DNA from: Croceibacterium atlanticum
GTDB taxonomy: Bacteria; Pseudomonadota; Alphaproteobacteria; Sphingomonadales; Sphingomonadaceae
Length of the DNA stretch: 64,000 nt
NCBI RefSeq assembly: GCF_001008165.2
Contig: NZ_CP011452.2
Coordinates: 558,001-622,000 of the forward strand
Direction: 5' to 3'
Position numbers and translations under genes: made by a program. How positions within the stretch are numbered: position 1 is the first letter of the stretch; every line of letters starts with the position of its first letter. Under the pieces are notes generated by a model. The model searched no databases, had not been told where the DNA came from, and worked only from the letters and a program-made list of their open reading frames with translations. Of the stretch, positions 1 to 64,000 are shown one piece after another.

Positions 1-996
1 GATCGGCGCTTCGTCCCGGCCTCCGTTACCAAGGTAATGACGGCCTATACTGCGTTCGGCTTGATCGAAGAAGGGAAGCTGGATCCGCAGACCGAGGTCG
101 AAATTAGCCGCGAACTGGCTGATGAATGGTCGGGCGAAGGCTCCACCATGTTTCTGCAGGCGGGTGACAAGGTCACGGTGGGGCAGCTTCTGCTGGGCGT
201 TACCACGGTTTCCGCCAATGATGCTTCTGTCGCCATCGCACTGGAATCATTGGGATCGCTGGAAGGCTGGCTGGCCCTGATGAACGAGAATGCGGCAGAG
301 CTGGGGATGCGCAACACTTATTTCGGTACGCCCAATGGCTGGCCGGATGAAGGGCGCACATTCACCACGGCGCGCGATCTGGCGCTTCTGGCTGAAGCGC
401 TGACCACTCGTTATCCCGACCTTTATCGTCGTTATTTCGGCCATCGCGGAATGCGCTATGGCGGCTATGCCCAGAACAATCACGATCCGGTAACCGGAGT
501 GGTCGCCGGTGCCGATGGCATCAAGACGGGGTATACAAGGCAGGCAGGGTACAATTTCCTCGGCTCTGCAGAACGTGACGGCCGGCGCCTGGTGATGGTG
601 GTTGCCGGCGCCCCTGCCGCAAGATTGCGGGACCAGGCCGCGCGCGATTTTCTGCGCTGGGGCTTCGGAGCCTTTGATACGCAGGAAATCCTGCCCGCCG
701 GTTTTCAGATTGGCGAGGCCCGTGTGCAGGATGGTGCGCAGGCTGGCGTGATACTGCGCACCGAAAATCGCGTGCTGGCCAGCATGCCGCAGGGCGAAAC
801 GCCCGAGGTCGAACTCTCGATCCGCTATCATGGCCCCTTGCGCGCGCCGATCGCGGCTGGCGAAAGGGTCGGGTGGCTGCGTGTTTCCGTGGCCGGTCAG
901 CAGCCGCATGATGTTCCTCTGATCGCGGGGGAAGAAGTGGCCAAGGCCAATTTTCTTCAGCGCATTCGTAACGGCGTGACCGGGCTTTTCTCCTGA
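1..996 (+). CDS. D-alanyl-D-alanine carboxypeptidase (PBP5 family), 5' end outside window
   Basis: The reading frame is open from base 1, so the start and signal peptide lie upstream; 331 residues are visible. All three penicillin-binding motifs are present: SVTK (the SxxK box with the acylated serine, codons 8-11), SAN in 'VSANDASVA', and KTG in 'GIKTGYT'. About 100 further residues match the beta-rich C-terminal domain of PBP5-type enzymes. The family removes the terminal D-Ala from peptidoglycan pentapeptides in the periplasm. The stop overlaps the tmk start by one base (TGATG), so it probably heads or joins the operon running to 5837. Which dac paralogue it is cannot be told. Confidence 0.93.
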   Translation, partial: DRRFVPASVTKVMTAYTAFGLIEEGKLDPQTEVEISRELADEWSGEGSTMFLQAGDKVTVGQLLLGVTTVSANDASVAIALESLGSLEGWLALMNENAAELGMRNTYFGTPNGWPDEGRTFTTARDLALLAEALTTRYPDLYRRYFGHRGMRYGGYAQNNHDPVTGVVAGADGIKTGYTRQAGYNFLGSAERDGRRLVMVVAGAPAARLRDQAARDFLRWGFGAFDTQEILPAGFQIGEARVQDGAQAGVILRTENRVLASMPQGETPEVELSIRYHGPLRAPIAAGERVGWLRVSVAGQQPHDVPLIAGEEVAKANFLQRIRNGVTGLFS

Positions 997-1628
997 TGGC
1001 CGGGCGTTTCATATCCCTTGAAGGCGGTGAAGGTGCCGGTAAATCCACCCAGGCCCGGCTCTTATCCGATGCGCTGGAGGCGCGCGGAATCCGCGTGCTG
1101 CAAACGCGGGAACCGGGCGGTACATCCGGGGCGGAGGCGATCCGCGCCCTGTTGCTCGATCCGGCAATGCACTGGAATGCAGAAGCGGAAGCCTTGCTGT
1201 TCGCCGCGGCGCGAGCCGATCACGTATCTCAGGCCATCCGGCCCGCCCTCCAGGACGGCCAGTGGGTCGTTTGTGACCGCTTTATCGATTCAAGCCGCGC
1301 CTATCAGGGCGGGGCAGGGGGCCTTTCCGACGATGACGTGGTGACGCTCCACCGGATCGGTTCGGGTGGAATGCTGCCCGATCTGACTATCCTGATCGAA
1401 ATCGCGCCTGATGAAGCGAGGGAGAGGCTGGCCATTCGCGACGCCGGGCAGAGCGACCGGATAGGCGGGCGGGAGGCGCAATATCATGCCGATGTTGCCG
1501 CCGCATTTCGCAGGCTGGCGGAAGCTGATCCAGCCCGCTTCGTGCGGATTGAAGGGCATGGAACGCCGGAGGAAATCCATGCGCGGATCATGCAGGCAGT
1601 CGAACCGCTATTGGGGAAGGCCTCATGA
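996..1628 (+). CDS. tmk: thymidylate kinase
   Basis: Phosphorylates dTMP to dTDP with ATP in the cytoplasm, a required step to dTTP. The 210-residue length is usual. The P-loop GGEGAGKST lies at residues 10-18, the DRx motif is in 'VCDRFIDSS', and a lid-like 'RDAGQSDRIGG' follows near residue 150. The ATG shares one base with the stop of the carboxypeptidase gene and the gene overlaps holB by 4 bp (ATGA), so translation is probably coupled. The tmk-holB pairing, joining dTTP supply to the polymerase clamp loader, is common in bacteria. Confidence 0.96.
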   Translation: MAGRFISLEGGEGAGKSTQARLLSDALEARGIRVLQTREPGGTSGAEAIRALLLDPAMHWNAEAEALLFAAARADHVSQAIRPALQDGQWVVCDRFIDSSRAYQGGAGGLSDDDVVTLHRIGSGGMLPDLTILIEIAPDEARERLAIRDAGQSDRIGGREAQYHADVAAAFRRLAEADPARFVRIEGHGTPEEIHARIMQAVEPLLGKAS

Positions 1629-2587
1629 TCCTGGCCGGACATGACGCAGCATGGGGCGAATGGCGCGCGGCAATGGCCGGTCCGCGTATGCACCATGGGT
1701 GGATCCTTTCCGGGCGCCGGGGGACCGGCAAGGCCAGTTTTGCGCTGGATGCCGCGCGGGAACTCGTGTCCGAAGCCGGTGTTGCCCAGCCTCCGCATGA
1801 CCATCCGGACATTATCGTTCTCCAGAACCTGCCGGCCAGCGCCGATGATGAGAAGAAGCGCGAGGCGGGCAAGCCCTATAATCTCAAGCGGAATATCTCG
1901 GTGGATCAGGTGCGCGCCATGCAGCGGCGGCTATCGACCCGGCCGACTCTGGGCAGCCGCCGTGTCATCATTGTCGATCCGGCTGACGATCTGGAAAAAG
2001 GCGCCGCCAACGCGCTGCTGAAGAGCCTTGAAGAACCGCCGGGCGGCACGTTCTTCCTGCTCATCGCGCATCGGATCGGCCGATTGCTGCCGACTATCCG
2101 CTCGCGCTGCAGGTTGCTGACTTTTCCGCCTGTGGGCGATGAGGAAATGGACAATATCCTGCGCAAGCTGGAACCGCAGGCCGACGATGCCATGCGCCAT
2201 GCCGCCATTGCGGCGGCGGGGGGATCGCCGGGGGCGGCACTGGAATTCGTCGATCTGGATCTGGGCAAGCTGCACCGGCTGATGATCGAGATTGCTGAAA
2301 ATGGCGATCCCGATTTCTCGCGCCGCGGCAGGCTGGCCGAAGCAATGGGCGCCCGTCCCGACCGCAAACGGCAATTGGCCGCGGTCGAACTGGCCAGAGC
2401 TGTCGTCGCCGCCCGCATGAGCAGGACAGATCGCCAGTCTATTCCCGCCCTGACAGAGACTCATGCAGAGCTGGCCCGGCTCGCCGCACAGGCTCCGACT
2501 TACAATTTCGACGCGGGGTTGCTGGTAATGGAAATCGGCAGCTTGCTCACCAACCTCGCCATCCCTAGGGAAACGGCCCATGGCTGA
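1625..2587 (+). CDS. holB: DNA polymerase III subunit delta'
   Basis: Clamp-loader subunit that helps load the beta clamp during replication. The 320-residue protein has an AAA+ fold: a P-loop-like GRRGTGKAS near residues 31-39, 'NALLKSLEEPPGG' after the Walker B region, and the SRC motif ('IRSRCRLL') typical of clamp-loader AAA+ proteins. It starts within the tmk stop (ATGA) and overlaps metG by 8 bp, consistent with one tmk-holB-metG-tatD transcript. The C-terminal third is less conserved, as expected for the collar domain. Confidence 0.93.
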   Translation: MILAGHDAAWGEWRAAMAGPRMHHGWILSGRRGTGKASFALDAARELVSEAGVAQPPHDHPDIIVLQNLPASADDEKKREAGKPYNLKRNISVDQVRAMQRRLSTRPTLGSRRVIIVDPADDLEKGAANALLKSLEEPPGGTFFLLIAHRIGRLLPTIRSRCRLLTFPPVGDEEMDNILRKLEPQADDAMRHAAIAAAGGSPGAALEFVDLDLGKLHRLMIEIAENGDPDFSRRGRLAEAMGARPDRKRQLAAVELARAVVAARMSRTDRQSIPALTETHAELARLAAQAPTYNFDAGLLVMEIGSLLTNLAIPRETAHG

Positions 2588-4130
2588 GCCTTTTTATATA
2601 ACCACCGCAATCCACTATCCCAATGGCAAGCCCCATCTGGGCCATGCGTATGAAACGATTGCCGCCGATGTTTGCGCGCGTTTCCAGCGCCTGCGAGGGC
2701 GTGAGGTCCGCTTCCAGACCGGCACGGACGAACACGGCCTGAAAATGGCGCAGAAGGCGCGCGAACTGGGTGTGACACCGCGCGCTCTGGCAGATGAAAT
2801 GTCCGGATATTTCAGGGAATTGTTCGAAAAACTGAACATTTCCTTTGATCGTTTCTTCCGTACCAGCGAAGATGCGCACCACCGCGCGAGCCAGGCAATC
2901 TGGAAAGCGATGGAGGCAAATGGCGATCTTTATCTGGATCGGTATGAAGGCTGGTACTCGATCCGGGACGAAGCCTATTATGACGAGAGCGAGCTGATTG
3001 AAGGGGAAGGGGGCGAAAAGCTCTCTCCGCAGGGCACGCCGGTGGAATGGACCGTGGAAGAAAGCTGGTTCTTCCGCCTGTCAAGATACCAGGAACCTCT
3101 GCTCGCCCTGTATCGCGACAATCCCGACTTCGTGCGTCCGGAAAGCCGCTTCAATGAAGTCGCGCGCTTCGTGGAAGGTGGGCTGCGCGACCTTTCCGTC
3201 AGCCGCACGAGCTTCGACTGGGGAGTGAAGGTTCCCGGCGCGGAAAACCACGTGATGTATGTCTGGGTCGATGCGCTGACCAATTACATCTCCGGTCTCG
3301 GCTATCCGGATCAAACCGCTGATTTCACGAAATTCTGGCCTGCGGATGTGCATCTGATCGGCAAGGATATCGTGCGGTTCCACGCGGTTTACTGGCCGGC
3401 GTTTCTGATGAGCGCGGGCATTGCCCTGCCGAAATCGGTTTTCGCACATGGCTTCCTGCTCAATCGCGGGCAGAAGGAATCGAAATCCGTCGGCAATGTG
3501 ACCGATCCGGGTGAACTGGCCGACCGTTTCGGCGTCGATATCCTGCGATATTTCCTGCTGCGCGAATTCAGCTTCGGGCAGGATGGCAGCTGGTCGGCCG
3601 AAGCGATCGTCAATCGCGCCAATTCGGAACTGGCCAACAGCTTCGGCAATCTGGCCCAGCGCGTGATGAGCTTCATCGCCAAGAATTGCGGCGGCAATTT
3701 TGCGGCGGAAGCGCCGGTGCAGGATGTGGACAAGGCCCTGCGCGAGAAGGTCAATCATGCCTGCGCCGTGGAACTGCCCGACGCGTTCGAGAAACTGGCC
3801 TTTGCCGCCGGACTGGAAGCATGGATGCAGGCTGTATTCGCCTGCAACGCCTATATCGATGAACAGGCGCCCTGGGCCTTGCGCAAGACAGACCCGGAAC
3901 GGATGCAGCGTGTCCTGGCCACGTTGATCGGTTGTATTCGCGATCTGGCCATTGCTGTCTCGCCCGTGACGCCGACTGCGGCTGCCAAGATTCTTGATGC
4001 GTTGTGCGTTGCGCAGGACGCGCGCGATTTTGCTGCGCTTGCCCATGACCCGGCAATGGATGAAATTCGCGTCGATCAGCCCAGTCCCGCTTTCCCGAGG
4101 CTGGACATGCCCGAAGAGGCCGCAAGCTGA
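2580..4130 (+). CDS. metG: methionyl-tRNA synthetase
   Basis: Charges tRNA-Met with methionine. The 516-residue protein is a class Ia synthetase of the short bacterial type. The HIGH motif appears as HLGH in 'YPNGKPHLGHAYE' near residue 20, and the KMSKS motif as KESKS in 'NRGQKESKSVGN' near residue 305. The connective peptide has no obvious four-cysteine zinc knuckle, and no C-terminal EMAP/CsaA-like tRNA-binding domain follows the anticodon-binding helices. It overlaps holB by 8 bp, and the last base of its stop is the first base of the next start. Confidence 0.96.
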   Translation: MAEPFYITTAIHYPNGKPHLGHAYETIAADVCARFQRLRGREVRFQTGTDEHGLKMAQKARELGVTPRALADEMSGYFRELFEKLNISFDRFFRTSEDAHHRASQAIWKAMEANGDLYLDRYEGWYSIRDEAYYDESELIEGEGGEKLSPQGTPVEWTVEESWFFRLSRYQEPLLALYRDNPDFVRPESRFNEVARFVEGGLRDLSVSRTSFDWGVKVPGAENHVMYVWVDALTNYISGLGYPDQTADFTKFWPADVHLIGKDIVRFHAVYWPAFLMSAGIALPKSVFAHGFLLNRGQKESKSVGNVTDPGELADRFGVDILRYFLLREFSFGQDGSWSAEAIVNRANSELANSFGNLAQRVMSFIAKNCGGNFAAEAPVQDVDKALREKVNHACAVELPDAFEKLAFAAGLEAWMQAVFACNAYIDEQAPWALRKTDPERMQRVLATLIGCIRDLAIAVSPVTPTAAAKILDALCVAQDARDFAALAHDPAMDEIRVDQPSPAFPRLDMPEEAAS

Positions 4131-4906
4131 TGCTGATCGATAGTCATTGCCATCTGAACTATGAAGGCCTTGTCGAAGATCAGCCGGCCGTGCTCGATCG
4201 TGCTCGGCAGGCCGGGGTGGGGTGCTTCCTCAATATCTCCACCCGCCGAAGCGAATGGGACGCGGTGATCGCAACGGCGGAGCGTGAACAGGATGTCTGG
4301 GCCAGCGTGGGCATCCATCCGCATGAGGCGGATCAACATGCCGATCTGGGTGAGGGCGCTCTGCTGGAAGCAGCCAACCATCCTCGCGTCATCGGCATCG
4401 GTGAAAGCGGGCTCGACTATTATTACGACAAGTCCGACAGGGACGTTCAGAAGGCCTTGTTCAGACGGCATATTTCCGTCTCACGCGACACGGGCTTGCC
4501 GATCATCATCCATACGCGCGATGCCGAGGAGGACACGGCCAGCATTCTTGAAGACGAGATGGAGAAGGGGGCTTTCCCCGCGCTGATCCACTGCTTCACT
4601 GCATCGGCCCAATTTGGCCGTCGCGTGCTGGATCTCGGCCTCACGATCTCGCTCTCCGGCATTGTAACCTTCAAGAATGCGAAGGAACTGCAGGAATTTG
4701 CGGCGGAAATTCCCGATGATCGCGTGTTGGTTGAAACGGACAGCCCGTTTCTCGCGCCCATACCCCATCGTGGCAAGACCTGCGAACCTGCCTATGTCCG
4801 CAATACTGCCGAGTTTGTGGCGCAATTACGCGGTCAGAGCGTGGACGATCTCGCGGCAATTACCACGCGTAATTTCTTCAACCTGTTCAGCAAGGCTGCA
4901 ACGTGA
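4130..4906 (+). CDS. TatD family metal-dependent DNase/hydrolase
   Basis: The 258-residue TIM-barrel hydrolase shows the family's metal ligands in order: 'DSHCHL' at the N-terminus, 'GIHPHEAD', the conserved 'GESGLDYYY', 'IIHTRDAE', 'IHCFTAS' and the C-terminal 'ETDSPFLAP'. TatD/YcfH proteins have 3'-5' exonuclease or deoxyribonuclease activity in characterised members; the substrate here is unknown. The metG-tatD-MBL order is typical of alphaproteobacteria. It overlaps both neighbours by 1-4 bp. Confidence 0.94.
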   Translation: MLIDSHCHLNYEGLVEDQPAVLDRARQAGVGCFLNISTRRSEWDAVIATAEREQDVWASVGIHPHEADQHADLGEGALLEAANHPRVIGIGESGLDYYYDKSDRDVQKALFRRHISVSRDTGLPIIIHTRDAEEDTASILEDEMEKGAFPALIHCFTASAQFGRRVLDLGLTISLSGIVTFKNAKELQEFAAEIPDDRVLVETDSPFLAPIPHRGKTCEPAYVRNTAEFVAQLRGQSVDDLAAITTRNFFNLFSKAAT

Positions 4907-5670
4907 AACTGTTGATGCTCGGCTCCGGCACGTCAACCGGTGTGCCGCGCCTCGGCAATGACTGGGGCGAATGTGACCCGGCTGAACCGAAGAACCGCCG
5001 GTCGCGTGTTTCGATAATCGTGGAGAGCAAGGAGGGTGCGCGGCTTCTGGTCGACACGTCACCTGATTTGCGGCGGCAACTGCTCGACAATCAGATTGCG
5101 AAGGTGGATGCGGTTTTCTGGACGCACGACCATGCCGATCATTGCCACGGGATAGACGATCTGCGGCCGATGCGCTTTGGCCGCAATGCACCTCTGCCCG
5201 GATTTGCCAACAGCTATACGGTGCAGCGGCTAAGGCAGCGTTTCGGCTATGTTTTTGCCGGTCAGCACGGCTATTCAACCATCGTCCAGCTGGATTCGCT
5301 CGATACGGTGCGGATCCATGCAGGTTTCGCCATTGACTGGACGGACATGCCCCATGGCCCAGCCATGAGCACGGCCTATCGGTTCGAGGCGGACGGCAAG
5401 TCGATTGGTTATGCCACTGATTTCAGTGAAATTACTGAAGATATGGTGGATTTATTCCATGGTGTGGACCTGCTGGTCAGCGACTGTCTGCGTCGTGAAC
5501 CGCATCCTACACATGCCAATCTCTCCATGGCCCTGGAACTGGCGAAACGCTGTTCAGCCGGACAATGCGTTCTCACGCATCTGGACAAGAGCATGGATTA
5601 TGCAACCTTGTCGCGCGAAGTGCCGGATAATGTGCTGGTCGGCTATGACGGATTGACGCTCGTTCTATGA
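4903..5670 (+). CDS. MBL-fold metallohydrolase (PhnP-like)
   Basis: 255 residues with a complete metallo-beta-lactamase zinc site: 'HDHADHCHGIDDLR' (HxHxDH), 'DTSPDLRRQLL' before it, 'GYATDFSEI' carrying the bridging Asp, and a late 'LTHLDKSM' His. The closest known type is the PhnP/cyclic phosphodiesterase-like branch, but this member's substrate cannot be read from the sequence. The start overlaps the tatD stop (GTGAAACTG context); the stop overlaps the next small gene (ATGA). It is a constant partner of tatD in this lineage. Confidence 0.9.
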   Translation: MKLLMLGSGTSTGVPRLGNDWGECDPAEPKNRRSRVSIIVESKEGARLLVDTSPDLRRQLLDNQIAKVDAVFWTHDHADHCHGIDDLRPMRFGRNAPLPGFANSYTVQRLRQRFGYVFAGQHGYSTIVQLDSLDTVRIHAGFAIDWTDMPHGPAMSTAYRFEADGKSIGYATDFSEITEDMVDLFHGVDLLVSDCLRREPHPTHANLSMALELAKRCSAGQCVLTHLDKSMDYATLSREVPDNVLVGYDGLTLVL

Positions 5671-5837
5671 CGCAATTGAACTGGCTCTCGCTGATCGCCT
5701 TGCTTGGCTGGTTGATCCTTGCAGTCAGTGCGTTTCGTGCACAGCGCCTGGGCGCGAAGAAGATGGTGGTAATGGCGCTGGCCTGGGGTGCGATCTTCCT
5801 GCTGGTGACCGCTGTGATCACAGCAGTTTCGCCATGA
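5667..5837 (+). CDS. 56-residue membrane protein, function unknown
   Basis: A short frame starts in the stop of the MBL gene (ATGA overlap) and encodes 56 residues. It has two hydrophobic segments, about residues 5-22 and 35-52, separated by a basic turn (FRAQRLGAKK). That predicts a two-helix inner-membrane hairpin with the charged loop inside. The 4-bp overlap with an essential-type operon and a start without independent spacing suggest it is translated by coupling. No family was recognised; the call rests on composition, overlap and operon position. Confidence 0.7.
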   Translation: MTQLNWLSLIALLGWLILAVSAFRAQRLGAKKMVVMALAWGAIFLLVTAVITAVSP

Positions 5838-5881
5838 GGGCGATGATGCCTTCGTCAGACATAGAAGATCCGATATTTAAC

Positions 5882-5895
5882 ATAATGTATATTAT
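5882..5895. promoter_or_regulatory. AT-rich interrupted palindrome in mazG upstream region
   Basis: ATAAT, 4-nt spacer, ATTAT, in an AT-rich patch (about 5872-5904) that stands out from the surrounding GC-rich DNA. It ends 9 bases before the mazG ATG. No Shine-Dalgarno sequence lies between it and the ATG, so it may be an operator or a -10 region of a short-leader or leaderless mazG transcript. Confidence 0.3.
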
Positions 5896-5904
5896 CATTC
5901 TTAT

Positions 5905-6669
5905 ATGTCCGAACAGTTGAACCGTCTTCTCTCCATCATGGCCCGCCTTCGCGATCCGGAGAATGGGTGCGAATGGGATGTTGCGCAGACATTTGCCACC
6001 ATCGCGCCCTATACGATCGAGGAAGCGTATGAGGTCGCCGACGCGATCGAGCGGGCTGACATGGATGAACTGCGCGGCGAACTTGGCGATCTGTTGCTGC
6101 AGGTCGTGTTCCATTCCCGCATGGCCGAGGAAGCCGGACATTTCGCGTTCGAAGATGTCGCCCGCTCGATCTCGGACAAGATGGAGGCCCGACATCCACA
6201 TATCTTCGCCGCCGTCACGGCTGGCACGGAAGATGCGGCGCGCCAAGGATGGGAAGATATCAAGGCCGCAGAGCGGAACGACAAGGGCGACAATAGCGCC
6301 ATGGACGGGGTTGCCCGGGCCTTGCCCGCGCTGCTGCGTGCGGAGAAATTGCAGAAGCGCGCAGCGCGTGAAGGTTTCGACTGGCCCGATATTCAGGGGC
6401 CGGCAGACAAGCTGGTCGAAGAAATGGGCGAATTGGCCGAGGCGGCGCCGGACGATCAGTTCGAGGAAGCGGGCGACCTGCTCTTTGCAGCAGTCAACCT
6501 GGTGCGTGCTTATGGCATCGCCCCGGAAGATGCGCTTCGATCCGCCAATGACAAGTTCGAACGCCGCTATCGCGGAATGGAGCAACTTGCGGGTGGCTCG
6601 CTATCGGGCCTGTCTCTCGATCGGCAGGAGCAGCTCTGGCAGGACGTGAAAGCTGCCGAGAAAGGCTAG
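5905..6669 (+). CDS. mazG: nucleoside triphosphate pyrophosphohydrolase
   Basis: Hydrolyses NTPs/dNTPs to the monophosphate and pyrophosphate, a house-cleaning role. The 254-residue protein holds two MazG repeats, each with the acidic helix motif: 'IEEAYEVADAI'/'ELGDLLLQ' in the first half and 'EEMGELAEAAP'/'EEAGDLLFA' in the second. Length is typical of the two-domain E. coli-like form. There is no clear ribosome binding site before the ATG. Its TAG stop interlocks with the hflX stop of the opposite strand in a GCTAGC sequence. Confidence 0.94.
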   Translation: MSEQLNRLLSIMARLRDPENGCEWDVAQTFATIAPYTIEEAYEVADAIERADMDELRGELGDLLLQVVFHSRMAEEAGHFAFEDVARSISDKMEARHPHIFAAVTAGTEDAARQGWEDIKAAERNDKGDNSAMDGVARALPALLRAEKLQKRAAREGFDWPDIQGPADKLVEEMGELAEAAPDDQFEEAGDLLFAAVNLVRAYGIAPEDALRSANDKFERRYRGMEQLAGGSLSGLSLDRQEQLWQDVKAAEKG

Positions 6670-7940
6670 CTATTCAGCGATTCAAACCGGCCCCATTCCT
6701 TCTCGGTCAGTCGCACATCAATCCGGCGCAGGGGGCCCTCCTCCCCTTCTCCAGCATCCTCTTCGGCAAGTACTTCGCCATGTGCATGAAGCCACGCAAT
6801 GCGCGCCCCGTCGCTGGCGGACACCACGATGGAATGAAGGCGCGCGCCCGCGGTGAGAACTGCGCCGAGCCTGGCGCGCAATTCCTCGATGCCGAAGCCG
6901 GTTTCGGCCGAAATCGGCAATATGTCCGGATCGGAATCGGCGATGGCCTTCAGTTCGGCCGCCCGGTCCTCATCAAGCAGATCCCATTTGTTCCATAATT
7001 CCACAATCGGCATGGCCGGATCGGAGCCCTCGCCCTCGATCACGCCCAGCCCTGAAAGCACTTCCAGCACCTGGGCCTTCTGCTGGGCATTGTCCGGATT
7101 GGACATGTCGCGGACGTGGCAGATTATGTCGGCCGCAGTCACTTCTTCCAAAGTGGCGCGGAATGCGGCGACAAGCTGGGTCGGCAAGTCGGAAATGAAT
7201 CCCACCGTGTCCGATATGATCGCCTTTTCCACGCCGGGCAGCTGTATGGCCCGCATCGTCGGGTCCAGCGTAGCGAAGAGCAAGTCTTCCGCCATGACGT
7301 CAGATCCGGTCAACCTGTTGAAAAGAGTGGATTTACCGGCGTTTGTATAGCCGACCAGCGCGACGACCGGCCATGGCGCCCTGCCCCTTCGGGCACGATG
7401 GAGGGCGCGTGTCTTTCGCACCTGTTCCAGTTCGCGGCGCAATTTGCCCATGCGGGCACGGATCATCCGACGGTCGGCCTCGATCTGTGTTTCACCCGGG
7501 CCGCCGAGAAAGCCGAAACCGCCGCGTTGCCGCTCAAGATGGGTCCAGCTGCGGACAAGGCGACTCTGTTGATAATCCAGATGAGCGAGTTCGACCTGCA
7601 GCCGCCCTTCCGCGGTTGCCGCACGCTCCCCGAAAATTTCCAGAATCAGCCCGGTCCGGTCAATGACCTTGCGCTTCAGCTTCTCTTCCAGGTTTCGCTG
7701 CTGAATAGCGGACAGCGCGCCGTCCACGATGACCAGTTCCGCCTCGTTCAGGTTGCAGGCGCTGTCGATCCGTTCGATCTGGCCTTCGCCGAACAAGGTG
7801 CCGGGGCGCACATCGCGAACAGGCAGGATGAAGGCTTCGGCAACCACGATTCCGATCGCTTGGGCGAGACCTTTGGCCTCTTCCAGGCGAGATTCGGGAT
7901 CCTGCGATTGACGCTGGCCGCGTATGTCCGGGCAGACCAC
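6666..7940 (-). CDS. hflX: GTPase HflX
   Basis: Ribosome-associated GTPase that splits stalled ribosomes in characterised bacteria. It has an N-terminal HflX domain, then a G domain with GYTNAGKST (G1), 'DTVGFISDLP' (G3) and NKWD (G4). The coordinate given uses the first standard start (GTG at 7940). The frame stays open upstream with sequence that looks like HflX ([19 protein letters not shown]), but that stretch holds no ATG, GTG or TTG before a stop. The true start may be CTG at 7994 or ATT at 7991, overlapping the hfq stop and adding about 18 residues. Downstream of hfq in the same operon. Confidence 0.93.
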   Translation of the reverse strand: MVCPDIRGQRQSQDPESRLEEAKGLAQAIGIVVAEAFILPVRDVRPGTLFGEGQIERIDSACNLNEAELVIVDGALSAIQQRNLEEKLKRKVIDRTGLILEIFGERAATAEGRLQVELAHLDYQQSRLVRSWTHLERQRGGFGFLGGPGETQIEADRRMIRARMGKLRRELEQVRKTRALHRARRGRAPWPVVALVGYTNAGKSTLFNRLTGSDVMAEDLLFATLDPTMRAIQLPGVEKAIISDTVGFISDLPTQLVAAFRATLEEVTAADIICHVRDMSNPDNAQQKAQVLEVLSGLGVIEGEGSDPAMPIVELWNKWDLLDEDRAAELKAIADSDPDILPISAETGFGIEELRARLGAVLTAGARLHSIVVSASDGARIAWLHAHGEVLAEEDAGEGEEGPLRRIDVRLTEKEWGRFESLNS

Positions 7941-7990
7941 CAGGGCCCGCGCGCCGCGAGTTACCTCGCCGGCGATATCGTCATCAACAA

Positions 7991-8551
7991 TCAGACTGAA
8001 TCGCCCCCGTCGTCGCCCAGATCAGTCGACAGATCGACCGGGGCCGCAGGCTGAATCGTGGAAACCGCATGCTTGTAGGCAAGCTGCACGAATCCTTCGC
8101 GTTCCAGCAACATGCAGAACAGGTCATAGGCGGCGATCCGGCCCTGCAGCATCACGCCATTCACCAGGAACATGGTGACCTGAACGCCGGCATCACGGAC
8201 GCGTGACAGGAAGATTTCCTGCAGCAGACGCTGTTTCTTGCCGCCGTCGCCACCCATGCCGAATTGTTCGGCATCGACCGGTGCGCTGGGCATGATGGTG
8301 GAAATCGCATGTTTGTAAACCAGCTGCGACTGTCCATCGCGCCGAAGCAGGATCGAGAAATTATCGAACCACGTGACGATGCCCTGCAGCTTCACGCCTT
8401 TGACCAGGAACATCGTGACCGGCATCTTTTCGCGCCGAAGGTGATTGAGGAACAGATCCTGCAGATTGCCTGTCTTGCCACCATTGGGCGCGGGCGGGGT
8501 TTCCTCCACTTTCGGAGGTCTGGCGCGGGCGGACAGGGTACCCTTGGTCAT
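7991..8551 (-). CDS. hfq: RNA chaperone Hfq with two tandem Sm domains
   Basis: 186 residues, about twice the usual Hfq length. Two full Sm modules are present: residues 29-89 ('NLQDLFLN' to 'VYKHAISTI') and 109-168 ('LLQEIFLS' to 'AYKHAVSTI'). Each carries the Hfq Sm2 signature YKHA and a 'VTMFLV-GV-LQG' Sm1 strand, separated by a Gly-rich linker. Hfq normally forms a hexamer that pairs small RNAs with mRNAs; a tandem chain would reach a six-fold ring with three subunits. The ATG at 8551 has GGAG 8 nt upstream; an earlier in-frame ATG at 8584 has none. Lies between ntrX and hflX. Confidence 0.95.
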
Positions 8552-8672
8552 TCGAATGACTCCACTTCTTGTTGGCGGCCGCAACTGCGCACCGCATTCT
8601 GGCGCCTGCCTGGTCCAATGGCCGGCAACCGATTAACGCGACATAAGCCTATAAAGCTTGGAGCATTTGCGC

Positions 8673-8710
8673 AATTCCCGATCGCCATCCGCGTTTCCGG
8701 ATCGGGAATT
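8673..8710. other. 11-bp perfect inverted repeat after ntrX
   Basis: AATTCCCGATC at 8673-8683 and its exact complement at 8700-8710, with a 16-nt loop, begin 5 bases after the ntrX stop. On the plus strand the stem is followed by a short T run; on the minus strand, where the genes are read, it is not. A 3' stem-loop on the ntrX message or a block to antisense transcription fits better than a full terminator. Confidence 0.5.
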
Positions 8711-8715
8711 TTTGT

Positions 8716-10101
8716 TCATTCCTTCTCGGGCAAATCGTTCCGATCGTTCATGCCGAGCAGCTTGAGCTTACGGTGCAATGCCGAACGTTCCATGCCGATA
8801 AAGCCGGCGGTCTTGGAAATATTGCCCGAAAAGCGCCGAATCTGGATGCGCAGATATTCACGTTCGAAGCTCTCCCTCGCCTCTCGCAAGGGGACGCCCA
8901 TCAATGTGGTGATGCCCGATCCGCCTTCCCCCGAACCACCGGTGATTTCCGGCGGCAGCATATCCGGTTCGATTCGTGCAATCCGGTCACGCGGGGCGAG
9001 AATCACCGTCCGTTCAACCACATTGCGCAGCTGGCGCACATTTCCCGGCCAGTCATAGGCTTGCAGGGATGCCAGTGCTTCCGGCGTTATCTCTGGCGGT
9101 TGCACGCCTTGCTCCCGCGCATAACGGGTAAAGAAATGGTCGGCCAGCGCCGGGATATCGTCCCGCCGTTCCGCCAGCGAAGGAATCGTCACCGGCACGA
9201 CATTCAGGCGATAGAACAGGTCTTCGCGGAACCGCTTTTCGGCGATCTCCTTCTCCAGATCGCGCGCCGTGGATGAAACCACGCGTACATCGACACCGAT
9301 CTGGCGATTGCCGCCCGCACGGACGAAGCTCTGTTCGGTCAATACGCGCAGGATCCGCGCCTGCGTATTGAGCGGCATATCCGCCACTTCGTCGAAATAG
9401 AGCGTTCCCCCGTCGGCCATTTCGAGCAATCCGGGGCGCACCAGCTTCCCGTCAGCTTCCTCGCCGAACAATTCCTGTTCGAACCTTTCGGGCGTTATCC
9501 GTGCGGAATTGACCGTAACAAATGCCTTTTCGGCGCGCGGGCTCCATGAATGAAGCAGGCGCGCGGCCACTTCCTTCCCTGCCCCCGCCGGACCGGTGAT
9601 GAGCACACGGCTGCCAGTGCTGGCCACGCGCTTCAAAGTCGCCCGCACCTGGTTGATGGCGCTGGAATTGCCGGTGAATTCCTCGTCCAGCGCGATGCCT
9701 TCGCGCAGGCGGGCATTCTCCCGGCGGAGGCGTTCGGTTTCGGTCGCCCGCTCCACCAGTAGAAGCAGCCGTTCCGCCTCGAACGGCTTTTCGATGAAAT
9801 CCATCGCACCGCGGCTGACAGCGGAAACGGCCGTATCGATGCTGCCATGGCCCGAAAAGATGATGACGGGCAATTCCGGTTCCCGCGCCTTGATCGCGTC
9901 GAGCACTTCGAGCCCGTCCATCGGGCTGCCGTGCAGCCACACGTCGAGCAGCACGAGGCTGGGCCGCCTTTCATCCACCATCTTCAGGGCGGAAGTGGAA
10001 TCTCCAGCGGTGCGGCATTCATAGCCTTCATCGCTGAGAACGCCGGCGACGAGTTCGCGAATATCCTGCTCATCGTCCACCACCAGGATGTCGAGCGCCA
10101 T
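8716..10101 (-). CDS. ntrX: nitrogen/redox response regulator NtrX
   Basis: 461 residues: receiver domain (phospho-accepting Asp in 'LVLLDVWL'), AAA+ domain with Walker A 'GPAGAGKE' and Walker B 'GGTLYFDEV', and a Fis-type HTH ('ISKTAGFIGMERSALHRKL'). The sigma54-contact motif GAFTGA, expected just after 'ELFGEE', is missing; the loop reads 'ADGKLVRPGLL'. It therefore probably does not activate sigma54 promoters directly, as reported for some alphaproteobacterial NtrX. The start at 10101 has AAGGAG upstream; longer in-frame starts lack homology. Partner kinase NtrY is 19 bp upstream. Confidence 0.95.
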   Translation of the reverse strand: MALDILVVDDEQDIRELVAGVLSDEGYECRTAGDSTSALKMVDERRPSLVLLDVWLHGSPMDGLEVLDAIKAREPELPVIIFSGHGSIDTAVSAVSRGAMDFIEKPFEAERLLLLVERATETERLRRENARLREGIALDEEFTGNSSAINQVRATLKRVASTGSRVLITGPAGAGKEVAARLLHSWSPRAEKAFVTVNSARITPERFEQELFGEEADGKLVRPGLLEMADGGTLYFDEVADMPLNTQARILRVLTEQSFVRAGGNRQIGVDVRVVSSTARDLEKEIAEKRFREDLFYRLNVVPVTIPSLAERRDDIPALADHFFTRYAREQGVQPPEITPEALASLQAYDWPGNVRQLRNVVERTVILAPRDRIARIEPDMLPPEITGGSGEGGSGITTLMGVPLREARESFEREYLRIQIRRFSGNISKTAGFIGMERSALHRKLKLLGMNDRNDLPEKE

Positions 10102-10120
10102 CAGAGCTTCTCCTTGGAAA

Positions 10121-12340
10121 TCATTCTGCCGCCTCGCTATTCGTCGCGGCAGCGGCGGGATCGCGGGCGAAACGGAGCGTGACGCAGGTGCCGCCGCCAT
10201 CGGCGGGCGTGAAAGTCAGTTCGCCGCCATGTTCTTCGACAATCTTCTTCACGATCGCGAGGCCGAGCCCGGTGCCCTTCTCCCGCGTCGTGACATAGGG
10301 TTCCATGATCCGTTCGGCCGATTGCGGCAGTCCAACGCCATTATCGACCACGCGAACGCAGAAATAGCTGTTGTCAGCAAATACGCTGACATTGATGCGG
10401 CCGCGAAATGCCTGATCTTCGCCCCGTGCGCGGGCATCCACCGCCTCCGCCGCGTTCTTCAGCACATTGGTCATGGCCTGGCCGAACTGATGCCGGTCGC
10501 AATCGATATGCGGAAGGTCAGGCTCCGCCTCGAAACGATAATCCACTTCCTGATGGGCCACTTCCTGCAGGAACAGCGCCTGGCGGACGAGATCGACCGC
10601 ATCTTCATGCCGGAAGACCGGCTTTGGCAGGCGGGCGAAGGACGAGAATTCATCGACCATCTTTCGCAGGCCGCCGACCTGGCGAATGATCGTGCCGGTC
10701 AATTCCTCGAACAGCTGGCCGTCTTCATGGATCTGCTTGCGATACCGGCGCTTGAGCCGTTCCGCGGCAAGCTGGATCGGCGTGAGCGGGTTCTTGATTT
10801 CATGCGCAATACGCCGGGCAACGTCGGACCATGCCGCCTGGCGCTGGTCGATCAGCTGGCGGGTGATGTCTTCGAAAGTGATCACATGGCCTTCTGCCGA
10901 AGGCGCGACCTTCACCGCAAGCGTCAGCAATTCGCCGGATCGGTTATATTGCACGATACCGCTGCCGGTTTCGCTTTTCAGAAGCGCATCGATCTGCGGG
11001 GCGACGACCGACAGTTCCAACCCGACAGGCGTTGGCCCCGCAGTGTCGAGCAACAGGTTCTGTGCGGAACTGTTCATCAACAGGACCTGCCCTTCCCTGT
11101 CGACCGAGATGATGCCGGCTGTGATCGATTGCAGCACCGCCTCGATAAATGCCCGTCGATCCGCAAGCTGCCGATTGGCGCCGATCAGGGCATCCGTCTG
11201 CCGTTCGATCTGCGCGGTCATGCGGTTGAAGGCGCGGTTGAGAAGGCCGATTTCATCGGGGCCGGTGCGCCCTTCGATGCGGAGCGCATAATTGCCGCTG
11301 CCGACTTCGCGCGCGGCACTCACCAGTTCCGTCAACGGCTTTACCTGACGATCGGCGAAACGCAGGGCGAACCACACTGCCAGGCCGACCAGGGCCAGCG
11401 ATACGAAGAACAGGGCCAGATTGAAACGGACCTGCAACACGCGAACCCGCTGGGTAAGCAGATCATAACCGCGCGTAACGTTCTCCGCGAGTTCCCACTG
11501 GCTGAACGCCAGGGGGTTCGCGTCACGCATGACATACAGATAGAGCCCTGAAGGCTGATCGAGCACAGTGACCACTTCGATCTGGTCGCGCGTGGCCGTG
11601 ACCACGGCCTCTTCACTATTGCGGACCTGCTGGAGCACTTCCGGCGAAACACGCTGGCGGCTGAAATCCTCGCTCGGATCAACGATCGCCACGACGTTGA
11701 GAGCGCCATTCTCTCCTTCCTGGAGGATGGCGCTTTCATTCAGATCGCGGGAATAGACCTGCAGGCCGTATTGTTCCTGAAACTCCTGACTGGTCAGGTC
11801 CGAGCCTTGCAGCACGAAACGCAGGTCGCCCGCCATCGCCATGGCCTGCGCGCTCATGGAACGTTGATTTTCGTCGTAATAACCGCGTGCAAGCTCGTTC
11901 GCGTCCTCCAATATTCCGCGTTGCTGGTCGGAAAACCAGAACTCCACACCCGACTGGAACAGGATGCTGGCAAAGACAGCCACCAGCAGCGTCGGGATGG
12001 CAGCGACCAGCGAGAAGAAGAACACCAGATTGACGTGCAGACGCGCCGTGGTTCCGCCGGCCCGCCTGATTGCCATGCGCCGCCCGAACAGCACGATCAG
12101 GGCCAATGCGGGGATAAGCGTCCCCACCAGCATGGCTGCCGCCTGGGTTGAAGGAACCGGCTCCCCCGGATCGGAGAAGCTTGCAAGTGTCAGCCAGGAT
12201 GCCGCCAGCATGACCAGCAGCGCAATCGCCGAGGAGACTTCCAGCCAGAAATACAGGTTCGCCCGGCGAGCGATCACCATGGATCGGCGCCACCAGCGCG
12301 GAAGTCGCCTCAGGCGATTGGGCTCGGCATGTGAATCCAT
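10121..12340 (-). CDS. ntrY: sensor histidine kinase NtrY
   Basis: 739-residue membrane kinase: several N-terminal transmembrane helices (two before residue 75, others near 95-125 and 295-320), a HAMP segment, a PAS region around 'AVLQSITAGIISVDREGQ', then HisKA with the phospho-His in '[19 protein letters not shown]' and an HATPase domain with 'VVDNGVGLP' and 'EKGTGLGLAIVK'. It phosphorylates NtrX; in alphaproteobacteria the pair answers nitrogen and/or redox state. A 70-bp gap separates it from ntrC, so ntrYX may have its own promoter. Confidence 0.94.
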   Translation of the reverse strand: MDSHAEPNRLRRLPRWWRRSMVIARRANLYFWLEVSSAIALLVMLAASWLTLASFSDPGEPVPSTQAAAMLVGTLIPALALIVLFGRRMAIRRAGGTTARLHVNLVFFFSLVAAIPTLLVAVFASILFQSGVEFWFSDQQRGILEDANELARGYYDENQRSMSAQAMAMAGDLRFVLQGSDLTSQEFQEQYGLQVYSRDLNESAILQEGENGALNVVAIVDPSEDFSRQRVSPEVLQQVRNSEEAVVTATRDQIEVVTVLDQPSGLYLYVMRDANPLAFSQWELAENVTRGYDLLTQRVRVLQVRFNLALFFVSLALVGLAVWFALRFADRQVKPLTELVSAAREVGSGNYALRIEGRTGPDEIGLLNRAFNRMTAQIERQTDALIGANRQLADRRAFIEAVLQSITAGIISVDREGQVLLMNSSAQNLLLDTAGPTPVGLELSVVAPQIDALLKSETGSGIVQYNRSGELLTLAVKVAPSAEGHVITFEDITRQLIDQRQAAWSDVARRIAHEIKNPLTPIQLAAERLKRRYRKQIHEDGQLFEELTGTIIRQVGGLRKMVDEFSSFARLPKPVFRHEDAVDLVRQALFLQEVAHQEVDYRFEAEPDLPHIDCDRHQFGQAMTNVLKNAAEAVDARARGEDQAFRGRINVSVFADNSYFCVRVVDNGVGLPQSAERIMEPYVTTREKGTGLGLAIVKKIVEEHGGELTFTPADGGGTCVTLRFARDPAAAATNSEAAE

Positions 12341-12410
12341 CGTTGCAATCCTACAACGAAGCTGTTGCAGTTTTGCAAGGGCAATTATGTAATAGTTTGC
12401 GGACGCGCCG

Positions 12411-13826
12411 TCAGTTGCGCTGGGTGAAACGTTCCGGATCGATATTCAGATCATCCAGTCGCTTGCGCAGGGTGTTGCGATTGATGCCCAGCAATTGCGC
12501 CGCGCGCAATTGATTGCCCGCCGTCTCCCGCAAGGCATGTTCGAAGAGCGGTTTTTCGAATTCCGCCAGCGCAGTGTGATACAGGGTGCCCGGCGTGAAA
12601 TCGCAGCGCGAAAGCCATGATTTTACAACGTGGCTGAAATCCTGGTTGCCCGGTGCAGCGGTTTCGGCGTTTGGCCGGTTTGAAAGCAATTGCCGGACCG
12701 TCTCCGCATCGATTTCTTCCTCGCGCGCCAGCAAGGCGATGCGATAGATGAAATTGCGCAATTCGCGGACATTGCCCCGCCACGGCTGCGTGGCCAGCAG
12801 GTTCGCGGCCTCCTTGGACAAGCTGTGCGCGGGCAACCCTTCGGCGGAGGCGCACTGCAGGAAGTGGACGGCCAGCGGCGTCACATCGCCTTCCCTCTCG
12901 CGCAGAGGCGGCAAGTGGATGGGCACGACGTTGAGCCGGTAATAGAGATCTTCGCGAAAGCTTCCATCCGCGATCATCGGGGCAAGGTCGCGATTTGTCG
13001 CCGCAATGATGCGCACATCAATCGCGGTTTCGTCCCGCCCGCCCACGCGGCGGATTCGTCCTGATTGCAGCGCACGCAGCAGGCGGGTTTGCGCCTCCGG
13101 CGGCATATCGCCGATTTCGTCCAGGAACAGCGTACCGCCCTGCGCCTGTTCGAACTTGCCGATATTGCGGCTGACGGCGCCGGTAAAAGCGCCCTTTTCA
13201 TGGCCGAACAATTCGGCTTCGATCAGTTCGCGCGGAATGGCCGCCGTATTGACCGCCACGAAAGGGCCATCCTTGCGCGATCCCAATTGATGGATCGCTT
13301 CCGCCACCAATTCCTTGCCGGTGCCGGATTCACCAAGGATAAGCACGGTCAGGTCATTTCGCAGGACGCGTGTGATCATCCGATACACATTCTGCATGGC
13401 CTGACTGCGGCCGATCAGCGGCAGTCCGTCGGGCGCCGCCGGTTCGGTGGTGGCGCCGCCGACAGTGGCGTCAGCCGCCTGGCAGGCCGCGCGCACCAGA
13501 TCGTCCAGGTCGAAGGGCTTGGGGAAATATTCGAATGCGCCATTATCAGTCGCGCGTACCGCGGTATCCAGCGTGTTCTGCGCCGACAGGATGATGACCG
13601 GCATATCCGGGCAAATATCCTGCACATCGCCGAGTGTCGCGATGCCGTCCCCATCCGTCAGAAGGACATCGGTGAGCATTACGTCATATTCGTTTTCGGA
13701 CAGTTTCCGGTCGCGGCAGGCAATGCTGTCGCACCGATCGACGGTAAAGGCCTCCTCCTCCAGAGCCGCCATGATCACCATCGCAATCGAAGCGTCGTCT
13801 TCAACCAGCAGCGCGCGCCTGCCCAT
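12411..13826 (-). CDS. ntrC: nitrogen regulation response regulator NtrC
   Basis: 471 residues: receiver domain ('MLTDVLLTDGDG' with the acceptor Asp), AAA+ domain with Walker A 'GESGTGKE', an intact GAFTGA sigma54-contact loop in 'HEKGAFTGAVSR', Walker B 'GGTLFLDEIGDMP', and a C-terminal Fis HTH ('RAAQLLGINRNTLRKRL'). It activates sigma54-dependent nitrogen-assimilation genes when phosphorylated by NtrB. Start chosen at 13826 (MGRRALLVEDD), preceded by AAGAGG; the longer frame to 13889 runs into ntrB. Confidence 0.95.
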   Translation of the reverse strand: MGRRALLVEDDASIAMVIMAALEEEAFTVDRCDSIACRDRKLSENEYDVMLTDVLLTDGDGIATLGDVQDICPDMPVIILSAQNTLDTAVRATDNGAFEYFPKPFDLDDLVRAACQAADATVGGATTEPAAPDGLPLIGRSQAMQNVYRMITRVLRNDLTVLILGESGTGKELVAEAIHQLGSRKDGPFVAVNTAAIPRELIEAELFGHEKGAFTGAVSRNIGKFEQAQGGTLFLDEIGDMPPEAQTRLLRALQSGRIRRVGGRDETAIDVRIIAATNRDLAPMIADGSFREDLYYRLNVVPIHLPPLREREGDVTPLAVHFLQCASAEGLPAHSLSKEAANLLATQPWRGNVRELRNFIYRIALLAREEEIDAETVRQLLSNRPNAETAAPGNQDFSHVVKSWLSRCDFTPGTLYHTALAEFEKPLFEHALRETAGNQLRAAQLLGINRNTLRKRLDDLNIDPERFTQRN

Positions 13827-13849
13827 TGCCTCTTTTCCCCCGCCTGTCC

Positions 13850-14917
13850 CTATTTCGCCATGGGCAGATGCACGCGGAAATGCGTCCATCCCCCGTCTTC
13901 GTCCCGCTCATGGCTGATCCGTCCGTCCATGTCGCGCACCAGCTTGTGAACCAGGGCGAGGCCAAGGCCCTGCCCGTTCTTCTTGCTCGATACGAAGGGT
14001 TCGAAAATGTGATCGCGCAGGGCCGGATCGATCCCCGGTCCATTATCGCTCACTTGCACCTCGATCGGCAGCTTAACAGGTCTGCCCAGGCGGATCACAT
14101 TCATCACCAGACCGCTGACGAACCGGGTGCGCACCACGATTTCCGGTTGGTCCTGCCCCTCGCACGCGTCCCGCGCATTGCTGAGCAGGTTGATGAGAAC
14201 CTGTACCAGCGCCCCTTCATTGGCCAGCACGGGCGGCAGCGAAGGATCGAATTCTTCCCGGATCGGGACGGGGCTGGAACTTGCCGCCACCACGGTATCG
14301 CAGGCCCGGTGAATCGCGGCATGAAGATTGAAGGGGGAAACCGGCTCCGGCTGCTCTCTTCCCAGGCGCTGCATCCGGTCGATCAACTGCGCGATCCGGT
14401 CCACCTCGTCGGCAATGAGGCCGGTCAGTGCACGGTCTTTTTCTTCGAGCTTGCGTGAAACAAGCTGAGCCGCACCGCGAATGGCGGAAAGCGGGTTCTT
14501 GATCTCGTGCGCGAGAATGGCGGGGCCGCGCAAGCCGCTGGCGCGATCTTCATCGCCAAGCCGATCGCCCTGCCCGGCATCGGACAGCGTGACTACACGC
14601 CAGCCTGGGCGGGAGGATACGGCCGAAACGGTAAGATTGATGGTCATTGCCCGGTCGTCCACCTGTAGGGCAAGCCCCCGCGCGACTAGCTGGGATTCTT
14701 CCTGTGCAACCAGCCGCTCGACAATACGTTGTTCCGCGAAAACAAGGATATCCAGCAACTTCTTGCCGATCAGGCGGCGGGAACTGCGGCCCAGCAAATT
14801 CTCCGCCGCGGGGTTAACCTCGCGGATGACGAGGTCCGGATCGACCAGCAGCAAGGCGAAGGTCAATCCAGCGATCTGCTCGCGCGGTTCCGGCGGACCG
14901 GCGAGGATATCACTCAC
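13850..14917 (-). CDS. ntrB: nitrogen regulation sensor kinase NtrB
   Basis: 355-residue soluble kinase with no transmembrane segment: a PAS domain (about residues 15-110), HisKA with the phospho-His in '[18 protein letters not shown]', and HATPase motifs '[10 protein letters not shown]' and '[13 protein letters not shown]'. It controls NtrC phosphorylation, in known systems under PII protein control. The start overlaps the end of dusB by 4 bp, the usual dusB-ntrB-ntrC order in alphaproteobacteria. Confidence 0.94.
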
Positions 14918-15936
14918 GCCGCGCGCCGCCTGAGGAACGGTTCGTAAAATCGTTCCAGCTCGCCCAGAACCTGTTCGGGATCGTCGATGAAATTGGCCCT
15001 GTTCCGGAACTCGGCGGAGCCATGCATCCCCTTGGTATACCAGCCCAGATGCTTGCGGGCGATCTTCACGCCCACATCGGCGCCGTAATGATCCAGCATG
15101 GCGCGATAATGTTCGACCAGCACATCATATTGCTCGTCGAAACTCGGGCTCGGCAGCATTTCGCCCGTGCGCCACCAATGCATGACCTGGCCCAGAAGCC
15201 ATGGTTTGCCATAGGCCCCGCGACCGATCATCACACCATCGGCGCCGGATTGTTCCAGCGCATCCGCCGCATCCTGCACGCCGCAAATATCACCATTGAC
15301 GATGACCGGGATCGAAACCGCATCCTTCACCTTGCGGATAAAGGACCAGTCGGCATTGCCCTTGTACATCTGGTTGCGGGTGCGGCCATGGACGGTAACC
15401 ATCCTGATGCCCAGATCTTCGGCAATCCTGGCCAGTTCCGGCGCATTCAGGCTGGCATGATCCCAGCCCATGCGCATCTTAACGGTGACCGGTACGGACA
15501 CGGCCCTCACCGTTGCTTCCATCAGCTTCGTCGCCAGCGGCACTTCCCGCATCAATGCGGAACCGGCAAAGCCGTTAACGACCTTGCGAACCGGACAGCC
15601 GAAATTGATGTCGATAACGGCAGCCCCGCGATCCGCATTGAGCTTGGCCGCTTCGGCCATGCTTTCGGGATCGCAGCCGACAAGCTGCATGGAAACGGGT
15701 TCTTCGATCTCGTCCCAGGCGGCCTTCTGCAGCGACTGGCGCGTCTCCCTTATCATCGCCTGGCTGGCAATCATTTCGGTTACGTTGAGGCCGGAACCAT
15801 AGCGGCGCACCAGTTTGCGGAACGGCAAATCGGTAACGCCCGTCATCGGCGCAAGCACGACGGGACAGTCGATCCTGATGGAGCCGACATCGATCGGCTT
15901 CAGCGCCGGTGGGGTGGGAAGAGAAGTTTCAGTCAT
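14914..15936 (-). CDS. dusB: tRNA dihydrouridine synthase (NifR3/DusB)
   Basis: Flavoenzyme that reduces specific uridines in tRNA to dihydrouridine. 340 residues in a TIM-barrel with '[16 protein letters not shown]' near the N-terminus, the catalytic Cys in 'NFGCPVRKV', and FMN-contact segments 'TVKMRMGWD', '[13 protein letters not shown]' and 'NGDI'. First gene of the dusB-ntrBC cluster; in related bacteria it is co-transcribed with ntrBC, hence the old name nifR3. It diverges from ispDF across a 75-bp gap that should hold both promoters. Confidence 0.95.
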
Positions 15937-16011
15937 GCAGTGCCTAAATAATAGGCAGGCGCATAGTGGATTGCGACTGCCCTCGCAAGGCGCTAGCGCC
16001 CAGCCAGCGCC

Positions 16012-17178
16012 ATGCCCTCATCTCCTGACCAGAACCGGATCCCTTTCGCCGCGGTGATCGTCGCCGCCGGAAAGGGGCTACGCGCCGGTCAGCCCTTGCC
16101 CAAGCAATTTGCGCCCTGGCGCGGAAAGACCGTTCTCCGCCATGCGGCAGAGGCGATGCGGAATGCCGGTGCGAGCCATATTGTGGCGGTTATTCCCGAG
16201 AATGCCGATCAGCTTGCCGCCCAGGCGCTCGACGGGCTCGGAGATGTCGTGCTGGTTACCGGCGGGGCATCGCGACAGGAATCGGTACATCTCGGGTTGC
16301 AGGCGCTGGAGGGCATCATGCCCGAAATGGTGCTGATCCATGACGCGGCCCGCCCGGATTGCCCCGAGCGCGTCGTTCACGACCTGCTCCGCGCGCTGGA
16401 CGAGTGGTCCAGTGCCATCCCTGTTCTGCCCGTTGTCGACAGTATCGCCCTGGCGGCGGATGGCGTGATGGCCGGCAGCGCCCGGCGCGAGGCGCTGCGG
16501 CGCGTTCAGACGCCCCAGGCCTTTCGCTTCGCCGATATACTCTCAGCGCACCGGAACTGGCATGGGGAACCCAACGCGGGCGATGATGCGCAGGTGGCAC
16601 GCGCGGCCGGTCTCGAGATAGCGCTGGTTGAAGGCGACGAGAGGCTGCGGAAGCTGACATTCGCGGAGGATTTCACGGATAGCGCCCCACCCCTTCCATC
16701 CTTTCCGAGGATCGGGACCGGCTTCGACGTGCATCGCCTTGCCGATGGTGAAGACCTCTGGCTGTGCGGCGTGCGGATCGATCATGTGCAAGGGCTGGCC
16801 GGCCACAGCGATGCCGATGTCGGCATTCACGCTTTGGTGGATGCAATATTGGGCGCGGTCGCTGCCGGAGATATCGGCCAGCATTTTCCGCCCAGCGATT
16901 CCCGGTGGAAAGGCGCTCCGTCCAGCCGCTTTCTGGAACATGCTGTCGGACTGGCGAAGGAAGCGGGTTACAGGATCGGCAATGTCGACCTCACATTAAT
17001 CTGCGAAGCGCCCAAAATCGGGCCACATCGCGATGCGATGCGACACCGGCTTGCGGAGCTGCTGGGCACGGGAGTAGATGCGGTGAGCGTGAAGGCCACG
17101 ACGACAGAGAAACTGGGCTTCACCGGCCGCGGAGAGGGAATCGCGGCGCAGGCGGTGGCAAGCTTGATCCCGCTGTGA
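16012..17178 (+). CDS. ispDF: bifunctional IspD/IspF isoprenoid enzyme
   Basis: A fusion of two MEP-pathway enzymes, 388 residues. The N-terminal IspD part makes CDP-methylerythritol from CTP and MEP: '[13 protein letters not shown]' nucleotide loop and 'LIHDAARP'. The C-terminal IspF part (from about residue 230) makes the cyclodiphosphate: zinc site in 'GTGFDVHRL' and '[15 protein letters not shown]', with the family '[14 protein letters not shown]' near the end. The fusion is common in alphaproteobacteria. IspE, the step between, is not in the window. Confidence 0.96.
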
Positions 17179-17251
17179 CGGGCAGGGAAGCGCAGCACAT
17201 CGCCGGAAAAGACAGGCTGCGCCCTTTCCGGTCCCAGCAATTGGAAAACGA

Positions 17252-17749
17252 ATGACCGATTCACTTCTTCCTCAAGACATCGTTTCCCTCGCCCGCCGCG
17301 TGGTCGAGGAGAATGCCGCGATCGGTCGCAAGATCGCGCTGGCCGAAAGCTGCACTGGCGGCCTGGTGGCGGCTGCACTGACCGAGATTCCCGGTTCGTC
17401 CGCTGTTCTGGACCGCAGTTTCGTGACCTATTCCAACGAGGCGAAACAGGAATGCCTGGGTGTGGCGGAGGACATTATCGACGCTTTTGGCGCGGTTTCC
17501 GTCGCCTGTGTCTATGCAATGGCCCGGGGTGCACTGGAAAACAGCCACGCTGATATCGCCGTGGCGATCAGCGGGATTGCCGGGCCCGATGGCGGGACCG
17601 ACAAGAAGCCGGTCGGCACAGTGGTGTTCGCCCGCGCAAAGCGCGACGAGGAAGAGCCTGATGCCGAATCCCGCCTGTTCGAGGAGCATGACCGCTCCGG
17701 CGTGAGGCGTCAGGCGACGCTTTGCGCGCTCGAACTGCTATTGCCGTAA
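17252..17749 (+). CDS. pncC: CinA-family nicotinamide-nucleotide amidohydrolase
   Basis: 165 residues, the size of the stand-alone C-terminal CinA/PncC domain. The signature 'AESCTGGLVAAALTEIPGSS' lies near residue 30, with 'TYSNEAKQECLGV' and 'AISGIAGPDGG' following. The known reaction is deamidation of NMN to NaMN in NAD recycling. The last 40 bp overlap, tail to tail, the end of the COQ10-like gene on the other strand, so the C-termini of both proteins use the same DNA. Confidence 0.92.
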   Translation: MTDSLLPQDIVSLARRVVEENAAIGRKIALAESCTGGLVAAALTEIPGSSAVLDRSFVTYSNEAKQECLGVAEDIIDAFGAVSVACVYAMARGALENSHADIAVAISGIAGPDGGTDKKPVGTVVFARAKRDEEEPDAESRLFEEHDRSGVRRQATLCALELLLP

Positions 17750-18171
17750 AGTTCGTCCGCGCGCGTTTCGAAGGCGTTCACCATCTTGCGGAAGGCGCGG
17801 TCGAAATACTGGCCCGCCAGCATTTCGAACATCTTGTTCTTGAAGGTGAAATCTACCTGGAATTCGATCTCGCAGCCCCCGCCTTCCAGCGGGCGGAACA
17901 GCCAGACATTATCCAGATCCCGCATCGGCCCGTCGATATAATGCACTTCGAGCCGTTCCGGCCGCTGCTTTTCCACCCGCGAGGTGAACTTTTCGCGCAG
18001 AGCCTTGAAGCCGACCAGCATGTCCGCGACCATTTCCTCGCCATTGTCGGAGCGCACACGCGTGGCGACGACCCAGGGCAGGAATTCGGGATAGTTGCCG
18101 ACATCGGCAACAAGATCGAACATCTGCTCCGCGCTATATGGCAGGCGACGTGTTTCGTGAATTCCAGGCAT
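17710..18171 (-). CDS. COQ10/RatA-type START-domain protein
   Basis: 153 residues of the polyketide-cyclase/START fold, with the typical opening 'ETRRLPYSAEQMFDLVADV' and 'YPEFLPWVV'. In mitochondria and alphaproteobacteria these proteins bind ubiquinone or its precursors and help respiration; the same family includes RatA, whose toxin role is disputed. The position directly after lipA (stop and start share a base, TGATG) fits the usual lipA-coq10 pair. The 3' end is shared with pncC on the opposite strand. Confidence 0.9.
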   Translation of the reverse strand: MPGIHETRRLPYSAEQMFDLVADVGNYPEFLPWVVATRVRSDNGEEMVADMLVGFKALREKFTSRVEKQRPERLEVHYIDGPMRDLDNVWLFRPLEGGGCEIEFQVDFTFKNKMFEMLAGQYFDRAFRKMVNAFETRADELYGNSSSSAQSVA

Positions 18172-19106
18172 CAGGCGGTGCGCTTCGCCTGTTTTGCCAG
18201 CTTTTCTTCGCGTGCGGCCTGCATCTGGGCGAAATCTTCGCCCGCGTGATAGCTGGAACGCGTCAGCGGAGTGGACGCGACCTGCAGGAATCCCTTGGCC
18301 CGCGCGACCGAACCGAACGCTTCGAACACTTGTGGCGAAACGAAATCTTCCACCTTGGCATGTTTCGGGGTCGGCTGGAGATACTGGCCCATGGTGATGA
18401 AATCGACATCGGCGCTGCGCATGTCGTCCATGACCTGGTGCACTTCCAGGCGCTGCTCACCCAGTCCCAGCATGATGCCGGACTTGGTGAATATCAGCGG
18501 GTTGTGGCTCTTCACTTCTTCCAGAAGGCGGAGCGACGCGTAATAGCGCGCACCGGGCCGGATCGTCGGATAAAGGCGCGGGACGGTTTCGAGATTGTGG
18601 TTATAGACATCGGGCCCGGCCGCACAGATCGCTTCCACCGCCGCGCGCATCTTGCCGCGGAAATCGGGTGTCAGGATCTCGATAGTCGTGTTCGGGGTCG
18701 TGCGGCGCAGCGCCTCAATAACTTTCACGAACTGGCCGGCCCCGCCATCGGGAAGATCGTCGCGATCGACCGAGGTGATGACGATATGTTCCAGGCCCAT
18801 TTTCGCGGCGGCCACGGCCACATGTTCCGGCTCCAGCGGATCGACCTTGCGCGGCATCCCCGTCTTCACATTGCAGAACGCGCAGGCGCGCGTGCAGACA
18901 TCGCCCAGAATCATCACCGTCGCGTGCTTTTTCGTCCAGCACTCGCCGATATTCGGGCAGGCCGCTTCCTCGCACACCGTATTCAGGCCGAGGTCCCGCA
19001 TGAGTTTGCGCGTTTCGTGATAGCCCTTGCTGATCGGGGCCTTGACGCGGATCCAGTCCGGCTTGCGTTGGCGCGGCTGGCGTGGAGCTTGCGAAAGATC
19101 ATTCAT
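18171..19106 (-). CDS. lipA: lipoyl synthase
   Basis: Radical SAM enzyme that inserts two sulfurs into protein-bound octanoyl groups to make lipoate. 311 residues. The auxiliary cluster motif CX4CX5C is in '[13 protein letters not shown]', the radical SAM motif CX3CX2C in '[13 protein letters not shown]', and the family's terminal serine ligand in 'RSSYHAGE'. Start set at 19106 (MNDLSQAP); upstream in-frame codons read across the divergent promoter region to the carbonic anhydrase. Confidence 0.96.
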
Positions 19107-19167
19107 CAACCGCTCACTTAGGGAAGGCTCTTGCCAGTGGCAATGCCGAGGGGCATCTGCTCCCTTC

Positions 19168-19815
19168 ATGGCACATATTTCTTCCGAACTTTCCGAGCTT
19201 ATTGAAGGCTATCACCATTTCCGGGAACATGGCTGGAAGCCCGAGCGGGAGCGATGGACAGCGCTGAGCGAAGGCCAGCAACCGAGCGTGATGGTCATCG
19301 CCTGTTCCGATAGCCGAGTCGATCCTTCACAGATCTTCAATGTCAGCCCGGGCGAGATCTTCGTGGTCCGCAATGTCGCCGCTCTGGTGCCGCCTTTTGA
19401 AACCAATCCCGGCCATCACGGCGTTTCTGCCGCGCTGGAATTCGCGGTGCAGGTACTCAAGGTGAAGGAAATCATGGTGATGGGCCATGGCATGTGCGGC
19501 GGTTGCCAGGCGGCGCTGACGCAATCCATGCATGGCAGTGAACCGGGCAATGGCGGCTTTATCGCCGACTGGATCGAAATGCTGGACGAAGCCCGCGCCC
19601 CGATCGCCAGCAAGCTGGGGACGAGCGGCCGCGAGGCAGAACTGGCCATGGAACAGGCCGCGGTGAAGGTCAGCCTTGCCAATCTGCGGACCTTCCCTTG
19701 CGTGCAGGCAAAGGAAAGCCGCGGCACATTGCGCCTGAGCGGGGCCTTCTTCGCCATTTCCGATGGCGTGCTGCATCTGCTGGACGAGCAAACCGGCGCT
19801 TTCGCTCCGGCCTGA
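19168..19815 (+). CDS. beta-class carbonic anhydrase
   Basis: Interconverts CO2 and bicarbonate. 215 residues with a full zinc site: Cys-Asp-Arg in '[13 protein letters not shown]' and His-X2-Cys in 'GHGMCGG', plus the conserved '[10 protein letters not shown]'. The start at 19168 (MAHISSEL) is supported because earlier in-frame sequence lies in the lipA promoter region and does not look like protein. Divergent from lipA across 61 bp. A perfect inverted repeat follows 18 bp after the stop. Confidence 0.94.
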
Positions 19816-19833
19816 CAAGCGAGTGCGGCCGGG

Positions 19834-19867
19834 CGCGCTGGAACACTTGGAACACTGTTCCAGCGCG
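19834..19867. promoter_or_regulatory. 12-bp perfect inverted repeat with internal TGGAACA direct repeat
   Basis: CGCGCTGGAACA at 19834-19845 is mirrored exactly at 19856-19867. The loop brings a second TGGAACA, giving three copies of one half-site: two direct and one inverted, the last two forming TGGAACA-C-TGTTCCA. No T run follows, so a classic terminator is unlikely; an operator or a Rho-independent-like 3' hairpin of the carbonic anhydrase message are both open. Confidence 0.5.
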
Positions 19868-20080
19868 AAAATACCCGGCCCAACCGCACGCGGATTTTTG
19901 CGATTTCTCAGGCTTTTGCGGCTTGGCATAGGCATTTTGCCCGGAAACAGTACGGGAATGGTTGTAGGAAAGCTTGTTCTTTGCCGGATGCTGCGCCGGG
20001 CACACCCGTCCACAATTGTATGAGCCTGGCTATGGCGCCTTCGCTTGCCTTGGGCGCCCCTCCCCGCCATCAAGCGGGTC

Positions 20081-20794
20081 ATGGAAGAGGAAGCACTCAA
20101 GAACATCGCGCTGCTGATCGACGCAGACAATGCCAGCCACGCCGGGATCGACCCGGTGCTGACCGTTCTGGCGGAGCTAGGGCAGGTCAATATCCGCCGG
20201 GCATATGGCAATTGGGCCAAGCCGGCGCTCAGCAACTGGAGCAAGATCACCCATCGCTACGGCCTGCAGCCGATGCAGCAATTCGATCTGACCAAGGGCA
20301 AGAACGCCACTGACATGGCGATGACGATCGACGCCGTGGATCTGCTCTATCGCGGCAAGGTCGACGGGTTCGGCATCATGAGTTCGGACAGCGATTTCAC
20401 TCCGCTGGTCACGCGGCTGCGGCAGGATGGGCTGACCGTATATGGTTTCGGCAATGCCAAGGCGCCTGAACCGTTCAAGACGGCCTGCACCCGCTTCATC
20501 GATGTGGACCAGTTGATCCGCACATCCGAATCCGAAGACGGGAAACCCGCGTCCACCAGCCCGATCGACAAGGACCTGATCGAACTGCTGGGCGGTGCGT
20601 GGAAGGCGGCCAGCCGCGATGACGAAGGTTTTGCCCGCCTGCACGAAGTCGGCCAGATCGCCGGCAATCGTTCCAGCTTTGACGTGCGCAACCATGGCTA
20701 CAAGCGTCTGTCCGACCTGATCCAGGCCGCCAGCGACAATTTCAAGCTGGAACGGCGCGCGGACAACCAGCTTTACGTCAAGCGAGTGCGCTGA
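20081..20794 (+). CDS. NYN-domain protein with C-terminal LOTUS/OST-HTH domain
   Basis: 237 residues. The N-terminal PIN-like NYN nuclease fold shows its acidic residues in 'LLIDADNAS', 'TDMAMTIDAVDLLY' and 'GIMSSDSDFTPLVTRL'. The C-terminal part (about 165-237, 'FARLHEVGQIAGNRSSFDVRNHGYKRL' region) resembles the LOTUS/OST-HTH RNA-binding domain. LabA/DUF88-like proteins with this layout are predicted ribonucleases. ATG at 20081 chosen over TTG at 20045 because homology-like sequence begins with 'LKNIALLIDADNA'. No obvious operon partner. Confidence 0.85.
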   Translation: MEEEALKNIALLIDADNASHAGIDPVLTVLAELGQVNIRRAYGNWAKPALSNWSKITHRYGLQPMQQFDLTKGKNATDMAMTIDAVDLLYRGKVDGFGIMSSDSDFTPLVTRLRQDGLTVYGFGNAKAPEPFKTACTRFIDVDQLIRTSESEDGKPASTSPIDKDLIELLGGAWKAASRDDEGFARLHEVGQIAGNRSSFDVRNHGYKRLSDLIQAASDNFKLERRADNQLYVKRVR

Positions 20795-20857
20795 CGCAGG
20801 CCTTTGGGCACGAATTGCCGAGATGTCCGTTAACTTCCCGAACTGACAGGGGAAGTA

Positions 20858-21652
20858 ATGCTTCAGGCATCTGATAAAATTCGCTGGCTTGTAAGGCTCG
20901 GCTATCTTTCGAGAGCGGTGCTTTACGGCATGATCGGGGTGCTTGCCCTGAACAGTTCCGATCAGGTGCGGGATGGCGCGAAAGGCGTGTTCCGGGCGAT
21001 AGAGGATTTCCCGGCCGGCACGGCCTTGTTGTGGATCGTTACAATCGGGATGGTCGGTTATGCGCTGTTCCGTTTCGCTTCCCCGCTATTCGACATCGAA
21101 CATGAGGGCAGCGACAAGAAGGGGATTGCGATCAGGATCGGCCATGCCGGCAGCGCCATTGGCCACCTTGTCCTTGCCTATACCGCTTTCCAGCTTGCAA
21201 CGGGCAGCGGCTCTGGCGGCAATGCTGCGCAGGAAGCCGCGGCCGGCGTCCTTTCCTTCCAGCTCGGTTCCTTCGTCCTGGGCCTGTTGGGCGCTGCCTT
21301 TTTGCTGACAGCCATATTCCAGGCGAAAAAGGGCGTTTCCGGCGAATTCATGAACCGGGTCAGCTCTGCTGCCCCATCAGCCACCCGCTGGATCGGAGGC
21401 CTGGGCTATGCTGCGCGGGCTGTGGTCTTCGCGGTAATCGGCTGGTCGCTGATTCAATCGGCCTGGTTTTCGACCAGTTCCGAAGTGGTTTCGCTTGGCG
21501 GGGCAATTGCCTCGCTAAGCGATGACGGGATCTGGTTCGATCTGGTGGCAGTCGGCCTCGTGCTGTTTGGAATCTTCAGCCTGTTCCTCGCCCGTTACCG
21601 GATCGTGCCGGATCTTGGTCCGGACGGAAGAGTACCGAGTTTCCGGCTATGA
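20858..21652 (+). CDS. DUF1206 six-helix membrane protein
   Basis: 264 residues with three internal repeats of two helices each, opening 'RLGYLSRAVLYGMIGVLAL', 'RIGHAGSAIGHLVLAYTAF' and 'GLGYAARAVVFAVIGWSLI'. The repeated G-Y/H-x2-R/S-A start of each unit is the DUF1206 signature. Function unknown. A good ribosome binding site (AGGGGAAG) precedes the ATG. It overlaps the next gene by 4 bp, so the two membrane proteins are probably made together. Confidence 0.85.
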   Translation: MLQASDKIRWLVRLGYLSRAVLYGMIGVLALNSSDQVRDGAKGVFRAIEDFPAGTALLWIVTIGMVGYALFRFASPLFDIEHEGSDKKGIAIRIGHAGSAIGHLVLAYTAFQLATGSGSGGNAAQEAAAGVLSFQLGSFVLGLLGAAFLLTAIFQAKKGVSGEFMNRVSSAAPSATRWIGGLGYAARAVVFAVIGWSLIQSAWFSTSSEVVSLGGAIASLSDDGIWFDLVAVGLVLFGIFSLFLARYRIVPDLGPDGRVPSFRL

Positions 21653-22431
21653 ACGACATGTCTTCCGCGGCAAAAAACAAGGCAGGGACCAGCGGCAAGA
21701 ATGCCTCCCTCTACCGGATGGTCATGGAAAAGCATGTCTGTCCATATGGCGTGAAGTCCAGATGGTTGCTGGAACGCAATGGCTACACGGTGGAAGACCA
21801 CCATCTCACCACGCGTGAACAGACCGATGCGTTCAAGGAACGGCACGGCGTGGCAACCACGCCGCAGACCTTTATCGGCGGGGAACGGATCGGCGGATAT
21901 GATTCCCTGCGCGAATATTTCGGGCAAAGCCTGCCCGCAGAAGGCGAGACGAGCTACAAGCCGGTGCTGGCGATATTCGGCGTCGCGCTGGGGCTGGCAG
22001 TCGCGCTGAGCCTGTGGGCTTTCGGCACGGCTCTCACCATTCGCGGGGCCGAATGGTTCGTAGCCTTTTCCATGGCGATGCTGGCCATGACCAAGCTGCA
22101 GGATGTCGAAACCTTTTCGACCATGTTTGTCGGCTATGACCTGCTGGCGCGGCGATTTGTGCCTTATGCCTATGCCTATCCATTTCTTGAGGGGGCAGCG
22201 GCTATTCTCATGGCCGGAAGGCTGCTGCCCTGGCTTTCGATCCCAATTGCCCTGTTCATTGGCACGGTTGGCGCCGTATCGGTATTCTATGCGGTCTATG
22301 TGCAGAAGCGGGAGATCAAATGCGCCTGCGTGGGCGGCAGCGGGAATGTGCCGCTGGGCTTTGTCTCGCTGACAGAGAACCTCGCCATGATGGGCATGGG
22401 GCTGTGGATGCTGCTGCGCGCGCTGGCCTGA
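21649..22431 (+). CDS. glutaredoxin domain fused to MauE/DoxX-like membrane domain
   Basis: 260 residues. Residues about 20-100 look like a glutaredoxin: 'MEKHVCPYGVKSRWLLERNG', then 'TTPQTFIGGERIGGYDSLREYF'. The redox site is CPYG, so only one active cysteine. Residues 105-260 form four hydrophobic helices resembling the MauE/DoxX redox-associated membrane family, ending with a 'KREIKCACVGG' Cys pair between helices 3 and 4. An electron-transfer or disulfide-handling role across the inner membrane is inferred. It ends 3 bp from a convergent lipoprotein gene. Confidence 0.8.
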   Translation: MNDMSSAAKNKAGTSGKNASLYRMVMEKHVCPYGVKSRWLLERNGYTVEDHHLTTREQTDAFKERHGVATTPQTFIGGERIGGYDSLREYFGQSLPAEGETSYKPVLAIFGVALGLAVALSLWAFGTALTIRGAEWFVAFSMAMLAMTKLQDVETFSTMFVGYDLLARRFVPYAYAYPFLEGAAAILMAGRLLPWLSIPIALFIGTVGAVSVFYAVYVQKREIKCACVGGSGNVPLGFVSLTENLAMMGMGLWMLLRALA

Positions 22432-22434
22432 TGA

Positions 22435-22932
22435 TCAGGTGCGGCACTGGGCCAGCCCCGTCCCTTCATAGACCACGCGGCCCTGGGGATCGCGGAGGGT
22501 GACAGTGCCTTCGTAATCGACACTTTCCCCCTCTGACGGCTCCCCCTCCCCATCGAGCCGGAGCTGCAGCGAATATTCCCGGCCATTATAGACCGAGCGC
22601 GTGCCGTTCAGCAGTTCACGCGCACCCGGATCGGCGGCAAAGCGCATCATTTCGCCCTCCACCTTGACGAATGCATCGACCGGCCGGGCAATCACGCGTG
22701 TGCCCAGGCTGGTGCCCGGGGCGAAATTGCAGGCTTTGCCGAGCAGATCATACCGTTCGATATCCGGATAGAGGATCGGTTCCGGCGTGATCTCGCGCAG
22801 GGGCGCGCCCATCTTGTTCGCCTCTTCCACCATGGCGATATCGCGTTCCGCCTGTGCCGCACGTTCCTCTGGCGAGATTTCCTCGGAGCAGCCGGCCAGA
22901 ACCAGAACCGCCAAGACCATGCGCCGCATCAA
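22435..22932 (-). CDS. hypothetical lipoprotein
   Basis: 165 residues starting with a short signal peptide and lipobox ('LAVLVLAGC'), so the mature protein is predicted to be lipid-anchored at Cys-15. The rest is hydrophilic with two cysteines ('GKACNFAP' and near the C-terminus 'AQCRT') that could pair. No family recognised. The start overlaps the mutL stop by 4 bp, suggesting co-expression with mutL, a common but unexplained arrangement. Confidence 0.8.
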   Translation of the reverse strand: MMRRMVLAVLVLAGCSEEISPEERAAQAERDIAMVEEANKMGAPLREITPEPILYPDIERYDLLGKACNFAPGTSLGTRVIARPVDAFVKVEGEMMRFAADPGARELLNGTRSVYNGREYSLQLRLDGEGEPSEGESVDYEGTVTLRDPQGRVVYEGTGLAQCRT

Positions 22933-24731
22933 TGTCTCCCGAAAAGTTTTTCGACGTCCTCCATGGACAATTTAACCCAAGTTGGCCGCCCATGGTTGCA
23001 TTGTCCTGAACGCGGCGTGCGTTCCATCTCACGCAGAAGTGCATTCATCTCTGCCACTGACATTGTGCGCCCTGCGCGGACCGACCCGTGGCAGGCCATC
23101 GTGGCCAGCACATATTCGATCTTCTCCCCCAACAGAAGGCTGTCGCCATGCCGGGCAATGTCATCGGCGAGGTCAATCAGAAGCTTTTCCGGATCGGCAT
23201 TTTTCAGCGCGGCTGGCAAGGCCCGAACCAGCATTGCGCCAGGGCCGAAGCGTTCCATGACCAGCCCGAATTCCAGCAGCTTTTCCGCCTGGTCTTCCAG
23301 CCTGTCGCAGGCCGGTTCGTCCAGTTCCACTACTTCCGGCATCAGCAGGGCCTGGCTGGCGGCGATCTTTTCGCTCATCCCGGCTGCGCGGAGCCGTTCC
23401 AGCACCAGCCTTTCATGCGCTGCGTGTTGATCCACCAGGACCAGCCCGTCGCTTGCTTCGGCGACGATATAAGTGTTGGCCACTTGCCCCCTGGCAATGC
23501 CCAGCGGGTATTGGCCTGCTTCCTCCGGCAGTTCCTCGGCCATTTCGGCGCGGCCCTGCGGCGCGGCCAGCACTTCGGATTCACTGCCGCGCCAGACGGG
23601 GCGCGGTTCGGCGAGCGATGGCGAAGGCGCGCTCCAGTCCCGTCCGGAGAAGATCGAACGAAGGGCGGGCGATGGCTCATCCCTTGCCGGCTCCGCCTGC
23701 CAGCGGCCCATGGCGGCCGCATCGGGGGCCTGCGCACTGCGGCGATCGCCGGTGGAAAGCGCCTGCCGCAATCCGGAAACGATGAAACCGCGCACCGCCG
23801 GGGCATCGCGAAAGCGGACCTCCGTCTTGGCCGGATGGACGTTCACATCCACATCCTCGGGCGGCAATTGCAGGAACAGGGCCAGCACTGCGTGCCGATC
23901 CCGCGCGAGCATATCGGCATAGGCGCCGCGCACTGCCCCCGTCAGCACGCGGTCCTTCACCGGGCGGCCATTGACGAACAGATATTGATGATCGGCCACG
24001 CCGCGATTGTAGGTCGGCAATCCGGCCAGCCCGGTCAGCCGCATCTCCCCGCGTTCAAGATCGATCGAAACGCCGTTATCCGCCAGTTCGCGGGCGATGA
24101 TCTGCGCCACGCGCGCTTCTGTCCCTTCCCCGCCCTGAAGGCCGAGGATCCGGCGGTCCCCGTGCTGGAAGGTGAAGCCGATATCCGGTCGCGCCATTGC
24201 AAGCCGGCGGACCACGTCGAGACAGGCGGCATATTCGCTGCGCGGCGTGCGCAGGAATTTGCGCCGCGCCGGAATACGGCCGAACAGGTTTTCCACCCGG
24301 ACGCGCGTGCCCGGCGGGAGGGCGGCCGGCCCTTCCTCCATCAATTGGCCGTGATCGACAACGCGCTTCCAGCCCTGTTCCGCGCCGCGCACCCGGCTTT
24401 CCAGAGAAAGGCGGGCGACGCTGGCGATGGAAGGCAAGGCTTCCCCGCGAAAGCCGAGCGTAGCCACCTGTTCGATCGCATCGTCCGGCAATTTGGACGT
24501 CGCGTGGCGTTCCAGTGCCAGCGCCATTTCATCCGCGGTCATGCCGCAGCCATCATCGGTAACTTCGATCCGTGCCAGCCCGCCTTCGGCAATGGTAACG
24601 GCAATCCGGGTTGCGCCGGAATCGATTGCGTTCTCTACCAGTTCCTTGAGGGCGGAGGCGGGCCGTTCCACCACTTCGCCAGCCGCGATGCGGTTGATCA
24701 GCGTCTCTGGAAGGCGGCGAATTGCGGACAT
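22929..24731 (-). CDS. mutL: DNA mismatch repair protein MutL
   Basis: 600 residues. GHKL ATPase motifs are at the N-terminus: 'NRIAAGEVVERPASALKELV', 'VTDDGCGM' and 'LGFRGEAL'. The C-terminal dimerisation domain carries the nicking endonuclease motif DQHA-X2-E-X4-E ('DQHAAHERLVLE'), with 'MACHGSVRAGR' and 'CNHGRPTWV' late motifs. So this MutL probably nicks DNA itself, in keeping with bacteria lacking MutH. Divergent from mreB over 180 bp. Confidence 0.96.
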   Translation of the reverse strand: MSAIRRLPETLINRIAAGEVVERPASALKELVENAIDSGATRIAVTIAEGGLARIEVTDDGCGMTADEMALALERHATSKLPDDAIEQVATLGFRGEALPSIASVARLSLESRVRGAEQGWKRVVDHGQLMEEGPAALPPGTRVRVENLFGRIPARRKFLRTPRSEYAACLDVVRRLAMARPDIGFTFQHGDRRILGLQGGEGTEARVAQIIARELADNGVSIDLERGEMRLTGLAGLPTYNRGVADHQYLFVNGRPVKDRVLTGAVRGAYADMLARDRHAVLALFLQLPPEDVDVNVHPAKTEVRFRDAPAVRGFIVSGLRQALSTGDRRSAQAPDAAAMGRWQAEPARDEPSPALRSIFSGRDWSAPSPSLAEPRPVWRGSESEVLAAPQGRAEMAEELPEEAGQYPLGIARGQVANTYIVAEASDGLVLVDQHAAHERLVLERLRAAGMSEKIAASQALLMPEVVELDEPACDRLEDQAEKLLEFGLVMERFGPGAMLVRALPAALKNADPEKLLIDLADDIARHGDSLLLGEKIEYVLATMACHGSVRAGRTMSVAEMNALLREMERTPRSGQCNHGRPTWVKLSMEDVEKLFGRH

Positions 24732-24896
24732 TGGGCCCTAGTAACGCCCGCCCAGTTCGATTTCGAGACGAGCCGTGTAAAACTCCCCGAAAATCGACAA
24801 AATTTTTGGCCTTTCACGGCACAGCAAGCTAAGGAGCCGGCTCTTCCGGTTTGCGCAAGCCGCTCGCATCCCGGCCTGCCAGAAATTTTGCGGTGA

Positions 24897-25958
<1,062 letters not shown>

Positions 25959-25992
25959 GGCCGGTTCGCAAGCAACAAGGGAAAGGGCGGGC

Positions 25993-26889
25993 ATGGCGCC
26001 GCCGGCAAGCCGCCGTACGGGAAGCAACAAGAAGGCGCAGATGGGCGTCTTCACTGGTTATGTCGTCGCCGGGATCGGCGCGCTGATCGGTGCCACCTTG
26101 CTGATTATCTCCATCTGGCGACCCGAAACCTTTTCTGGAATCCGGACCGCGGCCAGCGACGTGGCCTCCCCGGCGGGGGAGATCGGGGCAGAAGCGCGCA
26201 CCGAAGGGCGCGGCATTTTTGCCGCCATCGCCGGATATTACCGTGCAGGCAGCCGCAATGCGGAACTGGAACGGGAAATCCGCATCGCCCGCGTGAAACT
26301 GGCAGAAGCCGAAGCTGTCGAGCAGGAGAATGAGCGGCTGAAGGCCGTGCTCGCCCTGTCGGCCGGGCAGACTGAGCCTGTGGCCTATGCCCGGCTGATC
26401 GGCGGCACTTCCTCCAGCGCCCGCAGGTTCGCCTATCTTTCAGCTGGCCGCGATGACGGGGTGAAGCCGGGAATGCCGGTCAGTTCTCCCATGGGGCTGG
26501 TCGGCCGTGTGCTGGAAGCGGGGGCGCGCAGTTCACGCGTGTTGCTGCTGACCGATCCGGAAAGCATGATCCCGGTGCGCCGGGCGACCGATGACGTGGT
26601 GGCCTTTGCCGAAGGGCGCGCCGATGGTTCGCTGCGGCTGCGGCTGGTCAATCTGGGCATCAATCCGATCAGGGAGGGCGATGTGTTCGTCACTTCCGGT
26701 GCGGGCGGATTGTTCCGGCCCGGTACGGCCGTGGCACTGGCGACGGAGATCACGAAAGACGGCGCCATTGCACGCCTGCTGAGCAATCCGGCCGCCACCG
26801 ATATCGTGGTGGTTGAACCCGTCTGGCAACCCGAAGCCGTAAGGGCCGTCACCATGCCGGACGCATCCGATCAGGCCGAAGGCGACTGA
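25993..26889 (+). CDS. mreC: rod shape-determining protein MreC
   Basis: 298 residues: basic N-terminal tail, one transmembrane helix (about 18-40), a coiled-coil stretch ('RNAELEREIRIARVKLAEAE'), then the periplasmic beta-barrel pair with 'GVKPGMPVSSPMGLVGRV'. MreC links MreB to PBP2 in the elongation complex. It follows mreB by 34 bp and abuts mreD (stop/start share a base, TGATGG). Confidence 0.93.
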   Translation: MAPPASRRTGSNKKAQMGVFTGYVVAGIGALIGATLLIISIWRPETFSGIRTAASDVASPAGEIGAEARTEGRGIFAAIAGYYRAGSRNAELEREIRIARVKLAEAEAVEQENERLKAVLALSAGQTEPVAYARLIGGTSSSARRFAYLSAGRDDGVKPGMPVSSPMGLVGRVLEAGARSSRVLLLTDPESMIPVRRATDDVVAFAEGRADGSLRLRLVNLGINPIREGDVFVTSGAGGLFRPGTAVALATEITKDGAIARLLSNPAATDIVVVEPVWQPEAVRAVTMPDASDQAEGD

Positions 26890-27443
26890 TGGAGCGGCTC
26901 AATCCGCAGGCGCGGCGGGACGCGTTCGGCAGCAAGATCAATCGCGACCATTTGCCCCTCCTCGTTTACGGTGTGCCGTGGCTGACGATATTGCTGGGTT
27001 CGCTGACCCCGTGGTTGCCGATTATCTCGCCGGCGCCAGTCATGCCGCCCATGGCGTTGCTGATGATGCTTGGCTGGCGGCTGCTGCGTCCGGGGGTGCT
27101 GCCCCTGTGGGCCGGCCTGCCGATCGGGCTGTTTGACGATCTCTTTTCCGGGCAACCGTTGGGCAGCGGTATCTTGCTGTTCTCACTCGCCCTGATTGCA
27201 GTCGACCTGATCGAAATCCGTTTTCCCTGGCGCAGCTTCTGGCTGGACTGGCTGACCGCCACGGCAATCGTCGCCATCTATCTGTTTGCCTGCGCGGTAA
27301 TTTCCGGGCTGGCCTTCAACCCTGTACAGCTTCGGGTCATTCTTCCGCAGCTATTGCTGTCGATCGTGCTCATCCCCATTCTTGCCCGCGTGATTTCCCT
27401 GCTCGACAGATTCCGCCTGATGCGTATCCGGCGCCTGCGCTGA
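26889..27443 (+). CDS. mreD: rod shape-determining protein MreD
   Basis: 184-residue hydrophobic protein with about five predicted membrane helices, such as 'LLVYGVPWLTILLGSL' and 'TATAIVAIYLFACAVI'. The sequence is weakly conserved, as usual for MreD; identification rests on topology and exact operon position between mreC and mrdA. Part of the elongasome. The start shares a base with the mreC stop; mrdA follows after 3 bp. Confidence 0.88.
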   Translation: MERLNPQARRDAFGSKINRDHLPLLVYGVPWLTILLGSLTPWLPIISPAPVMPPMALLMMLGWRLLRPGVLPLWAGLPIGLFDDLFSGQPLGSGILLFSLALIAVDLIEIRFPWRSFWLDWLTATAIVAIYLFACAVISGLAFNPVQLRVILPQLLLSIVLIPILARVISLLDRFRLMRIRRLR

Positions 27444-27446
27444 CCC

Positions 27447-29480
27447 ATGGCCCTGAACAAGTTCACCTCCAGTTCGCTTCGGCAAAGTTTCGACCGCCGC
27501 AGCTTCATAGTGGGCGGTATCCAGGGCGGCATTGGCGTGCTGCTGGCGGCGCGCATGGGCTATATCGCCGTGGCCGAGAACGAAAAATACGAGATGGAGG
27601 CGGAAAGCAACCGGGTAAACCTGTCGCTCATCCCGCCCCGCCGTGGCTGGATCCTCGACCGCAATGGCGCACCGCTGGCATCGAACAGGGCCGATTTCCG
27701 GATCGATATTTTTCCCGACAGGCTCACCGATGCCGATGCAACGGTGGAACAGCTCAGCGATCTGCTGAACTTCTCGCCGGCGGAAAAAGAGGATCTGCGC
27801 GACAGGCTGGACAAGTCGGCAGGATTTCAGCCCGTTCCTGTGGCCAGCGGGCTGGAGTACGAAACATTCGCCGCGGTCAGCGTGCGCTTGCCGGACATGC
27901 ACGGTGTCGTGCCGCAGCGCGGTTTTTCCCGCTATTACCCGACCGGGGCGAGCGTGGGCCATCTGATCGGCTATGTCGGCCCCGCCTCGCGCGAGGAGTA
28001 TGAGGCCGATCCCAGCCCCCTGCTTGTCACGCCCGGTTTCAAGGTCGGCAAGGACGGGCTGGAAAAGCAGTTCGAACAGACATTGCGCGGCGAACCGGGC
28101 GCAAGGCGGGTGGAAGTCACCGCCTCGGGCCGGATTGTCCGCGATCTCGAAACGAGAGAAGATGTCCAGGGGAACGCGATCCGGCTGACGATCGACGGCC
28201 CGTTACAGGATTATGCAGCCCGGCGCATCGGGCTGGAATCCGGTTCCGTCGTGGTGATAGATTGCCTGACCGGCGATTTGCTCTGCATGGCGTCCATGCC
28301 CAGCTTCGATCCCAACAGCTTTTCCGACGGTATCGGCCGCGTGGAATACCAGATGTTGCGGGATGACGAACGGGTTCCGCTGCGCAACAAGGTGCTGAAG
28401 GGCCTGTATCCGCCGGGTTCGACGGTGAAGCCCATGGTGGCCATGTCCTTCCTCGAAGCCGGGCTTGACCCTCATGCGGCGACGACCTGCACAGGCGGGC
28501 TGCGCGTCGGCAATCGTGTATTCCATTGCTGGCAGCGCGGCGGCCATGGCCGGGTGGATATGGCCAAGGGCATTTACCAGTCCTGCGACGTGTATTTCTA
28601 TCACTTTGCCCAGCAGCTTGGCATGGATGTGATCGCCCCCATGGCCCGGCGGTGCGGCATGGGGCAGGAATTCCCCCTGCCCGTCACCAGCCAGTTTTAC
28701 GGCACAGTGCCCGATCCGGCGTGGAAGCTGCAGAAATACGGCCAGAAATGGCAAGCTTTTGACACGGTGAATGCCACGATCGGCCAAGGATACATGCTGG
28801 CCAACCCGTTGCAACTGGCAGTGATGTCGGCCCGCCTCGCCACGGGCAACAAGGTGATGCCGCGCCTGCTGATAGACGGGACGCGCCCCAAATTCGACAC
28901 GATGAATTTCCACGGTGACCACGTGCAGGTGATCCAGAACGCGATGAGCGACGTGGTGAACGGCCCCGGCACGGCCGGGCGCGCTCGCCTGCCAATCGAT
29001 GACGTGCTGCTGGCCGGCAAGACGGGTACCGCGCAGGTTGTCAGCCTCAGTGTCGCCAGCGGGAAGAGCGGGCCGTGGAAATATCGCGACCACGGTCTGT
29101 TCATCAGTTTCGCGCCTTTCGACAATCCCCGCTATGCTTGCGCCGTGGTGATCGAACATGGCGGCGGATCCAGCGCTGCCTACCCTATCGCCCGCGACGT
29201 GATGACATTCCTGTTCGACCCCGCAAAGGGATTGGACGCGTTGCACAAGCTGGAAGAACAATGGGGCGGTACGGCGCAGGAACGTCTGGCCGCGCAATAT
29301 GCGCAATATGCCACTGCCGCCGGTGTCGATCTTCCCCCCGCCCCGGCCGATCCGGTCGCCGTGGCGCGGGAAGTGGATGCCGAAGCGCGTGCTGCCGCGC
29401 AGCCGGCCACCGCCGCGACCGAGGCCGTGACGCCTCGGCCCGAACCTGAGGCGAACACGGCAGCGAGGACGGGCGAATGA
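27447..29480 (+). CDS. mrdA: penicillin-binding protein 2 (transpeptidase)
   Basis: 677-residue class B PBP that crosslinks side-wall peptidoglycan with RodA. One N-terminal membrane helix, the pedestal motif 'PPRRGWILDRNGAPLASN', then the transpeptidase domain: STVK in 'YPPGSTVKPMVAM' (active serine), SCD in 'YQSCDVYFY' at the SxN position, and KTG in 'LAGKTGTAQV'. The C-terminal tail (about 620-677) is Ala/Pro-rich and low complexity. It overlaps mrdB by 4 bp. Confidence 0.95.
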   Translation: MALNKFTSSSLRQSFDRRSFIVGGIQGGIGVLLAARMGYIAVAENEKYEMEAESNRVNLSLIPPRRGWILDRNGAPLASNRADFRIDIFPDRLTDADATVEQLSDLLNFSPAEKEDLRDRLDKSAGFQPVPVASGLEYETFAAVSVRLPDMHGVVPQRGFSRYYPTGASVGHLIGYVGPASREEYEADPSPLLVTPGFKVGKDGLEKQFEQTLRGEPGARRVEVTASGRIVRDLETREDVQGNAIRLTIDGPLQDYAARRIGLESGSVVVIDCLTGDLLCMASMPSFDPNSFSDGIGRVEYQMLRDDERVPLRNKVLKGLYPPGSTVKPMVAMSFLEAGLDPHAATTCTGGLRVGNRVFHCWQRGGHGRVDMAKGIYQSCDVYFYHFAQQLGMDVIAPMARRCGMGQEFPLPVTSQFYGTVPDPAWKLQKYGQKWQAFDTVNATIGQGYMLANPLQLAVMSARLATGNKVMPRLLIDGTRPKFDTMNFHGDHVQVIQNAMSDVVNGPGTAGRARLPIDDVLLAGKTGTAQVVSLSVASGKSGPWKYRDHGLFISFAPFDNPRYACAVVIEHGGGSSAAYPIARDVMTFLFDPAKGLDALHKLEEQWGGTAQERLAAQYAQYATAAGVDLPPAPADPVAVAREVDAEARAAAQPATAATEAVTPRPEPEANTAARTGE

Positions 29481-30595
29481 AGGGAATTGCCCTTCCGGCA
29501 ACTCTGGCCGAGCTGCCCTGGCGCGTCCTCTTGCCACTGACGCTGCTGGTGACCTTTGGCGCAGCGGTGCTCTATTCTGCGGCCGGGGGCTCGTTCCAGC
29601 CCTTCGCTTCGTCCCATCTGCTACGCTATGCCATCTTCCTGGCGATGGCGCTGATCATGTCGCGCATACCGCAAAGCCTGGTGCAGCTGGCCGCCTATCC
29701 GGCCTATGCGGCCATCGTGATCCTGCTCGTGCTGGTGGAAATATTGGGCGCAGTGGGGGGCGGCAGTCAGCGCTGGCTGGAACTTGGCTTCATCAGGATC
29801 CAGCCATCGGAACTCATGAAGCCCGGCATCGTGCTGGTGCTGGCCAGTTTCTATCATTCGCTTCCGGCCGGGATGACCGGAAGCTGGCGCGCCCTGTTGC
29901 CGGCAGCCGTGCTGATCGGCGTGCCGATGGGCCTGGTTCTCATTCAGCCGGATCTCGGTACTGCGCTCGCCATCGCATTTGGCGGGGCGGTGGTGATGTT
30001 CCTGGCCGGATTGCCCACCAAATGGTTCGTGGGCGGCGGCGTGGCGGCGATAGTTGCCGTCCCGCTCGCTTTCTTCTTCGCGCTGGAGCCTTACCAGCAG
30101 CGCCGCGTAACGACCTTCCTCGATCCGGAGAGCGACCCGCTGGGCGATGGTTATCACATCACCCAGTCGAAGATCGCGATCGGATCCGGGGGCCTGTTCG
30201 GCAAGGGATTCGGAGAAGGATCGCAAAGCCACCTGAACTATCTGCCCGAACCGCATACGGACTTCGTCTTCGCAACCATGGCTGAAGAATGGGGCCTGCT
30301 CGGCGGCCTGCTGGTGTTGCTGGTTTTCGGCATCGTGCTGCGCTGGGGCCTGACCGTTGCGCGCAACGCGCCAGACCGCTTCTCACGCCTTTTGGCGGGC
30401 GGAATCACCGCCACGATTTTCTTCTATGTCGCCATCAATCTCATGATGGTGATGGGCCTGGCACCGGTCGTCGGCATCCCCCTTCCCTTCATGAGCCATG
30501 GCGGATCATCCATGATGACGAACATGATCTGCATCGGCAGTCTGATGATGGTGGAACGCTGGAGCAGGCAGCCCGGAACAAGGAATTTCGGTTAA
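29477..30595 (+). CDS. mrdB: SEDS glycosyltransferase RodA
   Basis: 372-residue polytopic membrane protein that polymerises lipid II during elongation with PBP2. SEDS features include 'GGGSQRWLELGFIRIQPSEL', 'LIQPDLGTALA', 'ALEPYQQRRVTTFLDP' and 'PLPFMSHGGSSM' near the end. Last gene of the mre operon, overlapping mrdA by 4 bp (ATGA). The gap to tRNA-Lys is 85 bp with no clear terminator seen. Confidence 0.95.
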   Translation: MKGIALPATLAELPWRVLLPLTLLVTFGAAVLYSAAGGSFQPFASSHLLRYAIFLAMALIMSRIPQSLVQLAAYPAYAAIVILLVLVEILGAVGGGSQRWLELGFIRIQPSELMKPGIVLVLASFYHSLPAGMTGSWRALLPAAVLIGVPMGLVLIQPDLGTALAIAFGGAVVMFLAGLPTKWFVGGGVAAIVAVPLAFFFALEPYQQRRVTTFLDPESDPLGDGYHITQSKIAIGSGGLFGKGFGEGSQSHLNYLPEPHTDFVFATMAEEWGLLGGLLVLLVFGIVLRWGLTVARNAPDRFSRLLAGGITATIFFYVAINLMMVMGLAPVVGIPLPFMSHGGSSMMTNMICIGSLMMVERWSRQPGTRNFG

Positions 30596-30680
30596 TTTGA
30601 AAGCAGGGCTTTTCACGCGCGATTCTCGCGCTATATGAACGCCTCCCGACGATTCGGGGTTCCGCGGAAAACGCCGGAAT

Positions 30681-30756
<76 letters not shown>

Positions 30757-30769
30757 CATTTTCAAGCAC

Positions 30770-31054
30770 TTAGCGAAAATCCTTCTTTGGGCCAGAGGCC
30801 CGTGTCCGTCCCATGTCCGGCAGAGTGCCCCTTGGGAACCGTTGGCGTCCGAACAGCCCGAGCATGGTCTCCCGATTGTCGGCGAGCTTCTTCATAGCCT
30901 CGTGATACCAGTCCCCGGCGTAGGCGTTGCGGGAACTCTTGGCCTTGCCTTCGGGCGTCTTCGGGCCGGTCGATGACTTCCACGGCTGTGTGGCTCGGAT
31001 AATCTCCGCCTGCCGTGCTCTGCGTTCTGGCGTCCACGCCGACTTGGTGCCCAT
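30770..31054 (-). CDS. hypothetical island protein
   Basis: 94 residues, basic, with 'TGPKTPEGKAKSSRNAYAGD'. This resembles the short 'GP-TPEGKARS--NA' motif found in many small proteins of phages and islands, whose function is not known to me. ATG at 31054 (MGTKSAWTPERR) is chosen because AGGA lies about 8 bases upstream; ATGs at 31063 and 31111 lack a spaced site. Last gene of a four-gene minus-strand group headed by the resolvase. It begins 14 bp inside attL. Confidence 0.6.
   Translation of the reverse strand: MGTKSAWTPERRARQAEIIRATQPWKSSTGPKTPEGKAKSSRNAYAGDWYHEAMKKLADNRETMLGLFGRQRFPRGTLPDMGRTRASGPKKDFR
30803..30819. repeat. 17-bp repeat near left island end (candidate arm site)
   Basis: TGTCCGTCCCATGTCCG occurs here, 46 bp inside attL, and again in the same orientation at 49070-49086, 143 bp inside attR and just upstream of the integrase start. 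Each copy is built of two TGTCCG units. Tyrosine recombinases often bind short arm-type repeats on both sides of the core. Confidence 0.55.
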
Positions 31055-31085
31055 GATGCACATCCTGTTCAGTTCGTTTCGCAAG

Positions 31086-31562
31086 TTATCCCTTCCTAGC
31101 CTCCTGCTCAACCGGGTCGGTTGGCGCGATCAGGAAGTCAAAATTCATGTCCGGGGCTGACGGTTTCCAAGGCAGACCGGAGGGATAGGTGACATCGTAT
31201 GGCTGCCACTGTGATGCCGGATCGAGCGAGAGGAGCGTAAACCACTCCCCTGCCCTGCTATGCCGCATCATCAGGTCATGCCAACGATCTGGATCGCGGA
31301 ACCTCGCGTGAACGGCAGCATGGCAACGCTTACAGCAACCGTAGACCTTCAGCGGCTCGCGATAGTCTTCCAGATGAAGAAACCGATAGTCGCGGGCCTG
31401 CGGGCGCTCACTTCGGCCATCTAGGCAGACGGTGCAGATTGTTGGCCGCGTCAGACGACCGTCGCGGATGGCAGCGTTCTGAAGGGGCGTGACGGCACAT
31501 CGCTGCGTCCATGAAAATCCGTTGTAGGCTATCTCCCAAGGTCTGGGGCGGCGATCAATCAT
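31086..31562 (-). CDS. HNH-like small zinc protein
   Basis: 158 residues. A zinc-ribbon/HNH-like core is visible: 'TICTVCLDG' (CxxC), then 'HLEDYREPLKVYGCCKRCHAAVH', in which HLEDY, CKRCH and the final H match the treble-clef HNH pattern around 'HHxDY...CxxCH...H'. The usual HNH catalytic pattern is only partly clear, so nuclease activity is inference. Start at 31562 (MIDRRPRPWEIAYNG); it overlaps the 66-residue gene upstream by 8 bp. Confidence 0.65.
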   Translation of the reverse strand: MIDRRPRPWEIAYNGFSWTQRCAVTPLQNAAIRDGRLTRPTICTVCLDGRSERPQARDYRFLHLEDYREPLKVYGCCKRCHAAVHARFRDPDRWHDLMMRHSRAGEWFTLLSLDPASQWQPYDVTYPSGLPWKPSAPDMNFDFLIAPTDPVEQEARKG

Positions 31563-31755
31563 GGTCGTCCCCAAGCCTGCGCTTGATGGTGGCAAGGGAG
31601 GTATCGAGCGATGCAACTCCCATGCGGAGTTGAGAGGCAAGCACTCGCTGCATGTCCGGTGCGTTATCGCGCCTCTGCCCTTCCACAGCGATCATGTGCA
31701 TGTCTTCGAGCTTCGCCGTGACATCGGCGAATAACCGGGGGATCGCATCTCTCAT
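31555..31755 (-). CDS. hypothetical 66-residue protein
   Basis: A short frame whose ATG overlaps the stop of the resolvase gene (ATGA) and whose end overlaps the HNH-like gene by 8 bp. The protein is helical in character ('MRDAIPRLFADVTAKLEDMH', then a second amphipathic stretch) with no recognised family. Reality is supported mainly by the tight coupling on both sides. Possibly a partner of the resolvase or HNH-like protein. Confidence 0.55.
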   Translation of the reverse strand: MRDAIPRLFADVTAKLEDMHMIAVEGQRRDNAPDMQRVLASQLRMGVASLDTSLATIKRRLGDDHD

Positions 31756-32318
31756 GCGGCCACAGGCTCCGAGAGGATGCGGTAGACCGAACTGCGGCTC
31801 ACCCCCAACTTGGCTGCGATCTCGCAAGCGGCGAGCCCACTGCCCCGCAGTTCGTGCACCTGCGACGCCTTGCGCCGGGCTGTAGGGGCTCGCCCTCTGT
31901 ATTTGCCGTCAGCACGCGCCTTCTGGATGCCTTCCCGCTGCCGCTGAAGAAGAAGCTCGCGCTCGAATTGTGCGAACGCTCCGAACATAGTGACAATTAG
32001 CTTCCCGGACGGTGATTGTGTGTCCACAGCCTGCCCACCGAAGTCGAGTATGCGCAGCCCCACCCCCTTGGCTTCAAGCGTGGCGATGATCGCAAGAAGG
32101 TCCGCCGTCGAACGAGCGAGCCGGTCAAGCCGGGTCACACACAAGGCGTCGCCCTCCCGAACGAAGTCCAAGGCCGAAGCGAGTTGCTCCCGTTGAGCTA
32201 CGGAACTGACCCGTTCAGTGAAGAGCTTGCTGCAACCCGTTGCACGCAGGTCGCGCTCTTGCGCTTCGATCCCGGCAACCTGATCGGCAGTGCTCACACG
32301 GGCATACCCGATCTTCAT
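31752..32318 (-). CDS. serine recombinase (resolvase/invertase family)
   Basis: 188 residues with the full small serine-recombinase layout: N-terminal 'IGYARVSTADQ' with the nucleophile Ser-9, 'VTRLDRLARST' (catalytic Arg pair), the 'FGAFAQFERELLLQRQREGI' E-helix, and a C-terminal HTH ('ACEIAAKLGVSRSSVYRIL'). It catalyses site-specific cutting and rejoining through a phosphoserine link. Start at 32318 (MKIGYARVS). It diverges from the DUF6884-like gene, and three TGTAAT half-sites lie at and just before its start. Confidence 0.9.
   Translation of the reverse strand: MKIGYARVSTADQVAGIEAQERDLRATGCSKLFTERVSSVAQREQLASALDFVREGDALCVTRLDRLARSTADLLAIIATLEAKGVGLRILDFGGQAVDTQSPSGKLIVTMFGAFAQFERELLLQRQREGIQKARADGKYRGRAPTARRKASQVHELRGSGLAACEIAAKLGVSRSSVYRILSEPVAA
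32231..32244. repeat. dispersed 14-bp palindrome, copy 1
   Basis: TGCAACCCGTTGCA, a TGCAAC-CC-GTTGCA interrupted palindrome, inside the resolvase coding sequence. Identical or reverse-complement copies are at 38888, 43010 and 44722. See the finding on this repeat. Confidence 0.7.
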
Positions 32319-32350
32319 GTAATCTCCTGTAATTACACACATATTACAGG
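32318..32350. promoter_or_regulatory. cluster of TGTAAT half-sites before the resolvase gene
   Basis: TGTAAT at 32318-32323 and 32328-32333 and its complement ATTACA at 32343-32348. The second and third form CCTGTAAT-N9-ATTACAGG, a perfect 8-bp inverted repeat; the second is also the left half of a TGTAATTACA palindrome. This is a likely operator or resolvase binding region between the two divergent genes. Confidence 0.5.
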
Positions 32351-32475
32351 ATAATGCTGCCACGCAGCGACACGAAAGTCACGAGAAAGGGGAGCCGATT
32401 GACGAAAAATCTCGACGAAATGATTGCGAAAAAACTGCCTAGCCAAGTGTGATTAGCATCCATTACCAAGTCGTC

Positions 32476-33228
32476 ATGTCACAGGCAGATCGTATCCGGG
32501 CGTTTGTAGTTCAGAGGTTGGTTCAACCTGCGAGAATGGCAGGTCATTCTTCTTTGACCGTTCGAGCGGGTGACGTGCATCAGGCGATGGGTCTGGTGAA
32601 CATGCCACGCGCCGTATGCAGTGTCCTTCGTGGATCGAAACTACATCAAGACGGCGGCGTGATCTTCAAGGGGCAAGAAGGTCCGGCAGACGGCATGAAC
32701 GTCTGGTTCCATTTCGATCTGACAGGCGACCCTATTGAAGCGCCTGCGGCGCGTCGCATCCCGACCTCCCCGGTCAAGCCCTCGTCACCAATCCGGGATG
32801 TTTCCGATTGGTCCGGCGCTCTCGCGTTGATCTCCTGCACCAAAGCAAAGCTCTCGAAGTCCGCCCCTGCGCGTGACCTCTATTCATCCCCAGCGTTCCA
32901 GATGAAGCGCCAGTTGGCAGAACGTGCGGGGGCTTCTTGGGTCGTGCTGTCCGCCAAGCATGGCCTCCTGCAACCGGATGACGTGGTGGAACCCTATGAC
33001 GAGACATTGACCACAATGGGTGTCACGGCTCGGAAGGCATGGGCGCGCAATGTGTTGCCAACGCTAATCCCGCTTGCTCGTGAAGCCGGTCATGTCGTCT
33101 GCCTTGCTGGTCAACGCTACATCGAGTTTCTGGTCCAGCCCATGACGGAAGCCGGGGTGAGTGTATCGCAGCCGCTGAAGGGCTTGCGACAGGGAGAACA
33201 GCTTGCATGGCTGACGCAGCATCAATGA
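32476..33228 (+). CDS. DUF6884-like protein with N-terminal DNA-system-associated domain
   Basis: 250 residues. The C-terminal half ('ALISCTKAKL', 'ARDLYSSPAFQMKR', 'WVVLSAKHGLLQPDDVVEPYD') matches the pattern I know as DUF6884, related in style to YaaA. The first 80 residues ('TVRAGDVHQAMGLVNMPRAVCSVL') form a separate small domain. Function is not established. ATG at 32476 taken over 32449 because the extension has no homology-like sequence. First of three overlapping or adjacent plus-strand genes (32476-34581). Confidence 0.7.
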   Translation: MSQADRIRAFVVQRLVQPARMAGHSSLTVRAGDVHQAMGLVNMPRAVCSVLRGSKLHQDGGVIFKGQEGPADGMNVWFHFDLTGDPIEAPAARRIPTSPVKPSSPIRDVSDWSGALALISCTKAKLSKSAPARDLYSSPAFQMKRQLAERAGASWVVLSAKHGLLQPDDVVEPYDETLTTMGVTARKAWARNVLPTLIPLAREAGHVVCLAGQRYIEFLVQPMTEAGVSVSQPLKGLRQGEQLAWLTQHQ

Positions 33229-33902
33229 ACAGGCTGGACCATCTCCGGCGCTTCTACGACCTGCTGGATGATCTTGCGGATCGGCAGCGCGGACCTCGCC
33301 CACTCGCCGATGCGGTTGCGGCACTAGGAAATGAGAGCGGCGTCTATTTCTTCTTCGAGCCTGAAGAAGTGCGGTCAGACAGCGGGACCGCTCTGCGTGT
33401 CGTCAGGGTTGGAACTCATGCGCTCAAGCCGGGAGCAAGCTCGACGCTTCGCGGTCGCCTGCGACAACATGGCGGGACAAGGGCAGGTAGCGGTAATCAC
33501 CGGGGCTCGATCTTTCGCCTTCTTACGGGTGACGCCCTGATGAGGTGCGGGAGTGAAGCAGTCTGTTCCACGTGGGAAGGAAAACCTGCGAACAAGCTCC
33601 TTGAAGCTCCGCTCGAACTGGCGGTGAGCCTTCGCCTTGCGCTCACCCGCGTGGTCTGGCTTCGCATTGACGACCCGCCCGGACCCGGCAGTCAACGTGG
33701 TTGGATCGAACGCAACTCAATCGCCCTCCTAAGCAATCACGGGAAGACACAACTTGATCCACCGTCAGCGGATTGGCTCGGCCAACACTCAAGTCGCCCG
33801 CTTGTCAGATCGTCCGGCCTATGGAACCAGCGCCATGTCGAAGAGCGGTATGATCCGGCGTTTCTTGATGATCTTGAACTGCTGATCGGCGATCACCGAT
33901 AG
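33207..33902 (+). CDS. GIY-YIG-like nuclease domain protein
   Basis: 231 residues. The order of motifs fits a divergent GIY-YIG nuclease: 'GVYFFFEPEEV' (GIY), 'VVRVGTHAL' (YIG strand), 'LRGRLRQHGG' with the catalytic Arg, and 'GWIERNSIALLSN' with the Glu and a later Asn. Such proteins cut DNA in restriction, repair or homing systems. GGGAG lies 10 nt before the ATG at 33207, and the gene overlaps its upstream neighbour by 22 bp, so both are co-translated. Confidence 0.65.
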   Translation: MADAASMNRLDHLRRFYDLLDDLADRQRGPRPLADAVAALGNESGVYFFFEPEEVRSDSGTALRVVRVGTHALKPGASSTLRGRLRQHGGTRAGSGNHRGSIFRLLTGDALMRCGSEAVCSTWEGKPANKLLEAPLELAVSLRLALTRVVWLRIDDPPGPGSQRGWIERNSIALLSNHGKTQLDPPSADWLGQHSSRPLVRSSGLWNQRHVEERYDPAFLDDLELLIGDHR

Positions 33903-33909
33903 GATGGTT

Positions 33910-34581
33910 ATGACCAAGATACTCATCCCATCAGCCGGAGCCGACGACTGGCAACGCTTCCTCGCCAAGCCTGATCTTCAGTGGAAGTGCGGCTATTCAG
34001 CGCGAGCCCTTGCCCACTGTTGGGAAGCTACGAACGGCATCCCGCACGAAGTCGCCGAGATTATGGCCGGTGGGTTCGGCGAGCCGGAACTTCTCTTCGC
34101 CGTGCCGGAGCACAAGACCTCCCTTCCGGGCGGCACACGCGAGAGCCAGTCCGATATTCTGGCGCTGGTGCGACATGAAGCCGGGCTGGCCACTTACACC
34201 ATTGAGGGAAAGGTCGAGGAGGCGTTTGGCGATACGGTAGCTGATTGGAGCCGCAAGCCTTCCGATGGCAAGATTGAGCGGCTGTCCTACCTTTGCGCAA
34301 CGCTGGGCATCGGGGACTGCCCACCCGGTGTTCGCTATCAGTTACTCCACCGCACCGCATCTGCACTGATCGAGGCCGAACGGTTCAATGCTTCAATGGC
34401 CGGAATGATCGTGCACTCCTTCTCGCCAGCGCGGCGCTGGCTCGATGATTTTCAGAGTTTCGTCGCGCTTCTTGGTGGCGGAGACATTGCGCCCGGCCAA
34501 TCCGTTGTTATCGACACTCCGTCTGGCCGCCCGCTCTTGTTGGGTTGGGCTTGCGGACAGGAACGGTTCCTCACCGCCTAG
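33910..34581 (+). CDS. PD-(D/E)XK-like protein, function unknown
   Basis: 223 residues. A nuclease-like core is visible as 'SQSDILALVRHE' followed after a beta strand by 'YTIEGKVEEAFG', that is D...E-x-K, preceded by Glu in 'GEPELLFAVPEHK'. This spacing suits the PD-(D/E)XK superfamily, but the assignment is from motif only. ATG at 33910 favoured (AGG 6 bases upstream); 33904 is the alternative. Third gene of the DUF6884/GIY-YIG set and followed by the structured non-coding stretch. Confidence 0.6.
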   Translation: MTKILIPSAGADDWQRFLAKPDLQWKCGYSARALAHCWEATNGIPHEVAEIMAGGFGEPELLFAVPEHKTSLPGGTRESQSDILALVRHEAGLATYTIEGKVEEAFGDTVADWSRKPSDGKIERLSYLCATLGIGDCPPGVRYQLLHRTASALIEAERFNASMAGMIVHSFSPARRWLDDFQSFVALLGGGDIAPGQSVVIDTPSGRPLLLGWACGQERFLTA

Positions 34582-34599
34582 CCAGTCCCACATGGCTCT

Positions 34600-34666
34600 A
34601 TGGCCCTGCGGAACCGGCGTCTCAAAAGTCGAAAACCACTTCTGTGCGACGCCATTGCAGGGCCAT
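34600..34666. ncRNA. candidate structured RNA, nested stems before the Res operon
   Basis: ATGGCCCTGC (34600-34609) pairs exactly with 34657-34666. Inside it GGCGTC (34616-34621) pairs exactly with GACGCC (34648-34653). No credible frame covers it. It lies in the 211-bp gap between the PD-(D/E)XK gene and the Res start, together with the hairpin at 34686-34707. No promoter was identified, so an RNA product is inference. Confidence 0.4.
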
Positions 34667-34685
34667 CGCGACAGATCGGTCTTTC

Positions 34686-34707
34686 CCACATGGGCAAACC
34701 CATGTGG
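34686..34707 (+). terminator. 9-bp hairpin with CAAA loop, possible terminator
   Basis: CCACATGGG/CCCATGTGG with a 4-nt loop, then CAGAC and TTTTGTTG. The strong short-loop stem and nearby T-rich tail suit an intrinsic terminator for the upstream three-gene set or for a small RNA at 34600. The five bases before the T run weaken the call. Confidence 0.5.
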
Positions 34708-34792
34708 CAGACTTTTGTTGTCAATTCAGCGGCTCACGGCCTTGTGATTGGTGCTCTCTTAATCAATACAGGTCAGGTTGAGGGGGCTTTGC

Positions 34793-37700
34793 GTGTCACA
34801 ATCGTTTTTCGATCATCCTATTCTTAATTCGCCGTATGAACCGCCAACCCGGCATCATGCGCTGGACGAAGACGGTCAGCCGCTTGAACAGCCTCCAATC
34901 GAAGGTCGGCGACCCTGCGACTTCATCACGCCGGTTCCTAAGCCAAAGCGCCGGTCGAGCAAGGCTGCACAAGCCTCAATGTTGTTCGACGATGCGACCG
35001 GCCTTTCCGATGACGATCAGGAATACAATCCGAAGCCGATCATCAATGAGATACGTGCGCACGTCACCACGTGGCGCAATCTGCCCAACGACCGGGACTG
35101 GGGCGTTACCCCGGCGACGGCTCGCCTACTGCATCATTGGCGGCGCACCGAGGTGGAAGGTCTCCGGCCATTCTTCTGTCAGGTCGAAGCCGTCGAAACG
35201 GTAATCTGGCTGACCGAAGTTGCACGGACGCAGAAACGGTATGCTCACCTGTGGAAGCATATCGAAGGTGCCAACCGGGCATCGAGCCCGGAACTGATGC
35301 GTATCGCAATGAAAATGGCGACCGGCGCGGGCAAGACCACTGTCATGGCGATGCTGATCGCGTGGCAGACCGTCAACGCCGTCCGCTCCCCGAATAGCAG
35401 CTATTTCAGTCGAGGGTTCCTTATCGTCGCGCCGGGCATCACCATCAAGGATCGGTTGCGCGTCCTGCTGCCCGACGATCCCGACAGTTATTATCGCAAC
35501 CGCGACTTGGTGCCCTCCGATATGCTCCCGGAGATCGGCAAGGCCAAGGTCGTCATCACGAACTACCATTCCTTCAAACGCCGCGAGACGATGGATGTCT
35601 CAAAGGTCGGGAAGGCCCTGCTGCAAGGTCGTGGCGAGGCTCCGACAACCATCGAGAGCGAAGGGCAGATGCTTCAGCGCGCCTGCGGCGAGTTGATGAC
35701 GATGAAGAATGTTGTCGTCATCAATGACGAGGCGCACCACTGCTATGAAGAGCGTCCGCAGGGCAGTATCGAAGAACTGACCGATGCTGACAGCAAGGCC
35801 GAAGCCAAGGAAAACAAGGAAGCTGCGCGGCTCTGGATCAACGGCATCAAGGCGCTGAAGAAGAAGGTCGGCGTGCGGGCCGTCTATGACCTTTCCGCCA
35901 CCCCGTTCTTCCTCGCCGGATCAGGCTACGTCGAAGGCACCTTGTTTCCGTGGGTTGTGAGCGATTTCTCGCTGATGGACGCCATTGAGTGCGGCATCGT
36001 GAAGCTCCCGCGTGTGCCGGTGGCCGACAACCTGCCGATTGCCGACATGCCAATCTACCGCAAGTTGTGGGATCACATCGGCAAGGAGATGCCGAAAAAG
36101 GGCGCGAAGAAGTCCGAAGACCTCAACCCCCTGAAGCTCCCGACTAAGCTGCTGACGGCGCTGGATGCGCTCTATAATCATTATGTTCTGGTCCATGAGG
36201 AATGGAAGCGCGCGGGCATCCCCGTGCCGCCCGTCTTCATCGTGGTCTGCAACAACACTGCCACCTCGAAGCTGATCTACGAATACATCTCGGGCTGGGA
36301 TCGCCCCAATGCGGACGGCGAACTGGTCAATGTCCATCGCGGTCATCTCGAACTATTCCGCAACTACGATGAGCACGGCAACCGGATCGCCCGCGCCCCT
36401 ACCCTGCTGATCGACAGCGCACAGCTTGAGAGCGGCGAGGCGTTGGATAAGAACTTTCGCAAGATTGCCGAAGCCGAGATCGAGCAGTTCCGGCGCGAAC
36501 GGCAGGAGCGCACCGGGCGTGTCGAAAATGCCGATGACATCGACGATGCCGAATTGCTTCGGGAGGTGATGAACACCGTTGGTCAAGTCGGGCGTCTTGG
36601 CGAGAATATCCGCTGCGTCGTCTCGGTCTCAATGCTCACCGAAGGTTGGGACGCGAACACTGTTACGCACATTCTCGGCGTTCGGGCTTTCGGAACGCAG
36701 TTGTTGTGCGAGCAGGTCGTCGGGCGCGGCCTGCGCCGCCAATCCTACGAACTCAACGAACAGGGCTTGTTCGATGTCGAATATGCCGATGTGCTCGGTA
36801 TCCCCTTCGACTTCACTGCCAAGCCTGTCGTGGTCAAGCCCACACCCCCCAAGCTCGTCACTCGCGTCCACGCTGTAAAGGAGCGGGTAGCCGAACGCCC
36901 GGAGTTGGAGATCATCTTCCCCCGCGTCGAAGGCTACCGCGTCGATCTCCCGGAAGAGAGGATCAGCGCTAACTTCACCGATGACAGCCGGCTGATTGTC
37001 GATCCCGAAATGATCGGCCCTTCCCGCGTCACCATGTCGGGCATCGTCGGCGCAACCGATGAATTGGCAGCGAAGGGTGTTGGCGATGACCGGCCCAGCG
37101 CCGTTGCCTATGCCCTCGCCGCTCATCTGCTCAAGCGGTTCGGTGACGAAAGCGGCGACTTGCCGGTGCACCTCTTCGGGCAGGTCCGGCGTATCGTGCG
37201 CGAATGGCTCGACGGCGGCTATCTGGTGCTCAAGGGCGTGCCCATGGGCGTGCTCGATTACCTTGAGATCAAGGATCAGGCGGCAGAGCGCATCTTTCTT
37301 GCCTGCCAGCGGTATGAGCATGGCCCGAAGTCGATCAAAGCGATCCTCGATCCCTACAATCCCAAGTCCACCACCCGGCACGTGAACTTCACGACCAGCA
37401 AGGACACTTACTCGACCAACCACCGCCGCAGTCACGTCAGCCATGTGGTCTGTGACAGCACGTGGGAAGCCGAACTCGCCCGCGTGCTCGAAACCCATCC
37501 TCGTGTCGTGGCCTACGTGAAGAACCAAGGCCTCGGTCTGGAAGTCCCATACCGCGATGGAGCGAAGCCGCGCCGCTACATCCCGGACATGGTCGTGCGG
37601 CTGGATGACGGCAAGGGCCCGGACGATCTGATCAACCTCGTCCTAGAGACCAAGGGCTATCGCAAGGGCGATGCCCAATTGAAGGCGGAGACCATGAAGA

Positions 37701-37840
37701 CCCTGTGGGTGCCGGGTGTGAACAATCTCGGCACGTTCGGTCGCTGGGTCTTTGCCGAGTTCTGCGACATGCCTCTGATCGAGAACGACTTCGATACGTT
37801 GGTCGAGATCATTCTGGCGGAAGGCAATGCCAATGTCTGA
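34793..37840 (+). CDS. Type III-like restriction enzyme Res subunit (helicase-nuclease)
   Basis: 1015 residues. SF2 helicase motifs: 'MATGAGKT' (about 175), 'VVINDEAHHCY' (about 310), 'YDLSATPFF', 'VSMLTEGWDANTVTHILG' and 'EQVVGRGLRR'. The C-terminus has a PD-(D/E)XK nuclease: 'RYIPDMVVRL' (about 929) and 'LVLETKGYR' (about 952). This is the Res-like family annotated in some genomes as BPTD_3080 family. It should translocate and cut DNA lacking the Mod mark. GTG at 34793 chosen: GAGGGGG lies 6-7 nt upstream. It overlaps the next gene by 8 bp. Confidence 0.9.
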   Translation: MSQSFFDHPILNSPYEPPTRHHALDEDGQPLEQPPIEGRRPCDFITPVPKPKRRSSKAAQASMLFDDATGLSDDDQEYNPKPIINEIRAHVTTWRNLPNDRDWGVTPATARLLHHWRRTEVEGLRPFFCQVEAVETVIWLTEVARTQKRYAHLWKHIEGANRASSPELMRIAMKMATGAGKTTVMAMLIAWQTVNAVRSPNSSYFSRGFLIVAPGITIKDRLRVLLPDDPDSYYRNRDLVPSDMLPEIGKAKVVITNYHSFKRRETMDVSKVGKALLQGRGEAPTTIESEGQMLQRACGELMTMKNVVVINDEAHHCYEERPQGSIEELTDADSKAEAKENKEAARLWINGIKALKKKVGVRAVYDLSATPFFLAGSGYVEGTLFPWVVSDFSLMDAIECGIVKLPRVPVADNLPIADMPIYRKLWDHIGKEMPKKGAKKSEDLNPLKLPTKLLTALDALYNHYVLVHEEWKRAGIPVPPVFIVVCNNTATSKLIYEYISGWDRPNADGELVNVHRGHLELFRNYDEHGNRIARAPTLLIDSAQLESGEALDKNFRKIAEAEIEQFRRERQERTGRVENADDIDDAELLREVMNTVGQVGRLGENIRCVVSVSMLTEGWDANTVTHILGVRAFGTQLLCEQVVGRGLRRQSYELNEQGLFDVEYADVLGIPFDFTAKPVVVKPTPPKLVTRVHAVKERVAERPELEIIFPRVEGYRVDLPEERISANFTDDSRLIVDPEMIGPSRVTMSGIVGATDELAAKGVGDDRPSAVAYALAAHLLKRFGDESGDLPVHLFGQVRRIVREWLDGGYLVLKGVPMGVLDYLEIKDQAAERIFLACQRYEHGPKSIKAILDPYNPKSTTRHVNFTTSKDTYSTNHRRSHVSHVVCDSTWEAELARVLETHPRVVAYVKNQGLGLEVPYRDGAKPRRYIPDMVVRLDDGKGPDDLINLVLETKGYRKGDAQLKAETMKTLWVPGVNNLGTFGRWVFAEFCDMPLIENDFDTLVEIILAEGNANV

Positions 37841-38759
37841 TCGCAAGAAATACGCTGGCACGAACGAAGACCTTGCCGATCACGCGCTTGAACCAACAAT
37901 GCGTCGCCTCATCGCTGTCGCTCTCGATGGAGACACAATTACCTATGGCGACATTAAGCACATGCTAGAAACCGAGGAAGGCTTTTCAACCATCTTCGCT
38001 ACGCGGATCGGGTTTGTCGCGGGCACGCTCATGGAGCGCCTGCAAAAGGTCGATCCCGCTGCGCCGCTAATCAATGTCCTCGTCGTCAATCAAATCGACC
38101 GGCAACCTAGCAAGGGTGCAGGCAGTTTCATGGCTGCACGGTTCGGCATCCCGCAGTTGGCGAAAGACGGTGCCAAGGAGAAGCATCCCAAGCTGTGGGA
38201 AGATACCTACCAGCGAGCCGCTGCCGAGGTTTATGCCTATGAGGCGAAGGACTGGACGAAACTGTTCAAGAAGGCGTTTGCGAACGACTTGACCCTCGGC
38301 AAGATCGAGGAAGAACGGGAAGCCCGAAAGGAAGGGACCGAAAATGACGGTCTCGATTACAATCACCGCAGTTATGGAAAGGGCGGTGAAGGCCCGGAAC
38401 ATAAAGCATTGCGCGAATGGGTGACGGCCAACCCCGGAGCCATTCGGAAGGGCTTCGCCTCTGCCCGCACTGAAACGGAAGTCGATCTCTTTTCAGGGGA
38501 TCGCGTTGATGCGGTCTTCTACTGCCAGGATCGGACCATCGTTGTCGAAGTCAAATCGCTCATCTCGAATGAGATCGACCTACGGCGTGGCGTCTATCAG
38601 TGTATCAAATACCGTGCCGTGAAAGCTGCGATGGACGTTCGGGACGATCCTCTCGTTGAAGCCTTTCTGGTGACGGAAACCGCAGTTTCTGGCGAGATCG
38701 CAAGCCTCCTTCGTCTACACAAGATCAAGCACTTCGTTGCTCCGCAAAACAGGAATTGA
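37833..38759 (+). CDS. stand-alone PD-(D/E)XK protein between Res and Mod
   Basis: 308 residues. The N-terminal part (about 1-100: 'TMRRLIAVALDGDTITYGDI' ... 'VLVVNQIDR') is a separate all-purpose domain not recognised. The C-terminal part has a clear nuclease signature: Asp in 'SGDRVDAVFYC' followed by 'TIVVEVKS' (D...E-x-K), with 'GGEGPEHKALREWV' before it. It sits between res and mod, where classic Type III systems have no gene. ATG at 37833 has GGAAGG 8 nt upstream; ATG at 37827 is too close to it. It overlaps res. Confidence 0.75.
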   Translation: MSDRKKYAGTNEDLADHALEPTMRRLIAVALDGDTITYGDIKHMLETEEGFSTIFATRIGFVAGTLMERLQKVDPAAPLINVLVVNQIDRQPSKGAGSFMAARFGIPQLAKDGAKEKHPKLWEDTYQRAAAEVYAYEAKDWTKLFKKAFANDLTLGKIEEEREARKEGTENDGLDYNHRSYGKGGEGPEHKALREWVTANPGAIRKGFASARTETEVDLFSGDRVDAVFYCQDRTIVVEVKSLISNEIDLRRGVYQCIKYRAVKAAMDVRDDPLVEAFLVTETAVSGEIASLLRLHKIKHFVAPQNRN

Positions 38760-38763
38760 GTTG

Positions 38764-41709
38764 ATGGCCCGCAAGCCCAAGGCCCAGAAGCAGGTTGGCA
38801 CGCTGAATTATGAGAAGGATGTTCGCCGGAACATCCCGACTGCCGAGATGGCCGATCTGGCCGCGATGCAGGAGGAAATGGCTCCGCTGCAACCCGTTGC
38901 ATATCCGCGTGCCCGGCCCTTGGCCGAAGGCGAGGTGCGGGAGCGGAATGAAGACCTTGATCCGCAGATCGTGTGGAAGGGCCTGAAGATTACGCTGACC
39001 AAGGATCAGGTGGCGCAGCTTGCCGAAACCGGCACCATCGAGATTGGCGATGCGCAACTCGTGTGGCGCGGGAAGGACCGGCAGGACTGGTCCGACCTGA
39101 TCGTCACCGCGCCGCCGTTGTATATTCAAGAAAAGGTCCACCCCAAGGCGATCATTGACGATCTGGTCCGCCAGACCGAAGAGGCGAAGGAAGAGGCTAG
39201 CGACGCGCCGGACCTGTTCGCCGACTTCAACGGCCTGTCCGATCCGATGGCGCGCACCGAGTTTTACCAGCACGATCAACATTGGTCGAACCGGATGATC
39301 CTAGGCGACAGCTTGCAGGTGATGGCCAGCCTCGCCGAGCGCGAGGCGCTGAAAGGCAAGGTGCAGGCGATCTATTTCGACCCGCCCTATGGCATCAAAT
39401 TCAACTCGAATTGGCAGGTCTCGACCCAGAGCCGGGATGTGAAGGACGGGAAAAGAGAGGATTTGAGCCGTGAGCCGGAACAGGTCAAAGCGTTCCGGGA
39501 TACATGGAAGGACGGTATCCATTCATACCTTACGTATCTCCGCGACCGACTTCTGGTCATGAGAGAATTACTAACCGAAAGCGGCTCGATATTCGTTCAA
39601 ATAAGCGATGAAAATGTCCATCGCATGCGTGCGTTGCTAGATGAGGTCTTTGGCGAGGAGAACTTCGTCTCGCAGATTGCTTTCAAGAAAACGACGGGTC
39701 TTACATCGGGCTATATTGCATCGAACTTTGATCATATCGTCTGGTATGGGAAGAGCTATAAGTCGCTGAAATTCAGGTCTCTTCTAACCGAGAAGGGTTG
39801 GGAGAGCGACTTAGGTTTTTACAAGTATCTTCGAGATAAGGAGAGCGGCGCACTCGAAAATGCGATAAAATCGACAAACGAAATTCCATCTGATGGGTCT
39901 AAGCAGCTTTATAGCGTCAGCGACTTAACGAGTAGCCACGATTATTCGTTGGGCAAGGAGGCGTTTCCGTTTCGGGGACAAACATACTCTCCTGCTCGGA
40001 GATTTTGGACAACGTCACCGGATGGCATGAGACGTCTCGCCGCAGCGCAACGCATACACCAGAGTAAGAACTCCATCCGTTATGTTAGGCTTCTCGACGA
40101 TTATCCTGTCCAGCTGATAACTTCGAACTGGGCAGATACAATCACTGGTCAGTATTCTGACGAGCGCACCTACGTGGTGCAAACCGCCGCGAAGGTCGTC
40201 CAACGGTGCCTTTTGATGACCACCGATCCCGGCGATCTTGTTCTTGACCCCACCTGCGGCTCTGGAACGACTGCCTACGTCGCAGAGCAGTGGGGACGAC
40301 GCTGGATAACCATAGACACAAGTCGCGTAGCGCTGGCTCTTGCTCGCACTCGGATCATGGCTGCCCGCTACCCTTGGTATTTGTTGGCGGACAGCGAAGA
40401 AGGAAAGCGCAAAGAAGCCGAGATCACGGGTAAGCTGCCAAGCGACCGTCCGTCTTTCGGAGACGTGCGACAGGGTTTCGTTCTTGAGCGTGTGCCCCAC
40501 GTCACTTTGAAGGCGATCGCTAACAACTCCGAGATTGATGTGATCTGGGACAAGTGGCAGGAACGGTTGGAGCCCCTACGCGCCGAGCTCAATCAGGCCA
40601 CCAGCAATGACTGGCAGGAATGGGAAATTCCACGCGAACCCGAAGCTGGCTGGTCTTCCAACGTGGTCGGCATCCATCAGGGTTGGTGGGACGCCCGCAA
40701 GGCTCGCCAACAAGAGATTGACGCCTCCATCGCTCGCGCCGCCGATGTCGAATACCTCTATGACAAGCCCTACACCGACAACAGCCGTATCCGGGTTGCC
40801 GGTCCGTTCACCGTGGAAAGCCTTTCCCCGCATCGTATAGTTCCCGCCGATGCCGAGGAACTGGTCGATCAGATCGACGCTGAAGCATACGGTATGGAAG
40901 GCAGCAAGCCGAGGAAGCCCGGGCCGCTGTCCTCGTCCGAAACTGACTTCGCCGCCATGGTGATCGAGCATCTGAAAACGGCGGGCGTCCACCAGACCGA
41001 CAAGGCCGACCGGATCGCGTTTACCAGTCTCACGCCGTTCGCCGGGCGCGGCTACATCGCCGCCGAAGGCCGCTTCATGGAAGGCGAGGCCGAGCGCCGC
41101 GCCGCCATCTTCATCGGCCCGGAGTTCGGCACGCTCTCCCGCGTCGATCTCACTGCCGCTGCGCGCGAAGCGTCCGAAAGCCGGTTTGACGTGCTGATCG
41201 CGGTGAGCTTCGCCTTCGATGCCCATGCCAGCGAACTGACCCGGCTTGGCCCGCTGCCGATCCTCAAAGCCAAGATGAACCCCGACCTGCACATGTCGGA
41301 AGAACTCAAGAACACCGGCAAGGGCAACCTCTTCACCGTGTTCGGCGAGCCGGACATCGACATTCTGGAAGAACCCGATGGCCGCATCGCGGTGCGCGTC
41401 AACGGCGTGGACATCTACGATCCCAATACAGGCGAAGTCCGCTCCAATGATGTGAAGGGCATCGCCGCGTGGTTCATCGACACGGCTTACAACGAAGAGA
41501 GCTTCTTCGTCCGTCACGCCTACTTCCTCGGCGCAAACGACCCCTACAAGCAGTTGAAGACCACTCTGAAAGCCGAGATCGACGAAGAGGCATGGGCCAC
41601 GCTCAACCGCGCCACCTCCCGCCCTTTTAACCGCCCGGAAAGTGGCCGCATTGCAGTGAAGGTTATCAATCACTTCGGTGATGAGGTGATGAAGGTGTTC
41701 GGGGTGTAA
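38764..41709 (+). CDS. Type III-like DNA methyltransferase (Mod)
   Basis: 981 residues, an amino-methyltransferase of the beta type: motif IV DPPY in 'AIYFDPPYGIKF' (about 205) precedes the SAM motif in 'VLDPTCGSGTTAYVAEQWG' (about 495). DPPY predicts N6-adenine (or N4-cytosine) methylation. The stretch between them (bases about 39480-40200) is clearly AT-richer than the rest and is the expected target-recognition region, a sign of exchange. A long C-terminal part (about 620-981) goes beyond typical Mod. It follows the nuclease gene with AGGA upstream and abuts the TIR-like gene. Confidence 0.9.
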   Translation: MARKPKAQKQVGTLNYEKDVRRNIPTAEMADLAAMQEEMAPLQPVAYPRARPLAEGEVRERNEDLDPQIVWKGLKITLTKDQVAQLAETGTIEIGDAQLVWRGKDRQDWSDLIVTAPPLYIQEKVHPKAIIDDLVRQTEEAKEEASDAPDLFADFNGLSDPMARTEFYQHDQHWSNRMILGDSLQVMASLAEREALKGKVQAIYFDPPYGIKFNSNWQVSTQSRDVKDGKREDLSREPEQVKAFRDTWKDGIHSYLTYLRDRLLVMRELLTESGSIFVQISDENVHRMRALLDEVFGEENFVSQIAFKKTTGLTSGYIASNFDHIVWYGKSYKSLKFRSLLTEKGWESDLGFYKYLRDKESGALENAIKSTNEIPSDGSKQLYSVSDLTSSHDYSLGKEAFPFRGQTYSPARRFWTTSPDGMRRLAAAQRIHQSKNSIRYVRLLDDYPVQLITSNWADTITGQYSDERTYVVQTAAKVVQRCLLMTTDPGDLVLDPTCGSGTTAYVAEQWGRRWITIDTSRVALALARTRIMAARYPWYLLADSEEGKRKEAEITGKLPSDRPSFGDVRQGFVLERVPHVTLKAIANNSEIDVIWDKWQERLEPLRAELNQATSNDWQEWEIPREPEAGWSSNVVGIHQGWWDARKARQQEIDASIARAADVEYLYDKPYTDNSRIRVAGPFTVESLSPHRIVPADAEELVDQIDAEAYGMEGSKPRKPGPLSSSETDFAAMVIEHLKTAGVHQTDKADRIAFTSLTPFAGRGYIAAEGRFMEGEAERRAAIFIGPEFGTLSRVDLTAAAREASESRFDVLIAVSFAFDAHASELTRLGPLPILKAKMNPDLHMSEELKNTGKGNLFTVFGEPDIDILEEPDGRIAVRVNGVDIYDPNTGEVRSNDVKGIAAWFIDTAYNEESFFVRHAYFLGANDPYKQLKTTLKAEIDEEAWATLNRATSRPFNRPESGRIAVKVINHFGDEVMKVFGV
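38888..38901. repeat. dispersed 14-bp palindrome, copy 2
   Basis: TGCAACCCGTTGCA in the mod gene, read as part of 'PLQPVAYP'. Same orientation as copies 1 and 3. Confidence 0.7.
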
Positions 41710-42617
41710 TGTATAGCTTGCTTGTTTCAGCAAACGATGAGGCTTGGCAGGGGCGACCCTACGTCCTCTCTCGTGGGCGCGTCTTCGAGTATACTGAAGA
41801 TGCGATTGCCGCACGTTTCAAGGATTTTACCGAAGAGCAAATTCAACACCTCTGCTCTCTTCCTGCCGTGTTCGCGTATGAGAACGGAATAGATCAGGAT
41901 GCCCGGCTGGGTCGTGTGCGGGCTGTTCGCATCCTGCATGGGGATATTCGGATCGAATATGAATTAGCCGACGAAGCGCCACCAATCCCCTTCGCCCTGC
42001 TAAGTCAGGAAGCCAATGAACTCGACATAGGCGACTGGGAAATGAACCGCACACACTGGGCGGTTAAGGATGTGAACCTCGCTCCTTTCTTGGATCGCCA
42101 TGGAATAGTTGGTCTTAACGCCCAAGAGATTGAGGCAGCGAATGAGCCTTTCGAGCGGCTGCCAGTCGCTGAACCAATTCCAATCAGTCCCGCAGTATTT
42201 CGCATCCCACAGACACCAATTGATCCGAACCTAGTCGCGGTGATGATGCCGTTCACGCCGGAGTTCGACGCAATGCTCGCGCAAGTCACTGCGGCTTGCC
42301 AAGAACTCGGCCTGACCTGTCTGACGGCTGGGCAGGTGTGGGAAAATGAAGAGATCATTCAGGACATCTTCTCGCTTATTTATCGTGCCCGGATCGTGCT
42401 TTGCGACTTCACGGGCCAGAACGCCAATGTCTTCTACGAGGCAGGGATCGCCCACACGCTGGGCAAGCCGGTAATTCCAATTGCCCGAAACGTCGCCGAT
42501 TTGCCGTTTGACCTCCGCCACCATCGAGCGGCGGTCTATGAAAACACGGCTGACGGCCTTACTCGGCTCGTTGCTCAACTACGGCCACGCTTCCAGTGGC
42601 TCATGGAGCATGGCTGA
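41709..42617 (+). CDS. TIR/nucleoside deoxyribosyltransferase-like protein
   Basis: 302 residues. The C-terminal 130 residues have the flavodoxin-like pattern shared by deoxyribosyltransferases and TIR-like proteins: 'VAVMMPFTPEFD' (about 178), 'IYRARIVLCDFTGQNANVFYEAGIAH' region with the candidate catalytic Glu at about 242, and 'LPFDLRHHRAAVY'. Members of this group cleave N-glycosidic bonds or bind nucleotides in defence systems, so NAD or nucleotide attack is possible. The N-terminal half is unrecognised. The start shares a base with the mod stop and the end overlaps the helicase gene. Confidence 0.7.
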   Translation: MYSLLVSANDEAWQGRPYVLSRGRVFEYTEDAIAARFKDFTEEQIQHLCSLPAVFAYENGIDQDARLGRVRAVRILHGDIRIEYELADEAPPIPFALLSQEANELDIGDWEMNRTHWAVKDVNLAPFLDRHGIVGLNAQEIEAANEPFERLPVAEPIPISPAVFRIPQTPIDPNLVAVMMPFTPEFDAMLAQVTAACQELGLTCLTAGQVWENEEIIQDIFSLIYRARIVLCDFTGQNANVFYEAGIAHTLGKPVIPIARNVADLPFDLRHHRAAVYENTADGLTRLVAQLRPRFQWLMEHG

Positions 42618-44706
42618 CATGAATTTCCATATCGCCGACAGCTTCACTACCGCCCTGTCTCGTCTCACCGGACAGGAGCAAAAACAGGCCAAGACTTCGG
42701 CGTTCGACCTGCAACTAAACCCTGCCCATCCGGGCCTTAAGATGCACCGACTGACCAATGGCCGCGATCCCAACTTCTGGTCCGTGCGGGTCAATCAGGA
42801 CATCCGCATCATCATTCATAAGACCGAAGCGAGCTTCATGCTGGCCTATGTCGATCACCACGACGATGCCTATACTTGGGCATCCCGTCGCCGGATCGAG
42901 GAACACCCCCGAACTGGTGCGATCCAGATCGTCGAGGTCCACGAGACGGTGGAAGAGGATGCCGGGCCTCTCTTCGCAGCGCCGAAGATCGAGCCCGCGC
43001 CAGAGCCCTTGCAACCCGTTGCACCCGCGATCTTCGCGGACCTTACCGAAGACGCTTTGTTGGACATTGGCACGCCCTCCGACTGGGTTGCCGACATCAT
43101 GACGTGGACCGAGGATCGCTTTTTTCACATGAGCGACCGGCTTCCCGCCGAGGTTGCGGAGGCGTTGCTGGACTACGCTGCAACTGGCCGACTGCCAACG
43201 CCGGAACCTGGAACTGCCGATCCGTTCGCCCATCCAGATACGCTCCGTCGCGTCCAGACCATCACCAGCGAAGCGGAATTGCGGCTGGCGCTCGACTTCC
43301 CGTGGGATAAGTGGAGCGTCTTTCTTCACCCTTCGCAGCGAGATGTCGTCGAGCGGGACTTTTCCGGCCCAGCGCGTGTTATGGGCACGGCTGGCACCGG
43401 CAAGACCATTGTCGCCCTGCATCGCGCGGCGCGTGCTGTTCGCGAGGATGACCGGGCGCGCATCCTTCTGACCAGCTTCTCCCGCCCGCTGGCCAACGCG
43501 CTGAAGGCGAAGCTGGCCATCTTGCTGGCCGACGATCAGGGGAAGCTGGACCGCGTGTCGATTGTGTCGTTCGAGGATGCCGCAACGGAGCTATTTCAGC
43601 TTGCCACGGGGCTGAGGCCCACCCTCGCCCCAATTGATGCCCAGAACGCCGCCCTAGAGCGCGCTATGGCCGATTTGGGCTACACCGACCTGCCCCTGCG
43701 TTTCGTTACCGCCGAGTGGCGGCAGATCGTGGACGCTTGGAACCTGCCCGATCTGGAAAGCTATTCGGCAGTCCCGCGCATCGGGCGGCGCAACCGTCTG
43801 GGCTCTAAGCAGCGCGAAGCGTTGTGGCCGGTCTTTGAGACGGCCCGCGCAATGCTGTCTGCAAGAGGCCTCCTGACATCCTCGCAACTGTTCGCCACCG
43901 TCGAAGCCGCCTTCAAGGATAAGGAGGATAAGCCCTTCACGCACGTGATCGTGGACGAAGCGCAAGATTTGGGCGTTTCGGAACTTCGCATGATGGGTGC
44001 GATCTCGTCCGGGCAGAACTCACAATTCTATGCTGGCGATATTGGCCAGCGGATTTTCCAGTTACCATTCTCATGGCTGACACTGGGTGTCGATGTCCGG
44101 GGCCGTGCTTCGAGTTTGCGGATCAATTATCGAACCTCACGCCAGATCAGAGAAGCGGCGGACCAACTCCTGCCACAGAAAGTCCGCGACGTGGACGGGA
44201 TCGAGGACGACCGAACTGGTGCGCAATCTGTGTTTGAAGGACCGGCTCCGGTAATCGCACAATTTGCCAATCAGGCCGACGAAACCGCCAACGTGGCTGC
44301 CTATCTGCGTGCAGCAATCGAGGAAGGTATCAGCGCGGCAGAGATCGGCGTCTTCGTTCGCTCTGCTGAATATCTGCCCCGCGCGCGAGATGCTGTCACT
44401 GCGGCTGGCCTAGAGGGACGGCAGCTAACCGAACGGGCCGAAGACTTCGGCGACAGCGTTTCGCTGGGCACCATGCACCTTGCGAAAGGCTTAGAGTTCA
44501 AGGCGGTCGTTGTCATGGCCTGCGATGACGAGGCGCTACCCCTGCAATCGCGGGTGGACGCTGCCACCGACGAAGACGAACTGCGTGAGGTCTTTGATAC
44601 CGAGCGGCACCTATTCTACGTCGCCTGCACGCGAGCGCGAGACCGGCTGCACGTGACTGGTGTGCAGCCGGTCTCCGACTTCGTGGCCGATATGTTGACG
44701 ATGTAG
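42610..44706 (+). CDS. UvrD-family helicase with N-terminal RelE/ParE-like domain
   Basis: 698 residues. Residues 1-95 ('MNFHIADSFTTALSRL', 'GLKMHRLTNGRDPNFWSVRV', 'IRIIIHKTEASFMLAYVDHHDDAY') follow the RelE/YafQ toxin-fold pattern. The rest is an SF1 helicase: 'MGTAGTGKTIVALHR' (about 259), 'HVIVDEAQDLG' (about 447), 'LRINYRTSRQIREA', 'LGTMHLAKGLEFKAVVV' and 'RHLFYVACTRARDRL'. ATG at 42610 overlaps the previous stop; ATG at 42619 has better GGAG spacing and may be the true start. Last gene of the Res-Mod operon. Confidence 0.8.
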   Translation: MADMNFHIADSFTTALSRLTGQEQKQAKTSAFDLQLNPAHPGLKMHRLTNGRDPNFWSVRVNQDIRIIIHKTEASFMLAYVDHHDDAYTWASRRRIEEHPRTGAIQIVEVHETVEEDAGPLFAAPKIEPAPEPLQPVAPAIFADLTEDALLDIGTPSDWVADIMTWTEDRFFHMSDRLPAEVAEALLDYAATGRLPTPEPGTADPFAHPDTLRRVQTITSEAELRLALDFPWDKWSVFLHPSQRDVVERDFSGPARVMGTAGTGKTIVALHRAARAVREDDRARILLTSFSRPLANALKAKLAILLADDQGKLDRVSIVSFEDAATELFQLATGLRPTLAPIDAQNAALERAMADLGYTDLPLRFVTAEWRQIVDAWNLPDLESYSAVPRIGRRNRLGSKQREALWPVFETARAMLSARGLLTSSQLFATVEAAFKDKEDKPFTHVIVDEAQDLGVSELRMMGAISSGQNSQFYAGDIGQRIFQLPFSWLTLGVDVRGRASSLRINYRTSRQIREAADQLLPQKVRDVDGIEDDRTGAQSVFEGPAPVIAQFANQADETANVAAYLRAAIEEGISAAEIGVFVRSAEYLPRARDAVTAAGLEGRQLTERAEDFGDSVSLGTMHLAKGLEFKAVVVMACDDEALPLQSRVDAATDEDELREVFDTERHLFYVACTRARDRLHVTGVQPVSDFVADMLTM
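43010..43023. repeat. dispersed 14-bp palindrome, copy 3
   Basis: TGCAACCCGTTGCA in the linker of the helicase gene between the RelE-like and helicase parts, read as 'PLQPVAPA'. Confidence 0.7.
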
Positions 44707-44721
44707 GCCAGCCAACCGAAC

Positions 44722-44735
44722 TGCAACGGGTTGCA
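44722..44735. repeat. dispersed 14-bp palindrome, copy 4 (reverse)
   Basis: TGCAACGGGTTGCA, the reverse complement of the other copies, in non-coding DNA 16 bp after the helicase stop. Confidence 0.7.
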
Positions 44736-44757
44736 GCAACGGTTCTTGCGCTCGAAC

Positions 44758-44820
44758 TCCGCCACATCCGCCACATGTCATCAGTTCTCACGCCCACCAC
44801 ATCGTTGCGGATGTGGCGGA
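44758..44820. other. CCGCCACAT repeats and 14-bp inverted repeat between convergent genes
   Basis: TCCGCCACATCCGC (44758-44771) is mirrored exactly at 44807-44820, directly at the DUF3631 stop. The left arm holds two tandem CCGCCACAT units and the right arm one reversed unit, so three 9-bp units in all. It could end both converging transcripts or act as iteron-like binding sites for the island's replication proteins. Confidence 0.5.
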
Positions 44821-45960
44821 CTATTCGGGTGCAGGGCATGTAGGAGGAGGCAGGTAACGCTGCCAAGCGTCATGAAATGCCTCGCGCTTGTAGCCCTTCG
44901 GCGTTGTGCCAGATGTAGTGCGGATCGTGACCGGCCTTACGCCATAGGAGGTAAGCATACTGGCTAATCTACGACTATCGAGGGGCTTACCACGCATGTC
45001 ACCCCAAGGGGCTTCTTCGAGATTACAAAGGGCTGCCAACAACGCGACCGTAGGGATTTGATCAACGTCTCCAAATACGGTCCTAATGTCACCCAGTAGG
45101 CGCACCGCAAGGCTGGCGCTCCCGTCCTCCCGTGCCGCCGCCACAAGCGCCACAGCAGCCTGACGCGACTTTGCAGGCCAAGTTCCCCCGGCCAAATCGC
45201 CAATGGCAATCAACGGCTCCCAAATGTCGGCATCGCGGTCTTGTATGCTCGGCGGAAGTTCGTCCGGCCAAGCAACTTGATCGCCAACCTCTTCCGCCCA
45301 CTGCGCAAGTCGGTCAAACAGCGCGTTGCCATCGCAAGCGTGCAAACGTCGGCGATAAGGCTCCACCGTTTCACCCGGCGCACGGCGCTTCATGCGGATA
45401 GGGATACATCGGCTTAGGATCGTATCCGGAAGTTCACCCAACCCAGCCAGTGCAACTGCGCTGTATGCTTCGATCTTCTCCGTAACGATACCGTTTCCAC
45501 CGCTTTTCGCGCGATAGGTGTAGGCACCGCGTCGGTATCCGGCATTCAGTAGACCACGAATGTCTTCATGCTCCTTGGCCTTTGGACCGAAGATTGTGTC
45601 GATCTCGTCAAAGAGGATCGTTGGCAGGCCCGTGTCGCAGCCTACCAGTCGAAACAGGGCCGCTGCACTCATGTTGACCGCCAGTGCTGGCCGAGGAACT
45701 ATCAATTCCAGTATCTCCAAAGCACGAGATTTGCCGCTGGCAGGTTCTGGCGACAAGAAAGCAATGCGGGGAGTAGTGTCCCACTTTTCCATGAAATGCG
45801 TATGCGCTGCCCAAAGAGCCGTTGCAGTCGCAGCCTCATCGGTAGGAAACACTATGAAGCGACGTAGAAATGCTTCGACTTCATCAAGCAGTTCAGCGCC
45901 AACAGACCGAATGACAGGGGCTTCGACAATGCGCCAGCGCGCTCGGGGATTTACGGACAT
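44821..45960 (-). CDS. DUF3631 domain AAA-type protein
   Basis: 379 residues. Nucleotide-binding motifs 'SPEPASGKSRALE' (Walker A-like, about residue 72) and 'TILFDEIDTIFG' (Walker B), then 'GYRRGAYTYRA' and 'LPDTILSRCIPIRM', match DUF3631 proteins of phages and islands. They commonly accompany a primase and may act as replicative helicase-like partners; no direct evidence of activity here. Its start shares a base with the primase stop (TGATG), showing coupling. Convergent with the defence operon. Confidence 0.85.
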   Translation of the reverse strand: MSVNPRARWRIVEAPVIRSVGAELLDEVEAFLRRFIVFPTDEAATATALWAAHTHFMEKWDTTPRIAFLSPEPASGKSRALEILELIVPRPALAVNMSAAALFRLVGCDTGLPTILFDEIDTIFGPKAKEHEDIRGLLNAGYRRGAYTYRAKSGGNGIVTEKIEAYSAVALAGLGELPDTILSRCIPIRMKRRAPGETVEPYRRRLHACDGNALFDRLAQWAEEVGDQVAWPDELPPSIQDRDADIWEPLIAIGDLAGGTWPAKSRQAAVALVAAAREDGSASLAVRLLGDIRTVFGDVDQIPTVALLAALCNLEEAPWGDMRGKPLDSRRLASMLTSYGVRPVTIRTTSGTTPKGYKREAFHDAWQRYLPPPTCPAPE

Positions 45961-46901
45961 CAGCAGAGCCCCCTCAATTCATCGTTGAAATCCTTGAAGC
46001 CTTCCTGCGGCATGATGATGCTGACATTCAGTCCGCGTGAGGCAAAAGCGCGTGCAGCTTTCTGCGTCTCCTCCTTACCAGTGGCATCATTGTCGGCGGC
46101 GATTACTATGCTGCGAATGTCACGCGGAAATTGCATGGCCGAAAGAAATGTCGCGCCAGCGGCAACCCAGACTGGGGTGTCGAACATCTGTAGTAGAGAA
46201 AGACCATCTTCAGGGCCTTCGCAGACAATGATGGTGCCGGACCGGTCTAACCCCCCGAGCCGTATGGCTCCTCCCTTCACCCGGCCTAAGCTGCGCTTAG
46301 GCTTGGAAACATCGGCCTTGCCTCGACCGTCATTTGCCAGCCATATCCGTTGGATGCCTGAAATCTCCCCGGAAAAATCGCGGATTGCCGCCACCAGACA
46401 AGGCAGGGAACCGAGGGCTTCGCAAGGAAGACAGGCGAAGCGAATATCGGGCGGGATCGGCAAATATAGACCACGGTGGCGGAGGTAGTCTTCGACAAGA
46501 GTTCCTGTCGCAGCGACAGTTCGCTCCCAGATTGCCCGAGCGTTGGCTGATCGGTCGAGCTTTTCAGCCGTTGGCTTTGCGATTGCTGTCTTGGGGGCGA
46601 GTTCGCCACCAGCCCGGAGCATTTTGGCGGCTTCAGGGAGGCTGACTTGATTGAGGCGCTGCACAAAGTCGAGGACATCCCCATGCGCACCGCATCCGAA
46701 GCATTGGAAGCGTCGTCCGTCATCGTAGATCGTGAATGACGGCGAACGGTCTGCGTGGAATGGGCAGCATCCCAACCACTCCTTGCCCACTTGCCTCAAT
46801 GACACGACCGCAGCGGCGACTTCCGGCAACGGATTGCTCTTTCGGATCGCCTCAATGTCGATCAAGCGCCGAGCTTGCCCGCGTCGATGAATGAGAGCCA
46901 T
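45960..46901 (-). CDS. island primase: CHC2 zinc finger plus Toprim
   Basis: 313 residues. A CHC2-type zinc finger is clear: 'GCCPFHADRSPSF' followed by 'FQCFGCGAHGDVLDF' (C-x2-H...C-x2-C). A Toprim domain follows: 'IIVCEGPEDGLSLLQ' with the catalytic Glu and 'SIVIAADNDATGKE' with the DxD. It should lay primers for island replication. Start at 46901; the ATG overlaps the stop of the AlpA-like gene by one base (TAATG). Confidence 0.88.
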   Translation of the reverse strand: MALIHRRGQARRLIDIEAIRKSNPLPEVAAAVVSLRQVGKEWLGCCPFHADRSPSFTIYDDGRRFQCFGCGAHGDVLDFVQRLNQVSLPEAAKMLRAGGELAPKTAIAKPTAEKLDRSANARAIWERTVAATGTLVEDYLRHRGLYLPIPPDIRFACLPCEALGSLPCLVAAIRDFSGEISGIQRIWLANDGRGKADVSKPKRSLGRVKGGAIRLGGLDRSGTIIVCEGPEDGLSLLQMFDTPVWVAAGATFLSAMQFPRDIRSIVIAADNDATGKEETQKAARAFASRGLNVSIIMPQEGFKDFNDELRGLC

Positions 46902-47125
46902 TATTGCCCTCCGTCGGAACAAGCGCCGGTGTGAGACTGCTCTAACGCGAGTAGCCACTGTTCAACCGATGTTCGGCGATAATAAACCGAACGTCCAACC
47001 TTGACGCTCGGTGGGCCTTTCCGAAGCCGCGCCCACCGATGCAACGTGCGCCGGGACACCTTCAACCAATCCGACACCTCGTCGCTGGTCAGGTATTCAT
47101 TTTCGAGATCAATAGCTTTCGTCAA
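46901..47125 (-). CDS. AlpA/excisionase-family DNA-binding protein
   Basis: 74 residues with the MerR-like winged HTH of AlpA/Xis proteins: 'YLTSDEVSDWLKVSRRTLHRW', then 'GPPSVKVGRSVYYRRTSVEQW'. In P4-like elements and PICIs such proteins switch on excision or the primase module. It is translationally coupled to the primase. Predicted regulator and/or excision factor of this island. Confidence 0.88.
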   Translation of the reverse strand: MTKAIDLENEYLTSDEVSDWLKVSRRTLHRWARLRKGPPSVKVGRSVYYRRTSVEQWLLALEQSHTGACSDGGQ

Positions 47126-47211
47126 TGTCGCCTCCGTGTATCGAATGACTCACGGTGACGTTTTGGAGGCCGCAGTGAACTGATCCTATGATTGTAATAC
47201 GACGATAAAGA

Positions 47212-47817
47212 TCAAACTCTATTTATCTCGATAAGCCTTTTGGCGATCCATGCGGTATGTTCCAAATCTTCGGGGCCATCATATTCTTGGCCCAATAGCT
47301 GGCAAAGAACCCGTTCAATCCGCGATGTTGTCTTGAAGCCATCTAACTGGAAGAAATGCGATTGGAGAACATCGCCTTCCTGTTCTCGCCGCCAAGCCTC
47401 TCGAAATGGCGCTTGCCAGTCATCGTTCGCACCATTGATATGATCTTTCCATCTCTCCTTGCCCGACAGGACAAGTCGAAGTGCCTTACGAAATGGAGTA
47501 GGAGAAAATGCTGGGAGAGGCCCCTTGCTTCCTTTCAAACGATCTTCGAAAGCCCATTGCTCTTGGGCGAAGAACTTCGCCAGATCGTCCAAAACAGGAG
47601 ACACCAAATCCGGGGTCAAGCTGGCTGCCTTTCGCTCCTCTTCTTGCCGTGCTTGTATGCAAGCTAGTATCGCCCAATCCGGCGGAGCGGCGGGCGATTT
47701 GCCAATGGCAAGCGCGACATATCTGTAGTCTGGCTTCTTCCTTTCGACGGATTGCTCAAACAACTCCTCGGCATGATGGATGTCATATCCGGGTCCATAT
47801 TGCTTCTTCCGGCCCAT
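47212..47817 (-). CDS. hypothetical island protein
   Basis: 201 residues, soluble, no membrane segment or signal peptide. Charged and tryptophan-rich in the middle ('LAKFFAQEQWAFEDRLKG', 'ERWKDHINGANDDWQAPFRE'). I recognise no family. Position between integrase and AlpA suggests a role in the island's life cycle rather than defence. Start at 47817 (MGRKKQYGPG); 47832 is an in-frame alternative. Codon use is less GC-biased than the chromosomal genes. Confidence 0.65.
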   Translation of the reverse strand: MGRKKQYGPGYDIHHAEELFEQSVERKKPDYRYVALAIGKSPAAPPDWAILACIQARQEEERKAASLTPDLVSPVLDDLAKFFAQEQWAFEDRLKGSKGPLPAFSPTPFRKALRLVLSGKERWKDHINGANDDWQAPFREAWRREQEGDVLQSHFFQLDGFKTTSRIERVLCQLLGQEYDGPEDLEHTAWIAKRLIEINRV

Positions 47818-47919
47818 GCTCGGTGTCTCCACTGGCCTTCGCTCAAGTGAGCCAAGAGAGTGCGTTCAAGCTAAGATGACACTGGAAAACATCGAGTTAA
47901 CGTGGGCGATTACTATGGG

Positions 47920-49065
47920 TCAGTCGTCCTCGCTGCCATCAGCTTCCTCGCCAAGCAGGTTTGTTGCTCGACGCATGGCTTCATCAGCTAGGTGGCTATA
48001 TCTCGCAGTAGTCGATACCTGTGTGTGACCTAGCAATCCGCCGATTATTGGCAGCGAGGCCCCTCTAGATACGAGTGCCGATGCATAGGAATGGCGAAGA
48101 TCATGGATGCGAAGACCACTGATGTTTGCCTCACGGCAAACGGCACTGAACGTCTTCCTGATCTCGGTCAGCGCCTCGCCGTTTTTTCCGGGGAAAATAT
48201 ACTCGCAGTCAGAAAGCGCACGCGCACGCCGGAGAACGGCCATCGCAGCATTTGAAAGGGGAACGCGATGAAGCCTTCGCTGCTTGGTGTGTGCGCTCGG
48301 CTTGATCCACGCTTCTTGAACGAAGTCGATCTGCTCCCAGCGCGCCTTCAACACTTCACCCCGACGGGCTCCGGTTAACAACAGGAAGTGGAGGGCGAGA
48401 ACTGACGGCGTGTCCTCACGGGCATCCAGTGCGGCGACGAACCGCGCACGCTCAAGATCGTCTAAGTAACGCTGACGGGGGCGCTCGGAGTTTTTCTTGA
48501 TACCGGTGACCGGGTTAGATGAGACGAGTTCCCACCTGATGGCCATATTGAAAGCGTGACGGATGCTGGCAATGCAGCGATTGGCCTGCACAGGTGTAGT
48601 CGCGCTGATACCGAGGTGGAAAGCATCCACATCTCCCGGCCTAATGTGCGAAAGCCGTCGCCGCCCGAGTTTCGGCAGTATGAGACGCCTCCACAAGGAT
48701 CGCTCGTCCTTCTGCGTGCTCTCGGCCTTTCGCGGCAAGACTAGCTTCTCATACCGCTCCCAAAGCTGCTCCAAGGTATACTCGGCGCGAGCAACCTGTT
48801 GCTCATCCAGCGGATCATCCCCTGCATCGACACGCAACCGTAATTTAGCTGCCATTTGGCGTGCTGCGACAACCGACCACGCCGGATATTGCCCAATGGT
48901 CATTCGTCGATCCCGGCCACGTGAGGTGTAGCTGAAGATGAAAGCCGTGTGCCCCGTTGCGGTCTTTCTCACACCAAAGCCAGTGACCAGATTATCACGC
49001 TCGATCTTCTGCCCCTCCTTAGGCGTAAGCATTTCCCGGATCAGTTTGTCAGTTATGCGCGGCAT
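47920..49065 (-). CDS. tyrosine recombinase / island integrase
   Basis: 381 residues. N-terminal arm-binding DUF4102-like part ('NLVTGFGVRKTATGHTAFIF'), core-binding SAM-like domain, and catalytic residues: Arg in 'LLTGARRGEVLKARW', His-x2-Arg in 'IHDLRHSYAS', 'GLLGHTQVSTTARYSHL' with His and the nucleophile Tyr. Start at 49065 (MPRITDKLIREML). It sits beside attR, reading inward, as usual for tRNA-targeting integrases, and should act on the 46-bp repeat in tRNA-Lys. Confidence 0.95.
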   Translation of the reverse strand: MPRITDKLIREMLTPKEGQKIERDNLVTGFGVRKTATGHTAFIFSYTSRGRDRRMTIGQYPAWSVVAARQMAAKLRLRVDAGDDPLDEQQVARAEYTLEQLWERYEKLVLPRKAESTQKDERSLWRRLILPKLGRRRLSHIRPGDVDAFHLGISATTPVQANRCIASIRHAFNMAIRWELVSSNPVTGIKKNSERPRQRYLDDLERARFVAALDAREDTPSVLALHFLLLTGARRGEVLKARWEQIDFVQEAWIKPSAHTKQRRLHRVPLSNAAMAVLRRARALSDCEYIFPGKNGEALTEIRKTFSAVCREANISGLRIHDLRHSYASALVSRGASLPIIGGLLGHTQVSTTARYSHLADEAMRRATNLLGEEADGSEDD

Positions 49066-49069
49066 CTCA

Positions 49070-49086
49070 TGTCCGTCCCATGTCCG
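49070..49086. repeat. 17-bp repeat near right island end (candidate arm site)
   Basis: Second copy of TGTCCGTCCCATGTCCG, 5 bp upstream of the integrase start codon. Binding here could also control integrase expression. Confidence 0.55.
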
Positions 49087-49229
49087 TCCGAATGACGGAT
49101 TGAGTGTCAAAAGCCGTGCTTGAATGACGTGGTGTGTCCCGCGATCACATGACGATAACTGGCGGATTTGCGTCATTTTTCGCCAGAAATGGCAGAATAC
49201 CGAGCTTTTCAAATACCTTGCCCGCCCGC

Positions 49230-49275
49230 ACTCTTAATCAGCGGGTCCTAGGTTCGAGCCCTAGTGCGTCCACCA
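49230..49275 (+). repeat. attR: 46-bp direct repeat of the tRNA-Lys 3' end
   Basis: Exact copy of 30711-30756, lacking the 5' half of the tRNA, so it is not a functional tRNA gene. Marks the right border of the island. Confidence 0.95.
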
Positions 49276-49297
49276 TACTTTCAAGTAAGTTAGCAAA

Positions 49298-49326
49298 GCC
49301 GTCCGCAAGGGCGGCTTTTATTTTTA
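49298..49326 (+). terminator. intrinsic terminator, probably the original tRNA-Lys terminator
   Basis: GCCGTCC/GGGCGGC stem (one G-U pair) with a GCAA loop, followed by TTTTATTTTTAT. It is 23 bp past the attR core, where a terminator of tRNA-Lys would have lain before integration. Confidence 0.8.
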
Positions 49327-49400
49327 TGCGTCATTTGTGAGGCAGCGGGGTGGACTTGTTGGCCACCATAACTGCGTCAGCACCATCAGGCGTGCGCTAG

Positions 49401-49588
49401 GACATCGTTGCCGAACTCGAAACCTTCCAACTTGAGACGACTGCGGCAGGCAATCAGGTGATCGAGCAAGGCAAGTCAGACGCGCTTACCATGGCGACAT
49501 TGCCATTGCGCTCGTAGGCGCAGCGTTCGCGTCAGAATACCTTAGGCCGGGCGTGATTGGCGTCGGCCAGCTGGAGGGTTGGATTTGA
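49401..49588 (+). pseudogene. phage terminase large subunit, frameshifted C-terminal relic
   Basis: Two frames join into a terminase-like end: 'DIVAELETFQLETTAAGNQV' then, after a shift of frame near 49487, 'HGDIAIALVGAAFASEYL' to a stop at 49588. The HGDIAIALVGA part matches the HDD-x-IALA nuclease motif near the end of many large terminases. A TAG precedes the first part in frame. The rest of 49327-49612 shows nothing else. Called from motif similarity only. Confidence 0.5.
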
Positions 49589-49612
49589 GAGCGCTTTGGA
49601 ACCGACGATCAG

Positions 49613-50647
49613 TCATGCATTGGCAGGCTTGTCCGGAAAAGCTCCAACGATTTTCGTCGACCAGACCAAATGTGATCCACTGCGTTGTTCTCCGTCTGGA
49701 AGCGCAGTAACAAACGACTCGAAAGCTTCATTGAGACTTCGGACATTGAGGTCACACATGTAGCCCAGCAGTGCCTCATAAACCTCTGCTATGTGCTCCA
49801 ACTGTGTTTTGAGAAATTGACCGATATCGTGCCTGGGAAACGGATTACGAGGGTGCGCGATTTCGATGGTCGGCGCTACGAACGCTCCTGATGCATCTAG
49901 TTCGTAGTCATAGATCGTGACCGACTTTTCGCCGTCTTGGTGAATCATCGCGTGGCGGTGATCTGCGATGCATTCCATTACGCTCCACGCGCATCCGACG
50001 AATTCTTCAAAGCCTTCGTCGTTCCCATACTTCTCCAACATCGCAGGCTTTAGCTTCTTGTCCCAAGGATCTTTCGCTGCATCTTTTGGATAAAACTGAG
50101 CTGTCGTCTTCTTGATTGCGACCTCTACATCACGAAGTGCAGCAAGACTCTGCCGAACCTTACCTTTAAGGTTGGGTGTCCGAGGCACATAAGCCGCGGA
50201 AAGCTGCCCTGCTTCACCCTTGACTCGGGTCTCGGCTTGATGACTGCTTAGTTCATCAACGACTTCCATCACGGATGCTAGAGAGGCTGCTATCTCGATG
50301 GCCAACACAAGCAATGCCTCGGCATCGACATGTTCGGGCAAATAGGTCTCATCTGCCAGCTCGAAGGCAACCCCCACGGTCTTTCGCATAAAACGCTGTT
50401 TAGCCCCGTAACCGAGCTCAATATGGTGGACGACATGCGGAATATTTGGATTTGTCCGTTTTGGGTCGATCTGATCCGCCATCACGGCTGATGTCAGACC
50501 ATTCTCAGCAAGAAAATACATTCTGTCCGCGATGACCTTCACAGTTACAATATTGCCGCTTTCCGGTGGTATTGTTGCGCTACCCGCACTGTCACGAGCG
50601 CGATCAATTGGTCGGGTGCCCCGTCGACTTTCGTCTGAGTTGTTCAT
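49613..50647 (-). CDS. hypothetical protein (phage-relic region)
   Basis: 344 residues, intact frame, soluble. It contains 'GYGAKQRFMRKTVGVAFELA', a helical middle, and 'VMECIADHRHAMIHQDGEKS', which recalls the RAxxxH-like helices of HEPN-type or MAE_28990-type proteins but not clearly enough to assign. No signal peptide. It lies between two phage relics and 25 bp from the terminase remnant, so it may be a leftover cargo (moron) gene. Lower GC than neighbours supports transfer. Confidence 0.6.
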   Translation of the reverse strand: MNNSDESRRGTRPIDRARDSAGSATIPPESGNIVTVKVIADRMYFLAENGLTSAVMADQIDPKRTNPNIPHVVHHIELGYGAKQRFMRKTVGVAFELADETYLPEHVDAEALLVLAIEIAASLASVMEVVDELSSHQAETRVKGEAGQLSAAYVPRTPNLKGKVRQSLAALRDVEVAIKKTTAQFYPKDAAKDPWDKKLKPAMLEKYGNDEGFEEFVGCAWSVMECIADHRHAMIHQDGEKSVTIYDYELDASGAFVAPTIEIAHPRNPFPRHDIGQFLKTQLEHIAEVYEALLGYMCDLNVRSLNEAFESFVTALPDGEQRSGSHLVWSTKIVGAFPDKPANA

Positions 50648-50718
50648 CGTACCAGATTAGCGCCGCCATTCCGCGTTAGCCAGCGCCGCTTCGGAGCATC
50701 CGAGATTCGATGAAGTCA

Positions 50719-51228
50719 TCAACCTTGTTCGCGGTCTCCCGCAGTACGTCCATGTCGAGACGCAACACGTAGCCCTACGCGACAGTCTTGGTTAGCTTGT
50801 CGCCGCACAGGAAACCCACGACAGGTTCGGGTAGGAGGCAAGAGAACAGACCTTGCGGGTGTTGTGGAATGGCCACCCCACCCCCTCGTCGCGCGGCTCT
50901 GAAAAACCCCTTGCCCGTCGCGGCGTGGAAAGACGAACTCCCTATTCGGTCCCTCCATCTCGCGCTGCAGCGCGATGGACTGCTTGGACAGCGGCAGTGT
51001 CTGCTTCAACCCGTTCTTCATCTTCTCGAAGTGGACCGTGCCTTCGTCAAGATCGACCTGCGACGATCGCAGACCGCAAAGAGCCTCGCGGCGGATGCGC
51101 ACGTTGCGGCCGTTGATGGATTTGATGACGTAGAAGGATCGAGACTGCTGCCCTACGGCTAATTGAAAGCCGGTCAGAGCCTCATCGGAATACCAAACCG
51201 TGGCGTCACGTCCGTCGGTTGCTAATCC
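50719..51228 (-). pseudogene. tyrosine integrase with internal deletion
   Basis: On the minus strand the frame begins like a DUF4102-type integrase N-terminus ('ATVWYSDEALTGFQLAVGQQ', then 'SRSFYVIKSINGRNVRI') and passes without a break into the catalytic-domain segment 'RREALCGLRSSQVDLDEGTV', 'NGLKQTLPLSKQS'. About 150-200 residues normally between them are missing. After 'EFVFPRRDGQGV' the sequence loses similarity, by frameshift. No start codon or catalytic His/Tyr. It lies on the 3' side of tRNA-Arg, where an integrase using that tRNA would sit. Confidence 0.6.
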
Positions 51229-51343
51229 TGCTCAGGCAGATCCACCGGCTGCCGCCACGCCCACGCCTGCCCTGCGTCCATTGCGCAATGCCTCCTGATC
51301 ACAGGCGCTTGGGGCAGCGAGATTTGCGGGAATGAAAAGGAAG

Positions 51344-51420
51344 TGGTGCGCCCGACAGGATTCGAACCTGTGGCCCCCAGATTAGGAATCTGGTGCTCTA
51401 TCCTGCTGAGCTACGGGCGC
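51344..51420 (-). tRNA. tRNA-Arg (CCT)
   Basis: Complete cloverleaf on the minus strand: acceptor GCGCCCG/CGGGCGC, D arm, anticodon stem CCAGA/TCTGG with loop TTCCTAA (anticodon CCT, reads AGG), T arm with TTCGAAT, discriminator A and encoded CCA. The decayed integrase 115 bp downstream suggests an older element used this tRNA as its site. Confidence 0.96.
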
Positions 51421-51460
51421 ACGCGGGGATGCGTTTAGGGAAGGCTTTTCGTTGTGGCAA

Positions 51461-51943
51461 TCAATTGAGTTCGTCCGGCGGGGCAATCGGGAATGGCAGC
51501 GGGGCGATTTCGATGCCTTCATCAATCAGCGCCTTGGCTTCTTCCAGGCTGGCCTGACCATGAATGGCCTTCGCGTCCTGTTCGCCATAATGCATCGCCC
51601 GGGATTGTTCGGCAAAGGCATTGCCGACCCAGGTCGACTTTTCGAGGGCCTTGGCCTGTGCCTGGGCCAGTTTCTCCAGCGCCTGCGCCACTTCGGGGGT
51701 CAGCGGCACATTGGATACGTCCCGCTGCTCCGCCCCGGCGGATTCGGCCGACTGGCGAATTGCGCCCTGCTGATTTCCCTTGCGCGGAACGGCGGCGGCC
51801 ATTGGCGCCTTGTTCACCACGGCAGAGCCGCAATGCGGACAGGTCAGCAATCCCGCCTGGTATTGCCGGTCATAATCTTCGGATGAACCGAACCACCCTT
51901 CGAAGCGGTGGCCGGAATCGCAATTGAGGTCGTAAACGATCAT
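51461..51943 (-). CDS. DUF1178 family protein
   Basis: 160 residues. Opens 'MIVYDLNCDSGHRFEGWFGS' and has 'LLTCPHCGSAVVNKAPMA', giving a Cys...CxxC rubredoxin-like zinc or iron site; the middle is Ala/Gln-rich and the end carries 'YGEQDAKAIHGQASLEEAKA', typical of DUF1178. Function unknown. Overlaps the nitrilase gene by 4 bp, a conserved pair in alphaproteobacteria along with grxC upstream. Confidence 0.92.
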   Translation of the reverse strand: MIVYDLNCDSGHRFEGWFGSSEDYDRQYQAGLLTCPHCGSAVVNKAPMAAAVPRKGNQQGAIRQSAESAGAEQRDVSNVPLTPEVAQALEKLAQAQAKALEKSTWVGNAFAEQSRAMHYGEQDAKAIHGQASLEEAKALIDEGIEIAPLPFPIAPPDELN

Positions 51944-52767
51944 TGTCCCTGCGCTGTAAGAATCTCGCGCCGATTGGCAAGGCTGGGTAATTGCGCGCGA
52001 ATATCGGCGATACGCGCCGGATCGATTTCGGCGTATCCGAGGCCGGGCCCGGCTTCGCCCATATCCAGCGCCATATCGCCCCAGGGATCGACCACAAGAG
52101 AGTGGCCAAATGTCCGGCGGCCATCCGCATGTTCGCCCACCTGCGCGGCTGCGATCACATAGGCGCTGGCTTCAACTGCGCGGGCGCGTTGCAGCAAATG
52201 CCAGTGGGCCTTGCCGGTGGGGACCGTGAAAGCCGCCGGAATGGCTATGGCATCGCATTTCCTGCGGCCCAGCGCATCGAACAGGGCGGGGAATCGAATG
52301 TCATAACAAACAGCAAGTCCCAGACGGCCGATCGGCGTGTCCACGATCACCACCTCTTCGCCGGGCGCATAGGTCGCCGATTCACGCCAGCTTTCGCCAT
52401 CGGAAAGCTGCACATCGAACATATGGATCTTGTCGTATCGGGCTGCGATTTCGCCCCGTTCATCGATAATGAGTGAACGATTGGCCCAGCGGCCATCCTC
52501 CCGCCGGACTGCCAGCGATCCAAGCGCGGTCCATATGCCGTGTTTAGCCGAGGCATCCCGCGCGGCGGCCAGGACGCGATTCTCTCCTTCGGGGACGACA
52601 TGCGGTGTGGCCCGTTTCCGGTTCCGGTCCAGCATGGCGCACATCTCGGGCGTGAAGATCATCGCCGCCCCGCCCTCCGCCGCCTCGGCAATGCCGGCGA
52701 TTATTGCGCCTTCATTATCTTCCGGATCGATTCCGGAGGTCATTTGCAGCAGTGCGATACGGGTCAT
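51940..52767 (-). CDS. carbon-nitrogen hydrolase (nitrilase/Nit family)
   Basis: 275 residues with the Glu-Lys-Cys triad of the nitrilase superfamily: Glu in 'MIFTPEMCAML', Lys in 'RYDKIHMFDV' and the nucleophile in 'GLAVCYDIRFP'. Sequence style is Nit1/Nit2-like; those enzymes repair deaminated glutathione or act as omega-amidase. Position next to grxC fits a glutathione-linked role, which is inference. Overlaps DUF1178 by 4 bp; 11 bp after grxC. Confidence 0.92.
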   Translation of the reverse strand: MTRIALLQMTSGIDPEDNEGAIIAGIAEAAEGGAAMIFTPEMCAMLDRNRKRATPHVVPEGENRVLAAARDASAKHGIWTALGSLAVRREDGRWANRSLIIDERGEIAARYDKIHMFDVQLSDGESWRESATYAPGEEVVIVDTPIGRLGLAVCYDIRFPALFDALGRRKCDAIAIPAAFTVPTGKAHWHLLQRARAVEASAYVIAAAQVGEHADGRRTFGHSLVVDPWGDMALDMGEAGPGLGYAEIDPARIADIRAQLPSLANRREILTAQGQ

Positions 52768-52778
52768 GGCGTGGCGCG

Positions 52779-53042
52779 TCAGAGCCCCAGCATGCCGTCA
52801 AGCTTGCCCTCACGGTCGAGCGCGGCCAGATCGTCCGATCCGCCGATTGCTTCCCCATCTATGAAGATCTGGGGCACGGTGCGGGCATCGGGCTTGCGTT
52901 CCAGCATTTCGGCGCGTTTCGGCCCGCCCATGGTGATGTCATATTCGGTGAAGTCCACCCCCTTCGACTGCAACAGACGCTTGGCGCTGTGGCAATATCC
53001 GCAATGGAACTTGGTATAGATTTCGACCTTGGGATCGGACAC
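52779..53042 (-). CDS. grxC: glutaredoxin 3
   Basis: 87 residues with a dithiol site CGYC in 'YTKFHCGYCHSAKRLL', the cis-Pro loop 'DARTVPQIFIDGEAIGG' and a C-terminal helix. Reduces disulfides and glutathionylated proteins. The start is GTG at 53042 (MSDPKVEIYT), with AAGGAA about 6 nt upstream; the in-frame ATG at 53096 lies in the hsp20 promoter region. First of the grxC-nit-DUF1178 operon and divergent from hsp20. Confidence 0.93.
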   Translation of the reverse strand: MSDPKVEIYTKFHCGYCHSAKRLLQSKGVDFTEYDITMGGPKRAEMLERKPDARTVPQIFIDGEAIGGSDDLAALDREGKLDGMLGL

Positions 53043-53072
53043 GCGATTTCCTTTCCAGCAATTATCCGGGCA

Positions 53073-53100
53073 CTTGAACGGCACCATCCGGGACATATCT
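53073..53100 (+). promoter_or_regulatory. RpoH (sigma32)-type promoter of hsp20
   Basis: CTTG (53073-53076; CTTGAA in full), 17-nt spacer, CATATCT (53094-53100). The alphaproteobacterial RpoH consensus as I know it is CTTG-N17/18-CYTATNT; one mismatch here. A start point around 53106 would put the first ROSE hairpin at the 5' end of the RNA. Confidence 0.7.
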
Positions 53101-53111
53101 AGGGATTGTCT

Positions 53112-53190
53112 CTCTGCGCCAAAAGGGCAGAGTGGCAGGAGCGCCGGCTAATCGGGCTCCGGAACATCAAATTGCTCAATGGAGGATTTG
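53112..53190 (+). promoter_or_regulatory. ROSE-type RNA thermometer in the hsp20 leader
   Basis: Three hairpins in a row: 53112-53132 (CTCTGC/GCAGAG, AAAA loop), 53138-53160 (GGAGC/GCTCC plus CC/GG inside), and 53168-53190. The third hides the ribosome site: C68-A71 pair with U87-G90, U72-A86, U73-G85, G74 opposite G84, C75 bulged, U76-A83, C77-G82, loop AATG (last two digits of 531xx). The UUGCU opposite AGGA with the G-G pair is the ROSE signature. Heat would open the site and allow translation. Confidence 0.88.
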
Positions 53191-53195
53191 TTTCG

Positions 53196-53669
53196 ATGAA
53201 CCGTCTGGATTTTACCCCCTATCGCCGTTCCACCGTAGGTTTCGATCGCCTGTTCGATCTTCTGGAAAACCAGGTGCGCAACAATTCTGGCGATAATTAC
53301 CCCCCTTTCAATATCGAACGACGGAGCGAAGACAGCTACCGCATCACGCTGGCCGTGGCGGGGTTCCGTTCCGAAGATCTGGATATCACCGCCCAGCAGA
53401 ACCTGCTCGTGATCCAGGGCCGCAAGCACGAGGAAGAACCCGATGGTGAATTGCTGCATGTCGGCATTGCCAATCGCGGCTTCGAACGCCGCTTCGAACT
53501 GGCCGATTTCGTGCGGGTCGAAAAAGCCGATCTGGCCGATGGCCTGTTGCTGATCGATCTGGTGCGTGAAGTGCCGGAAGCGATGAAGCCGAAGAAGGTT
53601 GCCATTGGCGGCCAGCAAAGGCTGGAAGTCGTGAAGGACGAGGATGACGATCAGGCGAATGCTGCCTGA
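53196..53669 (+). CDS. small heat shock protein (Hsp20/IbpA family)
   Basis: 157 residues: N-terminal 'MNRLDFTPYRRSTVGFDRLF', an alpha-crystallin domain ('PFNIERRSEDSYRITLAVAG' to 'DGLLLIDLVREVP'), and a C-terminal tail with 'KKVAIGG' in place of a clear IxI motif. Binds unfolding proteins to stop aggregation. The 'RGFERRFELADFVRV' stretch is typical of IbpA/HspH-like class A proteins. GGAGGA lies 9 nt before the ATG inside the ROSE hairpin. Heat control at both promoter and leader is predicted. Confidence 0.94.
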   Translation: MNRLDFTPYRRSTVGFDRLFDLLENQVRNNSGDNYPPFNIERRSEDSYRITLAVAGFRSEDLDITAQQNLLVIQGRKHEEEPDGELLHVGIANRGFERRFELADFVRVEKADLADGLLLIDLVREVPEAMKPKKVAIGGQQRLEVVKDEDDDQANAA

Positions 53670-53705
53670 CGATCCCGTCGTAAATTCAAGAATTTGATTG
53701 ATTTT

Positions 53706-53733
53706 GGGGGCGAAGCCGCAAGGCTCCGCCCCC
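53706..53733. other. hairpin with GCAA tetraloop, 3' of hsp20
   Basis: GGGGGCG-A-AGCC, GCAA loop, GGCT-C-CGCCCCC: 11 base pairs with one mismatch, 36 bp after the hsp20 stop. No T run follows on either strand. First of three stems in a row. Confidence 0.6.
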
Positions 53734-53752
53734 TCGGCGCGCAAGGCGCCGA
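53734..53752. other. second hairpin, 7-bp stem
   Basis: TCGGCGC/GCGCCGA with loop GCAAG, directly abutting the previous hairpin, followed by CTTGTCTT. The last two stems of the pair could together end the hsp20 transcript. Confidence 0.55.
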
Positions 53753-53769
53753 CTTGTCTTCCGCATTAT

Positions 53770-53795
53770 GGCCGTCCGGGTCGCAAAAGACGGCC
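53770..53795. other. third hairpin, 7-bp stem; rest of gap to pyrG empty
   Basis: GGCCGTC (53770-53776) pairs exactly with GACGGCC (53789-53795). No convincing gene is seen in the 366-bp gap 53670-54035; beyond 53795 I see nothing that can be named. Confidence 0.5.
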
Positions 53796-54035
53796 AATTG
53801 CTTTGACAAGGCCACTACCTGGTCAACTGGGCCGTTGGTCTTCACACGGGCAAGCCGTGAACTCAGCCCCTTCAGCGCGAAATACTAAATAAGTGTCGCA
53901 TGTGCTGCGCTTTGCAAACACTGCGTACGCCTCTCCTCCCGCGCAATTTCCGACACACGGCTAGGGCCTGCGAGGCTTGCAGTGCAAGAGCTTTCTGGGA
54001 ATGGTTCCCAAAATCCGACAGTTTTGCGCTGACGG

Positions 54036-55670
54036 TCAAACGAGCCGTGCTTGCTGCAATGCAGCAGCAATGAAATCCCTGAACAAGGGGTGCGGATCGA
54101 ACGGCTTGCTCTTCAATTCCGGATGGAATTGCACACCGATGAACCAGGGATGGTCCGGACGTTCCACGATTTCGGGCAGAAGGCCATCGGGCGACATGCC
54201 GGAAAAAACCAGCCCGCCATTTTCCAGCGCATCGCGATAGGCGGAATTCACCTCGTAACGGTGCCGGTGGCGTTCGGAGATTTCCGTCGCCCCGCCATAG
54301 ATACGGGAGATGTGGCTGTTGCCGGAAAGCTTCGCCTCATAGGCGCCAACACGCATCGTACCGCCAAGATCACCCTCGGCCGATCGTTGCTGCAAGCCTT
54401 CCTTGCTCATCCATTCGGTGATGATCCCGACGACGGGTTCCGTTGTTTCACCGAATTCGGTCGAAGAAGCAGCGGCAATTCCTGCGGTGTTCCGGGCGCC
54501 TTCGATGCACGCCATCTGCATTCCAAGGCAAATGCCGAAGAAGGGAACCTTGCGTTCACGCGCGAATCGTACGCTGGCGATCTTGCCCTCGGAACCGCGT
54601 TCGCCGAAGCCGCCGGGCACCAGAATGCCGTGCATCGGTTCCAGCTGGGCGGCGATTTCGGCATCGTCCTGTTCGAACAATTCGGCGTCCAGCCAACGGA
54701 TATTGACCTTCACCCGATTTGCCATGCCGCCATGAACCAGCGCTTCGTTCAGCGATTTGTAGGCGTCCGGCAGGCCGACATATTTGCCAACCACGCCGAT
54801 TGTCACTTCGCCTTCGGGATTCTGATGCCGGTCGAGAATATCGTCCCAGCGGGTCAGGTCCGGGCTCGGTCCTTCCAGGTGGAAATGGCGCAGAACCTGT
54901 TCGTCCAGCCCTTCGCCATGATACTGCAGAGGTACGGCATAGATGCTGCTGGCATCCAGCGCCTGAATAACCGCTTCCGGCCGCACATTGCAGAACAGGG
55001 CGATCTTGGCACGCTCGCTTGCCGGCAGTTCATGTTCGCAGCGGCAGAGGAGGAGGTCGGGCTGCACGCCCAGGCTGGTAAGTTCCCGTACCGAATGCTG
55101 GGTCGGCTTGGTCTTCAATTCGCCAGCGGCGGAAATATAGGGGACCAGCGTGACATGAACCACGGCGGTATTGTCCGGCCCCAGTTCATTGCGGAGCTGC
55201 CGGATCGCTTCGATGAAAGGCAGGCTTTCGATATCGCCCACCGTCCCGCCGATTTCGCACAATACGAAATCGAGATCGTCAGCATCGGCCAGCGCGAATT
55301 CCTTGATCGCATCGGTCACGTGCGGGATCACCTGCACCGTGGCGCCGAGATAGTCCCCGCGCCTCTCTCTTGCGATGATCTGCTGGTAGATCCGGCCGGA
55401 AGTCACATTGTCGCTCTGCCGGGCGGAAACGCCGGTGAAGCGTTCATAATGGCCGAGATCGAGGTCGGTTTCGGCCCCGTCATCGGTCACATAGACTTCG
55501 CCATGCTGATACGGGCTCATCGTGCCCGGATCGACATTCAGATAGGGATCGAATTTGCGAATGCGGACCTTGTAGCCGCGCGCCTGGAGCAACGCCCCGA
55601 GGCTTGCAGCCATGAGTCCCTTACCGAGCGATGAGACCACGCCGCCGGTGATAAATATGTACCGCGCCAT
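54036..55670 (-). CDS. pyrG: CTP synthase
   Basis: Makes CTP from UTP, ATP and glutamine. 544 residues: N-terminal synthetase domain opening '[20 protein letters not shown]', with '[14 protein letters not shown]', and a C-terminal class I glutamine amidotransferase with the nucleophile in '[15 protein letters not shown]' and His-Glu in '[13 protein letters not shown]'. Follows secG on the minus strand by 162 bp. The tpiA-secG-pyrG order is common in alphaproteobacteria. Confidence 0.97.
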
Positions 55671-55832
55671 GGGAGTCGGGCCTTAGGCTTGGAATCGGAT
55701 TCGAGGCAAGCTGCGAAACAATCTATTTTTCACAGCCTGGGCGAGATCCTGCGCCCAAAAACGCACGCAGGAAGGGGTGGCCGGCGCGAAGCCGACCGGG
55801 ACACAACCGGGTAATTCAGAAAACTCCGGGGA

Positions 55833-56222
55833 TTACTGGGCGACGTCCGCCAGCGGATCATCATTTTCCGCCGGAGCAGCCTGCCCTGCGGGGGCAGCAG
55901 GAGCGGCACCCTCATCCGGGATAAGCTGATCGGGCACTGCAGGGCCCACAGAACGCTGGAGCGAATCATCCAGTTCGCGACCGGTCGTGGTATCCACGGC
56001 CACTGCGGCCATCAGGATCGACAGGCCGACAAACAGAATCGCCAGCCATTTCGTCGTGCGGGTGAGGAAATCGCCCGCACTGCGCGCCGACATCAGGCCG
56101 CCGGGACTACCGCCCCCGCCCATTCCAAGACCTCCCCCTTCCGAGCGCTGCATGAGCACGACACCGACAAGTGCGGCGGCGACGATCGCCTGGACGACGG
56201 TCAGGAATATGAAAAGCGACAT
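55833..56222 (-). CDS. secG: preprotein translocase subunit SecG
   Basis: 129 residues: two membrane helices, 'FLTVVQAIVAAALVGVVLMQ' near the start and 'KWLAILFVGLSILMAAVAV' near 60-80, with the SecG loop 'QRSEGGGLGMGGGGSPGGLM' between them. The C-terminal tail (from about 85) is Ala/Pro/Asp-rich and longer than in E. coli, as usual in alphaproteobacteria. Helps SecYEG move proteins across the inner membrane. Confidence 0.93.
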   Translation of the reverse strand: MSLFIFLTVVQAIVAAALVGVVLMQRSEGGGLGMGGGGSPGGLMSARSAGDFLTRTTKWLAILFVGLSILMAAVAVDTTTGRELDDSLQRSVGPAVPDQLIPDEGAAPAAPAGQAAPAENDDPLADVAQ

Positions 56223-56284
56223 AAAAGATGCTCTGTATCAGCTAATGGTCGGGCATGTAGGCATGTCCGGCCCGATCGGCAAGG

Positions 56285-56308
56285 CGCGGCCCCCGGTTGG
56301 AGGCCGCG
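56285..56308. terminator. 7-bp GC-rich hairpin between tpiA and secG
   Basis: CGCGGCC/GGCCGCG with a 10-nt loop, just after the tpiA stop on the minus strand. No clear T tail follows, so it is a weak terminator call or a message-stabilising stem. Confidence 0.35.
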
Positions 56309-56315
56309 GCCCGGC

Positions 56316-57074
56316 TCAATTGTCTTCGCGTTCGGCGGCCGCAACGATGATGCCGAGGAATTGTTCGGCAGTCAGGCTTGCCCCGCCGACCAGCGCGCCG
56401 CCCACTTCGTCCGCGGCAAGCAGTTCAGCCGCGTTCGAGGGCTTGACCGACCCGCCATAGAGAATGCGGATTTCGGCACCGTCATCGCCATAAATCGCGT
56501 TCAGCTGTTCCCGGATCGAACGGTGCATGGCGCCGACATCTTCCACGGTGGGCGTCCGGCCCGTGCCGATGGCCCAGACAGGTTCGTAAGCCACTGTGAC
56601 CTTTTCGATCATGCCCGCAGCTTCCGGCAACGAGCCCTTGAGCTGATTGCCGACAACTTCCTCCGCCTTTCCGGCGTCGCGCTGTTCCTCAGTCTCGCCC
56701 ACGCAGACGATCACGCCGAGGCTGGCAGCGAGCGCGGCATCCGCCTTCGCCTTGACCACAGCATCCGTCTCGCCATGGTCGGCGCGGCGTTCGCTATGGC
56801 CGACGATCACGAAACCGGCGCCGGCATCCTTGAGCATCGGGGCGGAAATATCGCCCGTATGCGCGCCGCCTTCCGCCGGATGGCAATCCTGAGCACCCAC
56901 GCCGATCAGCGATGCTTCCTTCCGGGTTGCATGGATCAGTGTGAAAGGCGGCGCGAGCGCGACTTCCGCTTTAAGCAGACGCTCTGCCGCGCGGTCGATC
57001 GCGCGCGCTTCGGAAAGCATGGCACGCGTTCCATGCATTTTCCAGTTGCCTACGATATAGGGGCGCTGGGCCAT
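56316..57074 (-). CDS. tpiA: triose-phosphate isomerase
   Basis: Interconverts dihydroxyacetone phosphate and glyceraldehyde 3-phosphate. 252 residues in a TIM barrel: 'VGNWKMHGT' with the active Lys, His in '[13 protein letters not shown]', Glu in '[16 protein letters not shown]', and the phosphate loop '[14 protein letters not shown]' plus '[10 protein letters not shown]'. Divergent from the PpiD-like gene across 219 bp. Confidence 0.97.
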
Positions 57075-57293
57075 CTATATGGTGTCCTTGATTTCGTGAT
57101 AGTTCAAACGCCCGCAAGGGCAGAAAGTGGGAGCCCGCTAATCTGGCGAGCGGGCGTTGTCAAAAGCGCTTTTCCACACAGAAGGCAACCTCCTAGTGCA
57201 CTGTTGCGGCAAGGACGCATGGGAGATAAAGCCCCTGACCAAATATGCGGCCGTCCGGCGCGCAGCTCCTGCAGGTTACAGAAACACACCTCA

Positions 57294-59231
57294 ATGCTCC
57301 AGTTCTTCCGCAACTTCTTCAAGTCGAAGGTCGGCATCGTCGTGACGCTGGCTTTTCTCGCGCTGATCGCACTCGCCTTCGCCAGTTCCGATATTGCCAA
57401 TACAGGCACATTCGGGGGTGTATCCGGCGGGGATCGGGTAGCTGTCGTGGGTGACACCAAGATCGGCACGGCCGAACTTGCCATGAATGTCACCAATGCG
57501 ATGGATCAGGTGCGGCAGGAAGATCCCCGCATGACCATGCAGGCATTCATTTCGCAGGGCGGTGTGGAAGAAGTGCTGGCGCAGATGCTGAGCCGCACCG
57601 CCATTGCCGAATTCGGGAGAGAAAGCGGTATTCGGGCGGGCGACAGGCTTGTGGATAGCGAAATTCTCCAGATCCCCAGCTTTCGCGGCGCGGACGGCAA
57701 GTTCGACAGGAACGCATTCCTTGCAGTGCTGAGCCAGCGCGGGCTGACTGAATCCACCGTGCGGGACGATCTGGCCCAGGGGCTGATCGCGCGACAGGTC
57801 GTCACTCCTGTCACGCTGGCGCCGCAGGTGCCGCAAAGCGTTGCCCGTCGCTATGCCTCGCTGCTTCAGGAATCGCGCAAGGGTTCGATCGGTCTGCTGC
57901 CGAGCGAGGTTTTCGCTCCTGAAGGCGATCCCACGGATGAGCAATTGCAGGCCTATTACCGCGACAATAGCGACAAATATATTCGCCCCGAACGGCGCGT
58001 GATCCGCTTCGCCTCTTTCGGGGCGGAGGCTCTCGGTAATCTGCCTGAACCGACGGAAGCCCAGATCAAGGCCCGTTTCGAAAGCGAAAAGGCGCAATAT
58101 GCGGCGGTCGAACGGCGCAGTTTCACACAGGTCGTAACCGCGACAGAAGCCGCCGCCCGCGAAATCGTGGACGCTGTTAAAAGCGGAACCGCACTGGCCG
58201 CCGTTGCGCGGAACAAGGGCCTTGCGACCGCCGATATCGGCCCGATGACGAGGAATGCGCTGGCAACTGCTTCCTCTTCCGCCGTGGCCCAGGCCGGCTT
58301 TGCCGCCGATAAGGGCGAGATTGCCGAACCGAAGCGTGGTGGTCTTGGCTGGTACGTGCTGCGCGTGGACAATATCGACCGCCAGCCTGCACGGACGCTG
58401 GGCCAGGTGCGCGGAGAAATTGCTGAAAGGCTTGCGGCGGAACAGCGCCGGCAGGCCATCGCCGATCTTTCCGTCTCTATCGAGGACGAGTTCGATGGCG
58501 GCGGCAACATGACGGAAGTCGCCAGCGAAATCGGCGCCGAACTGAAGACCACCAAGCCGGTGACCGCCGATGGCCGCGTCTATCAATCGCCGACTGGCGA
58601 GACGATTCCGGAGGTTCTGACCCGCGTGTTGCAGGTGGCGTTCGACATGGAAGAAGGCGAACCGCAACTGGCTGAAGTCGTCCCGGGTGAGACTTTCGTG
58701 ATCTATGAAGTGTCCGACATCACGCCTTCTGCCACCGCTCCGCTGAAAGATATCCGCGACCGCGCGATTGCCGACTGGCGCCGCGATCAGGGCCAGCAGA
58801 AGGCGCGCGCCGCCGCCGACCGCGTCCTGAAACGCATCGGGGAAGGCAAGACGCTGGCCCAGGCAATTTCCGAAGAGAAACTGGACCTGCCGCCGCCTGC
58901 CCCGGTCGATCTTGACCGTCGCGAACTGGCCCGCCAAGGACAGGTGCCCCCGCCCCTGGCCCTGATGTTCAGCATGGCGGAAGGCACTGTGAAAAAGCTT
59001 GAAGGCCCGGAAGAAGCTGGCTGGTATGTCGTGCAACTGGACGATGTAGAAGCTGGCACCGTTGCCGATGGCGATCCGATCATCGCGGCGACCGTGCGTC
59101 AGCTGAGCCAGGTGGCCGGCGATGAATATGCGCAGCAATTCGTCGGCGCGATCGAGCGCCAGGTGAAGATTGAACGCAACCAGGTCGCAATCGACGCCGT
59201 CGTGGCATCGCTCGCCCCCCAGGCGGACTGA
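57294..59231 (+). CDS. PpiD/SurA-type periplasmic peptidyl-prolyl isomerase
   Basis: 645 residues: one N-terminal membrane anchor (about 12-32, 'KVGIVVTLAFLALIALAFAS'), a SurA-N-like helical chaperone region ('VGDTKIGTAELAMNVTNAMD'), and a parvulin-like PPIase region around 245-350 ('RSFTQVVTATEAAAREIVD', 'GGLGWYVLRVD'). A periplasmic foldase anchored to the inner membrane. ATG at 57294 (MLQFFRNFFKSK) chosen; the long open frame upstream is antisense to tpiA. trpE follows by 20 bp, so trp genes may be read with it. Confidence 0.9.
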   Translation: MLQFFRNFFKSKVGIVVTLAFLALIALAFASSDIANTGTFGGVSGGDRVAVVGDTKIGTAELAMNVTNAMDQVRQEDPRMTMQAFISQGGVEEVLAQMLSRTAIAEFGRESGIRAGDRLVDSEILQIPSFRGADGKFDRNAFLAVLSQRGLTESTVRDDLAQGLIARQVVTPVTLAPQVPQSVARRYASLLQESRKGSIGLLPSEVFAPEGDPTDEQLQAYYRDNSDKYIRPERRVIRFASFGAEALGNLPEPTEAQIKARFESEKAQYAAVERRSFTQVVTATEAAAREIVDAVKSGTALAAVARNKGLATADIGPMTRNALATASSSAVAQAGFAADKGEIAEPKRGGLGWYVLRVDNIDRQPARTLGQVRGEIAERLAAEQRRQAIADLSVSIEDEFDGGGNMTEVASEIGAELKTTKPVTADGRVYQSPTGETIPEVLTRVLQVAFDMEEGEPQLAEVVPGETFVIYEVSDITPSATAPLKDIRDRAIADWRRDQGQQKARAAADRVLKRIGEGKTLAQAISEEKLDLPPPAPVDLDRRELARQGQVPPPLALMFSMAEGTVKKLEGPEEAGWYVVQLDDVEAGTVADGDPIIAATVRQLSQVAGDEYAQQFVGAIERQVKIERNQVAIDAVVASLAPQAD

Positions 59232-59251
59232 GACTGAAGCTGTCCGATAAA

Positions 59252-60754
59252 ATGTTAGAGAACGTCCCCAAGGCGCGCGAACTGCTCGAATCGGGCAGGC
59301 CAGCGCTTGTATGGCGCAAAGTCGTTGCCGACACCGAAACTCCCATCGGTGCCGCGCTGAAACTCATCGAACCGGGCCGCGGCGACTTTCTGCTGGAATC
59401 GGTGGAGGGTGGCGAAGTCCGCGGGCGCTATTCGCTGCTCGGGATCGATCCCGATCTTGTTTTCCGCGCGACCGGATCCAGCTGCGAAGTGAACCGCAAC
59501 TGGCGCCGGGACCGGGACGATTTCCAGCCACTTCGCGGGGATAGCCTGTCCGAATTGCGGGCCCTGGTCGATTCCTGCCGGATCGACGTGCCTGACGCCT
59601 TGCCGGAAGCGCTGGCCTGCCTCGTCGGCTATTTCGGCTATGAAACCATCGGTCTGGTGGAAAAGCTGCCGCGTGCGCCGCAGAACGAGCTGGCACTGCC
59701 GGACATGCTGTTCGTGCGCCCGACGCTGATCTTCATCTTTGACAGCCTGTCGGATGAACTTTTCTGCATCGCCCCCCTCTGGCCCGGGGATCTGCACACC
59801 GAACATGCGCTGGAACGGGCCGGGGAACGCATCGATGAGGCATTGCGCCGGATCGACCAGCGCGTGCCCGCACCTGCCCCCGCGACTGATTTGCCCGAAA
59901 TGGCGCTCAATCCCGTAATGGAGGAGAGCGATTATGCAGACATGGTTCTGCGGGCGAAGGAATATATCACGGCCGGGGATATCTTTCAGGTCGTGCTGGC
60001 GCAGCGTTTCACCTGCCCCTTCCCCCTGCCGCCGATTGCGCTTTACCGCGCCCTGCGGCGGGTAAACCCCTCGCCCTTCCTCTATTTCCTCGACCTGCCG
60101 GGCTTTGCCGTTGTCGGGTCCAGCCCTGAAATATTGGTGCGTGTTCGCCGGGGCGAAGTCACGATCCGCCCGATCGCCGGCACACGCCCGCGCGGCAAGG
60201 ATGCGGCCGAAGACCGCGCGAATGAGGAAAGCCTGCTGGCCGATCCCAAGGAATGCGCGGAGCATCTGATGCTGCTGGATCTGGGCCGCAATGATGTGGG
60301 CCGCGTGGCCGCCGCGAACAGCGTGGAAGTGACCGACAGCTTCACCATCGAACGCTACAGCCATGTCATGCATATTGTCAGCAATGTCGTGGGCAAGCTG
60401 GCTCCGGACAAGGATGCGCTGGATGCCATGTTCGCCGGTTTCCCTGCGGGCACGGTTTCGGGTGCGCCAAAAGTGCGCGCCTGCCAGATCATTGCGGAGC
60501 TGGAGCCGGAAACCCGGGGCCCCTATGCCGGCGGTGTCGGCTATTTCGCACCGGATGGTTCGGTGGATAGCTGCATCGTATTGCGTACTGCCGTCGTGAA
60601 GGACGGGACCATGCATGTGCAGGCAGGTGCCGGTATCGTTGCCGATAGCGATCCCGCTTATGAAGCTGCCGAATGCCGGCACAAGGCAAGCGCGCTGGTT
60701 GCCGCCGCGCGCGAAGCCGTACGGGTGGCGGAAGAACCGGGTTTCGGCCAGTGA
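59252..60754 (+). CDS. trpE: anthranilate synthase component I
   Basis: 500 residues. Uses chorismate and ammonia (from TrpG) to make anthranilate, the first step of tryptophan synthesis. The N-terminal feedback-inhibition motif LLES is present in 'GDFLLESVEGGEVRGRYSLLG' context. The chorismate-binding domain has 'GSSPEILVRV', 'PIAGTRPRGKD', 'LLDLGRNDVGRVA' and 'RGPYAGGVGYF'. A 183-bp gap separates it from trpG. Repression or attenuation signals were not seen in the 20-bp gap upstream. Confidence 0.96.
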   Translation: MLENVPKARELLESGRPALVWRKVVADTETPIGAALKLIEPGRGDFLLESVEGGEVRGRYSLLGIDPDLVFRATGSSCEVNRNWRRDRDDFQPLRGDSLSELRALVDSCRIDVPDALPEALACLVGYFGYETIGLVEKLPRAPQNELALPDMLFVRPTLIFIFDSLSDELFCIAPLWPGDLHTEHALERAGERIDEALRRIDQRVPAPAPATDLPEMALNPVMEESDYADMVLRAKEYITAGDIFQVVLAQRFTCPFPLPPIALYRALRRVNPSPFLYFLDLPGFAVVGSSPEILVRVRRGEVTIRPIAGTRPRGKDAAEDRANEESLLADPKECAEHLMLLDLGRNDVGRVAAANSVEVTDSFTIERYSHVMHIVSNVVGKLAPDKDALDAMFAGFPAGTVSGAPKVRACQIIAELEPETRGPYAGGVGYFAPDGSVDSCIVLRTAVVKDGTMHVQAGAGIVADSDPAYEAAECRHKASALVAAAREAVRVAEEPGFGQ

Positions 60755-60937
60755 CAGGTGCCGCAATCGCGGCATCAACTTCACTGCTGTCATGCGCCAG
60801 AGGCGGGTCCGGGAAGCCCTGGCCCGACAATGGCGCCCGGGTGCAGCGCCCCGCCCGCTGGTGATTGTTGGCTGACGAGCGGCAGGGCGCGAGTCGCCAA
60901 TTGCCAATTCGCTGTCCGCGCCCTAAGCGCTGCTGCC

Positions 60938-61537
60938 ATGATCCTCGTCGTCGACAATTACGACAGCTTCACCTTCAACCTCGTCCATTATCTGATGGAA
61001 CTGGGGGCAGAGGTGCAGGTTGTGCGCAACGATGCCGTGAGCGCCCGCGAAGCGTTGAGCAGCGGCGCCAAAGGCTTCCTGATTTCTCCCGGCCCGTGCA
61101 CACCGAACGAAGCGGGTGTCAGCCTCGATCTCGTGGCGGCCTGCGCTGCGGCGCGGAAACCCTTGCTTGGCGTATGCCTTGGCCATCAGGCGATTGGCCA
61201 GTATTTCGGCGGCAAGGTCGTGCGCGGCGGGCTGATGCACGGCAAGACCAGTGCCGTGACTCATGACAGCAGCGGCGTGTTTGCCGGACTGCCCTCCCCC
61301 TTCACCGCCACGCGCTATCATTCGCTGATAGTGGAAAATATTCCCGATTCCCTGCAGGTGAATGCGGAAAGCGAAACGCCGGGCATCGATGGCACCGCCG
61401 TGATGGGCTATCGCCATATCGAACTGCCCATTCACGGCGTGCAGTTCCACCCCGAAAGCATCGCCACCGAACATGGCCACGCGCTGCTGGCCAATTTCCT
61501 GCAGATCTGCGGAATCGAAACGAAGGAAATCGCGTGA
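60938..61537 (+). CDS. trpG: anthranilate synthase component II (glutamine amidotransferase)
   Basis: 199 residues, class I amidotransferase: opens '[19 protein letters not shown]', oxyanion '[12 protein letters not shown]', nucleophile in '[12 protein letters not shown]', and His-Glu in '[15 protein letters not shown]'. Supplies ammonia to TrpE; in some bacteria it also serves folate synthesis. ATG at 60938 fixed by the conserved N-terminus. The gap 60755-60937 holds no convincing gene. Overlaps trpD by 4 bp. Confidence 0.96.
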
Positions 61538-62526
61538 CCAGCCTTCCTCCTGTCGAGCATCCGCTCGAGGAAGCGGAGGCCGAGGAAGCATTCGGCGCCA
61601 TGCTGGACGGAAAGCCGTCGGAGCAGGAGATCGCCGATTTTCTGGTAGCCTTGTCCGATCGCGGTGAGGTCGCCAGCGAAATTGCCGGCGCCGCCCGTGC
61701 CATGCGGGCCCGGCTCATCCCGATAAATGCGCCGGCCAATGCCATTGATGTATGCGGGACCGGAGGTGATGGGCACCATACGCTCAATGTCTCGACCGCC
61801 GTCAGCCTGGTGGTTGCGGCCTGCGGTGTGCCAGTCGCCAAGCACGGCAATCGCGCCGCCTCTTCCAAGGCCGGTGCGGCGGATACGCTGGAGGCTCTGG
61901 GTCTCGATCTCGATCGTGCCGCGGAAACCGCGGAACAGACGCTTTCCGAAATCGGAATCTGCTTCCTTTTCGCAGGACGGCATCATCCGTCGATGGGGCG
62001 GATCATGCCGATCCGGAAGAAGCTGGGCCGGCGGACGATCTTCAACCTGATGGGGCCGCTCGCCAACCCGGCGGGTGTATGTCGCCAGCTGGTCGGCATC
62101 GCCCGCCCGGCCTATGTCCCGATCTATGCCGAGGCGCTGGCGCGGCTCGGCACTGAACGCAGCTTCGTGGTTTCCGGTGACGAGGGGCTGGACGAACTCA
62201 GCCTCGCCGGGGGGAACGAACTGGCCGATATCAAGGGCAGCGAAGTGCTGATGAAGCGCGTCGACCCGAAGGATGCCGGGCTGCCTCATGCGCCGGTGGA
62301 GGCCATTCGTGGCGGCGATCCGCAGCATAATGCGGATGCCTTGCGCCGCCTGCTGATGGGCGAGCACGGCCCCTATCGCGATGCCGTGCTGTTCAATGCC
62401 GCAGGTGCCCTGATGGTTGCCGGCGAAGTGGATAGCTGGAGCGAGGGCGTGGAAGAAGCGGCCGAAGCGCTCGACAAGGGGCTTGCCAAGGCGTTGCTCG
62501 ATTGCTGGATCTCGGTGGTGAAATGA
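61534..62526 (+). CDS. trpD: anthranilate phosphoribosyltransferase
   Basis: 330 residues. Transfers phosphoribose from PRPP to anthranilate. PRPP-site motifs '[17 protein letters not shown]' and '[17 protein letters not shown]' are intact, with '[16 protein letters not shown]' following. Start overlaps trpG stop (GTGA) and the stop overlaps trpC start (ATGA), so trpG-D-C are translationally coupled. The start codon is GTG. Confidence 0.96.
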
Positions 62527-63311
62527 CTGACAAGTTGAGTGAAATCTGCGCCACAAAGCGGGAGGAAGTTGCCACCCGCAAGGCCGAAGCCACTTTCGAC
62601 GATCTCGATTCCCGTGCCGCTGGCCAGACCGCGCCGCGCGGGTTCCGCAAGGCGCTTGAAGCGAAGGCCGAAAACGGTTTCGGCCTGATTGCCGAGATCA
62701 AGAAGGCTTCCCCCTCGAAGGGGTTGATCCGCCCGGATTTCCGCCCGGCGGAACATGCGGTCGCCTATGAACAGGGTGGCGCTGCCTGCCTTTCAGTGCT
62801 GACCGATGCGCCCTATTTCCAGGGGCACGAGGATTATCTGATGGATGCGCGGGCGGCCTGTTCGCTTCCCGTATTGCGCAAGGATTTCATGATCGATCCC
62901 TGGCAAGTGGCGGAAGCGCGCTCCATCGGTGCCGATGCGATCCTGATTATCGTCGCGGCGCTGGAAGATGCGCAAATGGCTGAGATCGAAGCCGCCGCGC
63001 TTGAACGCGAAATGGATGTGCTGGTCGAAGTTCATAACGAGGAAGAGATGGAGCGCGCATCGCGGCTTCGCTCTCGCCTGATCGGCATCAATAACCGTGA
63101 CCTCAAGAGCTTCGTCACCGATCTCGGCACGACCGAAAGGCTTGCCCCGCTGGCGCCCGAAGGGGCGCTGCTCGTGGGTGAAAGCGGCATTAACGGCCAT
63201 GCCGATTGCACACGTCTCGCCGCTGCCGGTGTGCGGTGCTTCCTGGTCGGGGAAAGCCTGATGCGGCAGGACGACGTGGCGAAGGCCACCCGGGAATTGC
63301 TGGGGGCCTGA
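62523..63311 (+). CDS. trpC: indole-3-glycerol phosphate synthase
   Basis: 262 residues. Closes the indole ring from carboxyphenylamino-deoxyribulose phosphate. TIM-barrel motifs: '[16 protein letters not shown]', '[11 protein letters not shown]', '[10 protein letters not shown]', '[11 protein letters not shown]' and 'VGESGI'. Catalytic lysines lie in the first two. ATG at 62523 overlaps the trpD stop. Single-function enzyme; no TrpF fusion. Last trp gene seen here; trpF, trpB and trpA are not in the window. Confidence 0.96.
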
Positions 63312-63328
63312 CAGCGGGCATACGCGTC

Positions 63329-63676
63329 TCAGCGGCGCTTGCTCCAATGCCACCAGCTTTTCCTGACCGCTGCCGCGCCGGTATCAGACTGTTTCAACCC
63401 GAGGCCGGAATCGGCGAGCAGGCTGTTCAGATCGATCGGTTCATTGGCCTTCATCCCGAACCGGCGCCCTTCGGACCACACGATGCTGCCTCGCACGCGG
63501 GCACTGCGGCGCAGGATCTCAACCTCCGTTCCCGCTGGCGGCGGTTCCGTCATCTTCGCCATCAGCCCCGTTTCGGAAATGTTCGAGACCGTAATCTCGA
63601 AGAGTTTCTCTCCGATGCGCATTTGCGCCTTCAGCGCAGTGAGCCTGCGTTCCTTGCGATCCATTTTTTTTGACAT
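63329..63676 (-). CDS. PilZ-domain protein
   Basis: 115 residues: 'DRKERRLTALKAQMRIGEKL' start with the RxxxR type box, then 'TVSNISETGLMAKMTEPPPAGTEV' carrying the D/N-x-S-x2-G part of the c-di-GMP binding motif (here NISETG), and 'GSIVWSEGRRFGMKA'. Likely a c-di-GMP receptor, though the Arg box is only RRLTAL. Start at 63676 chosen; 63664 and 63733 are alternatives. Convergent with trpC, 17 bp apart. Confidence 0.8.
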   Translation of the reverse strand: MSKKMDRKERRLTALKAQMRIGEKLFEITVSNISETGLMAKMTEPPPAGTEVEILRRSARVRGSIVWSEGRRFGMKANEPIDLNSLLADSGLGLKQSDTGAAAVRKSWWHWSKRR

Positions 63677-63797
63677 TTTATTTCGCGATTTAGTGCAGCC
63701 ATCACGCAGGTGCGCCGAACCATGCAAAGGCATGGCCGGCGGTTGAACCGCGATGAAAAGCTGGGCTACCCGGTTGTTTTCCTTGTTCTATGTAGAG

Positions 63798-63832
63798 CGA
63801 TCTAGCTATGAAAGCTTGCCGACGCTAGATCG
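63798..63832. promoter_or_regulatory. 9-bp perfect inverted repeat upstream of csaA-like gene
   Basis: CGATCTAGC (63798-63806) and its complement GCTAGATCG (63824-63832), 17-nt loop, ending 5 bases before the ATG at 63838. Could be an operator in the divergent promoter or a leader hairpin that covers the translation start; no Shine-Dalgarno sequence is seen between. Confidence 0.4.
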
Positions 63833-63837
63833 TTCCC

Positions 63838-64000
63838 ATGCATATGCGTCATGATCCATCAGCGCCTGCCGCGCCTGAAATAGCCTTCGACGATTTCCTC
63901 AAGACCGATATCCGTGTCGGCACGATAGTAGAGGCGGAACCTTTCCCGGAGGCGCGCAAGCCGGCCTTTCGCCTGGTGATCGACTTCGGCCCGGCCATCG
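63838..64000 (+). CDS. CsaA-like tRNA-binding protein, 3' end outside window
   Basis: The first 54 codons are visible: after '[20 protein letters not shown]' comes '[20 protein letters not shown]' and '[14 protein letters not shown]', the start of the OB-fold EMAP/CsaA tRNA-binding domain. Free-standing CsaA proteins are about 110-120 residues, so roughly half is present. The role in tRNA binding or secretion chaperoning is from the family. A second in-frame ATG two codons on is an alternative start. Confidence 0.82.

Follow-up and report, generated by a model that had tools for sequence, protein, structure and literature searches.

Background

Among GIY-YIG enzymes, CMoRE is a type IV restriction enzyme equipped with a modified-cytosine sensor, and in the part of its description available to us the sensor domain is without known homologue (PMC12923530). 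Two other restriction enzymes provide residues for comparison: according to the accessible text of PMC1952068, mutants of R.Eco29kI at Y49, R104, H108, E142 and N154 lose all or most of their activity, and in R.Hpy188I, which is assigned to the GIY-YIG superfamily, the tyrosine of the YIG half is a lysine (accessible text of PMC2630997). Concerning the YaaA fold, the Pfam authors, in the portion of their paper open to us, group DUF6884 with YaaA and name the motifs CxxxK and LSAxxG; the same portion places YfjM, a DUF6884 protein of B. subtilis, among the interactors of abasic and RNA-base lesions, with base flipping modelled, and links E. coli YaaA to oxidative stress and not to defence (PMC11701544).

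The PADLOC collection also holds a phage-defence candidate, PDC-M57, whose entry in the PADLOC listing shows no description. Outside bioRxiv and subscription papers, our search found no literature naming PDC-M57 or the pairing of its components, and no experiment on the pair.

Here we analysed a window of 64,000 nucleotides, the whole stretch from positions 558,001 to 622,000 of contig NZ_CP011452.2 of Croceibacterium atlanticum. An earlier note had seen in it three adjoining genes, read as DUF6884-like, GIY-YIG-like and PD-(D/E)XK-like, and had suggested that they form a distinct two-nuclease defence module. Our analysis leads to a different unit: it is the pair formed by the first two genes, ORF1 and ORF2, and not the three genes, and the annotation of the locus is corrected in this sense.

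The locus and its island

The features of the locus are collected in Table 1. The three genes are real: all are open and intact with operon-like spacing, ORF3 beginning after a single base that follows the stop codon of ORF2. Two ATG codons are available for ORF2 (33207 and 33225), and the second is likelier, overlapping the stop codon of ORF1 as ATGA. For ORF1 an alternative start exists at GTG 32449, but the best start is ATG 32476, since relatives with the same N-terminus align there. From the sequence we infer that ORF1, ORF2 and ORF3 are carried by one transcript.

Table 1. Coordinates (in the window) of the features of the locus and of the island around it
Feature	Position	Strand	Basis or remark
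Left 46-bp repeat (attL-like), 3' end of tRNA-Lys	30711..30756	+	
ORF1: winged helix and DUF6884 (YaaA-fold) protein, PDC-M57A	32476..33228	+	PF21818, PADLOC, model
N-terminal winged-helix domain of ORF1, about residues 2-85	32479..32730	+	Structural match to CtsR-DNA 3h0d
DUF6884 domain of ORF1, CxxxK (C121, K125) and LSAxxG (S159, A160, G163) intact	32824..33219	+	
ORF2: putative GIY-YIG-like nuclease, PDC-M57B	33225..33902 (ORF open from 33207)	+	PADLOC, conserved residues, model of fused relative
ORF3: DUF6946, PD-(D/E)XK-type nuclease candidate, local third gene	33904..34581	+	PF22187, invariant residues
Structured non-coding spacer ahead of the Res operon	34582..34777	+	Folding z-score
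Neighbouring defence operon: Res, nuclease-like, type III Mod, TIR/NDT-like, helicase-like	34778..44706	+	Helicase-like gene named by reading
Tyrosine-type integrase of the island	47920..49212	-	Named by reading of the translation; ORF adjoins the right repeat
Right 46-bp repeat (attR-like), identical to the left one	49230..49275	+	

The last 46 bases of a tRNA-Lys gene (30681-30756) recur exactly at the right repeat and, because these perfect repeats at the tRNA come together with an integrase-like gene, the enclosed stretch of about 18.5 kb looks like an integrative island. It contains a serine recombinase, ORF1-3 and the Res, nuclease-like, type III Mod, TIR-like and helicase-like operon, so that a type III methylase lies within the same island as ORF1 and ORF2. 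The proposed location in a defence island is therefore borne out by the type III-like Res/Mod operon that follows, by the repeats and by the integrase-like gene. The structured DNA described ahead of the Res operon was also recovered: the spacer folds better than its own shuffles (z -3.9) and is present as a single copy in the genome, while no Rfam family reached threshold within 31000-43000, spacer included. Repeats of the 46-bp block are also present in both other genomes of the genus, so the site may be a hot spot for integration; neither of them has a relative of ORF2 or shows a clean empty island site, the right flank lying elsewhere and the block being repeated.

ORF1 is a DUF6884 protein with the YaaA fold

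The second half of ORF1 matches PF21818 (DUF6884) at 1.3e-46, with 158.5 bits against a Pfam cut-off of 30, as had been read from the letters alone. The protein also matches the PADLOC model PDC-M57A (PDLC04712) at 9.5e-36 and, weakly, the PADLOC model of DpdC (1.6e-8). Its structure model (pLDDT 91.3, pTM 0.62) matches E. coli YaaA (5caj) with Z 9.7, and its N-terminus matches the winged helix of CtsR bound to DNA (3h0d) with a middling Z of 7.2 over 72 aligned residues. Both motifs of the superfamily are kept: C121 and K125 of CxxxK never vary in the rows that cover them (37 of 39 aligned members), while S159 and A160 of LSAxxG are found in all 39 and G163 in 34 of them. With a Pfam match above the cut-off, both motifs and the cantaloupe fold, ORF1 belongs to DUF6884 within the YaaA superfamily. 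The base handling suggested for it by the earlier note agrees with the published Pfam analysis of the family, as far as the accessible portion of that paper goes (PMC11701544).

ORF2 resembles GIY-YIG nucleases by motif and topology

ORF2 matches PDC-M57B (PDLC04714) at 3e-76 and has no Pfam match. In an alignment of 79 relatives the tyrosine of the GIY half (Y47) is kept in 78 and the tyrosine of the YIG half is replaced by arginine, again in 78; R84 is conserved in 78, H88 in 77 and E168 in 77. Reading these positions after R104 and E142 of Eco29kI, R84 and E168 would be the catalytic arginine and glutamate of a GIY-YIG nuclease.

A relative in which ORF2 is fused to its partner (L018) was modelled from 81 alignment rows with high confidence (pLDDT 95.2, pTM 0.89). 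The N-terminal YaaA-type domain of this model matches E. coli YaaA (5caj; Z 10.0, rmsd 3.4, 137 aligned residues) and the archaeal AF0587 (2q07; Z 9.1), the next row being at Z 6.6. The model also has the order strand-strand-helices-strand-helix, and Y47, R84 and E168 appear to fall at the GIY-YIG positions in a comparison made by reading. No GIY-YIG structure is listed among its fold matches, which says nothing about the fold, since the YaaA domain filled the list.

Comparison of profiles by hhalign gave 1.3% for the ORF2 family against members of PF01541 and 4.5% against Eco29kI relatives, neither of them significant; the control, in which known Eco29kI relatives were compared with PF01541 members, was also weak (36%). 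The Pfam GIY-YIG model itself was found in one of the 79 relatives, with E 0.16. A GIY-YIG-like identity of ORF2 is thus supported by motif and by the topology of a predicted structure; the earlier reading stands on these two points and fails on the profiles, which gave no significant match, the fold having no independent confirmation. Matches of the ORF2 profile to RbcX-like PDB entries (ORF134, which we take to be RbcX; E 0.007) were judged to be due to chance.

ORF3 does not travel with the pair

ORF3 matches PF22187 (DUF6946) at 5.9e-84 (281 bits, Pfam cut-off 27), and D84, E101 and K103 are invariant in all nine aligned members of the family. DUF6946 is given in the accessible text of PMC10584680 as a PD-(D/E)XK-type family of clan CL0236, closest to EndoMS, and by its Pfam match and its D...(E)xK residues ORF3 is a predicted member of that clan, in line with the first reading. 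An annotation as HigB-1/DUF6946 toxin-antitoxin appears in one table of PMC12654330, in the part available to us.

The three-gene hypothesis depended on co-occurrence. An ORF2-based scan of a genome collection (84,980 species) gave 111 relatives, and the analysis was carried out on the best 80 of the 111. DUF6946 was found near an ORF2 relative in none of these 80 other loci, within fetched flanks that in some cases are short at contig ends. Conversely, relatives of ORF1 or ORF2 were found in none of 14 other DUF6946 loci, consisting of four plasmids (of eight plasmid records) and 10 genome stretches, with one side largely unseen in L121, whose gene opens the contig, and in L119, where it lies close to the end; matches on short pieces of contig (L103-L105) and one below the Pfam cut-off (L118) were left out. 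In L109 the DUF6946 gene is interrupted. Since DUF6946 is missing from every other pair locus examined and the pair from every other DUF6946 locus examined, a system made of DUF6884, GIY-YIG-like and DUF6946 proteins is unsupported and was rejected.

The possibility that DUF6946 is a regular island gene was also rejected, its 103 neighbours being mostly housekeeping proteins among the Pfam families listed (25 of 87); these neighbours match 13 PADLOC families. ORF3 was found in none of 50,697 phage records. We take ORF3 to be a separate candidate nuclease of the PD-(D/E)XK type, placed beside the pair locally.

Pairing, fusion and exchange of partners

Many bacteria and archaea carry the pair. 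In 62 of the best 80 of 111 loci the match to ORF2 has a YaaA-superfamily match no more than 600 nt away or shares an ORF with it, as judged with a DUF6884 profile that was built on the pair loci themselves and could drift. In 57 of the 62 the two are on the same strand, and in five, all of them haloarchaeal, they are divergent. In three other loci of the best 80 the YaaA-type match is 1.3-2.5 kb distant, and the profile finds none in the remaining 15; five matches score weakly (below 60 bits), one of these being cut by a contig end. Of the 15 negative loci, two do contain a YaaA-like gene, at 0.35 kb in L087 and at 1.1 kb in L036, and L040 and L082 are cut at a contig end. Among the plasmid loci considered (four of nine matches), DUF6884 is adjacent in L006, about 2.2 kb off in L005 and not found in L007 and L008, and in the genome locus L013, outside the 80, a YaaA protein lies 85 nt from the ORF2 relative.

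Both domains are found in one ORF in eight of the best 80 of 111 loci. The YaaA-type domain comes first in six fusions (L018, L023, L053, L084, L085, L094), and the GIY-YIG-like domain in two (L028, L089). On a tree of the ORF2 relatives, obtained by a quick method and having many weak branches (79 rows from 74 of the 80 loci, without L040, L047, L075, L082, L087 and L090), the fused state requires at least eight changes and the class of the partner, as assigned by us, at least 10, suggesting that one subfamily replaces another in a YaaA-type role that itself persists. Eight of nine YaaA-type partners of other subfamilies that were checked match PF21818 or PF03883 (E up to 0.0014), and the only one of the nine passing the Pfam cut-off is that of L013, outside the 80; DpdC is weakly matched by six of 10 other partner-side proteins scanned. 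The constant would so be the nuclease-like protein together with some YaaA-superfamily protein. No conserved third gene stood out in the pair loci, the listed clusters being dominated by shadow ORFs of the pair. Of the co-occurring defence module proposed earlier, what remains is the DUF6884/GIY-YIG-like pair, sometimes fused and already a catalogued candidate, without its third gene.

In the family and the phylum the pair is rare and patchy. ORF2 relatives are present in three of 149 genomes of the family (one of them a short, weak match) and in two of 398 genomes of the phylum, this genome being counted in both cases.

Neighbourhood of the pair

The surroundings of the pair were evaluated on 143 of 227 chosen neighbour proteins, at most two per locus and none from L088-L094, with genes called by a simple longest-ORF script. 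GmrSD_N is the Pfam family met most often (6/143, at least three from near-identical loci), a domain tied in GmrSD enzymes to modification-dependent restriction; phage integrases are next (4/143). At E up to 1e-10 these neighbours match 125 PADLOC families, compared with 24 for 107 control genes taken elsewhere in this genome alone and 13 for the 103 neighbours of DUF6946, and all these figures count families, not proteins. The ORF2 relative of L036 adjoins a gene whose product combines a winged helix of the ORF1 type with an HNH domain, and this protein matches the PADLOC model of a type IV methyl-directed enzyme at 7.6e-28. As a separate observation, the gene adjoining the ORF2 relative of L017 reads like Mrr.

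Phage records (50,697) contain no ORF2, and no relative was confirmed by scan in viral contigs. DUF6884 proteins standing alone are, by contrast, encoded by phages, with the closest one in Caulobacter phage Kronos (E 9.6e-12).

No methylase stood out as conserved with the pair: among the best 80 of 111 loci a type I methylase-like cluster, recognised by reading, occurs in four (one being an antisense ORF) and a crude scan for methylase motifs matched 19, about six of them convincingly; the PADLOC listing used for this check covered 25 of the 125 families. We also looked for DpdA. A search with one DpdA model found no strong match in 47 whole genomes with pair loci (best E 3.3e-6); these came from the genomes chosen for 48 of the 80 loci, with L043 left out and the other 32 outside the search. 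One of the 143 neighbour proteins matches DpdA at 1.3e-74, while none of eight window proteins scanned does.

A model for the pair and its alternatives

With no conserved methylase seen, a DNA-binding fold that probably flips bases and a nuclease-like protein make restriction triggered by an unusual base the simplest model. We give an even chance to the hypothesis that ORF1 and ORF2 work together as a two-component restriction system that has no conserved methylase, the YaaA-type protein recognising an unusual base and its GIY-YIG-like partner doing the cutting. ORF1 would bind DNA through its winged helix and its YaaA-fold (DUF6884) domain and would probably flip a non-canonical base, either a phage modification or damage, into a pocket lined by CxxxK and LSAxxG; it would then position or license the GIY-YIG-like ORF2 to cut that DNA. 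As no conserved methylase was seen with the pair, self DNA would be spared by its lack of the unusual base, as in type IV restriction. ORF3 would be a separate PD-(D/E)XK-type nuclease sharing the transcript by chance. Base reading, DNA cutting and anti-phage activity of the pair are what we infer from these data, and the pair is probably used against viruses.

Other explanations have to be weighed against this model. A base-excision variant, in which the YaaA-type domain acts as an enzyme on the unusual base, a glycosylase or lyase taking it out or changing it, and the damaged site is then cut by the GIY-YIG-like protein, would account for the cysteine and lysine of CxxxK being invariant wherever covered and for the lesions with which YfjM associates, in the accessible part of PMC11701544; DpdC, which ORF1 matches weakly, is also an enzyme, with a DNA base as its target. 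The fold matches of the YaaA-type models repeatedly include SMUG1 DNA glycosylases, but at Z of about 5, a level at which many unrelated folds also turn up in the same lists, and we consider this variant unlikely. The oxidative-stress link of YaaA and the lesion binding of YfjM, as given in the same part of that paper, could instead indicate a DNA repair or element-maintenance pair for which phages are not the target, and its position on an integrative element would fit; it is, however, rare and patchy in the family and phylum, and its neighbours match more PADLOC families than the control genes do, which makes this explanation quite unlikely.

A protective modification coupled to restriction, in which the DUF6884 protein modifies host bases like DpdC and ORF2 restricts unmodified DNA, might be suggested by the weak DpdC similarity, found in ORF1 and in most of the other partner-side proteins scanned, and by the single neighbour matching DpdA. 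But DpdC acts on what DpdA inserts, and with no strong match to one DpdA model in the 47 genomes searched this scheme seems highly improbable. Even less credit goes to a single three-gene, two-nuclease defence system: operon-like spacing and intact motifs in all three proteins speak for it, but against the co-occurrence counts, 0/80 (best 80 of 111) and 0/14, we regard it as extremely improbable.

To a broader and more tentative proposal we give somewhat over one chance in three: bacteria and archaea may share a modular restriction class, with exchangeable YaaA-superfamily readers of different non-canonical bases and one conserved GIY-YIG-like cutter. In this same joint reading, reader and cutter would be fused or separate and in either order, often with a swappable HTH. 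If this is true, the YaaA fold, whose function is poorly defined, would turn out to serve immunity by sensing bases. How the YaaA/DUF6884 fold acts on DNA is likewise poorly defined, and a small system of a reader and a nuclease-like protein makes the question directly testable: the natural fusions and swapped partners offer a way to exchange the reader and see which modified DNA gets cut.

Comparison with known systems

PDC-M57 is the closest catalogued entry. Its component M57A and the adjacent M57B are both matched, by ORF1 and ORF2 respectively; the pair has thus been catalogued before among candidates for phage defence, and the core of the locus belongs to PDC-M57. At this locus, however, a third gene (DUF6946) follows, and some ORF2 relatives adjoin YaaA-type proteins that give a weak match to the M57A model or none. 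New here are the failure of the third gene, the swapping of partners and the fusion in both orders; the last two suggest a modular design of reader and cutter.

With YaaA and YfjM the pair shares the fold (Z 9.7-10.0) and the CxxxK and LSAxxG motifs, seen in ORF1 or the fused relative, but proteins of the ORF1 kind have a nuclease-like protein as neighbour or fusion partner, and ORF1 itself also carries a winged helix. The Dpd 7-deazaguanine system is brought to mind by the weak DpdC match, but no strong match to DpdA was obtained in the 47 pair-locus genomes. Among restriction enzymes, R.Eco29kI shows, in the accessible text on it, an L..RL..H arrangement whose R104-H108 spacing equals that of R84-x3-H88 in ORF2, although no profile match of ORF2 to Eco29kI relatives is significant. 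R.Hpy188I, as described in its available text, has a charged residue in the YIG half, lysine where ORF2 has arginine. From both enzymes the ORF1-ORF2 pair differs in that its loci revealed no conserved methylase partner. This last feature is the proposed likeness to type IV restriction, yet a type III methylase is present in this island.

By analogy of design, CMoRE is the nearest working analogue of the pair. The likeness, drawn by description only and from the available part of its source, is to a model that would work in the same way, a GIY-YIG nuclease coupled to a base sensor; the difference is that CMoRE is one protein, whereas the partner of ORF2 has the YaaA fold.

Borders of the likely island and neighbouring genes

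The 18.5-kb stretch bounded by two perfect 46-bp direct repeats is likely an integrative island; an integrase-like gene adjoins the right repeat copy, and two nuclease operons lie within the stretch. A serine recombinase is found directly upstream of ORF1 (the DUF6884 gene, proposed base reader of the pair), on the opposite strand. The Res protein of the window operon matches the BPTD_3080 family with 1265 bits.

The spacer, which is single-copy in the genome, contains a perfect 9-bp inverted repeat, and an Rfam scan of window 31000-43000 returned no match for it. It is one of the strong hairpins observed there (z -3.9 for the spacer, folding vs shuffles).

Coordinates of the features (L017 and L036, loci in other genomes, in their own numbering)
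Feature	Position	Strand	Basis
Direct repeats, 46 bp, at tRNA-Lys	30711-30756; 49230-49275		Two identical copies
Serine recombinase	31752-32363	-	Resolvase PF00239, 1e-40
Spacer	34582-34777
Operon: Res, small nuclease-like, type III Mod-like methylase, TIR/deoxyribosyltransferase-like, helicase-like	34778-44706	+
L017, ORF2 relative beside Mrr-like enzyme	2429-3337
L036, winged-helix HNH type IV-like enzyme	6705-7709
L036, winged-helix YaaA-like protein	7771-8742

Relatives of the pair in other settings

By tree path, the nearest relative of ORF2 (the GIY-YIG-like proposed cutter) is that of L017, where our DUF6884 profile, built on the ORF2-relative loci, found no YaaA-type partner; its neighbour, as read from the sequence, appears to be an Mrr-like restriction enzyme. 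L036 is a three-gene mixture of putative readers and cutters, in which the ORF2 relative is followed by the HNH enzyme and then the YaaA-like protein.

A viral fold library search also revealed stand-alone DUF6884 proteins in phages, among them Caulobacter phage Kronos and Halobacterium phage ChaoS9. Their fold is close to that of the pair's putative reader, and they are possibly decoys or base-modifying enzymes. DUF6946, the family of the third gene, ORF3, is entered as HigB-1/DUF6946 in the table of a marine toxin-antitoxin survey (PMC12654330).
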